Below, one piece after another: positions 1 through 64,000 of a DNA stretch of 64,000 bases. The notes under the pieces were generated by a model that was not told the origin of the DNA, did not search any database, and worked only from the letters and a program-made list of their open reading frames with translations. Position numbers and translations under genes: made by a program. The number at the start of each line of letters is the position of its first letter. Position 1 is the first letter of the stretch. Source of the DNA: Candidatus Schekmanbacteria bacterium (lineage in GTDB: Bacteria > CSSED10-310 > JACPHN01); NCBI GenBank assembly GCA_016188575.1, contig JACPHN010000225.1:1-64000 (forward strand), in the 5' to 3' direction.

Positions 1-99
1 CCCCCCGCAAGCAATCCTTGCACCCCCCCCCTCAATCTACCGACGTCTTCGACATCGGCGTGACAATGCCCATCCCTGCCTCCCCCCGCTAGCGCTGAG

Positions 100-565
100 C
101 CTCAGGCGCAGGTAACCCGGGTAGACGGTCCATCTCGTGCCAGAGGACCAAAGAGGAGGTAACACCCGGCGATGTCAGCGAGCCGCACCAAGCCTCGCCA
201 CGGTGTAATCATGCCGGGTTCACCGTCGCGTTTGCGCGCCAGCAAGCCCCCCAGGCGAGCAATCATGCCGACAGCATCGCGCCGGGAAGGCGGTTCGCCG
301 ACTGGCGGTTTTCGCGTCACCGTCCACACCAGCGCTCGGTGCTCGTGGTCCTCCAGCAAGATCGTGCAGGGCAGCTTGGGGGTTTCACGGCCGGCCTTCA
401 TCTGTGCAGGATGCGCCAAGCCACCACCACGTGAATGGCCAGCGCCGTCTCCAGGCGATCGGCGGTCTAAAGCTGCCGGTCCTGGATTCGACACCCACTT
501 TTGAGCACCCGATGAAAAAGCTTCATGCCCCATCGCGATACGCACGGCGCCGGCAAGGGAGAGCT
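100..565 (-). pseudogene. IS4/Tn5-type transposase, 3' remnant
   Basis: Read on the minus strand from about 560 down to 100, two frames together give the C-terminal part of an IS4-family (Tn5-like) transposase. The first part reads FHRVLKSGCRIQDRQL, then an in-frame TAG, then TADRLETALAIHVVVAWR. After a frameshift near 420 comes GRETPKLPC and, near the end, ARLGGLLARKRDGEPG, followed by a WRGL-RL-DIAG stretch. These are hallmark blocks of the IS4 catalytic C-terminus and dimerisation region. The N-terminal DDE core is absent. The stop, the frameshift and the missing 5' part make it non-functional. Its broken end abuts a serine recombinase remnant on the other strand, so one element probably interrupted or recombined with the other. 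The element family is recognised from memory of the motifs, not from an alignment. Confidence 0.72.
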
Positions 566-1502
566 GGAGTGGCGACGGCCAAATAGCGCGCCCCTCGGTG
601 GCCTGCTCCACCACCCCATCTATGCGGGAGCCTACGTGAATGGCCGGCGTCCCACCGACCCACGCCGGCGAGCACCCGGACGTCCGGCGACCGGAAAGCG
701 GGTAGCCAAGCCGGATGCGTGGCCGGTCTGCCTCAGAGGGCGGCTCCCCGCCTACATCACCTGGGAGCGCTACCAGGGCAACCTGCGGTAGCTCGAGGCC
801 AACCGCCCGAGTGCCTTCGGAGCCGTCCGCGAAGGCCCGTCGCTGCTCAGTGGCCTGGTGCGGTGCGGTCGCTGTGGCCACAAGATGACAGTGGCTTACG
901 CGAACAACGGCAAGGGCCTGCGGTATCTCTGTGCGCGCCTGGCCCTGGACTACGCCGAGCCCCGCTGCCAGACCTTGTGTGGGCCGCCGCTGGAGGAGCT
1001 GGTTGCGGAGCTGGTGCTTGCGGCGTTGGCGCCGGCGGCCCTGGAGCTGAGCCTGAGCGCAGCCGCGGACCTCGAGTCGGAGCGCCAGGCGCTGCATCAC
1101 CACTGGCAGCAGCGGCTCGAGCGCGCCGAGTATGAAGCCCAGCGCGCCGCCCGGCAGTACCAGGCGGTCGAGCCGGAGCACCGTCTGGTGACCCGGACCC
1201 TCGAGCAGCAGTGGGAAGCAGCGTTGCGCGAGCAACAGCGGCTGCAAGAAGAGTCTGCCCGGTTCCGGGTCAGCACACCGTTGCCACTGAGCACCGAGGA
1301 GCGGGAGCGGATCCGGAGTCTGGCGGCCGATATCCCCGCGCTGTGGCACGCGCTGACCACCACGCCGATGGAGCGACAGGCCATCGTGCGTCAGCTCGTC
1401 GAGCAGGTTGTCGAGACCGTCGAGGGACAGACCGAGAAAGTAGACGTGCACATCCGCTGGGCGGGAGGGCATCAAACCCACGCCCGCGTCACCTGTGCAT
1501 AA
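540..1502 (+). pseudogene. Large serine recombinase, C-terminal remnant
   Basis: One plus frame encodes GELEWRRPNSAPLGGLL and PIYAGAYVNGRR (the recombinase domain that follows the catalytic domain), then YITWERYQGNLR. An in-frame TAG at 789-791 interrupts it, and it continues as LEANRPSAFGAVREG, LLSGLVRCGRCGHKM (recombinase zinc beta-ribbon, CxxC) and a long charged coiled coil to residue 214 of the distal ORF (858-1502). The end, QTEKVDVHIRWAGG, is typical of the C-terminus of these site-specific recombinases. The resolvase catalytic domain with its nucleophilic serine is missing. The TAG is one change from CAG, the glutamine expected after NLR. With the adjoining IS4 remnant it marks a decayed insertion site. 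It is not expected to be active. Confidence 0.8.
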
Positions 1503-1509
1503 GGCTCAG

Positions 1510-1550
1510 CCGCTTGCGGGGGAAGGTGAGGTGGGGGCCTTCGTGCTGCG
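1510..1550 (+). repeat. Dispersed intergenic repeat, copy 1
   Basis: The core CGCTTGCGGGGGAAGGTGAG followed by GTGGGGG and TTCGTG is shared in the same orientation with 21256-21320 and 35721-35782. All three copies lie between genes. It sits just downstream of the recombinase remnant. Sequences of this 'cccgcttgcgggggaggtgag' type are common intergenic repeats in GC-rich bacteria; the function is unknown. Confidence 0.6.
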
Positions 1551-1659
1551 CTTTCCGAACAGCCTACGATCGAACAGGCGGTGACCTCAGGGCAATCGCG
1601 ACGCATTGCGCACTGGAGACGACGCGGGCGCCACGAGTTGACGCACGGCGGCCCGCCGC

Positions 1660-2838
1660 TCACTCCCGATACAGCAGGTAGGGAGCGCGCTGCTCGCGGA
1701 ACCGCTCGATGTCGCCCTGAAAGCTCGCCGCCAACTCGTGGTGGTCAACGCCCGCGAGGATCGCCTCGCGCACCGCGGGAGTCCCGGCGAGGAGGTCGAA
1801 CGGCAGCCGTTCGAGCTCAAACTCGTACGGCGGATCGGCGAAGCAAAAAGCGTCGGGCCACAGGCGCTGAACGGCGACGACAACGGCCAGGCCAGCCACG
1901 AATGGATCGAGACGGCTACGGTCCACCACGTGGAGCTGCGCGCCGCCACAGCAGTGTCCGGCGTACTTGCCGAAGGTCGGCCGGAAGAACAGGGGGCGAA
2001 AGCGCACGCCGGGCACGCCCGCGCCATTGAGCTCGAGCGCCAGCCGGTGCGGATCAATGAAGGGCGCTCCTAAGATCTCGAAGGGGCGCGTGGTCCCGCG
2101 ACCCTCGGAGAGGTTTGTCCCTTCCAGCAGGCACATGCCGGGATACACGGCCGCGGTCTCCACCGCCGGCATGTTCGGCGACGGTGACACCCACGGTAGG
2201 CCGGTCGCTTCGAACCAGTCGTCACGCCGCCAGCCTTCGAGCGCCAGCACGCTCAGCTCACAGGCGATTCCGAACTCTCCCTGCAGCAGCCGAGCGATCT
2301 CTCCCACGGTCAGCCCGTGCCGGACAGCCACCGGAAATCGCCCGACAAACGACAGATACTTGTCGTCCTGAATGTTGCCCTGGACGACTGCCCCGCCGAT
2401 CGGGTTCGGTCTGTCGAGCACGAGCACGGCGGTGCCGACTCGGGCGGCGGCTTCCATGCAGTGCGCGAGCGTCCATACGAACGTGTAGTAGCGCGATCCG
2501 ACGTCCTGGATGTCGAACACCAGGATGTCGAGGTCGCGAAGAATGTCCGCGTCAGGAGCCAGATCTTCCGGAGTCGCTCCGTACAGGCTGTGGACTGTGA
2601 GACCGGTCAGCGAATCGCGGATCGACCCCACGGAAACCTGATCCTGAGCGTCGCCCCACAGACCGTGCTCAGGTGACAGCAGAGCGCGCAGGTGGACGTC
2701 GGTGCGTGCCCACAGGTGCTCGACGAGGTGGCGCAATCGCGAGTCAACCGCAGTCTGATTGACAACCAGGCCGACGCGCAGCCCCCGCAGGGGGGCGAAG
2801 TCCTTGTCAACGAGTCGCTCCAGGCCAGTCTTGATCAT
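1660..2838 (-). CDS. namZ: Exo-beta-N-acetylmuramidase NamZ-like (DUF1343)
   Basis: A 392-residue protein of the DUF1343 family, whose studied member NamZ releases terminal MurNAc from peptidoglycan fragments. Family blocks seen are GLRVGLVVNQTAV at the N-terminus, LLSPEHGLWG (E57/H58, the region of the family's catalytic acid), DILVFDIQDVGSRYYT, LDRPNPIGG, and WVSPSPNMP followed by YPGMCLLEGTNLSEGRGTT. The length matches a single complete catalytic domain plus the usual C-terminal subdomain. No signal peptide is visible, so the enzyme is either cytoplasmic, acting on recycled muropeptides, or exported by a route not obvious here. Its first 32 bases overlap the end of the upstream membrane protein gene, which suggests co-translation. 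The family assignment is strong. The exact substrate is inferred from the family. Confidence 0.88.
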   Translation of the reverse strand: MIKTGLERLVDKDFAPLRGLRVGLVVNQTAVDSRLRHLVEHLWARTDVHLRALLSPEHGLWGDAQDQVSVGSIRDSLTGLTVHSLYGATPEDLAPDADILRDLDILVFDIQDVGSRYYTFVWTLAHCMEAAARVGTAVLVLDRPNPIGGAVVQGNIQDDKYLSFVGRFPVAVRHGLTVGEIARLLQGEFGIACELSVLALEGWRRDDWFEATGLPWVSPSPNMPAVETAAVYPGMCLLEGTNLSEGRGTTRPFEILGAPFIDPHRLALELNGAGVPGVRFRPLFFRPTFGKYAGHCCGGAQLHVVDRSRLDPFVAGLAVVVAVQRLWPDAFCFADPPYEFELERLPFDLLAGTPAVREAILAGVDHHELAASFQGDIERFREQRAPYLLYRE

Positions 2839-3235
2839 CAGATGCCTCCCCTTGCGACAGGCGCTTCTTGTCCTTCAGCATTTCCAGGTCCAGTCCTCCG
2901 TCTCGGATCGCGATCGTTTCGAGCGTATCCACGCGCTCCGCAAGCGTCCGGAGAGCCGCGACCTGCCGCTCGAGCTCGGCGATCCGACTGGCCTGGTTGG
3001 TGAGCACATCGCGGCGCGGGCCATGTTTTCTGGCGACGACGAGCTTGTCGACGACGCGCGTAATCCAGTTATCACCGCCGCTGCCGTCGTAGATGCCGCG
3101 CTCGATGAGCTCCATCTTCCGGCGCTGCCGGTCGTCCTCGCGCTGCCGCTCGATCAGGTAGGACGCGTACATGAGGCCGCCGATCCCGCCGCTCAGCGCG
3201 AGAATGACAAACGCGACTGCCAGGAAGAGTGACAT
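2807..3235 (-). CDS. Small membrane coiled-coil protein
   Basis: A 142-residue protein starting at MSLFLAVAFV. A longer start at 3277 would add 14 residues before the obvious membrane helix. Residues 1-25 form one hydrophobic segment with a GGIGG stretch. A strongly charged cytoplasmic part follows (RQREDDRQRRKMELIERG), then a short amphipathic coiled coil (IAELERQVAALRTLAERVDTLETIA). The arrangement of one TM helix, a charged region and a coiled coil with an 'RI-LE' end resembles an enlarged PspB, but the similarity is too weak to name it. It overlaps the namZ-like gene by 32 bases, so the two are probably one transcript. A role in membrane or envelope-stress sensing is only a guess. Confidence 0.6.
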   Translation of the reverse strand: MSLFLAVAFVILALSGGIGGLMYASYLIERQREDDRQRRKMELIERGIYDGSGGDNWITRVVDKLVVARKHGPRRDVLTNQASRIAELERQVAALRTLAERVDTLETIAIRDGGLDLEMLKDKKRLSQGEASDDQDWPGATR

Positions 3236-3359
3236 GGGCGAGTCCGCCGCGGGCCGGTGTGCCGACCGATCCGGCACGACCGATTGTAGGTCGGGAAGTC
3301 GGTTGGCACAACGCGTGAAACCGGCTTCAGGGGCGGCTGGTGAGGAGGAAGGGAGCCGT

Positions 3360-3572
3360 TCAGAGATCCGTCGGGCCGACCCATTCCGGCAGCGGTTGCG
3401 GCCCTGGAACGATACCTTCCAAATCCGGGTCGCCCTCTCCCTGCCTGTTCTCCAGCTCGCTCCGCCGCTGTTCCTTGCGCTGCAGCTTTACCTGGCGCTT
3501 CTCCTGCAGTTTTTCCTGCCTGGCCCGCTCACGGCTGCGCTTTTCTTGTGTTGATCGACTGGGTCTCGCCAT
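3360..3572 (-). CDS. Small highly charged protein, 70 aa
   Basis: The start at 3572 (MARPSRSTQEKR) is preceded on the minus strand by a GGAGGAG ribosome site 6-7 bases away, which is better than the upstream in-frame start at 3737. The protein is dominated by Lys, Arg, Glu and Gln (residues 8-45, RERARQEKLQEKRQVKLQRK), predicted as a single long helix. It ends in an acidic, proline-rich tail (GDPDLEGIVPGPQPLP). Similar short RE/QK-rich proteins occur in many GC-rich bacteria without known function; nucleic acid or ribosome contact would be plausible. It stands alone, with no overlapping neighbour. Confidence 0.6.
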   Translation of the reverse strand: MARPSRSTQEKRSRERARQEKLQEKRQVKLQRKEQRRSELENRQGEGDPDLEGIVPGPQPLPEWVGPTDL

Positions 3573-4096
3573 GTGACTCCTCCGACTATTTTCCATTCGG
3601 AGCGGAGCGTACAGGCAGGAGATCTTCCGGCGAGTTACTCCGTATACCGAACAACTCCAGTTGCCCGGCGTTGGGGCGGTCCAACAGGCCACGCCCACCG
3701 CGGGATGATTCCGGCCGCCGACGCTGACACGCCGCACCCGCGGCGCCCGCAGCCCTGATGGTTAAAAGCCCCCTCACACGTGTTGCGCCGATGCGCCTGG
3801 CGCCGGCCGCACGAGCTTCACTGTGATGTCGTCTCGGCGAGAGCGTTCGAGCGCTTACCCGCGCAATGCTCTCTGCTCGCAAGACCTGCCTTCACTCGTG
3901 CCGCAGGGTGGGGTTTCCGCCGCGCGCAAACACGGATGAGGCGCCTCAACCGGCTGACTCATATTTTAGCCTCGATGGCTCGGGTTGTCCAGGATTGCGA
4001 GAACCCCGGTCGGCCCACGGCCCGTGCGCATCGAGGCTGCGGCCGCCTCGGGCCGAAGCAGTGGACAAGATGCGACCGGCGCCGGCGACTTGCGGG
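3573..4096. other. Intergenic stretch without a supported gene
   Basis: No ORF here has convincing coding character. A CCTCGATG/CATCGAGG pair lies at about 3970-4040 and could form a long-looped stem. I see nothing else that I can name. Confidence 0.4.
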
Positions 4097-7000
4097 TCAT
4101 CGCCGCTCGAGCACCACTCTCAGTGCGACAGGGATATCGTCGGGAAGCTCACCGCCGGTAAGCTGGCGGCCCTGCTCGGCGGCCTCGACGGCGCGCTGCA
4201 GCCGTGCCAGAGCGCGACCCACATCGTTGTCGGTATGCGGGCCGACGCCGGATTGCTTGCCGATCTCCAGAGCGGCGGCGAGAGCCGCCTGCGCGCTCTC
4301 GCCGCGGACGATCTGCAGATGACCCTCTTCGCACAGCACGTACGCCAGATGAAGGCGGTCGCCGAGCTCCTCGAGGAGCTTGTGGGCCGTCGCCAGGTCG
4401 CTCGCGATGGCCGCGGGATCGCCGCCGCACCGCCGTTCGAGCCGCGCGCGCTCGCATCGGTGAATGCCCTCGCAGCGCACATCACCCACCTCGGCGTAAA
4501 TCTCCAGCGCTCCGGCGAAGTTCCGCCGCGCCGCGCCGACGTCTCCCAGCCCAGCGCTGATGGATGCGAGGTTGCCGAGGCCGATTGCCAGCGCGCGCCG
4601 ATTCCCGGTCTCACGATTGATCGCATTCGCACGCTGGCAATGCGCCGATGCCTCGGCGTAACTCCCAAGCTCGTAGTCGATCGCCGCGAGATTGCTCATG
4701 ACCAGTCCCGCCCGTGAGCGGTCGCCCGCCGCCGAGAGCGCTTCGATCGCTTGCGCATAGCGCGATCGCGCCTCGGTGAGCCGCCCGAGCGCCCACAGAC
4801 ACGATCCAAGGTTGCTCAGCGCGCCGCCGCGCTCTGCCGCTGGGCCATCCTGCCGCGTTAACAGCCCGAGCAGCTCGTGATACGCATCGTGTGCGGACTC
4901 CAGGTCCCCCTGCGCGAAGAAGACAGACGCGAGCGAAGACAGGGCCTGTCGCTCGCCGGCTTCGTCGCGCAGCCGCCGGCAGGTGGCCAGGGCGTGCTCA
5001 CCGCCCGAGCGCGCGCTGGCCGAATCGCCGAGTCGCACGCGGAAATCCGCCTCCAGCGCCTCAGCCATGGCCGCGCAGGACTCATCGCCCACGGCCAGGG
5101 CTTCCTGCTGCGCCAGGCGAAGCTCCTGCAAAGCCTCCTGCATCTTCCCGACGTGGTCAAGCACCTGCTTGGCGAGCTCGACGCGAATCGCCGGGCGCCG
5201 CCTCCCCGGCGCCGTGGCCAGCCGCAAGTAGCTACGATACAGGCTCTCGGCCTCCTCGTTTGCATACCGCTTGCGAGCCAGCCGCGCGCCTTCCAGGTAG
5301 CACGCCCGCGCCTGGCGGAGCTCCCCGGCTTCCTCCCAGTGGAAGGCGAGTGTCGCCGCGAGGTCAGGAGCCGTCGCGCCCGCGTGGCGTTCGAGCCACT
5401 GCGCGGCACGCCGGTGAAACAACCGCCTCTTTCTTTTCAGCAGCCGCCGATAGGCGATCTCGCGCATGAGGTCGTCGACGAATTCGAGCTCCTCGCAACC
5501 CGGGAATGTGGAGGCAGGGGCGCGTCGCACCACGTCGCGCTCTTCGAGACGGCGCAGCGCGTCGCCGATCGCACCCTGGGGAAGGTCGTCCGTGACGAGA
5601 TCCACCACGGATTCCCGCCAAAAGGATCGGCCAACGACAGCGGCAGCGCGGGCGACCTCCCGTTCGTCGCGAGACAGGCGGTCCAGGCGCGCCTGCAGGA
5701 GTGCTTCGACCGTGGTGGGCACTTCGATGGCGGCAACGTGGTCGGCGCGAAAATGCCATCCGTCGGGCTCCTCTGCCATGGCGCCGGTATCCGCAAGACT
5801 GCGCACGATTTCTTCGGCGAAATAGGGAATGCCGCCGCACCGACTCTTGATCGTCTCGGCCACCGACTGCGGGACCCCGCGAACCGGCTGGAGCAGGAGA
5901 TGGACGAGCTGCTCGGTGTGCTCGACGGAGAGGGGAGCGAGCGTCACCGATTCCGTGGGCCGAATCTCGCTCACCCAGTCGCGCGCCGCGGATTCCGTCC
6001 TGCCCGCAACCAACAGGAGCACGGCCGCCTTGCCCACGGTCTGGGCCACGTCGCGGAAGAACGTGAGCGACGCGGCATCCGCCCAGTGCGCCGCGTCGAG
6101 CGCGATCACCACGGGACCGCTCCGTGTCCAGATGCGAAGAATCCACTGCAGAGCGGCGATGGCCCGATTCCGCAGGTCGCGCGGCGCCCAGTCCTCTGCC
6201 GTGCCCTGCGGCTCGTCCGGGAGGCGCGCACCGACCAGCGACCACAGGGCAGCCGCGGCTTCGTCTGCGCGAATGGCGACATCGGCCTGCGCGTCATCGC
6301 CGCCGGGCGCGAGCTCCGGGTCGTAGGACCGACGGCCTCCCGTCCGCGCTTGCGGCAAGAGCGCGGCGACCCAGCTCGTGAGGCGCTCGCGCCCCGATTG
6401 CGGTGTCATGCCGTGTAGTCTGGCGGCGTTGTTGAGCGCCTCCCGCAGCATGAAGTAGGCTTGCCCGGTGGTCGTCGGGGTGGCGACGGCGCGCAGCGGA
6501 TGCAGATTGCGGTGCGTGCCCTGCAGTCGCGTCTCGACCTCCCGCGTCAGGCGCGTTTTCCCCACCCCGGCCGGGCCGGTAAGCGCCACCACGGCACTGG
6601 ACTGCTGCGCGACGCACCTGTCCATCGCGGTGGTCAGGCGGTTCAGCTCATTCTCCCGGCCCACCAGCGTGGTCTCCGTCCCGAGCAGCTCGTAGGCCCC
6701 GAGCGGATGGGCCTCCCGAAGCTCCTCGAGCACGACGTACGACTGCAGCGGCTCGGCCCGGTCCGGCAGGAGGATCGGCGGCTGCGCAGTGACCGCGAAG
6801 AGCCCGCGAAAGTGACGGTACGTCTCGTAGGAAACCAGGACCTTCCCGGGCGGGCAGAGGTGCTCGAGCCGCTCGACGAGACTGACCGTGCTCCCGACGA
6901 TGGTTTCCTCGCTGCCGTCGCCGCGGGCGATCGAGCTTACCAGCGCGCGCCCCGTCGTGATGCCGACCCGCAGGGCGAGATGGGGAAACCCGTCCGCCGC

Positions 7001-7417
7001 AAGCGTCTGGTTGAGCTGCTCGATTTGCGCTTGAAAGGCCAGGGCCGCGCGCGTCGCCTGCGAAGGGTCGCTGTCCGAGGCCTGTGCCAGCCCGAAGACC
7101 GCCATGACGGCGTCGCCGATGTGGCGATCGATATGACCTCCGTGCTCGGTGATGACGCGATCGGTAATCGCAAAGACGCGGCGCATCACCTCGTGCACCT
7201 CCTGCGGGCTGCGTTCCTCGGCGATGCGCGTGTAGCCGACGAGATCGGCGAGGAGGACGGTGATGGCACGTAGCTCGCCACTGCCGCGCAGGCGGTCGCC
7301 GCCCGCGGAACGGCCGGGCGCGACGGCGGCGGCTGCCGTTGGCTGCGCGGCGCCGCACTGGTCACAGAAGCGCGCGGCGCCCCTCAGCTCCCAACCGCAG
7401 GCAACACAATAGGGCAT
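4097..7417 (-). CDS. Zinc-ribbon / class III cyclase / AAA ATPase / TPR sensor
   Basis: An 1106-residue, soluble, multi-domain signalling protein. Residues 4-21 form a zinc ribbon (C4, C7, C18, C21). Residues 50-225 are a class III nucleotide cyclase domain with both metal aspartates (D58 in ADLVGYT, D102 in RHIGDAVMA). Residues 250-550 are an AAA_16/STAND-type ATPase (Walker A GPAGVGKT at 282-289, ALDAAHW Walker B). From about 650 to the end there are TPR units. The architecture is common for large bacterial adenylate cyclases and for LuxR-like ATPase sensors. The purine-specifying and transition-state positions look altered: the usual GD-xVN-xxxRLE block reads GSTVSLVERLE, and the usual Lys before IGD is Arg. 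The cyclase may therefore be weak, differently specific or purely regulatory. It lies directly upstream of nothing obvious in its own operon. Confidence 0.85.
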   Translation of the reverse strand: MPYCVACGWELRGAARFCDQCGAAQPTAAAAVAPGRSAGGDRLRGSGELRAITVLLADLVGYTRIAEERSPQEVHEVMRRVFAITDRVITEHGGHIDRHIGDAVMAVFGLAQASDSDPSQATRAALAFQAQIEQLNQTLAADGFPHLALRVGITTGRALVSSIARGDGSEETIVGSTVSLVERLEHLCPPGKVLVSYETYRHFRGLFAVTAQPPILLPDRAEPLQSYVVLEELREAHPLGAYELLGTETTLVGRENELNRLTTAMDRCVAQQSSAVVALTGPAGVGKTRLTREVETRLQGTHRNLHPLRAVATPTTTGQAYFMLREALNNAARLHGMTPQSGRERLTSWVAALLPQARTGGRRSYDPELAPGGDDAQADVAIRADEAAAALWSLVGARLPDEPQGTAEDWAPRDLRNRAIAALQWILRIWTRSGPVVIALDAAHWADAASLTFFRDVAQTVGKAAVLLLVAGRTESAARDWVSEIRPTESVTLAPLSVEHTEQLVHLLLQPVRGVPQSVAETIKSRCGGIPYFAEEIVRSLADTGAMAEEPDGWHFRADHVAAIEVPTTVEALLQARLDRLSRDEREVARAAAVVGRSFWRESVVDLVTDDLPQGAIGDALRRLEERDVVRRAPASTFPGCEELEFVDDLMREIAYRRLLKRKRRLFHRRAAQWLERHAGATAPDLAATLAFHWEEAGELRQARACYLEGARLARKRYANEEAESLYRSYLRLATAPGRRRPAIRVELAKQVLDHVGKMQEALQELRLAQQEALAVGDESCAAMAEALEADFRVRLGDSASARSGGEHALATCRRLRDEAGERQALSSLASVFFAQGDLESAHDAYHELLGLLTRQDGPAAERGGALSNLGSCLWALGRLTEARSRYAQAIEALSAAGDRSRAGLVMSNLAAIDYELGSYAEASAHCQRANAINRETGNRRALAIGLGNLASISAGLGDVGAARRNFAGALEIYAEVGDVRCEGIHRCERARLERRCGGDPAAIASDLATAHKLLEELGDRLHLAYVLCEEGHLQIVRGESAQAALAAALEIGKQSGVGPHTDNDVGRALARLQRAVEAAEQGRQLTGGELPDDIPVALRVVLERR

Positions 7418-7435
7418 GGTTTGGTGTGCCGGCCG

Positions 7436-8095
7436 CTATCGCGCCAGAATGCCGGCGCGCCTGGCGAAGCGGATGAACTTCGATTCGCTGAGCTTTCCGG
7501 AAATCCCGAGACTGGCGAGCAGCTCCAACACCGCCGCGGACACGCCCCGTTCATGCTCCGGGTCGAGCTCGACTTCGAGCTCGTATTCAACGTCGCCCGG
7601 ACCGAGCTCGGTGCGGTCGAGCTCCAGATGGGAGGTGCAGCCGCCGGCGGTGAAGGCGTACGTCCGCCGCTCGTTGTCGAAGCCGCCGAGGACCTCGAGA
7701 CCATTGTCTTCCACCAGCCGCACCAGCGCGGCGAAGCGCTCGCGGCGCTCAGCCGGTGCGGGGAACACATCCTCCAAGCGGAGGCGCTCGCCGCGCTGCA
7801 ACGGTCTGGCGTCCAGGCCGGCGGCGAGCGCGCCGTCAAGGATCGCGGCGATTTCCGTCCGCGTCGCCACCGCTCCCTCCGTGCGCCCGCGATCCTTTCC
7901 CGTAAGCTCCCAGACGCCGCCGCCGCGCCGCAACCGACAAACCCATCCAGCCGCCATCAACCTCCGATCCGGCGTGTCGACAAAAACATTCCGTTGATGC
8001 TCGACGCGCAGCGGCATCCTGCCGAGGGCGGACTCGATCGCCCGCACCTCGGTCTCACTATCGAGGCGAAGCTTGAGCTCCCGTTCTATCGCCAT
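7436..8095 (-). CDS. CYTH domain protein, probable triphosphatase
   Basis: A 219-residue single CYTH domain. The diagnostic ExExK is at the very N-terminus (E4-R-E6-L-K8 in MAIERELKLRL). FVDTPDRRLMAAGWVCRLRR follows with its acidic/basic tunnel residues, later TRTEIAAIL and LELDRTELG, and ELEVELDPE near the end. Bacterial proteins with one CYTH domain usually hydrolyse inorganic triphosphate, less often making cAMP or thiamine-type products. The neighbours (ppk1 and a two-domain PPK2 protein in the same orientation) favour tripolyphosphate or polyphosphate metabolism. There is no CHAD domain attached. Substrate assignment is from context. Confidence 0.85.
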   Translation of the reverse strand: MAIERELKLRLDSETEVRAIESALGRMPLRVEHQRNVFVDTPDRRLMAAGWVCRLRRGGGVWELTGKDRGRTEGAVATRTEIAAILDGALAAGLDARPLQRGERLRLEDVFPAPAERRERFAALVRLVEDNGLEVLGGFDNERRTYAFTAGGCTSHLELDRTELGPGDVEYELEVELDPEHERGVSAAVLELLASLGISGKLSESKFIRFARRAGILAR

Positions 8096-8616
8096 GTCTT
8101 GACTCCGAGCCAGCGAGGTGTCGCGTTGGCCGTTTCCTGGGGATCATTGCGTAGTCGTCCAATTTTCTGCTGCGCAAGAAGGTGGCAGGTGGGGAGGTCG
8201 CACAGGCCCCGGCCGCGTTCGTCGATATTGGCTCCCCGGGGCAGGCTCGCAATCCGCGTTGCTCCGGCGTATGTCCTCACCTATGCTTCTTCCGGGAGAG
8301 TCCGCAGGCGCGCGATCTGCTCCAAGGTATCGGCGCGCAACGCTTTCAGCTTTTCTCGGGGGTCGTCGCTGGTGAAGTCTGCGGGCCGATAGCCGGGGTC
8401 TCCACTCCCCACCCTCTCGAGCGCGGCGTGGCATCCGCACCGGCGATCGGCGATGGGGTCGAGAAGACCGCGTCTCGCCGCCTCGCTCTGCTGCAGCGCC
8501 GAGCTCGCTGATCTCAGTCTACGCGCGCTATGGGCTGAGGTCAATGGCGTCTCGATCTTCCAGATCGCCGTCCCGCTCTCGAAATGAGGTCGCCCGTACG
8601 TTGCAGCACGGGTCGC
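8096..8616. other. Gap between CYTH and ppk1 genes
   Basis: About 520 bases. Apart from the doubtful 87-codon minus ORF listed separately (8281-8544), I see no gene and no clear promoter or structured RNA. Confidence 0.4.
8281..8544 (-). CDS. Doubtful 87-aa ORF, possible gene remnant
   Basis: I do not recognise this protein. Only its C-terminal half (DDPREKLKALRADTLEQIARLRTLPEEA in pieces) looks like real protein: a charged amphipathic helix with codons ending mostly in G or C. The N-terminal half is Arg/Ser-rich and looks like non-coding translation. It could be the tail of a decayed gene or a small regulatory protein. Confidence 0.3.
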   Translation of the reverse strand: MTSAHSARRLRSASSALQQSEAARRGLLDPIADRRCGCHAALERVGSGDPGYRPADFTSDDPREKLKALRADTLEQIARLRTLPEEA

Positions 8617-10836
8617 CTACAGTGCGCCCTGCCGCAGGAACCATGCCTGGCTGCTAAACGGTTCCTGACCTTCCGCGGGGCGCACGCGTTCGTAGCTCCC
8701 CGCCCCCGAGAGGCGCCGGGCCTTGGCGGTATCCGCAAGCTGTATCGCGAGAATGCCGTCGCGTACCTGCCGCGTCAGGGCGGCGTTTTCGACGGGAAAC
8801 AGCACTTCCACGCGGTGGTCGATGTTCCGGGTCATGAGGTCGGCGCTGCCGATGAACACTTCTTCCTTGCCGGCGTTGCGAAACCAGTAGATGCGGCTGT
8901 GCTCGAGGAAGCGCCCGACGATGCTCGTAACTGTGATGTTCTCGCTGAGACCCGGGATGCCGGGGCGCAGTGAGCACATCCCGCGCACGATGAGATCCAC
9001 GCGCACGCCTGCCGCCGACGCTTCATACAGCACATTGATCATCTGCTCGTCGACGAGCGCGTTCATCTTGAAAACCAGATGGCCGCGCTCGCCGTGCTGT
9101 TGATGCGCGATCTCCCGCCGGATGAGCTCCGCCATGCGCGCGCGTAAATTGATTGGTGCGACCAGCAGCTTGCGATAGTCGGCCTTCGCGGAATAGCCGG
9201 TGAGGTAGTTGAACAGGTCGGTGACGTCGGCGCCGATATCGGTGTCGCAGGTGAAAAACCCGATGTCGGTATAGAGATTCGCGGTGACGGCGTTGTAGTT
9301 TCCCGACGCCAGGTGGACGTAGCGCCGAATGCGGCTTTCTTCTTCGCGCACGATCAGCGTCGTCTTGGAGTGGGTCTTCAGGCCGAGCAGCCCATAGATG
9401 ACGTGCACCCCCGTAGCTTCCAGCATTTTCGCCCATTCAACGTTGCTCTCTTCGTCGAATCGCGCTTTTAGCTCAACCAAAACCGCCACCTGCTTGCCGT
9501 GCTCGCGCGCGTCGAGCAGGGCGCGCACGACCGGAGAGTTTCGCCCGACGCGGTACAACGTCATCTTGATCGCCAGTACTTGCGGGTCGCGGGCTGCCGA
9601 TTCCAGCAGGTGAAGCACGGGTCCAAAGGAATCGTAGGGGTGATGGAGCAGGATGTCGTTGCTGCGGATCGCCTTCCAGATATCGGGCGCACGTTCCGCC
9701 TGGCGCAGCGCGAGCGGTGTCGAGGGGCGAAACGGCTTGTCCTTGAGGTCGAAGCGGTCGATCTTGCCAATGACCCCCATCAAGTTGCCGAGTCCGAGCG
9801 GGCCTTGCAGGACGTAGATGTCGCGATTGGATACTTCGAGATTCTCGGTGAGAATCTGCCGAATGTGCGCCGGCATGCCTTTGTTGAGGGACAGGCCGAC
9901 CACCGTTCCAAAGCGCCGTTGCCGCAGGCTGGCCTCGACGGATTCGAGAAGATCCCCGGCTTCCAACTCCTGGATCAGCGTGTCGGCGTCGCGCGTAACG
10001 CGAAAGGGGTGCGACTCCAGCACCCGCATCCCCGGAAAGAGCGAGTCGAGGTGAGCAGCGACGACCTGCTCGATCCAGACAAATCCGTGTGTTTTCCCAC
10101 TCTTGCCGTCGCGATCGGCGGTCACGTCGACGGGCAAGAGCCGCGGGAGACTTCCGGGGACCTTGATGCGCGCAAAACGCCGCTCCGCGCCGCGGTCTTC
10201 GATCAGCACCGCGAGATTCAGGCTCAGGTTGGAAATGTGTGGAAATGGGCGACCGGGATCGAAGGCGAGCGGTGTCAGGACGGGAAAGATCGCCTCCTCG
10301 AAGTAGACGCGCGCGGCTTCGCGCTGTGCGCCCGAGAGGTCCACGTAATCGTAGATGACCACGCCGTTCTCCCGGAGGCGCGGCAAGAGCTCGTCGCGTA
10401 GTAGCGCACCGCACTCGGTCAGCAGAGTCAGAGCGAGATCGCGGATTTGATTGAGCTGCTCGTCGGGGAGCATGGCGTCGACGGATTGCTCGCGGACGCC
10501 GGCGCTGAGCTGTTTTTTCAGCCCCGCCACGCGCACCATGAAGAACTCGTCGAGGTTCGAGTGCAGGATGGCGACGAACTTCAGGCGCTCGAGGAGCGGC
10601 ATGGCGGGATCCTTCGCTTCTTCGAGCACGCGGCGCTGAAATTCTAGCAGACTGATTTCGCGATTGATGTACAGGTCTCGCCTGGACGGGCTGGTAGCAG
10701 CGGGCGGCAGCGGATCTCTGGCGACGAGGACCGGACGCCCCTCCTCCGGCTCGCTGTGCGCAGCGTATTTCTCGCTACTGGTCTCCGCCTCGCGAAACCT
10801 TCGCTCGCCGGCCCGAATCCTTCTGGTCGTGGCCAC
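8617..10836 (-). CDS. ppk1: Polyphosphate kinase 1
   Basis: A 739-residue PPK1, reversibly transferring the gamma phosphate of ATP to polyphosphate. The N-terminal domain begins YINREISLLEFQRRVLEEA and LHSNLDEFFMVRVAGL. The middle domain holds FPHISNLSLNLAV. The catalytic C-terminal domains contain the autophosphorylated histidine in LKTHSK (H489) and the second conserved histidine in EHSRIYWF (H646), plus the ARFDEESNVEWAK and ASGNYN blocks. It is full length, with an N-terminal extension of about 50 polar residues. The first 62 bases overlap the 3' end of the two-domain PPK2 gene upstream, so the two enzymes are almost certainly co-expressed: one makes polyphosphate, the other uses it. Confidence 0.96.
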   Translation of the reverse strand: MATTRRIRAGERRFREAETSSEKYAAHSEPEEGRPVLVARDPLPPAATSPSRRDLYINREISLLEFQRRVLEEAKDPAMPLLERLKFVAILHSNLDEFFMVRVAGLKKQLSAGVREQSVDAMLPDEQLNQIRDLALTLLTECGALLRDELLPRLRENGVVIYDYVDLSGAQREAARVYFEEAIFPVLTPLAFDPGRPFPHISNLSLNLAVLIEDRGAERRFARIKVPGSLPRLLPVDVTADRDGKSGKTHGFVWIEQVVAAHLDSLFPGMRVLESHPFRVTRDADTLIQELEAGDLLESVEASLRQRRFGTVVGLSLNKGMPAHIRQILTENLEVSNRDIYVLQGPLGLGNLMGVIGKIDRFDLKDKPFRPSTPLALRQAERAPDIWKAIRSNDILLHHPYDSFGPVLHLLESAARDPQVLAIKMTLYRVGRNSPVVRALLDAREHGKQVAVLVELKARFDEESNVEWAKMLEATGVHVIYGLLGLKTHSKTTLIVREEESRIRRYVHLASGNYNAVTANLYTDIGFFTCDTDIGADVTDLFNYLTGYSAKADYRKLLVAPINLRARMAELIRREIAHQQHGERGHLVFKMNALVDEQMINVLYEASAAGVRVDLIVRGMCSLRPGIPGLSENITVTSIVGRFLEHSRIYWFRNAGKEEVFIGSADLMTRNIDHRVEVLFPVENAALTRQVRDGILAIQLADTAKARRLSGAGSYERVRPAEGQEPFSSQAWFLRQGAL

Positions 10837-12400
10837 TCTTGCTCCCCGCCGCCGGCCGTTTGAAGGACGGCTCGAAATCCAGTGCCTCGCTGAGCCGCTC
10901 CCTCACGGTCCGCAGGACCTTGACTCGCGCGTACCACTTGAAGTTACCGTCGACGACCGTCCATGGCGCCGCTGCGGTGCTCGTCTCGCGGATCATGTCG
11001 CGGACGGCGTGCTCGTAGTCGTCCCACTTGCCGCGGTTGCGCCAGTCCTCGTCGGTCAGTTTCCAATGCTTCATGCCGTCGGTGGAGCGGTCCTCGAAGC
11101 GGCGGAGCTGCTCGTCCTGGCTGATGTTCATCCAAAACTTCAAGAGGATCGCGCCAAAGTCCTGTAGTTGTTGCTCGAACTGGACGATTTCGTGGTAGGC
11201 CCGCCGCCAGTCTGACTCCGAGCAGAATCCCTCGACGCGTTCAACGAGCACACGGCCGTACCAGCTTCGGTCGAAGATGGCGATTTGCCCGAGCTCCGGC
11301 AGCCGCGCCCAGAAGCGCCACAGATAGTGGCGGGTCGCGTCTTCGCCGAGCGGCTTGCCGATCGCGTGAACGACGTAGCCGCGCGGGTCGAGCCGCTCCG
11401 TCAAGCGCTTGATGGTGCCGCCCTTTCCGGCGGCATCCCAGCCCTCGAACACGATGACGACGGGGCGGCGCTGGAGATACGCCTGATGGGCCAGTAGCCG
11501 CAGCGCCACCTGGTGCTCCAACAGCTCCTGATCGTATTGCTCGCGGGTGAGAGAGTGCGTGGGATCGCCAAGCAGGGAAATGTCGGCGGCCGAGGCTGGC
11601 AGTCGGCGGTGGCCGGGCGCGGGCGCGGCCGCCGGCGTCGCAACCGTGAGCGCCGAGGTTCCGGAGGCGGTGGGCCCATTTGCCTGTGGATTCAGCCGCG
11701 CCTCGAGACCGGAGATGACGGTGCGAAAGACCTCCAGCGATCGGTAGCGCGCGTCGGTGGCATCGACGAGGTGCCACGGCGACCGTGCGGTATGCGTTCG
11801 CATCAGCATCTCTTCCGTCGCCGCGTAATACTCGTCGTATTTGCGATGGTGATCCCAGTCGTCCCGGGTTACCTGCCAGCTCGTCAGCGGATCGGTCATG
11901 AGCTTGCGAAACCGGCGCCGCTGCTCCTTCTTGTGAATGTGAAGGAAGAATTTGAAGATCGCGTACCCATCGTTGAGCAGCGCTTCCTCGAAGCTCAGAA
12001 TGTCCTCGTAGGCGCGGCGCCACTGGCGCTCGACCGCCAGTCCCTCGACGCGTTCAACCAGGACACGGCCGTACCAGGAGTGGTCGAAAATCGCGAGCTC
12101 CCCGCGCGAGGGAATTCGGCGCCAAAACCGCCACAGCCACGGCATGTTCTTCTCATAAGTCCGGGCCGCGCGAATGGGGTGCAGCTTGAAACCGCGCGGG
12201 TCGAGCTGTCGCGTCAGCGCTCGCACCGTGGTTCCCTTGCCGGCGGCGTCCCAGCCTTCCAAAAGAACGATGAACGGCAGCCCCGCGTCGCGCGCCTGCA
12301 CCTGCAGGTCGTACAACTGGTTGCGGCATGCCACGATCTGCGCCGCATACGTGGACTTGGGGACCGAGTTGCTTCCGAGAACGTCTTTGAGCATTTGCAA
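10775..12400 (-). CDS. pap: Polyphosphate:AMP phosphotransferase, tandem PPK2 domains
   Basis: 541 residues made of two PPK2-family kinase domains. Each has Walker A GWDAAGKG (residues 49-56 and 320-327), the FDxSWYGRVLVERVEG block (about 105-120 and 376-390) and a conserved KYDEYY- or KWDDYE-type lid. They are joined by an Ala/Pro-rich linker at about 238-270. Two-domain PPK2 proteins are the class that phosphorylates AMP to ADP with polyphosphate (PAP); this is established for homologues, not shown here. The overlap with ppk1 (62 bases) and the nearby CYTH gene form a polyphosphate island. A second ATG two codons in (MLKDVL) is an alternative start. Confidence 0.93.
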   Translation of the reverse strand: MQMLKDVLGSNSVPKSTYAAQIVACRNQLYDLQVQARDAGLPFIVLLEGWDAAGKGTTVRALTRQLDPRGFKLHPIRAARTYEKNMPWLWRFWRRIPSRGELAIFDHSWYGRVLVERVEGLAVERQWRRAYEDILSFEEALLNDGYAIFKFFLHIHKKEQRRRFRKLMTDPLTSWQVTRDDWDHHRKYDEYYAATEEMLMRTHTARSPWHLVDATDARYRSLEVFRTVISGLEARLNPQANGPTASGTSALTVATPAAAPAPGHRRLPASAADISLLGDPTHSLTREQYDQELLEHQVALRLLAHQAYLQRRPVVIVFEGWDAAGKGGTIKRLTERLDPRGYVVHAIGKPLGEDATRHYLWRFWARLPELGQIAIFDRSWYGRVLVERVEGFCSESDWRRAYHEIVQFEQQLQDFGAILLKFWMNISQDEQLRRFEDRSTDGMKHWKLTDEDWRNRGKWDDYEHAVRDMIRETSTAAAPWTVVDGNFKWYARVKVLRTVRERLSEALDFEPSFKRPAAGSKSGHDQKDSGRRAKVSRGGDQ

Positions 12401-12525
12401 GCATCCGGGCGATCGGCAGGCTAGCGGTGCGCCGCAGGTCTCGAGCGTTTCTCGGAATGCTCTACCGCTACGCAGCAGTTTCCGTCAAGGGGGTTGATCT
12501 CGCTGAACCTACCGCCGCGATCGCC

Positions 12526-12555
12526 TTGACAATTGCGCTCGTCTTGTGCTTTACG
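12526..12555 (+). promoter_or_regulatory. Possible sigma-70 promoter
   Basis: TTGACA at 12526-12531, an 18-base gap, then a poor -10 (TTTACG, 12550-12555), in the divergent gap ahead of the SpoOM-like gene. The -35 is perfect but the -10 is weak. Confidence 0.3.
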
Positions 12556-12654
12556 GGGCTGCGATAGTGCCGGCGCCGCGGCACGGACCGGGCGAGCTTG
12601 CCCGGCGCTCGGCGGCGCTGCACGTGAGCTCTGTCATCATCAAAGGAGTTAAAG

Positions 12655-13698
12655 ATGGGATGGTTCGACGCTCTGGGGTTCGGCGGCGGCAAGCTCGATA
12701 TCCAGCTCGAAGAAAAAAGAGTCTCGCCGGGAGGCTCGCTGCGCGGCAGGGTGATCTTCCGCGCCGGCAAGCGCGAGCAGGAAGTGAAGTCAATTCAAGC
12801 CAACGTGAGCGTGACGACCTACCGAATGGAGCCGGGACCAAGCGGACCGCAACGCGCCTCGCACGCCGAGACCATCGTCAAGGATCGGCCGATCGCGAGC
12901 GCGTTCACCAGTGAACCTGGCAACACGTATGACTTTGACTTCGCGATTTCGCTTCCCCAGGAGCTGTACAACTCGGATCCGCAAGACGTCGAGTACCGCC
13001 TCCGCATGACGGCGGACATCGACGGTGAAGTAGATCCGGGTGATGGAGAGACCTTCAGCGTGTTGGGTGGCAGACCGTACCCGAAACAGGTTTTCGGCGC
13101 GGCAGTACCGGGGATGGGTCTGGTTCCAGGAGCCGCCGTGCTGGCGCAGTGGACGGACGGAAGCTGGCAGCAGGCGCGCATCGTCTCCGCGACTGGCAAC
13201 ATGATCGCGGTCGACTGGATGGACCCTCGCCTCGGAGCTACCGCCTGGCTGCAGCCCCAGCAAGTGGTGGCGGCCGCCGGTCCCGGCGGACAACCCATGA
13301 TGGGGGCACCGCTCGCGCCGGGCCAACCGTTCCCCGGACAGCCGTTCCCGGGCCAGCAGATGCCGGGCGCGCCGATGATGGGCCAGCCCATGCTGGGTTC
13401 ACCGCTGCCCGGCGCGCCTTTCGGAGGGCAACCTGCCGGCTTCGCGCCCATGGCGGCGCCTACCGTCCCGGGTCAGCCGTTCGGAGCGCCTCCGTTCCCC
13501 GGCCACCCGCAGATGGGCGCGCCCGCCATGCAGCAGCCTATCGGGGTGGGCAGCTCGGTGCTGGCGCAGTGGACCGACGGCAACTGGTACCCGGGGGCGA
13601 TCGTCCAGGTCCACGGCAACCTGTTTGGTATCGACTGGCAGGATCCGCGGCTCGGCGCCTCGTCATGGGTGCAGGCGCACCAGATACAGCCGCGCTGA
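12655..13698 (+). CDS. SpoOM/arrestin-like protein with two Tudor-like repeats
   Basis: 347 residues, start supported by AAAGGAG 7 bases before the ATG. Residues 1-138 resemble the sporulation-control SpoOM/arrestin-like fold (LDIQLEEKRVSPGGSLRGRV, then TYDFDFAISLPQEL, ending DGETFSVLGG). Residues 161-204 and 301-344 are two closely similar units, each with VLAQWTDGxW, a GN-x-DW core and DPRLGAxxW. They read like Tudor/agenet-type small beta barrels. They are separated by a 90-residue low-complexity linker of PGQPFPG and PMMGxP type (207-297). No signal peptide is visible, so it is probably cytoplasmic. Function unknown. The divergent neighbour is the PPK2 gene; the convergent neighbour is the kinase/TPR sensor. 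SpoOM similarity is a recollection of the N-terminal pattern. Confidence 0.7.
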   Translation: MGWFDALGFGGGKLDIQLEEKRVSPGGSLRGRVIFRAGKREQEVKSIQANVSVTTYRMEPGPSGPQRASHAETIVKDRPIASAFTSEPGNTYDFDFAISLPQELYNSDPQDVEYRLRMTADIDGEVDPGDGETFSVLGGRPYPKQVFGAAVPGMGLVPGAAVLAQWTDGSWQQARIVSATGNMIAVDWMDPRLGATAWLQPQQVVAAAGPGGQPMMGAPLAPGQPFPGQPFPGQQMPGAPMMGQPMLGSPLPGAPFGGQPAGFAPMAAPTVPGQPFGAPPFPGHPQMGAPAMQQPIGVGSSVLAQWTDGNWYPGAIVQVHGNLFGIDWQDPRLGASSWVQAHQIQPR

Positions 13699-13712
13699 GG
13701 GCCAGGTCGCGT

Positions 13713-16700
13713 TCAGGCGCCGAGCAGCGCGGGAGGGACTCCGGCGCGGCTTTCTCCGGCAAACAACGCCTGTCCCCTGGCCGTGTCCGCCAACGCCTGT
13801 GCCAATCGGTCGAGCGCGCGGCTGACGTCGTTGTCGGCCGCGACTTTCCCGCGGGCAACCGCGGCGTGCGCTCGCTCCTTGTCGGGCGAGGCGTCGCGCC
13901 CGCGGGCCAGCGCCAGGTGCCCACGTTCGCAGTGTAGACGGACTTCCCCCCGCGGGTTCGGCTGGCCCGTCAGGAGCGCTTGCGCTTCCTCGAGAAAATG
14001 CTCGGCCAACGCCAGCCCGCTGTCCTGGCAGGCCGCCGAGGCCGCCGCCCGCCAGCGCTCCACTCTGGCCAGGCGACACAACGTTCTCACCTCATTCAGG
14101 CGGTCACCGACCGCGCGGTGCAGCTCGAGGGCAGCTCCGAGCAGGGCCCGCGCCGCCGTCAGGTTTCCGTCCTGGCGGTCCATGTCGCCCATATTGGACA
14201 GCGTGATCGCCTCGAACTGCCTGTTTCTCGCCTCTCTGTGCAGGCGCAAGGCGGCGCCGAAGGTCTCGCGAGCCACCGCCACGCGGCCCTGGTCCTTGAG
14301 CACGCTGGCGAGATTCCCGAGCGTGATTCCTTCGGATCGGCGGTCACCGATCGCGCGCTGGATGCCCAGGGCCTCGCCGTACAAGGTGGCGGCGTCGGCC
14401 ATCTGCCCGCGAAAATGGCGGATTGCACCGAGGTTGGCCAGTGCAATCGCCTCCTCGCGCCGCCCGTCCACACTTCGCAGCACGGGAAGCGCCGCCTCGA
14501 ACAACGCTGTCCCCTCCACGAAATCCCCCGCGTCCGCCGCGATGACTGCCAGGTTGCCCAACGTGATGCCCTCGTAACGCCTGGCGCCCACCGCGCGATG
14601 GATCGCGAGCGCATCAACGTAGAGCTCGCGCGCTTCGGCGAGTCTCCCTTGCGCCCACATCAGGCCCGCAAGATTGCCAAGCGCCACCCCCTTTCCCGCG
14701 ACGTCGCCGGACGCCTCGAAAAGTGCCAACCCCTCACGCCCGACACTTTCGGCCTCGCCCACGTCTCCCGTGTCCCGGAGCATCACCGTCATCGCATCCA
14801 GCGCCCGCCCCAGCAGCTCCGGATCACCCCGGGCACGGGCCTCGGCGAGCGCGGCGCGGCACACCCGCACCGCCTCGGCTCCGCTGCCGCGCACCATGAG
14901 CACATCCCGAGCCAGCTCGATGCGCGCCGCCACCGCATCGCTTTCGTGCATGCCCGCCAGCTCCAGGAATGCCCGGTAACACCGCTCGGCGTCAGCCAGC
15001 GCGTGGCGGCGGCAAGCCTGTCGTGCCCCCAGCAAGTAGTAGCACGCCGCCCGCGCGGCGTGCCCCCCCCGCGCCCAGTGGTGCGCGAGCTCGCCATAGT
15101 GCTCGGCGAGATCCCCACCGAGCAAGTGCTCCGCCGCCTCAGCGCAGGCGCAGTGAAGATCGACGCGGTCCGCGAGGGGAACCCCCTGGTAGGTCACCTC
15201 CCGCACGGTGTCATGCACGAAGCGCAAATCCCCGCGCTCCGTAAGCTCCAACACCTGCCGGCGCAGAAGCTCTGTAAGGGCATCGAGAAAGCCGGTCTCG
15301 CCGAGGTCGGCACACTGCAGCAGTAGTACCGTAGGGGACTCGCGGCCAAGCGCCGCGGCCAGGCGTGCGACGCGCAGCGCCGCGGCCGCCAGACCGCTCA
15401 GGCGGCGATGGACGAGGTCGCGGAGCGTCGACGGCAGGGGCAAGGATTCGTACAGAGCGAGGCTGCTTTCCGAGTCTTCGCGCTCGCTCACGCACCACGT
15501 TCCCTCGGTGTCGCGCCGCAGGATACCGGCGGTCACGGCATTGCGCAGGTACTCGGCGACAAAGAACGGATTGCCTTCGGAGTGCCTGGCGAGGAAGTCC
15601 ACAAACGCCTCCGGCGGTGCGTCAACGGCCAGCATTGTGGCGGCCATCGCCGCGATCTCGCGCGGTGCCAGCCGGCCGAGGTCACGGTAGCAGACGCCGG
15701 GCATGGAGATCATCGAGCGCAGCTCGCCAGTAACCTCTTCGGTCCGGAACGTGCCAACCACGAGCAGGCGGGGTGGAATGGCGGCGGCGTCGCGGGCGAG
15801 GTAGTCGAGCCAGCCTGCCGTAAGATCATCAGCCCATTGAAGATCGTCGATCACCAGGAGCAGCGGGGTTTCCTCGGCAAGCCGGGCGAGCGTGGCGGTC
15901 AGATACGAGAACACGCGGAGACGCGCCGCGGCGCTCGGCAGCGGCACCGGTTCGGCCGCGCTCTCGTGGTGGGGCAAGCCGTGCAGGACCGGCTCATAGT
16001 CCGCGAGAATCGGGGCGCGCTCGCCGAGAAGGCGTTCGGTCTCCCTGGCGCCGCGCTCGCGACAGCGATCGGCGACCGCCTGAAGCGTGCGGCGCAGCGG
16101 GTGCAACGCCCCACCGGCAGCGCGGTCCGCAGCGTTGTCGGCAGACAGCCACGGCGGTTCGCACTCGCCGGTGCTCACCAGGAATCGTAGGCGCTCCGCG
16201 TCGCGCCCTAGCTCGGCGCATAGCCTCGTCTTCCCCACCCCGGTTTCGCCGCCGATGAGCAACAAGCCGCCGGCGCCGCTGCCGACCGGTTCGATGAAGT
16301 CCTTGCGAAGCGCCGCCAACATGCCATCGCGACCGACCAGTACCGGCCGGTACAGGTAGTCGCAGGGTCTTGGCAGCGCTCCCGGCCATCCCGCATCCAC
16401 GCCCAGCGCCCCGAGAATTCGGCCCACATCCTCGGCGTACCCGAGGCGCCGCGCCGGTTCCTTTTGCAGCAGCCGCCTCACGAGATCACCGAGTCCTTCC
16501 GGGATCCCGGGTCGCCGCGGCACCATCACTGGAATCGGCTCGTGTAGGTGCGCGCGGAGCGTGTCGAAGGAGCTGGGCCGCGCAAACGGATGCTCACCGG
16601 TCGCAGCCTCGTGCAGCATGCAGCCGAGCGCGTATAGATCGGCACGCGCGTCGACGGCGTCGCCGCGAATCTGCTCCGGAGCCATGTATTCGACCGTCCC

Positions 16701-17372
16701 GATCATCGCGCCCTCGACCCCGAGCGCTTCCCGCCCAGGGGCTCCCGCGAGCCGCCACATCAACCCGAAGTCGACGAGCACGGGCGTGCCGTCCTCGCGC
16801 AACACCACGTTCTCCGGTTTGAGGTCGCGGTGCACGATCCCCTCGCCGTGGAGATAGGCCAGGGTAGCACACAACCGGCGAAGCGCGCGCAAACTGCGCG
16901 GGCCGCGCTCCGCGTCGGCATGTTCGGCGCGTGGCACGGCAACGGCGGCGGCGGATGCGAGCAACGCACCCGCATGCTCGCCGGACAGCAGGCGAGTCCA
17001 CCACGAGGCGGTGGCGCTCGCGCCGCCCGAAAGCGGCGCGGCCGCGAAGAGCTGGCGCAGCGTGCGCCCAACGAGCAGCTCCATGGCATACCACGGGCAC
17101 CCGTTCTGCACACCTTCGGCGACGATCCTGACGACACCCGGATGGCTAATCTGGGCGAGCGCGCGAATCTCCCGCCGAATACCAGACAGGAATGCGGCGT
17201 CCGGGAGCCGCACCGTTTTGAGCGCGACCCGCTGGCCAGTGTCGACGTCGCGGGCCAAATAAACGATGCCCATCGCTCCTGCACCGAGCACGGCCGCGGT
17301 GCAGTAGCTCCCAAACCGCTGCGTCACTCCATTCGGCTGCGAACGATCCAACACGGCCAGGCGCTTCCTCAC
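13713..17372 (-). CDS. Ser/Thr kinase fused to AAA ATPase and TPRs
   Basis: 1219 residues. A Hanks-type kinase domain occupies about 25-325: glycine loop LGAGAMGIVYLA, K52, HRDLKPENV with D183, DFG at 201-203 and APEQ at 231-234. An Ala-rich insert of some 45 residues lies between the hinge and the catalytic loop (about 112-158). Residues 345-650 are an AAA_16/STAND ATPase (Walker A GGETGVGKT at 374-382, LLLVIDDLQWADD Walker B). TPRs with the repeated LGNLA...GD-x-AEA pattern run to the C-terminus. Such fusions act as soluble sensors in Myxococcota-like bacteria. It lies 31 bases downstream of the sulfatase gene in the arrangement preserved at 19038-19070, but here its first 42 codons lie in a 414-bp direct repeat, and its own upstream copy of the sulfatase end is truncated. 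Confidence 0.9.
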   Translation of the reverse strand: MRKRLAVLDRSQPNGVTQRFGSYCTAAVLGAGAMGIVYLARDVDTGQRVALKTVRLPDAAFLSGIRREIRALAQISHPGVVRIVAEGVQNGCPWYAMELLVGRTLRQLFAAAPLSGGASATASWWTRLLSGEHAGALLASAAAVAVPRAEHADAERGPRSLRALRRLCATLAYLHGEGIVHRDLKPENVVLREDGTPVLVDFGLMWRLAGAPGREALGVEGAMIGTVEYMAPEQIRGDAVDARADLYALGCMLHEAATGEHPFARPSSFDTLRAHLHEPIPVMVPRRPGIPEGLGDLVRRLLQKEPARRLGYAEDVGRILGALGVDAGWPGALPRPCDYLYRPVLVGRDGMLAALRKDFIEPVGSGAGGLLLIGGETGVGKTRLCAELGRDAERLRFLVSTGECEPPWLSADNAADRAAGGALHPLRRTLQAVADRCRERGARETERLLGERAPILADYEPVLHGLPHHESAAEPVPLPSAAARLRVFSYLTATLARLAEETPLLLVIDDLQWADDLTAGWLDYLARDAAAIPPRLLVVGTFRTEEVTGELRSMISMPGVCYRDLGRLAPREIAAMAATMLAVDAPPEAFVDFLARHSEGNPFFVAEYLRNAVTAGILRRDTEGTWCVSEREDSESSLALYESLPLPSTLRDLVHRRLSGLAAAALRVARLAAALGRESPTVLLLQCADLGETGFLDALTELLRRQVLELTERGDLRFVHDTVREVTYQGVPLADRVDLHCACAEAAEHLLGGDLAEHYGELAHHWARGGHAARAACYYLLGARQACRRHALADAERCYRAFLELAGMHESDAVAARIELARDVLMVRGSGAEAVRVCRAALAEARARGDPELLGRALDAMTVMLRDTGDVGEAESVGREGLALFEASGDVAGKGVALGNLAGLMWAQGRLAEARELYVDALAIHRAVGARRYEGITLGNLAVIAADAGDFVEGTALFEAALPVLRSVDGRREEAIALANLGAIRHFRGQMADAATLYGEALGIQRAIGDRRSEGITLGNLASVLKDQGRVAVARETFGAALRLHREARNRQFEAITLSNMGDMDRQDGNLTAARALLGAALELHRAVGDRLNEVRTLCRLARVERWRAAASAACQDSGLALAEHFLEEAQALLTGQPNPRGEVRLHCERGHLALARGRDASPDKERAHAAVARGKVAADNDVSRALDRLAQALADTARGQALFAGESRAGVPPALLGA

Positions 17373-17659
17373 CGCCGTCCGTCACGCCGAATGGCCCGCG
17401 GCATCAGCGATACGTGCCGTCACCAAACTCCGAGTACGCGAGCTGATAATATGCCGCCGCGAGATCTCGTAGGGCAAAGTCGGGAGGCGTTGCCGTCAGC
17501 TCGTGCCGCGCGTCATCATAAGCAAGATAGTCTACCCGTTTCCCCAGGCCCAGGACAACCAGCCTACCGTCCTGCATGAGGGCGACGTCGTGATTGTGGT
17601 TGAGTAGCAGCGGTCGGTGCGCGGACGCGCCACCATTCATCAGGTCATGGCCGAAAAAA
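17246..17659. repeat. 414-bp direct repeat, copy A
   Basis: Matches 18912-19326 in the same orientation with about 14 single-base differences (roughly 96-97 percent identical by eye). It covers the first 42 codons of the kinase gene, the 31-base spacer and the last 80-odd codons of the sulfatase. The matching copy B carries the intact sulfatase end; copy A carries the intact kinase start. Confidence 0.92.
17404..17659 (-). pseudogene. Sulfatase 3' fragment (duplicate)
   Basis: The last 79-85 codons of the LtaS-like sulfatase, from MNGGASAHRP to SEFGDGTYR, differ by two or three residues from the intact copy ending at 19070. The catalytic parts are absent. It exists only because of the 414-bp duplication. 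Confidence 0.88.
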
Positions 17660-17700
17660 GGGCGTCGGTCGAGCGCAAGAAGCGCCCGGCTCCAAGGCTA

Positions 17701-17724
17701 CCAGCGAGGGTTTCCCCTCGCTGG
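17701..17724 (-). terminator. Hairpin behind the nucleotidyltransferase gene
   Basis: Perfect 10-bp stem (CCAGCGAGGG / CCCTCGCTGG) with a 4-base loop, starting 6 bases beyond the stop of the minus-strand gene ending at 17730. No T-run follows, so it may be a non-canonical terminator or simply a structured end. Confidence 0.45.
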
Positions 17725-17729
17725 CGCCA

Positions 17730-18314
17730 TCAAAAACGCGATAGAGCTTTCGCCAAGCGCCTTTCGATATCATGATCGGGGATCTCTTGGGCGAGCAGAT
17801 GTGTCTCGCGCTCGATTAGCGCCAGGTCAAGGGATGCTCCCAACCCTTCCACGACCGTCGCAGCGTCCTCGAGATCGCGTTCGCGAGTTGCGAGCACTTT
17901 GAAGATCACGAAATCTTCTGGGCTCAAGACAACTATTTCTTCACCGCGCAGTATCCCCCTGATTGCGCGCGCGAGCGCTTCTCGCGAGTAACGCGCCGAG
18001 CGCGGCTCAACGAGGTCAATCATGTTGATACCTCTTGCCATCGCACCGCCGAGTAAGGTGACGCGAGAGACGAAAAGGCCGCCGAATCGCACCCTATCGA
18101 ATGCGACAATTACGTCGAGGTGGCTGATCAGAAGGGCGTCGCGCGCGGTGCTGGCGCTGACCCCACAGACCGCGAAATCCGCGTCCTTGGTTTCGCGCGG
18201 CTCGCCGTATGCGGCCAGAGCAAGCCCGCCGCAAACCGCAACCTCAATCCCTCTGCTCTGAAGCGCTCTCGATGCGAGCAGAGCAACGGCCGTCGGATCG
18301 TTGAGGTCGACCAT
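17730..18314 (-). CDS. AbiEii/DUF6036-like nucleotidyltransferase
   Basis: 194 residues from MVDLNDPTAV at 18314; an in-frame ATG 14 codons upstream is less likely. The N-terminal half has the minimal nucleotidyltransferase signature: AVCGGLALAAYGEPR (the GG of the hG[GS] motif), then TKDADFAV with the D-x-D metal pair, and later a region with SPEDFVIFKVLATRERDLEDA, typical of AbiEii/AbiGii-toxin-like and MNT-type proteins. Its start overlaps a small upstream ORF on the same strand (18244-18450), the usual layout of a toxin-antitoxin pair. It sits inside the 1.25-kb segment bounded by the 414-bp direct repeats. The toxin role is inference from family and layout. Confidence 0.72.
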   Translation of the reverse strand: MVDLNDPTAVALLASRALQSRGIEVAVCGGLALAAYGEPRETKDADFAVCGVSASTARDALLISHLDVIVAFDRVRFGGLFVSRVTLLGGAMARGINMIDLVEPRSARYSREALARAIRGILRGEEIVVLSPEDFVIFKVLATRERDLEDAATVVEGLGASLDLALIERETHLLAQEIPDHDIERRLAKALSRF

Positions 18315-18444
18315 CGCCTGTCTCCAGCATTCGACCTGCGAGAATGATTCGCCCAAGGTCCTGCCATTCTATGGTAGCGCGGCGAAGTGCGAGTCGTGCG
18401 TAATCCGCCTCGGCCAGACGGCGGGTGAGTTCTTCCGAGCTCAT
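18244..18444 (-). CDS. Small ORF upstream of nucleotidyltransferase, possible partner
   Basis: About 66 codons (MSSEELTRRLAEADYARLALRRATIEWQDLGR in pieces; ATG at 18444, or two codons earlier at 18450). The first 45 residues are a charged amphipathic helix; the rest reads in the frame that overlaps the nucleotidyltransferase start by about 70 bases. A promoter with TATACT lies so close to the ATG that the message may be leaderless. No family recognised. It would be the antitoxin if the pair is a toxin-antitoxin module. Confidence 0.42.
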   Translation of the reverse strand: MSSEELTRRLAEADYARLALRRATIEWQDLGRIILAGRMLETGDGRPQRSDGRCSARIESASEQRD

Positions 18445-18457
18445 AGACATGGTCTAC

Positions 18458-18486
18458 AGTATAGTCCCGCATCTGCCATTTCTCCA
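18458..18486 (-). promoter_or_regulatory. Promoter of the small ORF/nucleotidyltransferase pair
   Basis: On the minus strand: TGGAGA (plus coordinates 18481-18486), 17-base spacer, TATACT (18458-18463). A short inverted repeat TAGAC-atg-GTCTA (18444-18456) lies at the expected transcription start, which also overlaps the first ATG. It could be a small operator. Confidence 0.5.
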
Positions 18487-18735
18487 GCAAAATCACCAAT
18501 CTGATCGCGCCGGGGCTGGCGCTTTCGTGACTGCCCTACGCGGCCGACCTCAGTCAGCCGGCAGGGGCAGTCGCCGGGAAGGCAGAGATAAATCGTCATC
18601 CATTCGTCAACCGGTCCGAAACCCCGCCCTTCAACGTGTGAGTGATATTAGGAGGCTATGCATAATGACATGAACATATTACGATTCGCCGCAGGCAACC
18701 GCAGAGAACGCCGAGAACGCTGAGGAGGCGCGCAA

Positions 18736-18911
18736 ATGGAGGTAAATGAGCTTACCGAGCTCATCATTGGAGCTGCCATTCAGGTTCACCGCGAGCTCAT
18801 CCCGGGCCTCTTGGAGTCGGCGTACCAAGCCTGTCTTGCCTTCGAGATCGCTGACTCAGGCCTCGGGTTGAGCGGCAGGTACCGCTGTCGCGAGGATGGG
18901 CCTGAGCTCAT
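18736..18911 (+). pseudogene. GxxExxY-family protein, 5' fragment
   Basis: MEVNELTELIIGAAIQVHRE then GLLESAYQACLAFEI match the N-terminus of the GxxExxY family (GLLESAY is the motif itself). The upstream GC-rich purine sequence with repeated 'cgcagagaacgccgag' (about 18698-18722) is the kind of leader often seen before these genes. The family is normally about 120-130 residues. Here similarity stops after about 50 residues, exactly where the 414-bp repeat begins at 18912, so the gene was cut by the rearrangement. Confidence 0.75.
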
Positions 18912-19326
18912 CGTCGCGGGCCAAATAGACGATGCCCATCGCTCCTGCACCGAGCACGACCGCGGTGCAGTAGCACCCAAACCGCTGCGTCACTCCATCC
19001 GGCCGCGAACGATCCAAAACGGCCAGGCGCTTCCTCACCGCCGTCCGTCACGCCGAATGGCCCGCGGCATCAGCGATACGTGCCGTCATTAAACTCCGAG
19101 TACGCGAGCTGATAATATGCCGCCGCGAGATTTCGTAGGGCAAAGTCGGGAGGCGTTGCCGTCAGCTCGTGCCGCGCGTCATCATAAGCAAGATAGTCTA
19201 CCCGGTTCCCCAGGCCCAGGACAACCAGCCTACCATCCTGCATGAGGGCAACGTCGTGATTGTGGTTGAGTAGCAGCGGTCGGTGCGCGGACGCGCCACC
19301 ATTCATCAGGTCACGGCCGAAAAACG
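18912..19326. repeat. 414-bp direct repeat, copy B
   Basis: Partner of 17246-17659. Recombination between the copies would remove 1666 bp and leave a normal sulfatase-kinase gene pair. Confidence 0.92.
18913..19038 (-). pseudogene. Kinase/TPR gene 5' fragment (duplicate)
   Basis: Encodes the first 42 residues of the kinase at 13713-17372 (MRKRLAVLDR, then VLGAGAMGIVYLARD) with four substitutions. It then runs out of homology at 18912 into DELRPILAT, the antisense of the GxxExxY fragment. It is a truncated duplicate. Confidence 0.85.
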
Positions 19327-20977
19327 GTGCGTGGTACTTCAGCCCCAAGAGCCCGAGCACGGTCGGCGCCACGTCGATCTGGCTCGCGGGGGCCTCGAGT
19401 CGCGCCGGGGTCAGATGTGACGGAGCCAGAATGAGCAGCGGAATCTCATAGCTCCGGAGCGGGATCTGGTCACGTCCGTACACTCGGGCACCGTGATCCG
19501 CGACGACCACGAAAAGGGTGCTCGTAAACCAATCCTCGGTGCCGATCGCGGCGAAAAATTGGCCGAGAGCGTGATCCGCGTAGCGAATTCCGGCCTCCCG
19601 CCCGCCACCGGACTCGGGGACCCCCGGGATTCCCGGGGGAAAGGTGAACGGCTTGTGGTTCGACGTCGTCATGATAATGGAGAAGAATGGCTGCGCCGTG
19701 CTCGCCACCTTGTTGAAATACTGATGAGCGTGGCGAAAGAGATCGCCGTCGCAAACCCCCCAGATGTTGGCGAAGGACTGCTCATCAATTTCCGAACGGT
19801 CGCTGACGTGGAAGCCATTCCCGGCATAGAACGTGCGCATGTTATCAAAGTAGCTGTAGCCGCCATACAGGAAGCTCGTGTGGTAGCCGTGCTCGCGCAT
19901 TACGGCACCCCAGCTCGCCATGTGCTCACCGCCAGGGCGCTTGACCACGGCCTCGCTCGGAATCGGTGGAAATGACAGCGTGACGGCCTCAAGACCGCGC
20001 ACCGTTCGCGTTCCCGTCGCGTAGGTGTGCCTGAACAGCAGCCCCTGGGAGGCGAGCTGATCGAAGGTAGGCGTCAGCTCGCGCGTATCCCCGTAGGCGC
20101 CGACGTACTCGGCTCCAAACGATTCCTCCACGATCACCACGACGTTCAACCGGCCCAGTCCGTGCTTCCGCTCGGGGAAGGTGCGCATCACGGAGCCGCG
20201 ATCGCCGGGCACAAGCTCGCCGCCGGCGGTAGCGAGGTCCCGCCGGAGGATTTTCTTCAGCTCCGCCGGGTTCGCCGTATAGTAGTGTGCCGTGTAGTCG
20301 AGCTCATTGGTGCTCAATGCTTCAAGGAAGCTGGTAACGCCATTGATCGCGATCTCGTTGGCGACGCGGTTGGCGGCGTGCAGCAAGCTATCCCGCGGTA
20401 CCAGCACCGCGATCACGGTGAGCAGTCCGGCGTGGATAATGGCGAGCGCCACGCGCGTCCGGCGACCCGGGCGCGCGGCGGCGCGGCGCCGCAATCGCGC
20501 CCACATCCCGGCGCACAGCGCGGCGCTGGCAGCCGCCACGGTCGCCACGACAGTGCCGACGGGGTACGAATCCCAGATGTTGACAAATACCTCGTGCGGG
20601 TAGCGCAGATAGTCGACGGCCACAAGATTGAAACGAGATTCGAACTCCTCGAAGAAGAAGTACTCCACGAAGAAAAGATACGATGTGGCGAAAAGCCAAC
20701 CGTAGATCGCTGCGACGTTGAACCAGCGCGTCAGCCACCGGCTCTCCGCGGCGAGCGGCGCGGCAACATACGCAAACGTAAGCGGTACCGTCACGTAGAC
20801 GACCCCGGCGACGTCATTGGCCAGCCCGGCGGTCATGAGCAGCGGAAGCTGGCTGACGGCCACGCCCTCGGGTTCGCCGATCTGCCACCAAAGTATGAAT
20901 CTGAGCGCCGCCGAAAGGACAAAATACAATGCGGCCAGGGATTTCACCAGAGAGGTATAGTACGCTATTTGCTTCAT
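19070..20977 (-). CDS. LtaS-type membrane sulfatase/phosphoglycerol transferase
   Basis: 635 residues from MKQIAYYTSL at 20977; a longer ORF start at 21079 adds an unlikely polar leader. Residues 1-220 contain about five membrane helices. The remainder is an extracytoplasmic sulfatase-fold domain: VVVIVEESFGAEYVG (metal-binding Glu), TYATGTRTVRGLEA (threonine nucleophile region), FFSIIMTTSNHKPF, VVVADHGARVYG (metal-binding DH) and QIDVAPTVLGLLGL. This is the layout of lipoteichoic acid synthase and of the periplasmic phosphoglycerol or phosphoethanolamine transferases of Gram-negatives. The substrate cannot be read from sequence. In the ancestral order it was followed after 31 bases by the kinase/TPR gene. 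Confidence 0.9.
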   Translation of the reverse strand: MKQIAYYTSLVKSLAALYFVLSAALRFILWWQIGEPEGVAVSQLPLLMTAGLANDVAGVVYVTVPLTFAYVAAPLAAESRWLTRWFNVAAIYGWLFATSYLFFVEYFFFEEFESRFNLVAVDYLRYPHEVFVNIWDSYPVGTVVATVAAASAALCAGMWARLRRRAAARPGRRTRVALAIIHAGLLTVIAVLVPRDSLLHAANRVANEIAINGVTSFLEALSTNELDYTAHYYTANPAELKKILRRDLATAGGELVPGDRGSVMRTFPERKHGLGRLNVVVIVEESFGAEYVGAYGDTRELTPTFDQLASQGLLFRHTYATGTRTVRGLEAVTLSFPPIPSEAVVKRPGGEHMASWGAVMREHGYHTSFLYGGYSYFDNMRTFYAGNGFHVSDRSEIDEQSFANIWGVCDGDLFRHAHQYFNKVASTAQPFFSIIMTTSNHKPFTFPPGIPGVPESGGGREAGIRYADHALGQFFAAIGTEDWFTSTLFVVVADHGARVYGRDQIPLRSYEIPLLILAPSHLTPARLEAPASQIDVAPTVLGLLGLKYHAPFFGRDLMNGGASAHRPLLLNHNHDVALMQDGRLVVLGLGNRVDYLAYDDARHELTATPPDFALRNLAAAYYQLAYSEFNDGTYR

Positions 20978-21493
20978 GGGGGCACCTGAAAGCTCAAGAA
21001 TGGGCTCGCCTGCGGCGAGAGTAGCGGGGCGCAGGCCGACGGTTGATCCGTCAGAACGTTGGCAGGCATCCAGACGCATCTATCCGCGCAGTCCGTTGAG
21101 CTCTTGCGTCGACGCCTCTGCGCAGTCCACGTCGCGATCATCGCGACTCGCCGATGCCCGTACATTCTAGCGGGAACCAGCTCCCGCCACCAGAGTGGCG
21201 ATCCCGGATCCACCGCCTGCTTGACGTCGACGCGACCGCGCCCTCCTCCGCGCTTCCCCCCGCTTGCCGGGGAGGTGAGATGGGGGTCTTCGCGATGGGC
21301 TTGCCGCGCTGCTTGTAGGACAAGAGGCGGTGGCCCCATGGCGATCAGCAGCATCTGCTGCCAAGAGTAATTGGATGCGCGCAAGTCGACCGGGCTGCCG
21401 CCGCTTCGCCTGTGCTCGCCGCCGTTCCGCCTCACCTTGCCCTCTTGCCCGGGTTTCAGCGAAAACCTGAACGCCAATCGGGGGAGGTCACCC
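20978..21493. other. Divergent gap carrying a dispersed repeat
   Basis: Between the sulfatase (minus) and the TSP3 protein (plus). It contains the repeat at 21256-21320. I see no gene and no promoter that I would defend. Confidence 0.4.
21256..21320 (+). repeat. Dispersed intergenic repeat, copy 2
   Basis: CCCCCCGCTTGCCGGGGAGG then TGAGATGGGGGTCTTCGCGATGGG and a GC-rich tail. It shares its core with copies at 1510 and 35721; the similarity to copy 3 extends about 25 bases beyond the core (GATGG...GCTTG). Confidence 0.7.
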
Positions 21494-24400
21494 GTGAGAC
21501 GAGATTTGCATACGGCTTCAACAGGTATCTCGGTCGCTCTCGCCATCTGCTGTATGGGGGTGTTCTTGCCGCATGACGCCCGTGGTGAGCCGCGTTTTCT
21601 CCAGCAGGAATCGAAGGACGCCATTCCTCTTCGGGTTTTTCCCGCGCCTGGAGCTCACCTTCATCGACGGCGAGACGTTGGTCGTCCCGGTCCGCGATCA
21701 GGCCGAGCAGCGGCGCCTGCTGGACTTCTCCATCCTCGAAAATGACAAGTCCCGAGCGAACGACAACTTCCCCCACATGGAGCTGCGCGCCGAGACGGGG
21801 CGGCGCGAGGTCGTCCTTCTCGCCATTGACGTCGCCGGCTACTTGCTGGCGCCCGAGGCCGGCGGTCACGACATCGCCGATTTGCGCGGCGCCCGTCTGG
21901 TGCTCTCGTCGCCGTTTGCGCCGACCGCAGCCGTGCGCCTGGAGCTCCCCGGCAATCGCCTCGACCTCTTCGGGGCTCCTCCGGGCGTCACCTGGTCCGC
22001 GACGGCAGCACCATGCTCGCCAGCTACGGAACCGACTTGCTCAACCCTTTCGAAGTGGAGCTCAGCGCCATCTGCGAACCCTGCGCTCCCGGTGCACCCG
22101 CGAACATCTTTGCCGTGCAGGCGTTCCATGTGCTCGCGGGCGGCAACGTCGCCGTCAGCTACCAGATCCGTCCGGGCGGCGCCGAGGAACCAATCCAGTA
22201 CCGCCTGCTTCTGCTTACGCCTCGCCTGCAAAGAATCAGTGACACGCTCGTGGCTACGTACCAGACTTCGGCGACCTTTGCTCAACCGTTTCACAGCAGC
22301 ATCGCCCCGGCGGGAAACGTCTTTTTCTTGGTGCGGACGTGCTCTGCGGGCCTCACCTGCCACGAGGTGCTGGAGGTCAACCCGGCTACTGGTGGTGTCG
22401 ACGCGAGACCGTTGCCAGACGACTACCAGCCTCCGGACCTCTACGACCGCGGCGGACCGATTCTCTTCGATTCTGCCGGCAATCGTTATCTATTTTGGGT
22501 CGACGTCGGGGACAAGGGCGTCCGCCTGGCGTCCTTCGACAAGGACAGCGCGCTGCGCTACGACCATCTGTTCGCCGCGGGGTCCTCGAACCTGCAGCTC
22601 ACCGGGGCGGTCAGCCTCGACGGTCGCCTCATCGTGGTAGCCAACGGCACCGGTGCCGTCGCGTCGGGCACCGCACTGGTCATGGTGGGAGCCGATGGCG
22701 AGCTCGCTGAGGCGCTGGACACCGGCGTTTTCAGCGGCCGACTGGAGTGCGTCAACGCGCTCGGTCAATCCTGGGTTCGCGAGGTGCTGGTGTCCGCGAC
22801 CGGCGATCGCGTCGAGGACTCGCTCGAGTTCCCGTTCAGCCCGGTGATCGCGCTGACGGATGGGCGCTACCTGCGCGGCGGGAGCTTCTACGAACCGGGA
22901 GGTCGATTTCCATTCGTCAAGAGCTCGACCGTGTTGAGACGAACAATCCCATCCGCCACGGGTCTGTTTGCCATCGGCAAGACCTTCGATCCGGGCCGGG
23001 AGTCGATCAGGCTGCAGCATTGGAAGCCCGCGTCGCGCTACATGATCGAAGACGCCCAGCCTCTCGAGCTCACCCTGGCGGCCTGTGCCGGGGCATGCCC
23101 GGCGATACCGCTGGCCGCGCGCTTTGACCTGCGCGACGCACTGTCGCCGAGCACCGCCACACCGCGCTGGTTTGTGAGCAGAGGCGGCGGCAGCGTGGCC
23201 TGCATCGAAACATCGCCAGACGATCCGCTTACCTGCCGGCGATATGGATACCGGCCGGGGGATACACCTGGGCTGGCGATCGTCGAGTCCGCCGTCACGG
23301 GTGGCGTGACCGCGGAGGCCGCCAATCTGTGGCGGACAGGCCGTCTCTTTCGCGTCGTGGAAGAGGATGGCAGCGCGCTGACCGTGGATCCGTCGTCGGC
23401 CACGATTTCGCCGGGCGAGGAAATCTCCGTCACGGCGTCCAGCGTCGCGCGTTGGACCGTCCTCTCGGGCTTCGATCTGCTCGCGGCGCCGATTGACGAG
23501 GTGGCCGGGAAAATTTTCGTGCATGCCGCCCAGGACGCCGCCAACGGCGTCGTCCGCCTGCTCGCGGATGACCTGGCCGGAAATGTCAGGTTCGCGAACA
23601 TCTTTGTGCGCAACGCACCGCGGCTGCTCGACCTTGCACCATCCCCAAACCTCGAAATCTCGGTGTTGCGCCTTGGCGGTGCCGCGTATCGATACTACCG
23701 CCTCATCGAAGGCCAGGCCGAGCGGCCCGACGAGCTGGCGTTCCCGGATATCGCGGCCGAGCTTGCGGTCACGGGCACCAGTATCAAGCTGCTCGCGCGC
23801 GGCACCGACGCGGTTCCGGAATCGCACCGGACCGTGATGCACCAGCTTGCGGACGCGCAGCCCGGCCTTTTCGTGCTAAAGATCCCGTATTCGCTGATCG
23901 CCGCGGCGGTGGATACGGTTCCAAAGGAGCTGACGATGCGCCTCGTCGCTTTTCACGACGGCGATCTGACGTTGCCGGTGCCGGAAACGGAGCAGGTAAC
24001 GTTCACCCTCAGGGTTGTCGGGCGCGATTTTGACCGCGGGATGGCCTTCGGCTCGGGCGTGGTCGCCGGCGGGATCCCGCTGGTGAAGCTCGTGGGGGCA
24101 GGCCACGGCTCGCTCGGCGAGACCGGATCACTCGCCACGCCCGGAGACGCCGGCAGCTTTGTCCCGACAGAGCGAACCATTGGCGACTACGGTGACATCG
24201 GTCTCGGCCTGGGGCTGGACCTGTTCGAGGGCGAGCTCGCCGTCGGTCCGGTGGGATTTTCGGCCGGGCTGGAGACCAAGTTGTTCATCCGCCACGGTCG
24301 CGGTGAGGAATTCCGTTTCGATCTCTCGCCGGGTTCACGCAAGAGCGTAGACGCACAAAACATCGCGGCCGCGAGAGCGGTGAAGGCGGCCACGGGGCTC

Positions 24401-25948
24401 ACGGTGGGCGGCGCGGCCACGAATTTTGTGCGCGAATTCGTCGAGATTGCCGAGGCCGCGCTGTTCGGCACGATCGTAGACCACGAAGCGGAGCTCAGCC
24501 CTTTCCGGTCGCACCTGATCGAGTCTGTGGCCTTGCAAACCGTGCCCATAGATTTCTCACTGAACCTGAAGCTCGGCAGCAAGGACGATGAAGGGGAAAT
24601 CGCGGACCACGGTTTCATCGAGCTTTCGCTCATCAATGTCGCCTATTCGGCGGCACTGGAAGTGCTGTATCATGGTCTCGCCAGCGATCTGCCAGTGGGC
24701 CGCACCGCTACCTGGTCAGTCGGCGCGGAGCTGGAGCTCGCGGCGATCGACGCGCTCGGCTTCTCACTGTGCCTGGACGAGGAAACCTGCCAGGTCGGCC
24801 AGTTCTCTGTCCGGGTGCGCACCGACATTGAGCGGTCGCTGGACTCGTTCTCCCTGAGCGTCGTCGACGATACGGCCGGCCTTCAGAAGACCTGGACCGC
24901 GCGCGGCGAGGACGCGATGGAGATCGTCCAGCGCGGGTGCAACAGCCTGCCCGCGGTGCTCGGGTTTTACACCGAATGCACCGACTGCCCGGTCTGCCCG
25001 GGCGAGAACGGCGTCGAGCTGAACACGACGGCCTTCCCACAGGACGTCTTTGCGGCCACCTTTGGTGAGCTGCAAGCCGGGCGTGAGGTAACGTGGGAGC
25101 AGCGTGTCAAGGACGGCGGCGACACCGGCCTCACCTTTGGCGTGCAATTCGGCATCGGCTTGAAGACCAACGTTTCCAAGGAGGTCGACCACACCTCGAC
25201 GGTAGTGTCGGGCGTTGCCTTGGGCGGGGCGCTTGACGACTTCTTTCTCACCGAGCTCCCGCTGGAGGAGTACACGGTGCCGGACGATTTCGTTTCTGCC
25301 GCCGAAGACGATGACGTTTTGAGCGAGTTTCTCGGGTCAACCCTCGGAAGACTGCGCTCCCTCACGGACGGAGATGGGCTCTCGGACGGCGCCGAGCGCG
25401 GCACGCACGATACGGACCCCCGACTGGCCGACACCGATGGAGACGGCCTCGACGATGGTGCGGAGCTATCGCGAGGCACCGATCCACGGCAGCTCGACAG
25501 CGATGGCGATGGGCTCAGCGACGGCGCCGAAGTGACGACGTATGGAAGTGACCCACTGGTCATCGACAGCGACGGTGATGGAGTCGACGATGGACGGGAA
25601 ACGAGCCTCGGCACCAATCCGGCAGCAGTGGACAGTGACGGCGATGCGGTGGGCGATCTCGACGAGCTGTTGATGGGCACCAGCGCGGTGAGCCCCGACA
25701 CAGACGGCGATGGCGCGAGTGACGGAATCGAGCTGGCATTGGGCACGAACCCGCTCGATGCCGCGAGCAAGCCATCGCCGGCGGACCTGGTTCCAAGCGG
25801 CGGGGCCATGGTCCTGGTACTGGCGCTCGTGTTCGGCGCGTCTTGGGCGCGCGGGAGGGGCCGGCCTGGCCGGCGGCGTGGGAGACCGGCGGCCCGCCAC
25901 ACAGGAGGTGCCGCGACCCTGGGTGGCGCGCGGCCTGGCAGCTCCTGA
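21494..25948 (+). CDS. Giant secreted protein with thrombospondin type 3 repeats (two frameshifts)
   Basis: The GTG start at 21494 has GGGGAGGT 6 bases upstream and opens a signal peptide (STGISVALAICCMGVFLPHDARG). The reading then shifts by +1 near the T5 run at about 21635 (to FFPRLELTFIDGE) and shifts back near 21980 (to HLVRDGSTMLASYG). After that one frame runs intact to 25948 (1311 codons). The middle is beta-rich with no recognised domain. Near residues 1120-1265 of the intact frame there are at least six Ca-binding TSP3 units (DTDGDGLDDGAE, DSDGDGLSDGAE and so on). The C-terminus has a hydrophobic helix (AMVLVLALVFGASW) and an Arg-rich tail, the shape of a bacterial C-terminal sorting signal. 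A cell-surface or adhesive role is likely. The paired indels could be sequencing error or real decay. Confidence 0.78.
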
Positions 25949-25951
25949 GAC

Positions 25952-26005
25952 GAGATAGGCGGCTCGACGAGGAGGTCACCTCACTCGGCCGAGCCGCCCG
26001 ATCTC
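25952..26005. terminator. Bidirectional terminator-like hairpin
   Basis: GGCGGCTCG (25958-25966) pairs with CGAGCCGCC (25990-25998), extended outside by GAGAT/ATCTC. It lies between two converging genes that end at 25948 and 26048. Confidence 0.6.
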
Positions 26006-26047
26006 TTCGTGGTTCGGCAGGGGAAGGCCGAACCTTGGGGGGGTTCG

Positions 26048-27274
26048 CTATTGGAGAGCGTCGTATGCCTGGACGAGACCGTTACCGAACTTGTTGTCCC
26101 ATCCGGCCGACCCAAGGTCTTTGGCGGTCGCCGAAAGCTGATCGCGAACCGCATCTACGGACACCGTCGAAGAGGCGCTGCCAGCGAAGATCAGGCCGGC
26201 AACGGCCGCCGCGTGAGGCGAGGCCATCGAGGTGCCGCTGAGCATCCAACCGCCGCACTGCGCGCCACTGCCCTGATCGATACAGGTGGCCTGGAGGATG
26301 GCCACACCGGGCGCCGTCACTTCGATCTCGTTGCCGTAGTTGGAGAAGCTCGCAAGCTGCTCGGATTCGATGCCACCGGCCTGGGTATCCAGGGCGCTGA
26401 CCGCAACACAACCGGGGCTGGCGGCTGGATAGCTCACCGTGCCCTTGCCATCGTTTCCGGCGGCGCAGACGCTGAGCATGCCCTTCGCCGCGGCGGCATC
26501 CAGCGCCTCAGCCATGCCCGGGCAGGGGGAGCTGCCGCCGAGGCTCATGTTGGCAACGTTCGCGCCTTGATCAGCAGCCCAGCTCACACCGTCGACGATG
26601 TCGGCGCAGGAGGCACCGCCGCCCGCATCGGGGAAGACCTTGACGGGGAGGACGTTGGCGCCGTAGGCGAGGCCGGCGGCAGCGACAGCGTTATTGGTGC
26701 CCTCGGCGATGGTGTGCGAGACGTGCGTGCCGTGGCCGTTGTGGTCGGTGGTATCGGCGTCGTTGTTCGCAAAGTCGTAACCCTGCAGCAGGTTTTCCGG
26801 CGAGTCACCCGCGGCGGTGGTGTAACCCGTGTCGATCACGGCGATCGTCGCGCCGGAACCGTCGGTGACGTCCCAGGCAGCAGTCGCCTGCACTGCGGCG
26901 AAGTTACCGACCTTCTGGTTGCCGTCCCAGGTAAGCTGGTAGCTGCTCCACGGATCGTTGACGGTCGCCAGGGTGCCGACGAACTCGCCGTTGATGCCGG
27001 TCGGGTAGTACAAGGTGTTCAGGTCGCAACCGAGCTGCTTGGCCAGAGCGCGTTCACTGCCGGGGGCCACGGCGACAACGGCCCAGCCACGCTGCAGCGA
27101 GTTTCTCTTGACATAGGCGCCCGCCGAGGCGAGCTTGGCCGAGAAGTCCGTGGACTTCGCACCGACCTTGCAGAACAGCTCACCGGCTTTGTACTCGGGG
27201 CGTCCTGCCGAGGCGGAAGTGACAACCAACGCAACCAGCGCGACGGCGGCGGCGAGACTCAGCATCTTCTTCAT
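26048..27274 (-). CDS. Secreted subtilisin-like S8 peptidase
   Basis: 408 residues from MKKMLSLAAA at 27274, preceded by GGAGGT 8 bases upstream; a longer ORF adds 57 improbable residues. Residues 1-23 form a signal peptide ending TSASA. An I9-like propeptide region follows (about 24-110), then the catalytic domain with D148 (AVIDTGY), H181 (HNGHGTH) and S349 (SGTSMASPHA), and the NMSLGG and AAGND oxyanion blocks. Six or more cysteines in the mature part suggest disulfides. It is a stand-alone gene, convergent with the TSP3 protein and divergent from the second kinase/TPR sensor. Exported protease, probably degradative or processing. Confidence 0.94.
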   Translation of the reverse strand: MKKMLSLAAAVALVALVVTSASAGRPEYKAGELFCKVGAKSTDFSAKLASAGAYVKRNSLQRGWAVVAVAPGSERALAKQLGCDLNTLYYPTGINGEFVGTLATVNDPWSSYQLTWDGNQKVGNFAAVQATAAWDVTDGSGATIAVIDTGYTTAAGDSPENLLQGYDFANNDADTTDHNGHGTHVSHTIAEGTNNAVAAAGLAYGANVLPVKVFPDAGGGASCADIVDGVSWAADQGANVANMSLGGSSPCPGMAEALDAAAAKGMLSVCAAGNDGKGTVSYPAASPGCVAVSALDTQAGGIESEQLASFSNYGNEIEVTAPGVAILQATCIDQGSGAQCGGWMLSGTSMASPHAAAVAGLIFAGSASSTVSVDAVRDQLSATAKDLGSAGWDNKFGNGLVQAYDALQ

Positions 27275-27612
27275 TTCCGTGACCTCCACGAAGCTACACA
27301 TGTTCTGGCCAATACCATGCAATGCTCGCGCCATGTTCCGGAGACAGCGCGCGATGCGATTGCAAAGCGCTTCGTGCCGAATTTGCCGGAATCCCACGCC
27401 CCGCACGACCGGCCGCGAGCGTGAACGGCGGTTTACATTGTGCAACCAGCGTCACAGCGCGACCCGGTGACAGTGCCAGCATGCCGTCCCGAAAAGGGAC
27501 GCGCCGCTCCTCCGTGGCGGCGACCACCAACGGGCTTCCGACTACCTGTGGCAGCGCGCGCACACCTGTTCGCGATCCGCGGCCGCGAGGCGATTCAGGG
27601 TAGGGCACGTGG
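27275..27612. other. Divergent intergenic region
   Basis: 338 bases between the subtilase (minus) and the kinase gene (plus). Both promoters must lie here, but I cannot point to convincing -35/-10 pairs. No small gene is evident. Confidence 0.4.
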
Positions 27613-30600
27613 TTGCGAACGATCCAGCGCAGCGATAGGCTTGCTCGGCAAGGACAGACAAGCTGCCGCTGCCTGATCTCCCGAACGAGCAGACCAAAGT
27701 TGGTTGAGCTGATTGGTGAGGAGCTACCAGGGTCATTCGGCCCTTATCGCGTGGAGCATTTGCTCGGCCGCGGTGGCCAGGGTGCCGTGTTTCGCTGTAT
27801 CGACACGCGCACGGGTGAGGCTGTAGCTGTAAAGGCGCTCCTGCGCGCCGAGGGCGGCGCGATTCCCAATCTGCGGCGGGAAGTACGCGCGCTGCAGGAG
27901 CTCCACCATCCCGGCGTCGTGCGCGTCCTCGGATCGGGCGAACAGGCTGGCCTTCCCTGGTACGCCATGGAGATCGTCGACGGCGAGCCTCTCATGCAGC
28001 ATTGCCGGCGGCGCGGGCATGGTGGCGAGGGCGCGCACGAACAGCGTGCGGCGCTGACCGCGCTGCGCCGGGTGTGCGAGGTGCTCGCCTACCTTCACGG
28101 CGAAGGCGTGATTCACCGCGACTTGAAGCCGCAGAATATCCTGGTGACCGCAGCCGGTCGTCCGGTGCTCGTCGACTTCGGTCTGGCCGGCAGATTCAGT
28201 CACATCAAGGGGCGCGAGGAGCTGACCGCACGCGCCGCAGTCGGCGGCACGATAAGCTACATGTCGCCCGAGCAGATCGCGGGGCTGCCCACAGATGCGC
28301 GCACTGACCTGTACGCAGTTGGCTGCCTGCTCTTCGAGATTCTCGCCGGCAGGCCGCCGTTTGTCGCCGACACACCGTACGCTCTCTTGATGGCGCATTA
28401 CAAAGAACCTGCGCCGGCGCCGTCGTGTTTTGCCCCCGGGCTCGACGGTCGCCTCGACGCGCTCGCCCTCGGGTTGCTCAAGAAGCTACCACGGGAACGC
28501 ATCGGCTATGCGGGCACCGTGGCCTCGATATTGGCGGAAGTCGGGGCTCGCGATGGAATGTTCGTAGATGCGCCGGCGCCTCGCCCCTACCTCTACCGGC
28601 CAGACCTTTCCGGTCGCGGTCAGGCGCTGGAAATAATCCGCTCCGCCGTCGGCCGGCTAGCGGGCGGCGCGGGCGGCGTCATTTTCCTGATCGGGGAAAG
28701 CGGCATTGGCAAGACGCGCTGCGCGATCGAGGCAGTGCGGATTGCCGATGAGCTCGAGCTGGCGGTGCTCACCGGCGAGTGCGAGGAAGGCGGGAGAACA
28801 GCGTTGGCCGCGTTTCGCCGGCCGTTGCTGCAGCTTGGCGATCACTGCCTGGCACAGGGCAAAGAGGCGACGCACGCGGTGTTCGCCGCGCGCGGCCGGG
28901 TGCTCGGCGCCTTTCAACCCGCCATCGCAGCTCTCCCCGGTATCGCCGAGCTGCCGCCTCCTCCCGAGCTTCCCGGGCTGGCGGCGGTGCTGCGCGTCCA
29001 GCAGTTCGTCGTCGAGACCCTGCGCGCGCACGCCGCGACCACACCGCTGCTGCTCGTGGTGGACGACCTGCATTGGGCCGAGGAGCTGAGCGTGGCTGTC
29101 CTTGAGCATCTAATTGATGTGATCAGCTCCGAAAGCCTGCCCATTCTCTTGCTCGCGTCAGTCCGGCAGGAGGCCATGACGGGCGCGCTGCAGCGCCTGA
29201 TCGAACAGTCGGGAGGGACGACGGTGGCGCTCGGCCGATTGTCGCCGCCTTTCGTGGCCACGATGGTTGGGGACATGCTGGCTCTGGATCCGCCACCGGA
29301 GAATCTCAGCGCTCACATCGCTGAGCAGACCGAAGGAAATCCCTTTTTTGTGGCCGAGTATTTGCGCGGGGCAGTGGACCACGGCTTGCTGTGGCGCGAC
29401 GAGTGGGGCCGCTGGCGGGTAGAAGACGCCGTCCTCGTTCCCGGGGACGCGTCGCCGTATTCCCCGTTGCCTCTCCCGAAGGCCATTCGCGAGCTTGTTC
29501 GAAAACGGCTCGCGGCGCTATCAGCGCCCGCCAGAAGCCTGCTCCAGGTGGCCGCGGCAGTCGGCCCTGTCGTCGATGAGGAGCTCCTGCAGGTAATCGT
29601 CGCGAAGGGCGCCGGACCGTGCCGTGAGACACTTGCGCGTGTCGACGTGGGCGGCCTGCTGCGCGAGCTCACGTGGAGGCAGATGCTCGAGGCCAGTGAA
29701 GAAGGCGAGCTGCGATTTTCTCACGCCCGGCTGGTCGAAGCGGCGTATGACGAAATCGAGGGTGCGGCTCGCACTGAGCTCCACGGCGTGATCGCCGACG
29801 CCCTCGGCGAGCTCCCTCGCGAAGGCTCCCCACCGCTGGCCGCCATGGCCCACCACTATGAGCTCGCAGGACGCGCCGCGGAAGCCCGACGCGACTACGA
29901 GCTCGCCGCGACCTCCCCCGGTGCCCGCCAGGCTCCGCACGAAGCGGTGGAGTTTCTGCGGCGGGCCGCGGATCTCTGGGGACAAGAAAGCTCGGAGGCC
30001 GCGCGCCGAAAACGCGCCGAGCTTCTGATCCTGGCGGCGCATGGCGCGGGCAAGCTCGGACGCATGGGCGAGGCGGCGCAAGTGCTCCTTGACGCCGAGC
30101 GTGACGCGCTTCTGGGCAAGGACGATGAGCGCGCGCTCCACGCCCTGGCGATGCGCGTCGGCATCCTCACGTATCTCGGCGACCCGCGCGCGGCCGCAGA
30201 AGCCGCCCGCGCCGTGGCCGTACCTACCGCGAGCGGCACGTCCAAAGCTGCCGGCTATCTGACGAATAACGTCGGATTATTGCACTTCACCCGCGGCGAA
30301 GTCGCCTCCGCGAAGGCCCATCTGCTCCGCGCCCTCGAGATCCGCCGAAAGGTTGCCGACAAGGCCGGAGCCGCGGGGTCGCTGGCAAACCTCGGCATGC
30401 TGGCCCAATGCCAGGGAAAATCTGAGGAAGCCGCGCACCGCTTCCGCGCCGCCATCGAGATCTACCGAGAGCTCGACCTCCGGCTCGACCTGGGCCACGT
30501 GATCGCCAACCTGGCGCACATATACGCCAGCCGATCCGCCTCCCACCAGGCACTCCCTCTGGTCACCGAAGCGTTGCAGATTGCGCGCGATACTTTTGAC

Positions 30601-31506
30601 GTGCCGGGGGAAATTGTGGCGCTGCTCAACCTTTGCAACATCCAGAGCGCCCTTGGAGACCTGAGCTCCGCGCTAGAAACGGCGCAGAAGTGCCTGGAGG
30701 TGTCGAAGCGGAGCGCAAGCTGGGCAATGATCACGGAGGCTGAGCTCGAGCTCGGCATCATCAATCACATCCGGTGGTTGCCGCGCGAGGCGCTCGGCCA
30801 CTTTTGCGCCGCGGAGGCGGCAGCGGCGAGCGCTCGGAATCCACCGCTGCAAGCCTCCGTGGCCGCGTATTTCGCCAGGTTTTTGTGGGACCTCGGCGAC
30901 GCGCAGGCGGCAATCGCCATGTGGCGACAGGCTCAACAGACGTATGCGACGACCGGAACCAGCGACCGCGGCCGCACCATTACCGCATACGGTCTCTGGC
31001 GCGCGGCGCGAGACGCCGGGGCTCCGGGCGGCGACGTGGCGGCCGCGGCGAGTTTCCTGCAAGCGACCGCTGGCGAGAATACGGGTTGGGCCACAATCGC
31101 GCAGTTGGCGGCGGGGTCTGATGGCGGTCCGTCATCCGAGCTCGGGGTGCCGCTGGAGGCGATCGACGGCTGGGACCTTTCCGAGACCGTGCCGCTGGCG
31201 TGGTTCCTCCTGGCCGAGAACGGCGCCGCCGGCGCGCCGGACGAGGCGCTGTCCGCAGCTCGCAACGCCCTCAAGGTGTGCTCTACCGCGGGCGTGCGCG
31301 TCCTGCTGCCGGCGGTGTACCGCCTCATGGACCGCATCCTGGGCCGGCTCGGCGCCAGCAAGCGGCAGCAAACTCTGCGCGAGCGCGCCGCACGCGAGGC
31401 CGGCCACTGGCTGGCGTCATGTCCCGCGGAGCACCGCGACCATCTCGCCGCGCGGCCGGACCTGGCGTGGGCGATTGCGCTCGAGCTGCGGCAGCCGCAC
31501 CCCTGA
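27613..31506 (+). CDS. Ser/Thr kinase / AAA ATPase / TPR sensor
   Basis: 1297 residues, same plan as the gene at 13713-17372. The kinase domain is at about 44-310 (LLGRGGQGAVFR, K74, HRDLKPQN with D170, DFG at 188-190, SPEQ at 218-221). An AAA_16 ATPase follows (Walker A GESGIGKT at 361-368, LLLVVDDLHWAEE Walker B), then TPRs (LANLGMLAQCQG, LANLAHIYA and others) to about 1150 and a helical tail. The first 30 residues look non-coding and the true start may be the TTG at about 27700 (LVELIGEEL). It is soluble; such proteins couple an ATPase/TPR sensor to protein phosphorylation. It ends about 30 bases before a separate promoter serving the next kinase gene. Confidence 0.9.
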   Translation: MRTIQRSDRLARQGQTSCRCLISRTSRPKLVELIGEELPGSFGPYRVEHLLGRGGQGAVFRCIDTRTGEAVAVKALLRAEGGAIPNLRREVRALQELHHPGVVRVLGSGEQAGLPWYAMEIVDGEPLMQHCRRRGHGGEGAHEQRAALTALRRVCEVLAYLHGEGVIHRDLKPQNILVTAAGRPVLVDFGLAGRFSHIKGREELTARAAVGGTISYMSPEQIAGLPTDARTDLYAVGCLLFEILAGRPPFVADTPYALLMAHYKEPAPAPSCFAPGLDGRLDALALGLLKKLPRERIGYAGTVASILAEVGARDGMFVDAPAPRPYLYRPDLSGRGQALEIIRSAVGRLAGGAGGVIFLIGESGIGKTRCAIEAVRIADELELAVLTGECEEGGRTALAAFRRPLLQLGDHCLAQGKEATHAVFAARGRVLGAFQPAIAALPGIAELPPPPELPGLAAVLRVQQFVVETLRAHAATTPLLLVVDDLHWAEELSVAVLEHLIDVISSESLPILLLASVRQEAMTGALQRLIEQSGGTTVALGRLSPPFVATMVGDMLALDPPPENLSAHIAEQTEGNPFFVAEYLRGAVDHGLLWRDEWGRWRVEDAVLVPGDASPYSPLPLPKAIRELVRKRLAALSAPARSLLQVAAAVGPVVDEELLQVIVAKGAGPCRETLARVDVGGLLRELTWRQMLEASEEGELRFSHARLVEAAYDEIEGAARTELHGVIADALGELPREGSPPLAAMAHHYELAGRAAEARRDYELAATSPGARQAPHEAVEFLRRAADLWGQESSEAARRKRAELLILAAHGAGKLGRMGEAAQVLLDAERDALLGKDDERALHALAMRVGILTYLGDPRAAAEAARAVAVPTASGTSKAAGYLTNNVGLLHFTRGEVASAKAHLLRALEIRRKVADKAGAAGSLANLGMLAQCQGKSEEAAHRFRAAIEIYRELDLRLDLGHVIANLAHIYASRSASHQALPLVTEALQIARDTFDVPGEIVALLNLCNIQSALGDLSSALETAQKCLEVSKRSASWAMITEAELELGIINHIRWLPREALGHFCAAEAAAASARNPPLQASVAAYFARFLWDLGDAQAAIAMWRQAQQTYATTGTSDRGRTITAYGLWRAARDAGAPGGDVAAAASFLQATAGENTGWATIAQLAAGSDGGPSSELGVPLEAIDGWDLSETVPLAWFLLAENGAAGAPDEALSAARNALKVCSTAGVRVLLPAVYRLMDRILGRLGASKRQQTLRERAAREAGHWLASCPAEHRDHLAARPDLAWAIALELRQPHP

Positions 31507-31539
31507 CCAGTAACGCACGATACGCATCGACTCGTGAAA

Positions 31540-31568
31540 TTGCAGAGTGCTTGTCGGCCAAGTATACT
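31540..31568 (+). promoter_or_regulatory. Sigma-70-like promoter of the PEGA kinase gene
   Basis: TTGCAG (31540-31545), 17-base spacer, TATACT (31563-31568). The expected start is near 31575, 27 bases before the ATG at 31602. Good match and good position. Confidence 0.65.
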
Positions 31569-31601
31569 TTGCCAGGAACAGGGGAGAATCTCGTGTAGAT
31601 C

Positions 31602-34028
31602 ATGGCCGAGCATCTGACGATCATGAGTTGCCCGCGCTGCGGTGCGGCGACGCGGCGGGATACGAACTTCTGCCAGACATGCGGCAACGACCTTCGCGGG
31701 ACCGGCGCCGGGACGATCGAGGGACAGACTGGGCCGGCAAGCTCTCCTGCAAGCCCATCCTTGTTCTTTCCCGGCGACCGCGACGTTCTGGTTACGGCAC
31801 TCAGGCAAACTCTCGGCGAGCGATATCGCTACGAGGGCGAGGTCGGGAAGGGCGGCTTTGCCTATGTGTATCGCTTCTTTGACACGGCGCTCGACCGCGA
31901 CACGGCCGTCAAGCTCTTGCGGCCTGACCTCGGGGACGGAACGGAAGTCGTTGACCGCTTCATCCGCGAAGCCAAGACGGCAGCCCGCCTGAATCACCCC
32001 AACATCGTCAGCATTCACGATATCGGCGAATCGTCCCGGCTCAACTACTTTGTCATGGAGTTCGTGGACGGCCAGACCCTGACGCGATACCTCAGGCAGA
32101 ACGGCAAGATGTCGCTGAAGAGCTCCGTGCGCATCGGGCGAGATGTGCTCTCCGCCATCGCCTACGCGCATCGGATGGGGGTCGTGCATCGCGATCTGAA
32201 GCCCGACAACATCATGCTGCGCGAGACGGGAAAACCGGTCGTCATGGACTTCGGCATCGCCATGGCGCAGGGACTTTCGCGAATCACGACGGAAGGATCC
32301 TACGTGGGCACGGCGCCATATATGAGCCCGGAACAGGGCAAAGGCGATCAGGTGGATGCCAGGTCAGACATCTACTCGATGGGCGTGGTGCTTTACGAAA
32401 TGCTCTGTGGGACCCTGCCGTTTCATGGCGAGAACCCCACGGCGATCATCTTTCAGCATGTTTTCAAGGCACCTCCGCGGCTGCGCGAGCACGATTCGGC
32501 CATTCCGGAGGGAATCGAAGAAGTCGTCCTCAGAGCGCTTGCCAAGAAGCCGGAGGAGCGGTACCAAACGGGCGACGACATGGCGCGAGACCTCGTCGTC
32601 GCGCTCCGCGACGTGCGGACGGGAACGGGGCCGGCTTTCCGGGACCGAGAGACATCGGCGCCGGCGCGCCCTTCGGAGGAGGGGAGAACGCTCTCGCGGG
32701 AAGAGCTCGAAGCGTACCGCCCCGACTCGACCGGGGGTGGACCTGCTGTGGCGCAGCGGCCGCAAGTCGCCATGGCCGGGGTCCCCGAGGCAGCCCCGGC
32801 GGAGACGAGCCAGGCGGCCGCACCGCACTTCCCGCCGCGTGGCACGGCGCAGACGGAGCCGCTGCTGCAGAGAGCGCCCGCGCCGAGCGCTACGGCAGTG
32901 ATCGTGGCGGCCGCGGCGGCCGGCGCGGTCCTCGTCGCGCTCGTTCTGCTACTTGTCCTGTGGCCGCGGCTGCCGTGGAGCTCGGAAGGAAGCCCGACGC
33001 CGGCGTCCGGAACAGAAGTGACGGCCGGCGCCAGCCCCGCCCCCCCCCCCGTGCCCGACGCCCTCGCGCTCGGCGCGCTTGTGGTGACCGCGTCGCCGTG
33101 GGCAGACGTCGAAGTCGACGGCAGAATCATCGGTCGCGCCGAGCCCACGTTGCGGCACAGCCTGTCGCCTGGAACCTATCGCGTGACGCTCCGTCATACC
33201 GAGCTCGGCAGCGAAACGCGAGAAATCGCGGTTCAGTCCGGCATCGATCTCAGATTCGAGCACGTCTTCGACAAGACGGCGCCGTTGCGCATAACGGTGC
33301 AGCCTGCTGCGGATCTCGTGCTCGACGATCAAGTCCTGGCCGCGAACGTGACGGAGTACATCGCCACTCGCGTCGCGCCGGGGCGGCACACCGTTACCGC
33401 GGACGCTTCCGGGTTTGTCAAGGAGACCAAAGTCGTGGAGATCGTCCCTGGCGTGGCCGCAGACCTCCGGTTCAGCCTGCAGCTCGAGAAGAAAGGCGTC
33501 CCGGCTCCGACCCGCTCGGCACCCAGCCCGACCGCCATGCGCGCGCCGCCCTCAGTCCCGACGCCAGCCCCGGCCGCCGCCGCCACCACCGGTACGCTCA
33601 AGGTCAACGTGCAGCCCTGGGCTGAAGTCTGGATAGATGGCGCCAACGCCGGGGTTACTCCGAAGCCGAGCGGCTTCAGCGTCGCGGCCGGCAATCATCG
33701 GGTGCGTTTGCGGAACCCGCCCCTGAACGCCCAGTGGGACACGAGAGTCGACATCAAGCCAGGGAAGACCGTCGAGTTATCCTTCAATTTCCTGCTCGGC
33801 CGTCTCGCCATCAGGGCCACTCCGGCGGCGACGCTCGTCGTTACCGACCTCAGACCCGGGACAAACCGCGGCAAAGCCACCGATCACGGCCTCGTCGAAC
33901 AAAAAACGCTGGAGCTTCCCATCGGCCGGTACGAGATCGCGCTCACCACACCCCACGGGAAATCGTGGAAAGGTGAGGTCGAAGTCCTGTCCGCGCGCAC
34001 CGTCGAGCTGCCTCGAATTCTGGAATGA
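31602..34028 (+). CDS. Zinc-ribbon Ser/Thr kinase with TM helix and PEGA repeats
   Basis: 808 residues. Residues 10-27 form a zinc ribbon (C10, C13, C24, C27). A complete Hanks kinase domain follows at about 75-345: VGKGGFAYVY loop, K104, HRDLKPDN with D198, DFG at 216-218, SPEQGKGDQ. Then come a Pro/Ala-rich linker, one membrane helix at about 428-452 (AVIVAAAAAGAVLVALVLLL) and four extracytoplasmic PEGA-type units (about 490-560, 560-640, 665-730, 730-808; each with a 'V-x-P-x-A-x-V-x-D' start and a PG-x-Y/H turn). This is a transmembrane receptor kinase that could read the wall or periplasm. A C11 tract lies in the linker just after the membrane helix (33040-33050). The next two genes are exported and probably share its operon. 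An alternative start at 31623 (MSCPRCG) is possible. Confidence 0.92.
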   Translation: MAEHLTIMSCPRCGAATRRDTNFCQTCGNDLRGTGAGTIEGQTGPASSPASPSLFFPGDRDVLVTALRQTLGERYRYEGEVGKGGFAYVYRFFDTALDRDTAVKLLRPDLGDGTEVVDRFIREAKTAARLNHPNIVSIHDIGESSRLNYFVMEFVDGQTLTRYLRQNGKMSLKSSVRIGRDVLSAIAYAHRMGVVHRDLKPDNIMLRETGKPVVMDFGIAMAQGLSRITTEGSYVGTAPYMSPEQGKGDQVDARSDIYSMGVVLYEMLCGTLPFHGENPTAIIFQHVFKAPPRLREHDSAIPEGIEEVVLRALAKKPEERYQTGDDMARDLVVALRDVRTGTGPAFRDRETSAPARPSEEGRTLSREELEAYRPDSTGGGPAVAQRPQVAMAGVPEAAPAETSQAAAPHFPPRGTAQTEPLLQRAPAPSATAVIVAAAAAGAVLVALVLLLVLWPRLPWSSEGSPTPASGTEVTAGASPAPPPVPDALALGALVVTASPWADVEVDGRIIGRAEPTLRHSLSPGTYRVTLRHTELGSETREIAVQSGIDLRFEHVFDKTAPLRITVQPAADLVLDDQVLAANVTEYIATRVAPGRHTVTADASGFVKETKVVEIVPGVAADLRFSLQLEKKGVPAPTRSAPSPTAMRAPPSVPTPAPAAAATTGTLKVNVQPWAEVWIDGANAGVTPKPSGFSVAAGNHRVRLRNPPLNAQWDTRVDIKPGKTVELSFNFLLGRLAIRATPAATLVVTDLRPGTNRGKATDHGLVEQKTLELPIGRYEIALTTPHGKSWKGEVEVLSARTVELPRILE

Positions 34029-34074
34029 ATCGTCGTACCGTGAATGAACCCATCCCATCCTGAGGAGAAGCACA

Positions 34075-34650
34075 ATGGCGTCCCCGTTGGGGAAAAGGCA
34101 TCCTGTTCTTCGACTGTTTCGCACTACTCCAGCAGTTGTTCTCTTGCTAGTCGCCGTCTCCGCGTGTGCGGGTACTTCAAAGGCTCGCTACGAGGATCCC
34201 ACAAAGGCAGCGGCATCGAGCGCCAAACCAGGGAAGAAGCAGCCCATTTTCCCCATGACCCTTTCAGCCAAGCTCACATGTAAGGATGTCGTGGAGCGCG
34301 ACACAGTCGTCGAACCGCTTGAGGAAACAAATACCTTCAAATCCTCGGATCGGCAGGTAGTCGCCTTCGTTGCATTCGACCACATTGTCAAGACCGACAA
34401 GGTAAAGGTAAAGCAAGCAAAGTCCTTGCGCTGGAAATGGTATGCCCCCAGCGGGGAGCTGTACGCGGAAAGCAAGAGTATGGATATCGCCGCGAAGGGC
34501 CCATACCACCTGCGGCTCACGGCCTACCATGCCATCAATGTCGCGGGCGAAAAGGCCTCGACATTGCCTGGAGAATGGCATGTCATCGTCGAAGTGGACG
34601 ACACACCTGCGGTCAACGTTCCATTCAAGATTGAGCGGACTTTCTCGTGA
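34075..34650 (+). CDS. Lipoprotein, unknown function
   Basis: 191 residues with TGAGGAG 9 bases before the ATG. The signal peptide of about 30 residues ends in VSAC (C31, lipobox). The mature part is a small beta-rich domain (SLRWKWYAPSGELYAES, LRLTAYHAINVAGEK, PGEWHVIVEVDD), reminiscent of exported Ig-like accessory domains. No catalytic motif is visible. It follows the PEGA kinase by 46 bases and overlaps or abuts the next gene, so the three genes are likely one unit. Inner- or outer-membrane anchoring is not resolved. Confidence 0.8.
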   Translation: MASPLGKRHPVLRLFRTTPAVVLLLVAVSACAGTSKARYEDPTKAAASSAKPGKKQPIFPMTLSAKLTCKDVVERDTVVEPLEETNTFKSSDRQVVAFVAFDHIVKTDKVKVKQAKSLRWKWYAPSGELYAESKSMDIAAKGPYHLRLTAYHAINVAGEKASTLPGEWHVIVEVDDTPAVNVPFKIERTFS

Positions 34651-34682
34651 CAGTGTCCCGTCGGCAGCGCAGGAGCAACGTA

Positions 34683-35660
34683 ATGAGCCTGGTAACCTTG
34701 GACAAGCCAACATTCAAGCGCGTGACGCTGGTCACATTACTGGCGACGACGCTCTCCACTTCCGGCCTTGACCTGCCGCTCGTCTGTCTGGCCGCGAGGG
34801 CCGCAGCGCAGGAGGCGGCAACGCAGGAGGCGGCCGCACCGGAAGTGGCCGCACCGGAAGCGGCCCTGCTCGAGGAAGCGAAAACCGCCTTTAGCGGCGG
34901 CGCGTATGCAGCGTCTCTGGAGCTCTTGCGGCAGGTCTTGGAGCATGCCGAGGACGCGGCAACCCGTACGGACGCTCACTTTTACGCAGGATGCAACTTC
35001 CTGCTTCTGGGGGACGGCGCCCGGGCGCAAAAGGAGTTTCAGGAAGTACTGGACCTGGCGCCAGAATACGTCGTCGATCCCGTACTGTTCCCCCCGAGCA
35101 TAGTCGAAGCGTTTCAGCAGGCCCAGCAGGCGGGACCGACCGAGGAAACGATCACGGTGATTACGTACCGGGACCCCGTGAGCCGGCTGACGCCGTCCGA
35201 CAAGCTGCCGGAGTTGCTGGCGGGCTTGCCCTGGTACAAACGTTGGTGGGTGTGGGCAGTCGCTGGTGTGGTGGTAGCGGGTGGCGTTTACGCTGCGTCG
35301 AGCGGTGGTGACGGCGGCACCAAGGCAGCGCCGCTGACCGCGAAAACTGACTTGCTGACGGAACAGCCCCCGGGTTTCTTCTGCTTCGGGGAGCAGATCG
35401 AGGTCGGCCTCACCGTTTCCGGCGGAAAGCCCCCGTATACGATCGATTGGGTCGAGATTTTCGACCCCGGCCCGTCGCAACGCGAGACGGTCGTCTCCAC
35501 CCTCACCAACCAGGTGGAGGGGCAACATACGTACATGTTTCAACCGACGAATCAGGGCGGCTCCGGACTACGACTCTTCGACCTTCAGGGGCGAGTTGCC
35601 GACCAGGACGGAACGTCTGCCTCGGACCAGGAGCGCGTCACGGTCGCAACTTGCCAGTAG
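34683..35660 (+). CDS. Exported TPR-like protein with a membrane helix
   Basis: 325 residues from MSLVTLDKPT, chosen because AGGAG stands 7 bases upstream; a GTG at 34647 overlapping the lipoprotein stop is the alternative. The N-terminal hydrophobic segment (about 10-45) looks like a signal sequence or anchor. Residues about 60-150 are two TPR-like hairpins (LLEEAKTAFSGGAYAASLELL; YAGCNFLLLGDGARAQKEF). A second membrane helix is at about 193-213 (WWVWAVAGVVVAGGVYAASS). The rest is an Ig-like domain (VGLTVSGGKPPYTIDWVEIFD). It is likely a partner of the PEGA kinase and the lipoprotein. I do not recognise a named family. Confidence 0.72.
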   Translation: MSLVTLDKPTFKRVTLVTLLATTLSTSGLDLPLVCLAARAAAQEAATQEAAAPEVAAPEAALLEEAKTAFSGGAYAASLELLRQVLEHAEDAATRTDAHFYAGCNFLLLGDGARAQKEFQEVLDLAPEYVVDPVLFPPSIVEAFQQAQQAGPTEETITVITYRDPVSRLTPSDKLPELLAGLPWYKRWWVWAVAGVVVAGGVYAASSGGDGGTKAAPLTAKTDLLTEQPPGFFCFGEQIEVGLTVSGGKPPYTIDWVEIFDPGPSQRETVVSTLTNQVEGQHTYMFQPTNQGGSGLRLFDLQGRVADQDGTSASDQERVTVATCQ

Positions 35661-35720
35661 GTACGTGGATCCACCGTCACCGTCGGTTCGACGTCGGCGG
35701 CACAGCACCCCTTCCGCCCC

Positions 35721-35782
35721 TCCCCCGCTTGCGGGGGAGGTGAGGCTGGGGGTTTCCGTGATGGCTGCCCACGCAGCTTGGA
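35721..35782 (+). repeat. Dispersed intergenic repeat, copy 3
   Basis: TCCCCCGCTTGCGGGGGAGG followed by TGAGGCTGGGGGTTTCCGTGATGG. It has the same core and orientation as the copies at 1510 and 21256. Its first part is itself a perfect inverted repeat (CCCCCGC-tt-GCGGGGG). Confidence 0.72.
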
Positions 35783-35863
35783 GTCGAACCGGCGGCAGAT
35801 TGAGGTCCATCTGGACTGGGGCGGCTTCGTCGAGAGGACATGCCGCCACCGCTGTCGGGAAGG

Positions 35864-36034
35864 CTAGGACCCGTAACGAGATAACTGTGTCAAGCGCCGA
35901 GGCCGAGCGAGAAGGCCGCTGGCGAGGAACGACGACGAAGCGTATCAAAGGAGCGATACGGTGAGGAGGAAAGACGAAGCCGGCGGCCTTCGCAGCCGGC
36001 CGAATGCAACAGTTATTTCGTTACGGGTTCCTAG
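35864..36034. mobile_element. MITE-like element, 171 bp, with 25-bp terminal inverted repeats
   Basis: The left end (35864-35888, beginning CTAGGACCCGTAACGAG) and right end (36009-36034, ending CGTTACGGGTTCCTAG) are inverted copies with one mismatch and one extra base. CTAG at both tips could be a target-site duplication. The interior has no ORF but two hairpins (CGTATC/GATACG at about 35941-35960; GCCGGC near 35978 and 35996). The right tip supplies the TAG stop of the metalloregulator gene. No transposase is in the window, so it would be non-autonomous. Confidence 0.68.
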
Positions 36035-36582
36035 TTGTGCGCTCCCGGAGTGTCGTGCAGGAAACACTCGCCCTTGCACAGATCACATGGGACCGTGCAC
36101 TCGCACGGAAACTCTTCCCGGGTCTTCAATGCCAGCCGAAAGCAGACGGCCGCGATGTGGTCGGACCGCATGAAATGAATCAGCCGCACGAGCGCGCATC
36201 CGCTCCGTTCGCTCAGCAGATGCTCGACCTTGCAGGCATCGGTCTCGGCAGTGTCCTCGGGGACGCCCAGGATGTCGGACAGGAGCACCTTGATGACGTC
36301 GCGCTTGGTGGCCACGCGATTCGCGACGTCGACACCCATCGCCGTCAAGTGGATGCGGTTGACTCCGTCGATATCCAGAAATCCGCTGTCCTTGAGGACT
36401 TTGAGCTGCGAGGAGACGGCAGCGCGGCTGACGCCGAGCCGCCGCGACACGTCCACGGCGCGAGGTGCCTTTCCGCGCTCGGCGAGCGTGTGGATCGCGA
36501 GCAGGTAGTGGGCACCGGAATGGGTAATTTCGTTATCGTCGAAGGCACGCCAGACGTCGGCGTAGCCTTGGTCCTGGTGCAT
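36031..36582 (-). CDS. DtxR-family metal-dependent repressor with Cys-rich tail
   Basis: 183 residues from MHQDQGYADV. The longer start at 36627 lies inside the predicted -10 box and so is unlikely to be transcribed. A winged HTH is at about 25-90 (AVDVSRRLGVSRAAVSSQLKVL, with the wing and IHLTAMGVDVA). The metal-binding and dimerisation domain carries the family's C-xx-E-H (C117, E120, H121 in DACKVEHLLS). Such proteins repress iron or manganese genes when metal-loaded. Unusually, the end has five cysteines in 14 residues (C160, C162, C166, C169, C173), which could hold another metal or an Fe-S cluster. There is no SH3-like third domain. The stop codon lies in the tip of the MITE-like element. 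Confidence 0.87.
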   Translation of the reverse strand: MHQDQGYADVWRAFDDNEITHSGAHYLLAIHTLAERGKAPRAVDVSRRLGVSRAAVSSQLKVLKDSGFLDIDGVNRIHLTAMGVDVANRVATKRDVIKVLLSDILGVPEDTAETDACKVEHLLSERSGCALVRLIHFMRSDHIAAVCFRLALKTREEFPCECTVPCDLCKGECFLHDTPGAHN

Positions 36583-36625
36583 GGGCGAGCGCTCAGAAAC
36601 GGTTTGGTGGGACACAGTCGCATTC

Positions 36626-36655
36626 ATCTTAGCGGTATTTCGAAAGGAATGTCAA
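36626..36655 (-). promoter_or_regulatory. Promoter and probable autoregulatory site of the DtxR gene
   Basis: On the minus strand: perfect TTGACA (36650-36655), 18-base spacer, TAAGAT (36626-36631). The spacer contains the palindrome TTTCGAAA (36638-36645), well placed for repressor binding. Autoregulation is inferred. Confidence 0.68.
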
Positions 36656-36737
36656 GGATTACGGTCGCCGCCGCTCCCACGGACTTCAGGCCGGCAGTGG
36701 ACGAACGACGGCGCCGCCGTTATGCTGTGACTGTCGT

Positions 36738-39074
36738 ATGAACAAGTCTCAGCCTCCCCTCAGCAGACTCCTGGCCACTGCCGCCTATTGGTTGCACGTC
36801 GCGGCGTACGTCGCGATCCCGTTGGCACTCAGCTCGGCCACCAAAGAGACCTTTCTGGTGCCCAAGGATGCGGTCGCACGCCTGACCCTCGGCCCAGGTC
36901 TGGCCTTCTGGATCGCCTCGGCTGCGATGTGCCGGCGCTGCCCCCGCATTGCGATCCCCGCCGGGCTACCGCTTCTGGCATTCGCCGGCTGGGCGGGCCT
37001 GTCTTGTCTGTGGACACCGAGCCCGGCCCTGGCCCTGCGCGACTTCCTGAACCTGCTTCTCTTCGTGGGAAGCTACTTCTGCCTCTTCGACCTATTGCAT
37101 GATCCGGAAGCAGGATGGTGGCGGCGTCGCGTGCTGCTCACCGCCTGCGTGTGCCTGGGGGCAGCCACGGCCGCCATAGGCCTGTTGCAGTTTTTGGGGC
37201 TGCAGCCGTTCTTTTTCTTTGACTTCGTGGGCAATGTCGATCGAAAACAGATTTTCTCGACGTTCGGAAACCCAAACATGCTGGCGGAGTATTTGATCCA
37301 GCTTATTCCTCTGACGCTCGGGGTGCTGAGCATGACGGGCGCGGCGAGGCAGCGCTGGCTGGCGTCCCGAGCTGGGGCGCTCATGCTGATGATGGTCATC
37401 CTCACGGGCTCCCGCGCGGCCTGGCTCGGAGTATGTGCGTCCGGCGTCGTGTTCGCGATGGCCGGCTTGTGGCGCCGCCAGTCGGCGATGTCGCGGCGTC
37501 GCGGCCTCGCGTTTTCCGGCTTGTTGGCGGCATGCCTGGTGCTCGCGGCGGTGCGGTTTGGCAGTGGCCAGGCGGTGGAGCCGCTCTCCAACCGCCTTAC
37601 CTCGATCATGAGTGGGGGGGGGCAGGGAGGCAGCTCGCGGCTCCTCGAGTGGCTTGTCTCGCTCGACATGCTCCGGGATCACCCGGGGATCGGATTGGGG
37701 CTGGGCAGCTTCCAGACCGAATTCCTCGACTACCGGGGGCAGTTCTTTGCCAACGGCGCCCATCCCGAGTTTCTGGAAACAATTGCCGCGGCGAACGCGA
37801 AGCACTCGCACAATGAGCTCATACAGGTGGGCGCGGAGCTCGGCCTGGTCGGTCTCGGCATCGCCGCGTGGCTACTGGTGGATCTCGCCCTCTCCCTGAT
37901 TCGCCGGCTCCGACAGCTCGCCGGTGAAGCCGAGGGCGGCGCCGAATCGATCCGCGAATGGCTCCTGTTGCGCGCCAGCGCGGCAGGTCTGGCCGCGATT
38001 CTCGTTGCCGCGCAGTTTGCTTTCCCCTTTCACCTTGCGGCCCCGGCCGGTCTATCGCTCTTGCTGCTGGCGGTTGCGGGAACGGCCGGCGTCGCGCGCA
38101 GAAAAGACGGCGCCCCTGAAGCCACTGGCGATCCGGAGCCAGCAGTCGGTCATGGTGGTGGTGGTGCGCTCGCCTGGGTGGCAGTCGCGGGGGGCGCCGT
38201 GCTGGCGATCACATCCTGCGTGATTGGGGTCCAGACTTTCAGAGCGGAGGTCCTTCTGAAAAGAACGGAGAAGGCTCTCCTGACGAATACGGACATTGAT
38301 CAGGCCGAGTACCTGGCAACCACGGGGTTGGCGGCCAACCCGACCGATGGCCGCCTCCACTTCATGCTCGCGCTGACCTTGCAAAACAAAGGCGAAGCTG
38401 CGGCGCGGGCGGGTAATCGGGAAAAGTCAGTTGCCGCGTATCGCCGCGCCGTGGCCGAATACGAGCTTGCTGGCCGGTACTTCGGCGACGTGGCGATCCC
38501 CGCAAATACGGGCCAATGCTACACCGGCCTCGGCAACTTCCCGGCGGCTCGCGAAGCCCTCATGGTAGCGATCGCCATGGATCCGACCAGCCTTCCCGTG
38601 CTCCGCGCCCTCGCGGTCAACGAAACCGTGACGGGCAACTACGACGGCGCACTGGACTGGATTCGCAAGGCACTGACCCAGGATGGCAGCGATGAGGCCA
38701 TGCGCTTGATGCTCCATCGCATTCAAGGCGAGCGCGCGCTCTCGCAAGGCCATCCCGAGGAGGCGGAGAAGTACTTTGCTCATGCGGTTGAGCTCGCGCC
38801 CGCGGACGGGGCCGGCCTGCTGGGGTTGGCCCGAGCCAAGGCGGCGCAGGGTGATCTGGAAGGCGCCAGGGCGATTCTCGAGCGAGTCGTGGCGGCGTCG
38901 CCTGGATGGCCAGTTGCTCACTCAGTGCTGGCGAGCGTGGAGGCGTCGCTCGGCAACCTGGACAGGGCGGAACAGCACGTTCGCATCGTTCTGCGAGCGG
39001 CGCCGCACGACAAGCGCGCACAGCAAATGCTCGAGGTCATTTCGCGGCGCCGCGCACTGGCCGAGAAACCTTGA
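36738..39074 (+). CDS. WaaL/O-antigen-ligase-family protein with TPR domain
   Basis: 778 residues. Residues 1-450 form about 12 membrane helices with the Wzy_C/O-antigen ligase signature: FGNPNMLAEYL, ILTGSRAAWLGV, a periplasmic loop with LLEWLVSLDMLRDHPGIGLGLGSF, and HSHNELIQVGAELGLVGL (the ligase H and E/G block). The C-terminal 300 residues are TPRs (YRRAVAEYELAGRYFG, LGLARAKAAQGDLEGAR, LASVEASLGNLDRAE) on the far side of a final helix (about 478-500). Such ligase-TPR fusions attach glycans to lipid A core or to proteins (PglL-like). The acceptor is unknown. A G9 run at 37614-37622 encodes SGGGQGG in the periplasmic loop. Confidence 0.87.
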   Translation: MNKSQPPLSRLLATAAYWLHVAAYVAIPLALSSATKETFLVPKDAVARLTLGPGLAFWIASAAMCRRCPRIAIPAGLPLLAFAGWAGLSCLWTPSPALALRDFLNLLLFVGSYFCLFDLLHDPEAGWWRRRVLLTACVCLGAATAAIGLLQFLGLQPFFFFDFVGNVDRKQIFSTFGNPNMLAEYLIQLIPLTLGVLSMTGAARQRWLASRAGALMLMMVILTGSRAAWLGVCASGVVFAMAGLWRRQSAMSRRRGLAFSGLLAACLVLAAVRFGSGQAVEPLSNRLTSIMSGGGQGGSSRLLEWLVSLDMLRDHPGIGLGLGSFQTEFLDYRGQFFANGAHPEFLETIAAANAKHSHNELIQVGAELGLVGLGIAAWLLVDLALSLIRRLRQLAGEAEGGAESIREWLLLRASAAGLAAILVAAQFAFPFHLAAPAGLSLLLLAVAGTAGVARRKDGAPEATGDPEPAVGHGGGGALAWVAVAGGAVLAITSCVIGVQTFRAEVLLKRTEKALLTNTDIDQAEYLATTGLAANPTDGRLHFMLALTLQNKGEAAARAGNREKSVAAYRRAVAEYELAGRYFGDVAIPANTGQCYTGLGNFPAAREALMVAIAMDPTSLPVLRALAVNETVTGNYDGALDWIRKALTQDGSDEAMRLMLHRIQGERALSQGHPEEAEKYFAHAVELAPADGAGLLGLARAKAAQGDLEGARAILERVVAASPGWPVAHSVLASVEASLGNLDRAEQHVRIVLRAAPHDKRAQQMLEVISRRRALAEKP

Positions 39075-39139
39075 GATGCGCCGGTCCTCCGTAGTAAGCT
39101 GCCGAGTTGGCCTGGATGGAGTTTGACCGAGGAAGCCCT

Positions 39140-39772
39140 ATGGAAGCCCGTTGCCCGAAATGTGCGGCCGTCTTTTTCCTGACGGAAGATGAGCTTCAGG
39201 GCAGCTCCGTCGCGTTTGTGAAGTGCGCGGACTGTGGCGACACGTTTTTTTTCGACCGCGCCTTTGCCGAGCTCCCCGACGACTCCTCGTCCGATGACCC
39301 CTCCGAGTCCTCAAGCGACGTGAGAGAGACGATCCAGCGCGAGCTCATGCTCCGGCTGGATCAGACGCAGGTCACCGAGCTCAAGGGGCGCGCCGTCGAA
39401 CGGCCCATCGGCCCAGCCGATTCTCTGCTCCCCGACAGTTTCTCGATCGACGCCTATCCGCCCAGAGGCGAGCTTACTGTCTACGTGGTCTCCGGTCCTG
39501 ATCGGGGTCTTTACTACCAGATCACGGGCGACACCGTGCTCTTGGGTCGGTCGAAAGGAGGCATCGTGATCCACGATCCCGAGGCCTCCCGGCAGCACGC
39601 CCAACTCGAACGCCACGGACGGGGTCGCTTCTTTCTTCGCGACCTCCGCAGCACGAATGGCACCTACCTCAATGAAGCGCAAGTGCAGTATTCCGAGCTG
39701 CGCGACCGTGACTTGCTGAGGATCGGCAAGACCTTGCTGTTGACGCGATTCGCCGGCAGCGGCCGAGGGTAA
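39140..39772 (+). CDS. Zinc-ribbon plus FHA domain protein
   Basis: 210 residues from MEARCPKC at 39140, chosen for the GAGGAAG 6 bases upstream over an ATG at 39107. The N-terminus is an MJ0042/gliding-type zinc ribbon (C5, C8, then CADC). An acidic Ser/Asp-rich linker follows, then an FHA domain at about 120-205: GPDRGLYYQI, VLLGRSKGG, ASRQHAQLE and DLRSTNGTYLN, the phosphothreonine-binding signature. With three Ser/Thr kinases within 26 kb, it is a plausible reader of their phosphorylation. Predicted cytoplasmic. Confidence 0.88.
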   Translation: MEARCPKCAAVFFLTEDELQGSSVAFVKCADCGDTFFFDRAFAELPDDSSSDDPSESSSDVRETIQRELMLRLDQTQVTELKGRAVERPIGPADSLLPDSFSIDAYPPRGELTVYVVSGPDRGLYYQITGDTVLLGRSKGGIVIHDPEASRQHAQLERHGRGRFFLRDLRSTNGTYLNEAQVQYSELRDRDLLRIGKTLLLTRFAGSGRG

Positions 39773-39794
39773 GAGTCCGCCTCACGCAGCTCGG

Positions 39795-39816
39795 GCGGGC
39801 GCGCGTCAGCGCCCGC
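39795..39816. terminator. Hairpin between convergent genes
   Basis: GCGGGCGC/GCGCCCGC 8-bp perfect stem with a 6-base loop, between the FHA gene end (39772) and the last codons of the sirtuin gene (ends 39806). No T-run. Confidence 0.45.
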
Positions 39817-40621
39817 GCTGCCGGCGCCATGCCGCGAGCAGGTGCGGCATCGTGCGGGTAAAAGGACCCGGGAGAAAAAGGTCGGACGAGAGATCCGCCG
39901 CCGGCTCCAGATTCATCTCGACGATCCGGCCGCCGCAGGCTCGCACTGTCTGCGGAATGGCCGCCGCAGGGTAGACCTCGCAGCTCGTCCCGATCACGAG
40001 CACGAGGTCTGCCCCCGCCAGGAGCCGATCCGTGTCTCTGAGCGCGGGCGCTGGGATCAGCTCGTCGAAAAACACTACGTCCGGCTTCAAGACCGCAGCA
40101 CAGCGTGCACGCGGCGAACCGGCCGTACACCGCGGCGGCACGGTCATCGACGCGACTTGCTCGCGGGCATAGCAGGCGCCGCAACTCAGACATGTGAATG
40201 TCCGGTGGGAGCCATGAAACTCTACGACCACGCTACTGCCAGCCTGCTGGTGCAGTCCGTCAACGTTCTGTGTGACGATGCCGGCTATTCCCCCCTCCGC
40301 TTCGAGCGCCGCCAGAGCGCGATGGCCGGCGTTTGGCTCTGCCCGCAGCACTTCCTCGAGGGCAACCAGCATCGTCCACACCTTTTCCGGGTTCTTCCGG
40401 AACGCCCCGATCGTGGCGTACTCTTGGGGATCGAAGCGCGCCCACAAACCCGTCGCGCTGCGAAAGTCCGGGATACCACTCTCCGTGCTTACCCCGGCCC
40501 CGGTCACCGCAATCGCCTTGCCCGCCTCCACGAGCCAGGCCGCGGCAAGCTTCGTGGCGGAATCGAAAATACTCCAAATCCTCTCTGTGCTCCCGCTGCC
40601 GGTGCGGGAATCGCAATGCAC
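39806..40621 (-). CDS. Sir2-family NAD-dependent protein deacylase
   Basis: About 271 residues if the GTG at 40621 is used. No ATG occurs near the domain start; an ATT at about 40579 or 40570, preceded by AGAGAGG, is also possible, and the ATG at 40798 would overlap the divergent neighbour. Rossmann motifs: AIAVTGAGVSTESGIPDFRS (NAD binding), TQNVDGLHQQAG, EFHGSHRTFTC with the catalytic His, IGTSCEVYPAA. The zinc site has a normal first pair (CLSC) but the second pair is C-x8-C (PPRCTAGSPRARC) instead of C-x2-4-C. Lysine deacetylation or deacylation is expected. Convergent with the FHA gene, divergent from the dimethylargininase gene. Confidence 0.87.
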   Translation of the reverse strand: MHCDSRTGSGSTERIWSIFDSATKLAAAWLVEAGKAIAVTGAGVSTESGIPDFRSATGLWARFDPQEYATIGAFRKNPEKVWTMLVALEEVLRAEPNAGHRALAALEAEGGIAGIVTQNVDGLHQQAGSSVVVEFHGSHRTFTCLSCGACYAREQVASMTVPPRCTAGSPRARCAAVLKPDVVFFDELIPAPALRDTDRLLAGADLVLVIGTSCEVYPAAAIPQTVRACGGRIVEMNLEPAADLSSDLFLPGPFTRTMPHLLAAWRRQRGR

Positions 40622-40678
40622 GCAGTTCTGCGTTAGTATACGCGGAAGCTGCAAACTCAGGCAACGGGAATCTCCGCC

Positions 40679-41464
40679 ATGATCTCTTCGCCGGTTCCTG
40701 GTCGGCGAGCGCTGGTGCGCGCCGTGCCAGGCTCGTTTACGTGCGCCTTGCAGTCGCGGCCGACCGCGTTGAACCCCGAGCTGGCTCGATCCCAGCACGC
40801 GACCTACGTGGCCGCGCTGGAGGGCGCCGGCTATCGCGTCACGCTCCTCGCAGCGGACGAGTCCTGTCCAGACTGCTGCTTTATCGAAGACACCGCGGTA
40901 ATTCTCGACGGCGTGACGCTGATCACACGCCCCGGCGCGCCATCGCGGTTACCCGAAACACCGGCCGTCGCTGCCGCGCTTTCGCAGGAACAGCCCGTGG
41001 TCTACATGCAAGCCCCCGCGACCATGGATGGCGGGGACGTCCTGCGGGTCGGGCGGTGGCTGTTTGCCGGGCGCACCGCGCGCACGAATGCAGCCGGCAT
41101 CGACAGACTTTCGGCCGTCGCCGCCGAGGTTGGGCTCGAGGTCGTGCCCGTTGCGGTGGCAGGCGCCTTACACCTCAAGTCACTATGCACGCTGGCGGCC
41201 CCCGAGCTCATCGTCGCTGTCGCGCATCGCATTGACCTCGCCACCTTTCGGGCGCGAGGGTTGCGCGTGCTCGAAACGGATGAGCTGGCGGGGGGCAATG
41301 TGCTGGCGCTCGGCGAGGTGACCCTGGTTTCCGCGGACAGCCCGCTCACGGCGAGCGCGCTGGCGGCCGACGGAGTGAGCGTCCGCAGCATCGCCATCAG
41401 CGAGTTTCACCGGGCTGATGGGGCGCTCACGTGCCTGAGCCTGCGATTCGGTGCACCCGGGTAG
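40679..41464 (+). CDS. NG,NG-dimethylarginine dimethylaminohydrolase-type amidinotransferase
   Basis: 261 residues of the pentein superfamily. It has the family's acidic substrate residues FIED (E70, D71) and the DGGD block at 117-120. The catalytic His is in ALHLKSLC (H165) and the nucleophilic Cys near the C-terminus is in GALTCLSLRF (C252). Size and motif order fit DDAH (releasing citrulline and dimethylamine from methylated arginines) better than arginine deiminase, which is longer. The gene stands alone, and a promoter of a later gene lies just beyond its end. Confidence 0.9.
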   Translation: MISSPVPGRRALVRAVPGSFTCALQSRPTALNPELARSQHATYVAALEGAGYRVTLLAADESCPDCCFIEDTAVILDGVTLITRPGAPSRLPETPAVAAALSQEQPVVYMQAPATMDGGDVLRVGRWLFAGRTARTNAAGIDRLSAVAAEVGLEVVPVAVAGALHLKSLCTLAAPELIVAVAHRIDLATFRARGLRVLETDELAGGNVLALGEVTLVSADSPLTASALAADGVSVRSIAISEFHRADGALTCLSLRFGAPG

Positions 41465-41494
41465 GCGACGGTGGGAAGTTGCGTCAGATCGAAA

Positions 41495-41523
41495 TTGACG
41501 CGCCGCCATTCGGGGAGTAAACT
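41495..41523 (+). promoter_or_regulatory. Sigma-70-like promoter upstream of long leader
   Basis: TTGACG (41495-41500), 17-base spacer, TAAACT (41518-41523). The predicted start is near 41530, about 285 bases before the FmdB-type gene. Confidence 0.6.
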
Positions 41524-41529
41524 GAAGCA

Positions 41530-41814
41530 GTGTGGGGCTGGTCACACACCTGTTTTCGGCCCGGATTCGACGGTAGCAGACTTCGGGCCACCGTAGGTGC
41601 CGGGGACGGAGAGCGGCCGAAAGGGCAGAAACAGGCGATCAATGTGATGCTTCGCGGCGCGTCGACCCGGCTCCCGCGGGCTCGCGAGGCAGCGTTCAGT
41701 GAGCCACCCGCACTTCCATGTACGGCCGCTTCCCCACTAGCGCGCGTCAAGGAATGAGCGAGGGTCGAAAAAAATGGATAAGTGGATCACTGTGCTCCAT
41801 CAGGAGACTTGACG
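41530..41814 (+). other. Long structured leader or small RNA
   Basis: 285 bases between the promoter and the FmdB-type gene. It has a GTGTG/CACAC hairpin at the 5' end (41530-41547), a GGCCCG/CGGGCC stem at about 41563-41594 enclosing GGATTCGACGG (a motif also found in tmRNA), and several GC-rich stems at 41650-41690. A 75-codon GTG-started ORF (41530-41757) spans it, with codon choice that looks only moderately coding. It could be an RNA gene, a riboregulator or a leaderless small protein; I cannot decide. Confidence 0.4.
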
Positions 41815-42138
41815 ATGCCCAATTACGAGTACAAGTGCGCTGCCTGCGAACAGGTTTTTTTGCGCATTCAGGCCTTTTCAGACCCCCCTATCGAGGTGTG
41901 CCCCCAGTGTGGCGGTGCCGTGCGCAAGGTGCTGTCGCCGCCGGCGCTGGTTTTCAAGGGAACGGGGTGGTACGTAACTGACTATGGCCGTGGCGGCAAG
42001 TCTGACAGGAGCGGAGCGCCGCGCAAGGACAACGGCCACGATACCAAAAGCGACGCCAAGGGAGAATCGTCGGGAGGTGATGCCGGTTCGGCCAAGACCG
42101 CTCCCGCCAGCACTGCGAGCTCGGGAAGCGGAGATTGA
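41815..42138 (+). CDS. FmdB-type zinc ribbon protein
   Basis: 107 residues from MPNYEYKCAACEQVF. Residues 1-50 are the FmdB/CxxC_CXXC_SSSS zinc ribbon (C8, C11 and CPQC), with LSPPALVFKGTGWYVTDYG completing the classic motif. The rest is a Gly/Ser/Lys-rich tail of low complexity. The family was first named in formamidase operons as a putative regulator and is found widely with unknown role. GGAGA precedes the ATG. It probably shares a transcript with the penicillin acylase-family gene 60 bases downstream. Confidence 0.85.
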   Translation: MPNYEYKCAACEQVFLRIQAFSDPPIEVCPQCGGAVRKVLSPPALVFKGTGWYVTDYGRGGKSDRSGAPRKDNGHDTKSDAKGESSGGDAGSAKTAPASTASSGSGD

Positions 42139-42197
42139 GCGGGCCGTGACGTGCGGGTCGGGAGCAAGGGCGGGCCACCGTAGGGAGTGAGGGGCTC

Positions 42198-44642
42198 ATG
42201 GACATCCGGCGCCTGCTGTGGAGAGGTCTTGGTGGTCTGATGCCCGCGATCCGGCACCGGCCATTGCGCGGCGAGATCACGGTGCGAGGCCTGCGGCGCG
42301 CGGCTACGGCGCAGATCGACGAGCACGGCGTGGCCCACATTTCGGCCGACAACGACCGGGATCTACACTTTGCCGCGGGCTTTGTGTGTGCCCACGATCG
42401 GCTGTTCCAGCTCGAGCTCTGGCGGCGCTACTTCGCCGGACGACTCGCGGAGACTTTTGGTGAGCTGCAGGTCCCGACCACGCTCGGAACGTTCGGCGGG
42501 GGCTTTCGGCTGTCCTCGGTCGACCACCTTCACCGCCTGCTGGGTTTTCGCGAGTGGGCGCGGGCCTCGCTCAGCGCGTGCGCCGAGGAGGTTCAGGTCG
42601 CGCTCGAAGCCAGCGCCGCAGGAATCAACGCCTACCTGGATACGGCTCGGTCGCGGCTGCCGATCGAGCTTCGCGTGCTCGGACTGTCGCCGGAGCAGTT
42701 TTCCGCCGTCGACCTCATGATGTACTTGAAAGGCATGGCCTTCGCGCTGAACGTTTCGTGGCGCGCGACCATCGCCAACGGACGGCTCCAGGCGGCGCTC
42801 GGCGCCGGGGGCGACCACCTCGACCAGCGGCGCATGAATGAGCTGTTGCTTTCGAGCTCGGGAGCGGACGCGATGGGCGTCACCGGCGGGGCCGGCACTG
42901 AGGTGCTCGGCAGCCTCGGAGCGCTACTGGACGCCGCCGCCAAGCTCCGTGGCGGCGCGGGAGGAGCGGGCGGCAGCAACGCCTGGGTCATTTCCGGCGC
43001 ACACACCGCCAGCGGCGCTCCCTTGCTCGCCAATGACACTCATCTGAATCTGCTGACGCCTGCCGCAGTCTGGGAAGTCGCGCTGTCCACGCCTGGGCAC
43101 CATGTGGCCGGCGGTGCGCTGCCGGGCACGGGGCTGGTGCTGATCGGGCGCAATCAGCAAGTTGCGTGGGGAATGACACTGGGCATGGCTCACGACACCG
43201 ATCTGTATTGGGAGCAGCTCCGCGGGCCTGACCGCGTGGAGGACGCTTGCGGCGAGACCGCGATCTCATGCCGAGGACGAGCCGACTGGGAGCGCGTCAC
43301 GGTTACGCCCTGCGAGATCGCTGTCCGCGGCAGCAAGACAAAGCGAATCACCTTGCGATCGACTCCCCGCGGTCCCCTGATCTCCGATGCCGTGACCTCC
43401 CGCGCGACCTCGCTAGCGCTCTCGATGCGCTGGACTGGGATGGCCGCGACCCCCGACGCCGACGCCATTTATCGCCTCAACCGCGCAGCAACGGTGCAGC
43501 AAGCGTGCCAGGCCGCCAGTTTGGTTGCGTGTCCGGCGTTGAGCTTCGTTTTCGCTACGAAGGCGGGCGAGATTGGTTACCAGCTTGCCGGGCTGTTTCC
43601 CGTCCGCCGCGGCGGCGCCGCGATCCTGCCCCGCGCCGCCTGGGATCCCGATGGTGAGTGGACGGGCTTCGTTCCCTTCGGCAGCCTGCCCGCGGCCACC
43701 AATCCGGCCGAGGGTTTCATCGTGAGCGCCAACGACGCCCTCGCCAGGAACGACTCGCCGCACACGCTCGCCGCATTCTACGACCCTCCACACCGAGCGC
43801 GCCGCATTCGGGACGTCATCGTTGGGCGCATCCGGAGGGCAACAAAGCTCCGCGCTTCGGACTGCGCCGCGTTGCAGGTCGATGATCTGTCGCTTCAGGC
43901 ACAGGTGCTCGTGGAGAAAGTCCTCAAGCCGGTGTGCCACCGCTTGACGCTGCCCGCGTCCGGTGCAGCGCGCTGGATGCTCGCCGAGATGCTCGCCTGG
44001 GACTTTCGCGCCAGCTCTTCCTCGCGCCCCGCCGCGATTTTTCACGTCTTCTATCAGTGCCTGCTGTGGCGTGGGCTGCGAGCTCGGCTAGGCGACGAGC
44101 TGTTCCGACAGCTCTTCGAGGTCGCCAACAGCCGTTCGTTCGTGGTCGAGAATCTGCTGATCTCCTCCGACTCGGCCTGGTTCGGAGGCAGCGCCGAGAA
44201 GGCCAGGCTCATCAGTGTGGCCCTGGCCGATGCCGAGTCCGAGCTGGACGTGCTGCTCGGGCCGGACCCCTCGCGCTGGACGTGGGGGCGGCTGCACCGC
44301 TCTTCATTCCCGCACGCTCTCGGCAAGCTCCCGATAGTTGGACGACTGTTCGGGATTTCGCCATTCCCCGCAGGCGGCTCGCCGATGACCGTAAACCAGC
44401 ACGCCTACAGTTTCGGCTCGCCTTTTGCCACAGGCGTCGGCCCGGCATTCCGGCATATTGCCGATCTGGCGTCGCCCGAGGTAGGTGGAACGGCCGTGCC
44501 TCCTGGAAACTGTGGAAATCCGGCGTCTGCGCACGCGACAGACCAGGTGGCGTTGTGGCGGGAAGGCCGCCTGAAGCGACATCCGTTCGCTTCTCCGTCC
44601 CGTCTTGCGGCCACCGTGCGACTTCTCCCGCCGCCGCGCTGA
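42198..44642 (+). CDS. Penicillin acylase-family Ntn hydrolase
   Basis: 814 residues with the alpha-spacer-beta plan of the penicillin/cephalosporin/AHL acylase family. N-terminal IDEHGVAHISADNDRDLHFAAGF and AHDRLFQLEL belong to the alpha subunit. The autocatalytic site is GGSNAWVISG, with S260 becoming the N-terminal nucleophile of the beta subunit, then LLANDTHLNLL. GLVLIGRNQQVAWGMT and VNQHAYSFGSPF support the family. There is no clear signal peptide (the start MDIRRLLWRGLGG is short and weakly hydrophobic), unlike periplasmic acylases. Substrates in the family include acylated beta-lactams, homoserine lactones and lipopeptides; none can be chosen here. Confidence 0.9.
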   Translation: MDIRRLLWRGLGGLMPAIRHRPLRGEITVRGLRRAATAQIDEHGVAHISADNDRDLHFAAGFVCAHDRLFQLELWRRYFAGRLAETFGELQVPTTLGTFGGGFRLSSVDHLHRLLGFREWARASLSACAEEVQVALEASAAGINAYLDTARSRLPIELRVLGLSPEQFSAVDLMMYLKGMAFALNVSWRATIANGRLQAALGAGGDHLDQRRMNELLLSSSGADAMGVTGGAGTEVLGSLGALLDAAAKLRGGAGGAGGSNAWVISGAHTASGAPLLANDTHLNLLTPAAVWEVALSTPGHHVAGGALPGTGLVLIGRNQQVAWGMTLGMAHDTDLYWEQLRGPDRVEDACGETAISCRGRADWERVTVTPCEIAVRGSKTKRITLRSTPRGPLISDAVTSRATSLALSMRWTGMAATPDADAIYRLNRAATVQQACQAASLVACPALSFVFATKAGEIGYQLAGLFPVRRGGAAILPRAAWDPDGEWTGFVPFGSLPAATNPAEGFIVSANDALARNDSPHTLAAFYDPPHRARRIRDVIVGRIRRATKLRASDCAALQVDDLSLQAQVLVEKVLKPVCHRLTLPASGAARWMLAEMLAWDFRASSSSRPAAIFHVFYQCLLWRGLRARLGDELFRQLFEVANSRSFVVENLLISSDSAWFGGSAEKARLISVALADAESELDVLLGPDPSRWTWGRLHRSSFPHALGKLPIVGRLFGISPFPAGGSPMTVNQHAYSFGSPFATGVGPAFRHIADLASPEVGGTAVPPGNCGNPASAHATDQVALWREGRLKRHPFASPSRLAATVRLLPPPR

Positions 44643-44890
44643 CGGCGCCCACCGCCGGCCGACTCAAATCGCCCACACCTGTGTTCGCCTCGCCACATCA
44701 TGGCGGCGCCGGCCGCAGCCGCTGGTGCCAGGCGCGGCGCACAAGATCGCGGCGTTGGCTCTTCCTCCGCCTCTTTGCAAGCGGCACCGCGATTGCTAGA
44801 GTGCACCTAGTCGAACGTCCCGATCCCGGCCGCACGGTTGACGTCGGACCCTGCTTCTAGCGACCGCCCTGAACCAAGGATTGTGTCTTC
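44643..44890. other. Gap ahead of the A2M operon
   Basis: About 250 bases. No ORF with coding character. The operon's promoter should be here, but I see no strong -35/-10 pair. Confidence 0.35.
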
Positions 44891-47800
44891 ATGAAGATGC
44901 GCTCCCTCCTGATCTTATGGGAACCTCGCGCCATCTGCAGAATTGCGATGCTTGGCTTCGCCATCCTCGAGCTCGCGCCGGCACCGTTCGCGGCAGCATC
45001 GCGATTCATCTTCGCCCCGGCGCCTCCGGCCACTGTGGAGCCACAGGAGGTCCCCGCCACCGGACTTCACGAAGCGATCGTGACGGTCTCGACCTTTGGC
45101 CGCTACAGCATCGCAGCCGACAGCTCGCAGGGCGTGTCGCTGCGGCTCGTCGACAAGATGGCGGGTCCCGGCGCGACCGCGGGGATTCCCGGAGAGGAAA
45201 ACGGGAGGTTGGACGTGTTTCTCGACCGGGGCCAGCACAAACTGATCGTCCAGGGCCACGAAAAGGCAACGGGCACGGCGCGAATCGCGGTCCACACGTT
45301 CACGGAATCCAATGGCCCGATGCCTCCTCGGATCGTCGATTTGCGCCTGGAGCAAACGGCACTGCGCGATTTCGAACAGCGATCGTACTGGCTCGATGTG
45401 GCGACCGAGGGCCGCGTCATTCTCGAGGCAGCGGGCCGAAGTCTCGCCGACCTTCGCATTCTCCAAGATGGCAGTTGGCTCGTCGACGCCGAGCCGGCAA
45501 TTGAGCTGATCGAACCGACCAGCGGCCAACCGCTCCGCCGTTGCCAGCTCACAACGGTCCTCGTGCCCGGAATCTACCTGATCTCGGCATTTGGCGGTCC
45601 GCCACTCCCGTGGGCCGCGGGCAGCAAGGAGCAGCCGTTCTATCTGCGATCGGGGATTCCCCACCTCCCGGAGGCCGGCCGGCAGTGGCGCGAGCTCAGC
45701 CCCTTTGGCACCGATCGCTTCGTGCTGCCGAAAAGTACGACCTTTTTCCGCCTCGAGCTGCCGGAAGCCATTCCGGCGCAAATGTATGTGACAGGATATA
45801 GCGAGGCCGCACCCTTCCGCGCCGGCGATGACTACGTCGAGATTACCAAGAAGTCCGTGCCACCGGTAGCGGAAAAGGACTGGAACGTCGCGAGCGAAGA
45901 CGGCGAAGGTGAAGGTGAAGGCGACGGTGAAGGCGAAGGTGAAGGTGAGGGTGAAGGCGAAGGCGAAGCGGGCGAGTCGGGAGAGTCTGCGAGCTCGGAG
46001 CTGACGGAGAAGCTTGTAACCGTCGCGGCACACGCGGGCGACAAGTACATCTTCCAGCACTTCCGCAGCGTCGATCATTACCCGCTCGAGAAGTCTGGAA
46101 CCTACTGGATCTCCTCGGCGCATAGCGGCGCGGCGGAGGACAGGGCGGACGTGACCGGGCTGACGGTTCGGTATCGCCTCAACCAGACTGAGCGGTTCGA
46201 GGTGCTCCCCGAGCTTTCGCAGGTCATCGAGCTGTCGGGTGCTCAACGGTACGCGCGCCGTTTCAACGCGCTCGGGGACGTGCAGCTCTTCCTGCACATC
46301 GCCGAGGCCGGCAAGTACGAGGTCCTGCTGCAAGGCACGCGGTGTCGGGCGAGGATCGAGCCGTTCATGGTCACGATGCCCAATGACTACCAGGCGCCCG
46401 AAGACGAGGACAGCGAGTTCGTTTGGGATCTGCCGGAGGGTTACTTTGTCCTGACAGTCGTGCCCGTTCAGCAGGGCGTGGTCGACGTCGCCATTGTTCC
46501 CCGACTCGCGGAGGGCCCCATAGCTCCCGACGTGTTCACGCCGGCACAACCGAGGCTGGCGTGCTTGCAGATCCCGGAAGCGCGGCTGGCCGCGGACCCG
46601 AACGATGTGTACACGCTGTACCTCAACGAACAGCCGGACGTGAGGAGCGGCCTGGTGCTCCGCCCGGCTCCGCCCAGTGCCGGCGGCGGCCTGCCGGCGC
46701 AGGTTATCGCCGGCGAAACGGCACGGTTGAAGGTATCCGCGAGCGGCCCGAGCGTCGTCTCTGCGGTGGCGGAAGATGGATCCCGCGTTCCCGTTTCCGT
46801 GGACGGCGTCGAGTTCAAGGAGACTGCGCGGGTGACCGGTGGGACCTTTGAGCTGCAGATCCGCAACGACGGCGCGGCGACGATTGTCGTCAGCGTGCAG
46901 GCGCCGGCCGAAGAAACGCTCTCGGAAACCCCGTTTCCGGCGGTTAGTGAGGGGTTTCTGCAGCGTCTCCCCAAATTCGCGCAGCTTGGCGACGGCGCCC
47001 AGATCTTTTTCGATCTGGCCCGTGCGGAGCGGCGGACCTTCGAGCTGACCGTGAACGAGCCGGCGCTCTACACCGTAAGCTCGACCGGCCTACTCGCGAC
47101 GGAAGGAAACCTGCGCACGCGCGCCGTGCCCTCCATCGTGCGCGACAAGGAGAACGGCGCCGGCCGCAACTTCATGATCGGCCAGTACTTGCGCGAAGGA
47201 GAGTATCAGCTCACCGTAAGCACCGTCGGCAGCAGCGCAGGTCATCTCGGTCTGGGGCTGCGAAAGGTGCCCATGCTCGAAGAAGGGCGGCTCTTGCCGG
47301 ACTCGCCCGCCCGAGTAACGGTGCCGGCGGGCGCTGCCGCACGTTATGACGTCGTGATCGCGGAGTCGGGAACCTACGCAATTGAATCTGTGGGACAGGA
47401 TACGACCCTCAGATGTCGATTCGAGGATGATCAGGGCTGGCCGCTCGTGGCACCGGACGCGCTGGCGAATTTCCAGCTCGCATTGAAGGCGGGCACCTAT
47501 CGGCTCGTGCTCGTCCCGTCGGCGGTGGAAACCCGGCGGCTCACCCGTGTCAGGCGCATCGCAGCTCCCGTAGAAACGGACGGACACGGGCCGTTCGAGC
47601 TGGCACTGGGAATGACATATCGAAACCTGTGGCGTGAACCGGAAGGGGATGGCGCGGACAGAGCACCGGACGTCTGGCGCTTCGATCTGCCCGCCGCTGC
47701 CAGTGTTCGCTTCGAGCTCACCGGAGAAATGACGGGCGCGATTTTCAGGGATGGAGTCAGGGTCGCGGACGTGCCGGGTGCCGGCCCCAAGTCCGAACCC

Positions 47801-50326
47801 GTGCTCCTGGAGGCCGGTGCGCATGAGATTCGGCTCACCAATGCGCGCCGCAACAACCGGGTTCGCTACGCGCTTTCGGTGCGCTCGGACGAGCTCCTGG
47901 CCGGGCAAAGCCGGGCCGTGACCGAGGCGACCGATATTCCGATCTCGGTCGGCCAGGCCGGTCTGGTCGAGCTTTCCTCCTTTGGTCAAAAGGACGTGGC
48001 AGCCACCCTGTTGTCCGAAGCCGGTAGCGAGCTCGCAAGATCCGACGACAGACCCAACGACTGGAACTTCTACCTCGCCAGAAATCTCGAGCCGGGGCGA
48101 TACACGCTCCGCGCGTACGGCGTGGGCACCAATGAGGTGAGCACGCTCGTCACCATGGCAATGCCACCAGAGCGAGCAGCGGCGGCTGAGGAGCTGCCGA
48201 TCAGCAAGACGATTGCTCCACAGCGTGAGGTGCACCTGTTCGCAGTGCCGGCGCCTGGCGCCGAGAGTCTACTGATTGTGCGCGGGACCTCAGATGAATC
48301 GTTCGGGCTTGCCGTCGAGGGGCGAACGGCGGGTTCGTGGACCACCATTGCAAGCACGACCGGAAAAGCGCCGGAGCTCTTCGTGCCATTGGCGCCGTCC
48401 CGCCCCGAGCAGGCATGGGAGTATCGCGTCAGGGTGTGGTCAGTGGACCACCGCGGCGGCGCGATTCGACTCGACGTGGCCAGTCCGCAAGTACGGGCCG
48501 GGCGCGAGGCGGACCTTGCAGCCGGGGTCGAGCTAGAGCTCTTGCCCGCCCCGGTAGGCGACATCGGGGCGATCGCAGTCGACGTGGATCGGCCAGGTCT
48601 GTTCGTCAGTCCCGGGGGCACCGGCGACGCGATTCTCTGGGTTGCCTCGCTGGCGAATACCGCGGCGACACGCGCGGACCGTGGCGCGTTCGCGGCGAGA
48701 TCGGGGCGGTTATGGATCGTTTCGGGGCGCGAGAATCAACCCCGCACAGCCAGGGTGCGCGCCGCTCGAAAGCAACTGGTCTCGGGTGAAGACAGCGCGG
48801 TGAATGTCCCCCTCGCTGGCGTTACCCCCACGGCCGCAGATCTCGTCGCGACGCCAGGACGGCCCATTGTGGTCATCGCGGAGACGCAGGCAGGACAGCC
48901 CGCGATCGCGCTTGGCGCCGACGCCACCACGGGTAGCGCCGGCGCCGGCCGCCGCATGGCGGTCGCCGACCGCAAAGCGCTCGCTGTCGACCTCGATGCC
49001 GGCGCACCTTTCGCAGCGGTGTGGGAGGGAGACGTCGCCGCCCCCGCGAAACAGGCACGGCTCTGGCAACTCTCCCTGCCGGCGCCAACGCGCCAACAAG
49101 CCAACTGGGGTCCGCGCCAGGACATCGTGCCAGCCGAAACGGCAGTGGCGCTGGCGCTCCCTTCGGGGCACAAGACGGTCGAGCTCGCCCTCGCGCAGTC
49201 TCTGGCGGCGGTCGTAGCCGTGGGGCCGCGCGTCGAAGAAGTGCTCTGGGCCGGCGATGGCGCCTACCAGACGACCCTACAGACCTCGGCGGACGTGCTC
49301 ACCTTGCTCAACCCGACAAGGAGCCCGGCGCGCTACGCCATCAGCGTGCTCGCGACCGACGACAGCTCGCCGGCAAGAAGCGTCAGTCCCGACGCACCGT
49401 TCGAGGCCTTCCTGGCGCACGCTGGAAAACTGCGGCTGCGCGTCACCGGAATCGACCAGGACGCCGCTGCCAACGCGGTGCCGCACTGGCGACTGCGGTT
49501 CGCGGGTGAGGTCTCCGGCGGCTTCCTGATTGGCGACTCCGGGTCAACTCACAGCGGCGAGTCGGTGCTCCCCGCCTCGGAGGACGGCACCGCGGAGATC
49601 ACGCACGGGGCCGGCCTCGTGACGTGCTGGCTCGAACCCGTCAGCGGCGAGATGTCGACAGCCGGATGGCCGGCCAGCTTCACGGCCACGGCCGAAAACG
49701 TCGCGCTCCCGGCAGCGATCACGCTGAGCGGCGCGTCGCGGCTCTTCCGCATTGCTACAGCGCGTGCCACGACGCTCCACGTGCGCGCCGCCTCGCCAAC
49801 GGTAACGCGGCTCACGGTGAACGGCCGCGAGCTCTCGCCGGAGCTGCATCGCGAACGCACGTCACTCGACCTGGTCGTGCCCGCCGGCACGGCCGAAATC
49901 GCCGTGCGCGGGGTGGCCAATCAGGCGCTGCAGGGCCAGATGACGTTGGTCGAGACGGAGATCCAGGACCTCAGCGAAGGGTTGGGTCCAGAAACGCTGA
50001 TTCCCTCAGGGGCTGGGGTTGCCTTTCGCTTCACGGTGGGCACGAATGGGCCCGTCGGCATCGGCGTGCGCGCCGACGCGGATGACGTCCGTTGCGAATT
50101 GTTCACTGCCGGCGCCGTCCGTGTCGGCGGCGGCATCGTCCAGCGGCATGACCTCGCCGCCGGAACCTACTACATGGTCGTCCGCGTAGCCGACGCAAGC
50201 CAACCCGTTCGCCTTCAGCCTGCGGTCGTGGGGCTGCAGCTCCCGGATACCGGGCCTCCTGCCGAGGTGGTACAGCAGTTTCTCGAGCTCGAACGGCAGG
50301 AGCGCGGAAAGATGGTGACCCAATGA
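44891..50326 (+). CDS. Giant secreted protein of unknown family, partner of alpha-2-macroglobulin
   Basis: 1811 residues. The N-terminus has a hydrophobic segment (CRIAMLGFAILELAPAPFAAAS) fitting a signal peptide; a second ATG two codons in is possible. I recognise no catalytic domain. The sequence consists of many all-beta stretches of 100-150 residues with recurring 'Y-xV-x-GTYxLxV/AGTYRLVLVP' and 'AAASVRFELTGE' patterns, similar in style to pre-peptidase-type and Ig-like sandwiches. A tract of alternating Glu-Gly (about residues 337-360) interrupts them. The last codons overlap the ATG of the A2M gene (ATGA), so the two are translationally coupled. By position it should be a periplasmic partner, substrate guard or scaffold of the A2M-PBP1C pair. 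Function is not known to me. Confidence 0.75.
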   Translation: MKMRSLLILWEPRAICRIAMLGFAILELAPAPFAAASRFIFAPAPPATVEPQEVPATGLHEAIVTVSTFGRYSIAADSSQGVSLRLVDKMAGPGATAGIPGEENGRLDVFLDRGQHKLIVQGHEKATGTARIAVHTFTESNGPMPPRIVDLRLEQTALRDFEQRSYWLDVATEGRVILEAAGRSLADLRILQDGSWLVDAEPAIELIEPTSGQPLRRCQLTTVLVPGIYLISAFGGPPLPWAAGSKEQPFYLRSGIPHLPEAGRQWRELSPFGTDRFVLPKSTTFFRLELPEAIPAQMYVTGYSEAAPFRAGDDYVEITKKSVPPVAEKDWNVASEDGEGEGEGDGEGEGEGEGEGEGEAGESGESASSELTEKLVTVAAHAGDKYIFQHFRSVDHYPLEKSGTYWISSAHSGAAEDRADVTGLTVRYRLNQTERFEVLPELSQVIELSGAQRYARRFNALGDVQLFLHIAEAGKYEVLLQGTRCRARIEPFMVTMPNDYQAPEDEDSEFVWDLPEGYFVLTVVPVQQGVVDVAIVPRLAEGPIAPDVFTPAQPRLACLQIPEARLAADPNDVYTLYLNEQPDVRSGLVLRPAPPSAGGGLPAQVIAGETARLKVSASGPSVVSAVAEDGSRVPVSVDGVEFKETARVTGGTFELQIRNDGAATIVVSVQAPAEETLSETPFPAVSEGFLQRLPKFAQLGDGAQIFFDLARAERRTFELTVNEPALYTVSSTGLLATEGNLRTRAVPSIVRDKENGAGRNFMIGQYLREGEYQLTVSTVGSSAGHLGLGLRKVPMLEEGRLLPDSPARVTVPAGAAARYDVVIAESGTYAIESVGQDTTLRCRFEDDQGWPLVAPDALANFQLALKAGTYRLVLVPSAVETRRLTRVRRIAAPVETDGHGPFELALGMTYRNLWREPEGDGADRAPDVWRFDLPAAASVRFELTGEMTGAIFRDGVRVADVPGAGPKSEPVLLEAGAHEIRLTNARRNNRVRYALSVRSDELLAGQSRAVTEATDIPISVGQAGLVELSSFGQKDVAATLLSEAGSELARSDDRPNDWNFYLARNLEPGRYTLRAYGVGTNEVSTLVTMAMPPERAAAAEELPISKTIAPQREVHLFAVPAPGAESLLIVRGTSDESFGLAVEGRTAGSWTTIASTTGKAPELFVPLAPSRPEQAWEYRVRVWSVDHRGGAIRLDVASPQVRAGREADLAAGVELELLPAPVGDIGAIAVDVDRPGLFVSPGGTGDAILWVASLANTAATRADRGAFAARSGRLWIVSGRENQPRTARVRAARKQLVSGEDSAVNVPLAGVTPTAADLVATPGRPIVVIAETQAGQPAIALGADATTGSAGAGRRMAVADRKALAVDLDAGAPFAAVWEGDVAAPAKQARLWQLSLPAPTRQQANWGPRQDIVPAETAVALALPSGHKTVELALAQSLAAVVAVGPRVEEVLWAGDGAYQTTLQTSADVLTLLNPTRSPARYAISVLATDDSSPARSVSPDAPFEAFLAHAGKLRLRVTGIDQDAAANAVPHWRLRFAGEVSGGFLIGDSGSTHSGESVLPASEDGTAEITHGAGLVTCWLEPVSGEMSTAGWPASFTATAENVALPAAITLSGASRLFRIATARATTLHVRAASPTVTRLTVNGRELSPELHRERTSLDLVVPAGTAEIAVRGVANQALQGQMTLVETEIQDLSEGLGPETLIPSGAGVAFRFTVGTNGPVGIGVRADADDVRCELFTAGAVRVGGGIVQRHDLAAGTYYMVVRVADASQPVRLQPAVVGLQLPDTGPPAEVVQQFLELERQERGKMVTQ
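45900..45969 (+). repeat. In-frame GGTGAAGGCGAA short tandem repeat
   Basis: About eleven GAAGGT/GAAGGC hexamers encode alternating Glu-Gly in the giant secreted protein. All units are multiples of six bases, so length changes keep the frame. Confidence 0.85.
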
Positions 50327-53300
50327 AAGCAACTTTCGTGTGCTCGCTCTTCCAACTGATGCGCGGGTCCACGTGGCTCGGCGCGATGGCGCTCGCGGCC
50401 GCGCTCGCCACAACGCCGCCACGGGTTCCTGCGGCGCCGCCCGCCACGGACCTGCACGTGCAGTCGGCGCCCAGTCGCCCCGTCGCTGGAGGTGCCGGAC
50501 CAACCGTTGTGCCCAATCACTTCCTGCGCCGGTGGGATCCGGTGACTATCTTTTTCGATACGCCGCGGGGTCCCGCGGCGGCCGCACCTGAGGACCATCC
50601 AGAACGAATCGTCCGCTTTCTTCCCGAGCACGCCGGCGCCTTTTCCTGGCTCGACAGCACCACGTTGCAGTTTCGCCCCGCGGAGCCGTGGCCGTCATTG
50701 ACCACTTTCAAGTGGCAGGTAGACGGCAAGACCACCGAGCTTGCGACCCTGGTCGCCGCGCCGACGCGCACGATTCCCGCGCGCGACGCTACGGACCTGG
50801 ACCCCGTAGAGGCCATCACCTTGCAGTTCCCTGAACCCGTCGAACCAGCGGTGCTCGCGGCAATGGTCACCATCCAGGTTCGGGCTCCCCGCGACGGCGC
50901 GGGCCAATCACAGCTCATTACCAAAGACGACTACGAGCTCAAGGTGCTCGAGCGACCATCTCGCGCCGCCGAGGCGGTATACGTGCTCCAGCTTCGGCAG
51001 CCGATACCGTTCGGCCGGGAGGCAACGATTTCCATACGCCTTGCCGCGGATGATTCGGCGCCCGGATCTTCTTTGACCTACTCCTTCTCCACCGCTGAGC
51101 CGTTCCGCGTTGCCAATGTCGGCTGCTTGCAGGCCCGTGTTCCGATCAGCCCTGCGGGAAGCCGATTCACCCCGGAACAAATGCTTCAGTGCACTGGCGA
51201 GCGCACCGTGTCCGTGGAGCTCACCGCGGCGCCGGGCGCTGTCGGTGCCGTCGAAGGGCGAAGCCTGATTGGGTTCTCCCCTGCCGTCGCCGGCCTCGCC
51301 TATGCCGTTGAGGGAAAAACGCTGCGGATCTCCGGGCAGTTTGCGGCCGAGCAGCAATACCGGGTCACCGTCAATCCGACGCCAATGCAGGACGCCAAGG
51401 GTCGCCCCCTTGAGCTTCAGGCAAGCAGCGAGCTCTATCTCAATTTTCGCCGCATGCCCGACTTTCTCCGCTGGACGCGCGGTGAGGCCATTGTCGAACG
51501 CCTGGGCCCGCAAATGGTCCCGATTGAAGGCAGAGGAGCGGAGCGGGTCGATCTGCGGATTTACCCTATTGATCCTGTCGATCCCTCGTTCTGGCCATTC
51601 CCGCGCGACGCGGTGACCGTCGACGAAAGCGTTCGGCCTGCAGGGCCGGGAGAGGAGCAGGCCGCCCCCATAGCCCCGAAACACTACCTATACGAGGGTG
51701 ATCTGGCAAGACAGTTGCCGCGGCTTGGTTCGCCGCCCTACTCCAACATCGTGTCCCTGCCGCTGAAAAAAGACGGTACCGCGGCCTCCTTTGGCCTTGA
51801 TCTCGCCGCGCCGCTTGCCCAGGTGCACGGCAAGGGAGCGCCCGGCACCTACCTCGTCGGCATCAGACCGCTTGATGGCACGAGTTTGCGCTCCTGGGTC
51901 CGCGTCCAGGCCACGGACTTGAGCCTCTCCACCGCGGAAGAGTGGGGTGCCGTCAAGCTCGTCGTGACCTCGCTCGCTTCTGCGGCGCCGGTGCCCGGCG
52001 CGCGAATTCGCGTCGAAGGCATGGATCCGCGCGGCCACTGGCTGCTCACCTGGGAGGGAACGACCAACGAGAGCGGCATCGTCACGTGGTCGCCGCCGGG
52101 GAGCACGCGCAACACCGTGCGACGCATCTCCGTGCGCAAGGGCGCAGATGCGCTGGTGCTCAATCCCAATACCGCACCCGACGAGTATCGCGACAACCTG
52201 TGGAGTGACAGCTCCGGTATCTGGCTGCAGTGGACCCAGTACGAGCTGAGCTCCCGCGCTCCGCGGGCCGAACAGGTCTGCCACATCTTCACGGAACGGC
52301 CCGTATATCGGCCTGACGAGCCCGTACACGTCAAGGGTTACGTCCGCGATCGTTACCAGGGCGCGCTATCAATAGGCGCCACCGCCGGGAAGCTCGTGGT
52401 CGAGGGGCCCGGGGAGCTCACCTGGACGTACCCAATCGCGCACGCGACAACGGGAAACTTCTATCATCGATTCGAGGAACCGGATCTACCGAGTGGAAGT
52501 TACCTGGCGGCATTCGAAAACCGGGGCGGAAACCGCATCTGCAGCGTCAGCTTCAAGAAGGAGGCGTATCGACTTCCGACCTTCGAGGTTCGCCTCCACA
52601 GTCCAGATACCGTTCCATTGGACAAGCCCTTCGACGTCGCGCTGACCGCTGGCTACTATTCGGGTGGCAGCGCGGCCGAGCTTCCCGTCCAGTGGCGGGT
52701 CACGCAGTTTCCGTTCACCTGGCAACCGAAGGAGCGAAAAGGATTTCAGTTTTCCTCCGACGCCAGGTATGGCTCGGACGGTACCGAGCCGTCGTCTGCC
52801 CAGCTCGACAGCAGTGGGGTAACGGATGGCAAGGGCGGTGCCGCGATTACCATAGATCCGACCAGCGAGCCGACCGCGGAGCCGCGAAGCTATGTCATCG
52901 AGGCCACCGTCACAGGGGCAGACGAGCAGACCGTGACGAGCACCCGCCGCGTGGTGGCGCTCCCCGCACTGACGCTCGGCGTGAAGGTTCCTCGCTACCT
53001 GGAGAAGGCCGCGGAAATCTCGCCGGAAGTCATCGCGGTGGGCGCTGACGATCAGTTGCTCACCGGCGAGCCGATCACGGTCAGGCTCTACCAGCGCCAG
53101 TGGCATTCACACTTGCAGGCGAGCGATTTCTCTGACGGCGTCGCCCGCTACGTGACCGATGTCGTCGAGGAGAAGATGATCGAGACCACCGTCGCTTCGG
53201 GAGCGGCCCCCGTCAGCGTGCCGCTCGCAATTTCGGAGGCCGGCGTCTACGTCGTAGAGCTTGAGGCACGCGACCGCCTCGGTCGGGCTCAGGCAGTCAA

Positions 53301-56148
53301 GGTGGATCTGTTCGCGGGAGGCGAGCAGGCGGTGGCGTGGTCGAAGCCGACGAGCAAGGTGTTCGCCGTCGCCCAGGACAAGCCGAGTTACAACCCCGGC
53401 GACGAGGCCGTCCTGGTTCTGCAGAGCCCGTACCAGCAGGCGGAAGCCTTGGCGATCCTGGAGGCTCCGGACGGTAATCGCTACGAGTGGCTTGCGGTCA
53501 GAGGCGGCACGGCCAGCTATCGGCTCAAGGTCTTGCCCGCATACGTGCCCAGAGTGCCGGTGCACTTCGTGCTGATGAGGCCGCGAATCGCAGGCACGCA
53601 GCCGCAGGCGGGAAACGGAGTCGATCTGGGCAAACCGGCAACCATGGCGGCGACATCGTGGGTGAGGACCAATCCGGTCGAGTACACGGTGAAAGTGGAG
53701 CTGGCGCACCCCCAGCGCGCTCGACCCGGCGACGAGATCGAAGTCGGGATTTCCCTCAGCGATCCGCGGGGCCAGCCACGGCCCGGCGAAGTCACGCTGT
53801 GGCTCGTCGATCAGGCCGTGTTGGCGCTCGGCAAGGAGCGAGAGCTCGATCCCGTCAGCGATTTCATCACGCCGGTAGAGACGCGCCTCGCAGTCCACGA
53901 TACCCGGAACATGGCAGTCGGTCTGTTGCCATTCGCCGAGAAACCCGGCGGGGACGAGGGTGAGGACGAGGCCGGCCTGCTCGACGGCGCCTCGCTTCGG
54001 CGAAAGTTTGAGCCCGTGCCGTTTTACGATCCCGCGATCGCCGTCGGGCCGGATGGCAAGAAGACGGTCTGGGTACGCCTTCCGGACAACGTCACGGTGT
54101 TCAAGATCAGAGCCAAGGCAGCGACCGGCGCCGACCGGTTCGGTTTCGCCACGGGTCAGCTTGCCGTGCGTTTGCCAATTGTGGCTCAGCCGGCTCTCCC
54201 GCGTTTCGTGCGCCCTGGGGACAGCTTCATCGCGCGCGCTTTCGGGCGCATCGTTGAGGGGGATTCCGGCGCGACGACCAGTGCGATTCGGATTGAAGGC
54301 CCCGGAACCAAGGCTGAGGACACCCGAGAGGTTTCCTTGCAGCAGGGGATTGCCACGGCAGTGGACGTGCCGGTCAAAGTCGCGCCTCCCGGCGCCGGAG
54401 TGCCCGGGCTCCTGACCGTCAAGGCGGCGTTCGAGCGCAAGTCGGACCGCGCCCGCGATGGCTTCGAGGTGACCCTGCCCATCGTGGATGATCGCCGTCC
54501 GGTGCGCATCCGCGAGATGATCGATCTGGCCCCCGGCGAACCTCACGAAATCCCGCGGATTGCCGAAGCGGTCCGCCCCGGAACCGTCGCGCGCCGGCTC
54601 CTGGTCTCGGACCAGCCCGCGGTCCTGCGTATGGCGGCGGCGCTCGATTTCCTGCACGAGTACCCATACGGCTGCACCGAGCAGCGGATCAGCAAGGCGA
54701 GAGCGCGTCTCGCGCTGAGAAAGCTCCGAGACCTCATCGCTGAGGAAGATGCAAATGAGGTGCTGGAAAAAACGGTCGCCGATACCCAGGAATGGATCGC
54801 CGGCACCGTGGACGACGCGGGTCTCTGCGCTTACTGGCCGGGAGGACGCGGCTATGTGTCGCTCAGCGCCTGGGCGCTGCAGTTCCTGGTGGAGGCGCGG
54901 GCAGCGGGCCTTCCCGTCGACACCGGCCTGTTCGACACGCTGACGCGGTCGCTGACGGCTGCGCTCCGTTCAGACTACACGCGCTTTGTCGGCGGGGAAT
55001 CGTATGCCGAGCGAGTCTGGGCGCTTGCCGCCTTGAACGCCGCGGGAAGGGCGCAACCAGCCTATGCCGCCGAGCTCGCGCGAAGAACCCAGTATCTCAA
55101 CTTGGAGAGCCTGGCGCAGGTCGTCGTTGCGCTGCAGGGCGGAGCGGAACCCGCCGCGGCAGATGTGGTTGCGGCGCTGGTCGATGAGATGTGGAAGGAC
55201 GTCGTGTTGCGGCTGCATCAAGGGAAACAGATTTTTGGCGGCCTGCAGGGTCGGCGCGGCGCGGCAAGCGACTTCCTTCTTGCGAGCGAAACCCGCTCGC
55301 TTGCGGAGATGATCCGCGCCTTGCACCGCATCGGCCGCACTGACGAGCGCTTTGACGCGTTGCTGCAGGGGCTGGTGACGCTCGGCCAGGAAACGGGGTG
55401 GGGCACCACCAACGCCAACGCGGCCGCGCTCCTCGCGCTTTCTGAGGTCTTCACCCCAAGACCGTTCGCAGGACCCGCGGCCAGGATTTTGGCTGCTTTC
55501 GGCGCCGATCAAAAGGAGGCCGTGATCTCCCCTGAGAGCCCGGTTGCCAGGCTGCACAGCGACAACGGCGATGCAGGAAAGGTCACCGCTGTTGCCGGAA
55601 CCGGACCCAGTATGCTGGTGGCGCGTCTGGACACGTCCTACGTGCCGGCGCAGCCGGCAGCCGAAATGGATCCCAAGGAGCAGGGGTTCGTGGTGTCCCG
55701 GGAGAGCAACCGGGTTGTCGACGCAAGGGCGCCCCTGGAGAAAACTCCGATCGCCAAGGGTGGCACCCGGCTGGCCCTGGCCATGGGGACGATGGTCGAG
55801 GAGCACGTGCAGGTGGTCAATCCGCAGGAACGGCATTTTGTCGCGATCGTCGTGCCTCTGGCCGCGGGGCTCGAAGCGCTGAATCCGGGCCTGGAGACGG
55901 CGCCCCCGGAGGCGAAACCGAGCGGCCGGAACACGGTGGAGCCGACGTACGTCTCGATAATGGACGACCACGTCGGGTTTTATTTCGATACGCTGGCCGC
56001 GGGAACGTACGACTTTTACTTCCGAGCGAGGGCGACGGCCGAAGGGACGTTTTCGCAACCTCCGGCGCGCGCCGAAATGATGTATGACGAGGCGGTGTGG
56101 GGGCAATCGGCGGGGGCTCTTGTCGCCGTTCAACCCGTCAAGCAGTAG
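50323..56148 (+). CDS. Bacterial alpha-2-macroglobulin with thioester
   Basis: 1941 residues. An N-terminal hydrophobic segment (STWLGAMALAAALATTPP) is the signal or anchor, with no lipobox, unlike E. coli YfhM. MG domains follow: FFDTPRGP and QFPEPVEP early; ERPVYRPDEPVHVKGYVRD is the strongly conserved MG2 block; PRYLEKAAEISPEVIAVG; NVTVFKIRAKA and LPRFVRPGDSFIARA come before the complement-like domain. The thioester motif is present: YPYGCTEQR with C1451 and Q1454, followed by the alpha/alpha toroid (GYVSLSAWALQFLVEA). It should trap attacking proteases in the periplasm by covalent bonding. Starts 4 bases inside the upstream gene and ends overlapping PBP1C, an A2M-pbpC pairing known from proteobacteria. 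Confidence 0.95.
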   Translation: MKATFVCSLFQLMRGSTWLGAMALAAALATTPPRVPAAPPATDLHVQSAPSRPVAGGAGPTVVPNHFLRRWDPVTIFFDTPRGPAAAAPEDHPERIVRFLPEHAGAFSWLDSTTLQFRPAEPWPSLTTFKWQVDGKTTELATLVAAPTRTIPARDATDLDPVEAITLQFPEPVEPAVLAAMVTIQVRAPRDGAGQSQLITKDDYELKVLERPSRAAEAVYVLQLRQPIPFGREATISIRLAADDSAPGSSLTYSFSTAEPFRVANVGCLQARVPISPAGSRFTPEQMLQCTGERTVSVELTAAPGAVGAVEGRSLIGFSPAVAGLAYAVEGKTLRISGQFAAEQQYRVTVNPTPMQDAKGRPLELQASSELYLNFRRMPDFLRWTRGEAIVERLGPQMVPIEGRGAERVDLRIYPIDPVDPSFWPFPRDAVTVDESVRPAGPGEEQAAPIAPKHYLYEGDLARQLPRLGSPPYSNIVSLPLKKDGTAASFGLDLAAPLAQVHGKGAPGTYLVGIRPLDGTSLRSWVRVQATDLSLSTAEEWGAVKLVVTSLASAAPVPGARIRVEGMDPRGHWLLTWEGTTNESGIVTWSPPGSTRNTVRRISVRKGADALVLNPNTAPDEYRDNLWSDSSGIWLQWTQYELSSRAPRAEQVCHIFTERPVYRPDEPVHVKGYVRDRYQGALSIGATAGKLVVEGPGELTWTYPIAHATTGNFYHRFEEPDLPSGSYLAAFENRGGNRICSVSFKKEAYRLPTFEVRLHSPDTVPLDKPFDVALTAGYYSGGSAAELPVQWRVTQFPFTWQPKERKGFQFSSDARYGSDGTEPSSAQLDSSGVTDGKGGAAITIDPTSEPTAEPRSYVIEATVTGADEQTVTSTRRVVALPALTLGVKVPRYLEKAAEISPEVIAVGADDQLLTGEPITVRLYQRQWHSHLQASDFSDGVARYVTDVVEEKMIETTVASGAAPVSVPLAISEAGVYVVELEARDRLGRAQAVKVDLFAGGEQAVAWSKPTSKVFAVAQDKPSYNPGDEAVLVLQSPYQQAEALAILEAPDGNRYEWLAVRGGTASYRLKVLPAYVPRVPVHFVLMRPRIAGTQPQAGNGVDLGKPATMAATSWVRTNPVEYTVKVELAHPQRARPGDEIEVGISLSDPRGQPRPGEVTLWLVDQAVLALGKERELDPVSDFITPVETRLAVHDTRNMAVGLLPFAEKPGGDEGEDEAGLLDGASLRRKFEPVPFYDPAIAVGPDGKKTVWVRLPDNVTVFKIRAKAATGADRFGFATGQLAVRLPIVAQPALPRFVRPGDSFIARAFGRIVEGDSGATTSAIRIEGPGTKAEDTREVSLQQGIATAVDVPVKVAPPGAGVPGLLTVKAAFERKSDRARDGFEVTLPIVDDRRPVRIREMIDLAPGEPHEIPRIAEAVRPGTVARRLLVSDQPAVLRMAAALDFLHEYPYGCTEQRISKARARLALRKLRDLIAEEDANEVLEKTVADTQEWIAGTVDDAGLCAYWPGGRGYVSLSAWALQFLVEARAAGLPVDTGLFDTLTRSLTAALRSDYTRFVGGESYAERVWALAALNAAGRAQPAYAAELARRTQYLNLESLAQVVVALQGGAEPAAADVVAALVDEMWKDVVLRLHQGKQIFGGLQGRRGAASDFLLASETRSLAEMIRALHRIGRTDERFDALLQGLVTLGQETGWGTTNANAAALLALSEVFTPRPFAGPAARILAAFGADQKEAVISPESPVARLHSDNGDAGKVTAVAGTGPSMLVARLDTSYVPAQPAAEMDPKEQGFVVSRESNRVVDARAPLEKTPIAKGGTRLALAMGTMVEEHVQVVNPQERHFVAIVVPLAAGLEALNPGLETAPPEAKPSGRNTVEPTYVSIMDDHVGFYFDTLAAGTYDFYFRARATAEGTFSQPPARAEMMYDEAVWGQSAGALVAVQPVKQ

Positions 56149-58552
56149 CGAATCGGAAGCTGCGCGGCCGGCGCCCCGAAGCGCCCGCCGCGCCGGCCTC
56201 CTGCGGGCGACAGGTGTCGTCGCCGGGACGCTGCTGGCACTGGTCGCTGCGGCGCTGCTGTGGTGTGCGCGGCTGGTGGCGCCGGCGCCGACACCGCTGC
56301 TCATGGCATTCGGCGGGGAGGCTCTGGCGCTCGCCGCCGGCGATGCTGATGCCGATGCCGATGCCGAGCTCGGCTACTGGCCCACCGCACCGTTGCCCGG
56401 CCGGGTTGCGGCCGCTACGGTGGCCGTTGAGGACCGCCGATTCTACCAACACCCCGGCGTGGATCCGATCGCTGTCGTGCGCGCCTTCTTTCAGAATCTT
56501 GAGGGGCGGCGGAGGATTTCCGGCGCCTCTACAATTGCCATGCAGGTCGCCCGCATGCAGCGAGGCGGACGGCGCACGTACGGGGCCAAGATCGCGGAAG
56601 CATTGCAGGCGCTGGCACTGACGGCCAGGTTCGGCCGCGATCGCGTGCTCGAGCACTACCTGCGAATCGCGCCGTATGGGAACCGGATTCGCGGTGTCGG
56701 CCTGGCCGCGCGCATCTATTTTCAAAAGCCCGTCGCCGACCTGAGCTGGGCAGAGACGGCGTTTCTTGCCGCTCTCCCACAGGCCCCGACGACCATGAAT
56801 CCCTATGATGCCGTAGGGCAGACGCGGGCAAAAACCCGGGCACGGCGTATCCTTCACCTCCTCGGTGAGCGCGGCGCGGTAGGCGGGAGCGAGCTCCGAC
56901 TCGCTCTCGATCAGCTCGACTTCCTGCGCGTCCATTCCTTTCCTCGGCGGCCAGAGATCACCCTGCATGCCGTGCTGCGGATGCAACAGGAGCTCTCGGC
57001 CCCGGAGCTCGCCGCATCGGTCTGGCATGATCCGGTGGTTCGCACCAGCATTGATCTCGATCTTCAGGAGTACGTGCAACAGGTGGCCGCCCAGGCGCTC
57101 GACGGGTGGACTCGGCTCGGCGCGGGCAATGTGGCCGTCCTGGTAGTCGAGGCACCGAGCGGCGAGATTCGCGCCTGGCTCGGTTCGGCGGCATACGGCC
57201 GGGCGAGCAAAGGTGGCGCCATCGACTTTACCGGCGTGCCCAGAGGTTCCGGGAGTACGCTGAAGCCGTTTCTTTATGGGTACGCGTTGGACTCGGGAGC
57301 GATCGCTCCAAACACGGTGCTCGACGATTTGCAGCGCGGCGCCGGCGGCATCGGCAACGCGGACGAACGATTTCTGGGTCCGCTGATGCCCCGCGTGGCC
57401 CTGGCGAGCTCCCGTAACGTGCCGGCGGCGCATCTCCTCGCGAAAATTGGAGTGGACACGGGAGCCGACTACCTCCACCGGCTCGGCCTCGGTTCCGCAG
57501 GGGACACCGGCGAGCGCTACGGACTGGGCCTTGCTGTCGGGGGGTTTCCCGTCACGCTTTACCAGCTCGCCCGGGCCTATCAGGCGCTGGCGCGTGACGG
57601 CATGCTGGGCGATCTGGTGCTTTTCCCTGGCCGCCAGAAGCCGGTGGCCAGGCGGGTGCTCTCAGCCGGCACCGCGCGCCTGATCACGCTGTTTCTGTCG
57701 AGCGACCAGGCGCGCCTGCCCACCTTTCCGCGCAAGGGGGCGACAGAATTCCCGTTCGCGGTGGCGGTGAAGACCGGGACCACATCCAACTACCATGATG
57801 CGTGGACGGTCGCGTATTCGAAGCGCTACCTGGTTGCCGCATGGGCGGGGCATCCGGATCACCGTCCCATGAACCGTCTGAGCGGCTCCCGCTCAGCCGC
57901 CCGGCTCGTGTCCCAGATCCTCCGCCATCTCCACAAGGGTGAGCTCGACGGCCTTTCCGAGTCGTCTTTCCCATCGCCCGAGGGGTACCGTGCGGCGGAA
58001 ATCTGTGCGCTGTCCGGCAAGCTCCGGACCAACGCGTGTGAGCGGACGTTCGTCGAGTGGTTTGCTCCCGGAAAGGAGCCTACCGAAGCGTGCCCCATTC
58101 ACGTCAGGCTCGCCGTTGACCCAGTCATGCGCGCCGGCGATGAGACGACGGTGGCACAACGCACGTTTTATGACCTCCCGGCGCGCTACGCGGCATGGGC
58201 GGCGGCTTCCCACCTTCCGGCGCCACCGGAGCCGCGTGATCTCGCCGCGCCTGGGGCCAGACAGAGCACGGCGAGCGGGCGTGCCGGCGCGATTTCCATT
58301 ACCAGCCCGGTGGCAGGTCAGCACGTCTTGCGCGACCCGGAAGCGCCTCCGGAGCTGTCTACCATCGAGCTCCGAGCGACCGTTCCCCGGTCCGTGCCCG
58401 CGGTCGTCTGGTACGTGGACGGTGAAGCGTATCGCACTTCCGCGGCGCCCTATGGCGTGCGGTGGAAGCTGCGGCCGGGAGCTCACACCGTGCAGGTGCG
58501 GGCTCCAAGCATCGCGCAGGAGTCGCGTCCGGTGCGGATTACCGTCGATTGA
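56084..58552 (+). CDS. pbpC: Penicillin-binding protein 1C
   Basis: 822 residues if translated from the ATG inside the A2M gene (65-base overlap); a later start is possible because residues 1-30 are polar and Ser-rich. One membrane helix (about 38-62). Glycosyltransferase domain GT51: VEDRRFYQHPGVDP (E116, D117), RRISGASTIAMQVARM, FLAALPQAPT. Transpeptidase domain: SxxK at S391-T-L-K394, SxN at S443-R-N, KTGT at 563-566. The C-terminal domain from about 730 is the BiPBP_C beta domain typical of PBP1C. With A2M it forms the wall-repair/protease-defence pair known from proteobacteria. A DADADADAE tract follows the membrane helix. Confidence 0.95.
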   Translation: MTRRCGGNRRGLLSPFNPSSSSESEAARPAPRSARRAGLLRATGVVAGTLLALVAAALLWCARLVAPAPTPLLMAFGGEALALAAGDADADADAELGYWPTAPLPGRVAAATVAVEDRRFYQHPGVDPIAVVRAFFQNLEGRRRISGASTIAMQVARMQRGGRRTYGAKIAEALQALALTARFGRDRVLEHYLRIAPYGNRIRGVGLAARIYFQKPVADLSWAETAFLAALPQAPTTMNPYDAVGQTRAKTRARRILHLLGERGAVGGSELRLALDQLDFLRVHSFPRRPEITLHAVLRMQQELSAPELAASVWHDPVVRTSIDLDLQEYVQQVAAQALDGWTRLGAGNVAVLVVEAPSGEIRAWLGSAAYGRASKGGAIDFTGVPRGSGSTLKPFLYGYALDSGAIAPNTVLDDLQRGAGGIGNADERFLGPLMPRVALASSRNVPAAHLLAKIGVDTGADYLHRLGLGSAGDTGERYGLGLAVGGFPVTLYQLARAYQALARDGMLGDLVLFPGRQKPVARRVLSAGTARLITLFLSSDQARLPTFPRKGATEFPFAVAVKTGTTSNYHDAWTVAYSKRYLVAAWAGHPDHRPMNRLSGSRSAARLVSQILRHLHKGELDGLSESSFPSPEGYRAAEICALSGKLRTNACERTFVEWFAPGKEPTEACPIHVRLAVDPVMRAGDETTVAQRTFYDLPARYAAWAAASHLPAPPEPRDLAAPGARQSTASGRAGAISITSPVAGQHVLRDPEAPPELSTIELRATVPRSVPAVVWYVDGEAYRTSAAPYGVRWKLRPGAHTVQVRAPSIAQESRPVRITVD

Positions 58553-58579
58553 GCGCAGGGGTGGTTCGCGCGCGCGGAC

Positions 58580-58609
58580 TTGACAGCGGCAGCGGTGCAG
58601 TACTATAGA
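58580..58609 (+). promoter_or_regulatory. Sigma-70-like promoter
   Basis: Perfect TTGACA (58580-58585), 18-base spacer, TATAGA (58604-58609), about 50 bases before the small gene at 58662. Confidence 0.65.
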
Positions 58610-58661
58610 ATCGACGTATTGACTGGCGAAACGCTCTGCCCACGATGGAAAGGAACAGCTC

Positions 58662-58973
58662 ATGTATCGTCGCGCAACGGATGATAAAGAAGTGTACTCT
58701 CAGTCCCGCGTAACACTCCGCGTGCACCCGCCCGTCGCCGCGCCCGATCAGAATGACCAGAGCTTGTACACCATGCTGCGCGGCGCCCTTCGCGCAACGG
58801 ACATGGTGCATCTGGCGGCGTCCCCGGACGGCCACGTCTGCACCGTGGACCTCGCCGATACCGAGCTTCCGGGTGCGGGCATGGTCGAGCAAAGACTCGC
58901 CGACCTGCTCAGCAAGCGCGCCTGGGTCGTCGCCGGCCGGCGCTCTGCGCGCACCGGAATCCGCCTGCACTGA
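58662..58973 (+). CDS. Small protein of unknown function, 103 aa
   Basis: AAAGGAAC lies 8 bases before the ATG, and a good promoter stands upstream, so this is a real transcription unit. The protein is polar and alpha/beta-looking (SLYTMLRGALRATDMVHLAASPDGHVCTVDLAD in pieces, then MVEQRLADLLSKRAWVVAGRR). No signal peptide or known motif. I do not recognise it. Confidence 0.65.
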   Translation: MYRRATDDKEVYSQSRVTLRVHPPVAAPDQNDQSLYTMLRGALRATDMVHLAASPDGHVCTVDLADTELPGAGMVEQRLADLLSKRAWVVAGRRSARTGIRLH

Positions 58974-58984
58974 TTCTGGGGCTC

Positions 58985-59610
58985 ACGACATCTCGGGGCC
59001 ATTAGACGGCAAGGGATAAAGTAGCTGTCTTCGCAGCCAGCGGGCGTGATGTGGTAGGGCGCGGGACGAATGGATCGGATGGACGGACGAGCAACGCCAG
59101 CGCCACGTGCCCCGGGTCGTGAACAACTGGCGATGCCTGAAGCCCCTCCCGCATCGGCGAGCGAGGAGCCGCCTGGCGAAGGAGCGAGCGTCCAGGCCAG
59201 GGCGGCTTGGCGATCGCTCGCCCAACGCCGGCCGTCACGCGTGATCGCGACGTAGCCGGCATCGGCGTGGACCAGGCGCTCAGCGGCCCAGGCCATGAAG
59301 GTTCCGGCCTGGGCGGCGGAGGCGTCCTTATTGGTGAGTCAGTCTCCGCTACGGCACCGCCGTCCGCCTTTTCCGAGCGCGCCAGCAGCGCTTCCGCCTG
59401 CTGACCCGGTCTCGCGCCGCAATGATGCGCCCAAGTCATCACCGACCGCGGGACCAGGCACTCCTCGCCAAGACTCATGTGGCGCATGATGAAGCGCTTT
59501 CGGGATTGGCGGCCGGCCAGTAATTGAGCTCCGATTCCTGAGCCGGAACCTGTTTCCAATCTTTCCAATGGAGGGCTTGCCCGTGCTCGGTGCCGCCGCG
59601 TCTCCAACCT
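58985..59610 (-). pseudogene. Degenerate unrecognised gene
   Basis: On the minus strand, pieces in alternating frames make sense only when joined. One is SLGEECLVPRSVMTWAHHC with EALLARSEKADGGAVAETDS. After a shift near 59335 comes TFMAWAAERLVHADAGYVAI with TRDGRRWASDRQAALAW. After another shift near 59140 comes VHDPGHVALALLVRPSDPFV, and finally HITPAGCEDSYFIPCRLMAP. Codons ending in G/C through these pieces support former coding. I cannot name the family. It separates the small gene at 58662 from the HigA-like operon. Confidence 0.42.
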
Positions 59611-59638
59611 TGCACATAGTATCGCGTGGCGATACTAT
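59610..59638 (+). promoter_or_regulatory. HigA-like operon promoter with perfect palindromic operator
   Basis: TTGCAC (59610-59615), 17-base spacer, TACTAT (59633-59638). A perfect 10-bp inverted repeat (ATAGTATCGC, 3-base centre, GCGATACTAT; 59616-59638) fills the spacer and covers the -10, the classic site for self-repression by the HTH protein encoded next. Confidence 0.85.
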
Positions 59639-59658
59639 TCATGGGAGGAGAAAGGAAA

Positions 59659-60147
59659 GTGCAAACTGAGCGGCCGCCGCATCCAGGAAAAATACTCAAG
59701 GAACGGTTCCTCGATCCTCTTGGAATCACACCATATCGTCTCGCGAAGAGCATAGGTGTCCGCACGCGTCGGGTCTCCGAGCTTGTGTGTGGCCACCGGG
59801 GGGTCACGGCCGATACCGCCATCAGGCTGGGACTGTTCTTCGGAGTACCGCCAGCATGGTGGCTAGACATGCAGGCCCGCTACGACACCGAAGGCGTACC
59901 GCTTGTCGAGCAGCTTCGCGAGCGCGTCAGGCCGTATGATGGCCTGAACGAAGTGCTCGTCTCGCCAGGTGGGGTACGGCATCTCCGGAAGTCGAACGAG
60001 ACAAGTTCGGGGACCGTGCTGGTCAGTGTTCCGGATGAGCTACTGAATCGGCTGCGAGCGCAGGTGGCTCTCGATACGTGGCGCGCGCCACGAGAGGTGC
60101 ATGTAGTCACGTACGCCAACGGTGCCACTGCGCTGGTCGGCCGATGA
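59659..60147 (+). CDS. HigA/VapI-type HTH antitoxin-like regulator
   Basis: 162 residues from the GTG at 59659. In-frame starts at 59626 and 59641 lie in or before the predicted transcription start, and GGAGAAAGG precedes the GTG. The N-terminus ERPPHPGKILKERFLDPLGI, then YRLAKSIGVRTRRVSELVCG and GVTADTAIRLGLFFGVPPAWW, is the HigA-family XRE helix-turn-helix almost motif for motif. A C-terminal extension of about 65 residues is not usual for the family's roughly 100 residues and could neutralise the partner. No HigB-like toxin gene adjoins. Instead the stop overlaps (ATGA) the start of a nucleotidyltransferase gene. Confidence 0.88.
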   Translation: MQTERPPHPGKILKERFLDPLGITPYRLAKSIGVRTRRVSELVCGHRGVTADTAIRLGLFFGVPPAWWLDMQARYDTEGVPLVEQLRERVRPYDGLNEVLVSPGGVRHLRKSNETSSGTVLVSVPDELLNRLRAQVALDTWRAPREVHVVTYANGATALVGR

Positions 60148-60644
60148 ACGGCAGGATCGAAGCCCTGGCCGAGGTTGTCTCTCCTTCGGTACTTGTTGAC
60201 GCTATCGAGACGTCGCGGCGGCTGACCGCACTGGGGGTGCCACACGCATTGATTGGTGGCTTGGCGGTCGGTATCCATGGATACCCCAGGAGCACCAGAG
60301 GTGTCGATTTCCTCGTTGGAGATGAAGCCTTCGAGCGCAAAACGGCCATTCTCGTGTACCGGGCAGAGCTTGTTGAAATCGCCAAGGCGGGAGTTATCGA
60401 TTTGATGAGTATTCCTCCTCTTCATGAAGAGCTACGGGACCTGCTCGCCGTACCAAGAGGTGGTGAAATCCCGGTCATGCCAGCTCATGGTCTCGTCCTG
60501 CTGAAGCTATTGGTGGGCCGCCCACAAGACCTCGCGGATGTTCACGCACTGTTAAAAGTTGGTGTCGATGTCTCCGCGATTCGTAGTTACCTCGGTGAAC
60601 ATGCACCGAACCTTGTGCCTGTGCTTGCAAGGCTATTGCCTTGA
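60144..60644 (+). CDS. Nucleotidyltransferase coupled to HigA-like gene, putative toxin
   Basis: 166 residues. The NTase signature LIGGLAVGIHGYPRSTRGVDFLV has the GG motif and one clear Asp (VDF); the second acidic residue of the usual D-x-D is not obvious, since V-D-F-L-V is followed by GDEAF. Later parts (VIDLMSIPPLHEELRDLL; MPAHGLVLLKLLVGRPQDLADVHAL) match AbiEii/MNT-like proteins, in which the last block is typical. The 4-base overlap with the HTH gene implies translational coupling. The putative pair is an XRE antitoxin with an NTase toxin; the toxic activity is inferred. Confidence 0.75.
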   Translation: MNGRIEALAEVVSPSVLVDAIETSRRLTALGVPHALIGGLAVGIHGYPRSTRGVDFLVGDEAFERKTAILVYRAELVEIAKAGVIDLMSIPPLHEELRDLLAVPRGGEIPVMPAHGLVLLKLLVGRPQDLADVHALLKVGVDVSAIRSYLGEHAPNLVPVLARLLP

Positions 60645-60765
60645 GATGGCGTACGGAAAGTGTAACAGTTCACCCGTCGTACCACTTCAGCCTCGCCGTA
60701 GACACGGGCGACGATTGCAGTGTCGTGCTATCTCGCACGTATGTAAGCCCAAGGGTCCAGGCAGA

Positions 60766-61578
60766 TCATTGATTTTCTGGAGCCAGCCGAAAAGTCAGCA
60801 CGCCGATGCCCGGAGTACTGCCTTCGGAAAGCAGCATCTCGGTCTCGAAGCTCGCGTAGTCGTGGTGGACGGCCTTGACACGATAGATTCCCGGGGCAAG
60901 TCGCGTCCCAATCTGATCTGAGTCGAAGAGGCCGCCGGAGTTTGTCCTCCGGAGAAGCAGGACATCTTGTCGCCGGATCTGTCCCGGCAATGGCGCAACA
61001 CCAGGCTTGAAGACGCAAAATGTTGCATCCGCAAGCGGTTGGCCGTCGAGGTCGATCATCCGTACGACGACTCGGAGCGCGTTTGCAGTTGACATCGCGG
61101 CTTCGGTCTGTTCCGGCGCAAGCAGAGGTGGCGGCGCAGCGCTGGCGGTTTCCGCGGTCGCCAAGCTCGTGTGAAAGGTCTCCGTTGGCACAACGACTGG
61201 CGCAGGCATCGGGGGCTCTGGCGCGGCGACCGTAAAGGCACTTCCTGCGTGTTGCTGAGCGGCAACTGTGGCGACGAAACGTTCGATTTCTTCAGCAAGT
61301 TGTCCAGGATCCGCGGTTGGATCGAGACCAGCCTTCAAGATTCGGATCGACGCCTCGACATCCGGTGCGTTTGGATCGAGCCCTACTTGACGAAGGCAGC
61401 GCTCGAGAATCGGGTGGAGGGCCGCCCAAACTGCCTGGGACAGTGCGGGCGCCACGGAGCTTCCGGCGTGCTGCTGAACGACGTTCTGCTCGACTGCGGT
61501 TGCGAGACTTTCAGCGGTTGCACGCGGAAAACCACCAAGAAGGCCGCGTGACTCCAAACCGCGCGCGATTCCATTCAC
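60766..61578 (-). CDS. Protein with C-terminal carboxypeptidase-regulatory-like domain
   Basis: 270 residues. The start is GTG, overlapping the TGA of the upstream TPR frame (GTGA), so it belongs to the OmpA-caspase operon. The N-terminal 105 residues are helical (ATAESLATAVEQNVVQQHAG, WAALHPILERCLRQVGLDP). An Ala/Pro-rich linker follows, and residues about 165-268 form a beta domain (LRVVVRMIDLDGQPLADATF; TRLAPGIYRVKAVHHDYASFE) like CarboxypepD_reg or SpaA-type sandwiches. No signal peptide is evident in this start. Function not known. Confidence 0.65.
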   Translation of the reverse strand: MNGIARGLESRGLLGGFPRATAESLATAVEQNVVQQHAGSSVAPALSQAVWAALHPILERCLRQVGLDPNAPDVEASIRILKAGLDPTADPGQLAEEIERFVATVAAQQHAGSAFTVAAPEPPMPAPVVVPTETFHTSLATAETASAAPPPLLAPEQTEAAMSTANALRVVVRMIDLDGQPLADATFCVFKPGVAPLPGQIRRQDVLLLRRTNSGGLFDSDQIGTRLAPGIYRVKAVHHDYASFETEMLLSEGSTPGIGVLTFRLAPENQ

Positions 61579-62098
61579 TTGGGATTCCTTGCCACCTCGT
61601 TCGATGAGAAGCGCCGCGATCTGTCACAGCGTGACTTGCTGGCCGCGAATAACACATTGCTGCCTGTAGATAGTTTTTCCAGAAACGTAATGGTTTTCGC
61701 TGAGTCGCCAGAGAGCCGGTAGTCATTGAGAAACGCTCCGCCGGCTTGATCGCGTTCCCCAAGCTGTGCCAACACTTGACCGAGGCTCAACCAGGCTGAC
61801 GATCGCGTGGGCGATGTTGCGAGGACCTTGAAAAGAATCGTCTTTGCTTCGTCAAGGCGATTTGCTTCAAGATACGCGAAGGCGAGGTCGGTTTGAACCT
61901 CGATGTCCGCGGAGTCGGCGTCCAGGGCCTGATGGGAGCGTGGGTCATTTCGACGGAACGTTTGGCCGCGCATCTGGCCGCGACCGGATCGCGCTGGACC
62001 GTCCACGCGAGAACGCCGAGGTCGAAATGCGCCTCGGCGCGAGTTGGATCAAACGATCGCACGCCACGGGCGAAGCGAACGCATGCGTGGATCTCGAA
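61575..62098 (-). pseudogene. TPR protein, frameshifted
   Basis: Immediately after the caspase TGA, coding-like sequence resumes in the caspase frame: VRFARGVRSFDPTRAEAHFD and LGVLAWTVQRDPVAAR. After a shift near 61935 it continues as DIEVQTDLAFAYLEANRLDE, SAWLSLGQVLAQLGERDQAG and so on to 61575. Together they are two or three TPR units. Whether it was once fused to the caspase, or is a separate gene with damaged start, cannot be told. The last residues look like natural C-terminus or drift. Confidence 0.6.
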
Positions 62099-63676
62099 TC
62101 ATTCTCGCGTCTCCACCACGACCATCGCCGCCTGCCAGCTCGCGGTATCCCCCCACAGGTCGCGGCCGCCGCCGCTGCCGCTGCCGCCATCCCGCCGGGT
62201 TGCCTGACCCACCACCGCATCCTGCAGCTTCGCGAGGCCGAGCCGGTTGAACACCTCGGCCCACGTCATGCTCACCTCCTCCCCAAGCGATACGGGAGCC
62301 ATCGACAGCAGCGCCACGAGCACGTCGCGGCCGAATGGAGCCTGCACGGGAAAGGAGTAGGCGGCGTTACGCGGGATCGTGACACTGCCCGCCGCGACCT
62401 TGCCGTCGCGATCGTTGTCGTTCGGGAAGATGCGCGTGGCGACCTGCTGCTGGCTGAACGCCAGCACATAGAGATAACCGGGGGTGTCGGTTGTGACCTC
62501 GAAATCCAGCGATTCGCCGCTACGGTAGAACGGCTTGTCGCCCCGCGGGCGGATGCTCACGCGGATCGGCGACCGCGGGTTGCTCAACGCCACCGCGGGC
62601 GCCTGTTCCCACGTTGCAAAGATCGGAACGTCATCCAGGGGGACCGACGACAGCACCTCCACCTGTGGCTGCTGATCGCCGTCGAGCGACCCCGCCGCGT
62701 GCAGAGCGGCAATCCGTTCGGTAAGGCGCTGCCGAAGCTCGCGCAAGGTGGGGCGGGCACCTCCTTGGCTCGCCACGAAGAGGTAGGAAAGCGCTCCCCG
62801 TAGCTTGCCGTCTACCTCCAGCGGGTAGGCGCGCTGAGTGGGCGCCGCCGCCGAGATCACCACCGCACCCGATACCTTGCCCAGATGCGTGCCCTGCACG
62901 AAGGCGGCGGATGCCGGCTCGAGCCCGCGGGCGGTTGCCGAGGGCACGAGAACATATCCATCATCGCCGCCGATGCCGCGGGCTCGGTCGGGACCGAGGC
63001 CGAGCGACGGGGCCAACAGCGCGAGCTGATCCGGACGGGGCAAATACCGGGCGCCGCCGCCGCGCGGAAAGCGGCTCAGCTTGGGCATACCGCGCGCGAT
63101 CGTCCCTGAATGGCATGAGTCGAACACCAACACGGCGCGACGGCCCGACAACCGCGCGATCAGCTCGTCGAAGGTGTCGTCTCGGATCTGCCCTTGGCCG
63201 GCCGCGACCGTCGGGTCCACGTCGTAGGCCGCCAGCGTCTCGTCGAAACCATCGTCGGTCTCGTCGCCGTTGTCGTCCGGCAGTTGCGATCCGTGGCCCG
63301 CGTAGAGAAAGAACACGCGATCGCCGGGTTGACTGCCGGCGATCAGCCATTCGCGAAAGGAGGAGACGATGCCGGCGGCGGTCGCTTCACCATCCAGGAG
63401 CACCTTGACGGAATCGGGCGCGAAGCCGAACGACTCCTGCAGGAAGCGAGCGGTCGCCGTCGCGTCGAGCTGGCAGCCGGGGGTCGCGGGCACGCGCGGA
63501 TCACCATACCGCTCAATACCGACCAGAAGGGCGCGATCGCTTCCCCTGGCCATCGTGGACGCTGCACCAGAGACGATTACCATGGTCAGGACCGCTTTGC
63601 GCAGCAGACCCGCCAGTGGCCGGTGCTCGCGGCCACCGCCGCGAAGGGCGCGGCTCACCGATGCCTGCTGGGTCAT
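62099..63676 (-). CDS. Secreted metacaspase-like peptidase (C14)
   Basis: 525 residues. The polar N-terminus leads to a hydrophobic segment (LLRKAVLTMVIVSGAASTMARG), probably a signal peptide or anchor. The p20-like caspase fold follows: ALLVGIERYGDPRV, FFLYAGHGSQL with catalytic H128 and VLVFDSCHSGT with catalytic C188. Acidic DDNGDETDDGFDE between them matches the Ca-site region of metacaspases. From about 360 a DUF4384-like beta domain (SGESLDFEVTTDTPGYLYVL; IFPNDNDRDGKVAAGS) is present. The ATG overlaps the stop of the OmpA-family gene (ATGA). It would be an Arg/Lys-directed peptidase acting outside the cytoplasm. Confidence 0.92.
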   Translation of the reverse strand: MTQQASVSRALRGGGREHRPLAGLLRKAVLTMVIVSGAASTMARGSDRALLVGIERYGDPRVPATPGCQLDATATARFLQESFGFAPDSVKVLLDGEATAAGIVSSFREWLIAGSQPGDRVFFLYAGHGSQLPDDNGDETDDGFDETLAAYDVDPTVAAGQGQIRDDTFDELIARLSGRRAVLVFDSCHSGTIARGMPKLSRFPRGGGARYLPRPDQLALLAPSLGLGPDRARGIGGDDGYVLVPSATARGLEPASAAFVQGTHLGKVSGAVVISAAAPTQRAYPLEVDGKLRGALSYLFVASQGGARPTLRELRQRLTERIAALHAAGSLDGDQQPQVEVLSSVPLDDVPIFATWEQAPAVALSNPRSPIRVSIRPRGDKPFYRSGESLDFEVTTDTPGYLYVLAFSQQQVATRIFPNDNDRDGKVAAGSVTIPRNAAYSFPVQAPFGRDVLVALLSMAPVSLGEEVSMTWAEVFNRLGLAKLQDAVVGQATRRDGGSGSGGGRDLWGDTASWQAAMVVVETRE

Positions 63677-64000
63677 CTAGCACCTCCGAGGTTGACCACG
63701 GTGACGCGGCGATTGAGAGCACGGCCGTGTTCCGTATCGTTGGATGCAACTGGTGCCGCGGCCCCTATTCCGGAATAGGCAAAACGGTCAGCCGGCAGGG
63801 CAAACTTCTCGATGAGTGTCCGACCGACCGCCATGGCGCGCCGTTTCGACAGTTCCAGGTTGTACGGTTCCGCGCCCACGGAATCCGTGTGCCCTTCGAG
63901 AAGAGCTCGCGACGAGCGAAGATTTTCGGATTGTAAGGCTTTCGCGATCTCAGCGATCTGCTTCAGCGAGTCTGGCGTGATGCGATCGGAGTTGAAATCG
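63673..64000 (-). CDS. OmpA-family protein, C-terminal part (5' end beyond window)
   Basis: 109 codons of an OmpA/Pal peptidoglycan-binding domain: DFNSDRITPDSLKQIAEIAKAL, then LLEGHTDSVGAEPYNLELSKRRA, GRTLIEKFALPADRF, YSGIGAAAPVASND, GRALNRRVTV. The diaminopimelate-contacting Asp (D in HTDS) and Arg (in SKRR/NRRV) are present. The protein continues past base 64000, so the N-terminal part is unseen. Its stop overlaps the metacaspase start, making it the first seen gene of that operon. Confidence 0.92.
   Translation of the reverse strand, partial: DFNSDRITPDSLKQIAEIAKALQSENLRSSRALLEGHTDSVGAEPYNLELSKRRAMAVGRTLIEKFALPADRFAYSGIGAAAPVASNDTEHGRALNRRVTVVNLGGAR

Follow-up and report, generated by a model that had tools for sequence, protein, structure and literature searches.

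What bacterial A2M-PBP1C pairs, cousins of complement and A2M, actually do is so far only hypothesized. In the stretch of DNA analyzed here (the window, 64,000 nucleotides), such a pair is preceded by a gene for a giant exported protein, referred to as the partner, and the question that this locus raises is whether the partner is a dedicated third component of the system, as the original prediction had proposed. An obligatory, larger third component changes what must be purified, deleted and modeled. The data point to a three-gene unit that extends the known A2M-pbpC system instead of founding a new one; the unit itself is well supported, and its biochemistry is inferred.

Gene organization of the locus

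The partner, A2M and PBP1C open reading frames lie head to tail on the plus strand and overlap one another, spanning 44891-58552, and the coordinates assigned to them in the original prediction were borne out (Table 1). The expected ATGA, common to the end of the partner and the start of A2M, is found at 50323-50326. The claimed 65-base overlap between A2M, which ends at 56148, and pbpC holds with the first pbpC ATG at 56084 but not with an alternative in-frame TTG at 56120, which has GGGGG upstream and reduces the overlap to 29 bases; its length therefore depends on the pbpC start chosen. The genome to which the window belongs (9.2 Mb) has a single partner copy.

A penicillin amidase family protein (573.8 bits) is encoded at 42198-44642, on the same strand and directly upstream of the partner, and this gene does not recur beside the partner at other loci. 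On the minus strand, a caspase-like (Peptidase_C14) protein with DUF4384 is found at 62099-63676, about 3.5 kb downstream of pbpC, and a SIR2 family protein, overlapped by other open frames, lies near the cluster at 39806-40798.

Table 1. Features of the three-gene locus, in window coordinates
Feature	Position	Strand	Description
Partner gene	44891..50326	+	1811 aa, exported, about 16 predicted tandem PPC/CBD-fold beta-sandwich domains, conserved C-terminal helix
Probable Sec signal peptide of partner	44891..44995	+	Residues 1-35, ...PFAAA|SR, no lipobox; read from the translation
Glu-Gly tract of partner	45893..45973	+	Residues ~335-361, disordered, lineage-specific insertion
D6 of partner	46958..47266	+	Residues 690-792, best-supported PPC/CBD-fold domain
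D8 of partner	47564..47887	+	Residues 892-999, PPC/CBD-fold domain
D16 of partner	49943..50230	+	Residues 1685-1780, PPC/CBD-fold domain
Conserved C-terminal helix of partner	50261..50314	+	Residues 1791-1808; from AF2 DSSP and the C-tails of 25 homologues
A2M	50323..56148	+	1941 aa, thioester type, signal peptide without lipobox
Thioester motif GCTEQ of A2M	54670..54684	+	Residues 1450-1454
PBP1C (pbpC)	56084..58552	+	822 aa, one TM segment, Transgly + Transpeptidase + BiPBP_C

Fold and conservation of the partner protein

The partner stays below the cut-off of every Pfam and NCBIfam family and has no convincing sequence relative in the PDB; the earlier statement that it has no nameable domain is thus valid for sequence families, but not for the fold. 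The AlphaFold2 models of its two halves (residues 36-910, 14 homologues, pLDDT 85.7; residues 890-1811, 12 homologues, pLDDT 80.7) are all beta, with the exception of the disordered Glu-Gly tract and the C-terminal helix, and for both halves the top Foldseek matches are the tandem collagen-binding/PPC domains of clostridial collagenase. Superposition on the PPC/CBD fold over an entire domain was achieved with VIA at three places: D6 on the ColG CBD 1nqj (Z 13.6, 92 of 96 residues, 1.8 A) and the PPC domain 5sv5 (Z 13.0), D8 on the ColG CBD 1nqd (Z 11.9, 98 residues, 2.1 A), and D16 on 5sv5 (Z 11.9, 94 residues, 1.9 A). Profile comparison detects internal repeats (D6-D9, HH 93%; D7-D16, HH 89%; D4-D7 and D9-D16). 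Because AlphaFold2, Foldseek, VIA-align and these repeats agree, the partner can now be named, on model evidence, as a tandem array of about 16 PPC/CBD-like jelly rolls, which accounts for the repeated beta-sandwich patterns noticed originally; the division into about 16 domains comes from the strand pattern, and only some domains were superposed individually. At the sequence level, weak PPC matches at D8 are present in 5 of 12 homologues, and the PF04151 (PPC) scores (13.3-15.0 bits) are far under the Pfam gathering score of 25.9. Thus, the likeness to the PPC/collagen-binding domains resides in the fold of at least three domains, and the partner further differs from them in its arrangement, since these domains usually occur on a protease, one to three at a time, whereas the partner would be a free array of about 16.

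Several other identities were considered. The partner is not another A2M (HH probability 0.3, no Pfam A2M domain, no CxEQ), and the Foldseek rows for A2M, C3 and C5 were discounted (probability <=0.75, rmsd >30 A); neither does it resolve into a polysaccharide lyase or any other Pfam family, none being found above cut-off. Resolution into a known family, one of the two outcomes that would have refuted the original prediction, thus failed to appear. A TrAA12 Pfam match (15.5 bits) is compositional and sits on the Glu-Gly tract, as do ribosomal S10, fractalkine and similar sequence matches in the PDB. The viral fold search returned generic jelly rolls only, and a phage origin was rejected, the partner being in no phage record. 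The CAGE complex (PMC12485934) is likewise a giant exported bacterial protein with beta-sandwich domains, but it mixes in helical domains, encloses a cavity and has no A2M operon described, in contrast to the all-beta partner with its single C-terminal helix, and this identification was also rejected. In the open literature searched, no description of a third gene with A2M-pbpC was found, although an earlier mention in Budd et al. 2004 is not excluded, and the partner protein appears to be undescribed.

Conservation among homologues is highest in D1, D2, D6, D9 and D16 and lowest in D10-D15. A helix motif (PPxxVxRxYL / VPEEYLRDFF) is conserved in the last 20-30 residues, and the C-terminal helix is a candidate docking segment, for which there are no binding data. 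The Glu-Gly tract is present, as had been noted, but no conserved role can be assigned to it: its pLDDT is below 50 and nearly all homologues lack it. These observations bear on the possibility that the partner is a sacrificial decoy or a protease sensor whose cleavage feeds or activates A2M. Its size, its secretion and its fast divergence (25% vs 41% identity) would suit such a role, as would the acidic disordered tracts of some members of the family; however, its N-terminal half and its final domain show good conservation and fold well, the Glu-Gly tract lacks conservation, and a bait region already exists in A2M. A decoy or sensor is considered very unlikely, and no evidence points to the partner as a bait, a role that had been suggested for it.

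The A2M and PBP1C proteins

The A2M of the window is related to E. coli YfhM (HH 99.9%) and shows bMG10, BRD, A2M and MG2 above the Pfam cut-off, with bMG3, bMG5 and bMG6 below theirs. It meets the features of type I bacterial A2Ms in its CxEQ motif, its domains above cut-off and its adjacent pbpC; a lipobox, typical of type I although not strictly defining, is absent from it and from nearly all members of its clade. In the E. coli yfhM-pbpC type I pair (PMC4498604, PMC5764988), an A2M of the same family, also of the thioester type, is likewise followed by PBP1C and both are exported; the differences are that E. coli has two genes and an A2M with a lipobox (LAGC), whereas the window has the large third gene and a lipobox-less A2M. 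No partner accompanies yfhM-pbpC; the gene ahead of it is sseA, in the opposite orientation. The PBP1C of the window has the GT51, transpeptidase and BiPBP_C domains expected of this family and the STLK, SRN and KTG motifs, and its top family match, TIGR02073, falls slightly short of the equivalog cut-off (469.6 bits; cut-off 494.2).

Co-occurrence and linkage of the three genes

Homologues of the partner occur in Acidobacteriota, Myxococcota, Eisenbacteria, Proteobacteria and the window's own phylum, with a median identity of about 25% across phyla. A pattern scan of genome contigs, which ignored A2M presence, recovered 11 relatives, from "Deltaproteobacteria", Eisenbacteria, Gammaproteobacteria, Rhodospirillaceae, Acidobacteriota, Vicinamibacteria, Myxococcota and one unclassified bacterium. 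By alignment search with the N-terminal half, the partner was found in 11 of 297 Acidobacteriota, 47 of 193 Myxococcota and 4 of 274 Gammaproteobacteria, in 1 of 47 genomes of the phylum of the Eisenbacteria MAG and in 3 of 148 of that of the "Deltaproteobacteria" MAG; a single-protein search gave 5 of 98 genomes, the window's own included, all of its phylum. The 68 partner-bearing genomes checked (the window's and 4 of its phylum, 10 behind the loci, 8 more Acidobacteriota and 45 others) all encode an A2M belonging to one and the same clade. In every testable genome (61/61) A2M lies directly downstream of the partner, sharing its contig and strand, and the same holds for the seven plasmids described below (7/7); in the remaining seven genomes (G104, G107, G775, G837, G875, G887, G911) the partner reaches the contig end or stops <=80 bases from it. 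The recurrent neighborhood anticipated for a dedicated third gene in an extended three-component system is thus found across phyla, no testable homologue being located away from A2M, so that the other refuting outcome also failed to appear and the core of the original prediction is supported.

Only the partner, A2M and pbpC recur in these neighborhoods. No fourth conserved neighbor was found, a GGDEF/EAL gene upstream in three loci being unrelated. The four-base overlap between partner and A2M is present in 17 of 23 loci across phyla and, because this overlap recurs and the order of the two genes is kept across phyla at about 25% identity, the three-gene arrangement, as judged from the sequences, is not a product of chance. 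The distances of the partner correlate with those of A2M (0.98) and of PBP1C (0.90), which fits co-descent and is not by itself proof of binding. Where enough sequence is available, pbpC follows A2M in 22 of 24 loci; it is missing in two (L020/L073 and L045/L074), and for this reason PBP1C is less tightly bound to the unit than the partner.

Loci L073 and L074 (genomes G105 and G129) are partner-A2M pairs with no pbpC in the next 6 and 18 kb, respectively, and at L060 (G736) pbpC lies 1.8-2.3 kb behind A2M without touching it. An apparent A2M-PBP1C fusion in some myxobacteria (frames of 2424-4329 aa) was rejected as read-through upstream of A2M in high-GC DNA; in these organisms pbpC is a separate open reading frame.

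The converse test, in which the window A2M was searched in 297 Acidobacteriota genomes only, separated two classes, one of 12 genomes with scores >=1390 bits and another of about 138 genomes with scores <=285 bits. All 12 high-scoring A2Ms have the partner, although in G234 only its C-terminal half fits before the contig start. By contrast, 20 loci of second-class A2Ms (16 from Acidobacteriota, 4 from Myxococcota) lack the partner, with pbpC right behind A2M in 13 of them, and in some genomes (G857, G903) the three-gene unit coexists with a classical A2M-pbpC pair. In a maximum-likelihood tree, a branch of SH-aLRT 100 separates all 28 partner-type A2Ms from the others; this tree is a quick search in which some non-partner rows are long, and the gap in bit scores is concordant with it.

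A three-gene cassette on Rhizobium plasmids

The partner is also encoded on seven closed Rhizobium plasmids, the only ones in the whole plasmid collection, followed in each by an "MG2 domain-containing protein" and a "transglycosylase domain-containing protein" or unannotated equivalents. Plasmids with different surroundings share DNA homology of 85-89% over about 14.0 kb, from ~30-70 bases before the partner to ~0-20 bases after pbpC. The flanking DNA of the CIAT894 and R. acidisoli cassettes matches 61 and 122 Rhizobium-group plasmid records, respectively, with matches that reach to ~180 bases ahead of the partner on one side and to 12-32 bases past the end of pbpC on the other, and in CIAT894 the downstream flank of the R. 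acidisoli cassette is found elsewhere, without the cassette. Since homology is flush with the genes, the flanks are unrelated and flank DNA exists without the cassette, the three genes behave as the minimal transferred unit. In many bacteria the known two-gene "trap and repair" pair is a portable three-gene unit, a conclusion well supported by comparison of sequences.

This transfer weighs on the possibility that the partner acts independently, as a surface adhesin or a structural protein of the cell wall merely co-transcribed with A2M-pbpC. Adhesion is often mediated by PPC/CBD folds, and interaction data that could contradict this possibility are absent; nevertheless, an independent protein would hardly be expected to keep to a single A2M clade, one-to-one, throughout 68 genomes from several phyla, to be missing from classical A2M-pbpC pairs even within the same genome (G857, G903) and to move in Rhizobium in an exact three-gene transfer, and this explanation is regarded as unlikely.

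Possible function of the three-gene unit

The best explanation overall, to which about an even chance of being correct is given, is a transferable three-gene envelope unit in which an obligatory partner holds a non-lipidated A2M at the wall. The three proteins would form one functional unit of the Gram-negative cell envelope, the partner being required by a single clade of bacterial A2Ms, which lacks a lipid anchor. Exported to the periplasm as a long string of PPC-fold beta-sandwich domains, the partner would bind the soluble A2M, stabilize it and position it at the peptidoglycan or inner-membrane face near PBP1C; A2M would then trap invading proteases and PBP1C would rebuild the damaged wall. 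The partner would be to A2M what the lipid tail is to E. coli YfhM, or MagB to MagD. This placing role is an inference drawn from the absence of a lipobox in nearly all A2Ms of the clade and from P. aeruginosa MagD, which also has no lipobox and was found by experiment to depend on MagB, encoded in the same operon, for its stability and its place at the membrane (PMC5764988). The P. aeruginosa Mag operon and the E. coli yfa cluster (type II) resemble the window in combining a lipobox-less A2M with dedicated exported partners, but they comprise six smaller genes, without CxEQ or pbpC, whereas the window A2M has CxEQ; YfaA and YfaT, the only Mag/Yfa partners compared, show no homology to the partner (HH 0.1%).

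What the sequences and models establish is the co-occurrence, order and joint transfer of the genes, the fold of the partner and its lack of A2M homology, the missing lipobox and the LprI fusion described below. Against this explanation, there is no experiment on binding, location or phenotype, so that a scaffold role for the partner is plausible but unproven, its location and any direct binding being likewise inferred. No membrane anchor is predicted in the partner and, unlike MagB, it offers no explanation of a membrane location; co-transfer and vertical descent suffice for the distance correlation. Finally, the thioester Cys is lost in the Rhizobium A2Ms (GSTEQ or GPTEQ), which retain a partner with LprI, indicating that A2M chemistry varies; the A2Ms of L062 and L071 are likewise without CxEQ, with the partner retained.

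A possible link to lysozyme inhibitors

In Alphaproteobacteria the partner is fused at its N-terminus to an LprI domain (PF07007; 41.5 bits in the Rhodospirillaceae isolate of L016 and 38-44 bits in Rhizobium, cut-off 22). The Pfam search found no such domain in the window partner, and most homologues lack it. In addition, PliG, a periplasmic lysozyme inhibitor, shares the jelly-roll fold of the partner and is among its structural neighbors (Z 11.1, D6 against 4dzg, and 9.4), with no PliG sequence similarity found. The LprI domain and the PliG-like fold suggest a link to wall-lytic enzymes, LprI being here no more than a family label, without inhibition data. The partner could accordingly be envisaged as mainly an inhibitor array, in which PPC-like and LprI domains inhibit muramidases or other enzymes that degrade the wall, with A2M acting against proteases and PBP1C in charge of repair. 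Such a division of labor is consistent with the logic of the A2M-pbpC hypothesis (PMC5764988, PMC4498604), and the fusion and the shared fold speak for it; but the PPC fold is generic, binding collagen, sugars or peptides, PliG ranks under the collagenase domains, and LprI, missing in most homologues, is here a family name without any test, which leaves this reading rather doubtful. Under the preferred explanation, in which the partner positions A2M, the lysozyme-inhibitor domain would be an addition in some lineages, bringing an anti-muramidase function that is likewise inferred. A broader formulation, a portable envelope immune system, found across phyla and carried as a cassette on plasmids, of A2M, PBP1C and a giant multi-domain protein of an undescribed family that either inhibits wall-lytic enzymes or brings the other two together in one complex, is put forward only tentatively and falls short of being probable.

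The LprI fusion is a tangible clue, open to testing, that the unit acts against wall-lytic enzymes besides proteases, and the cassette in cultured Rhizobium offers a natural gain/loss comparison in tractable hosts. On plasmid pRSpC104a of Rhizobium sp. C104 (L097:12488-26466), all three genes are fragmented and apparently decayed; on related plasmids they are intact.
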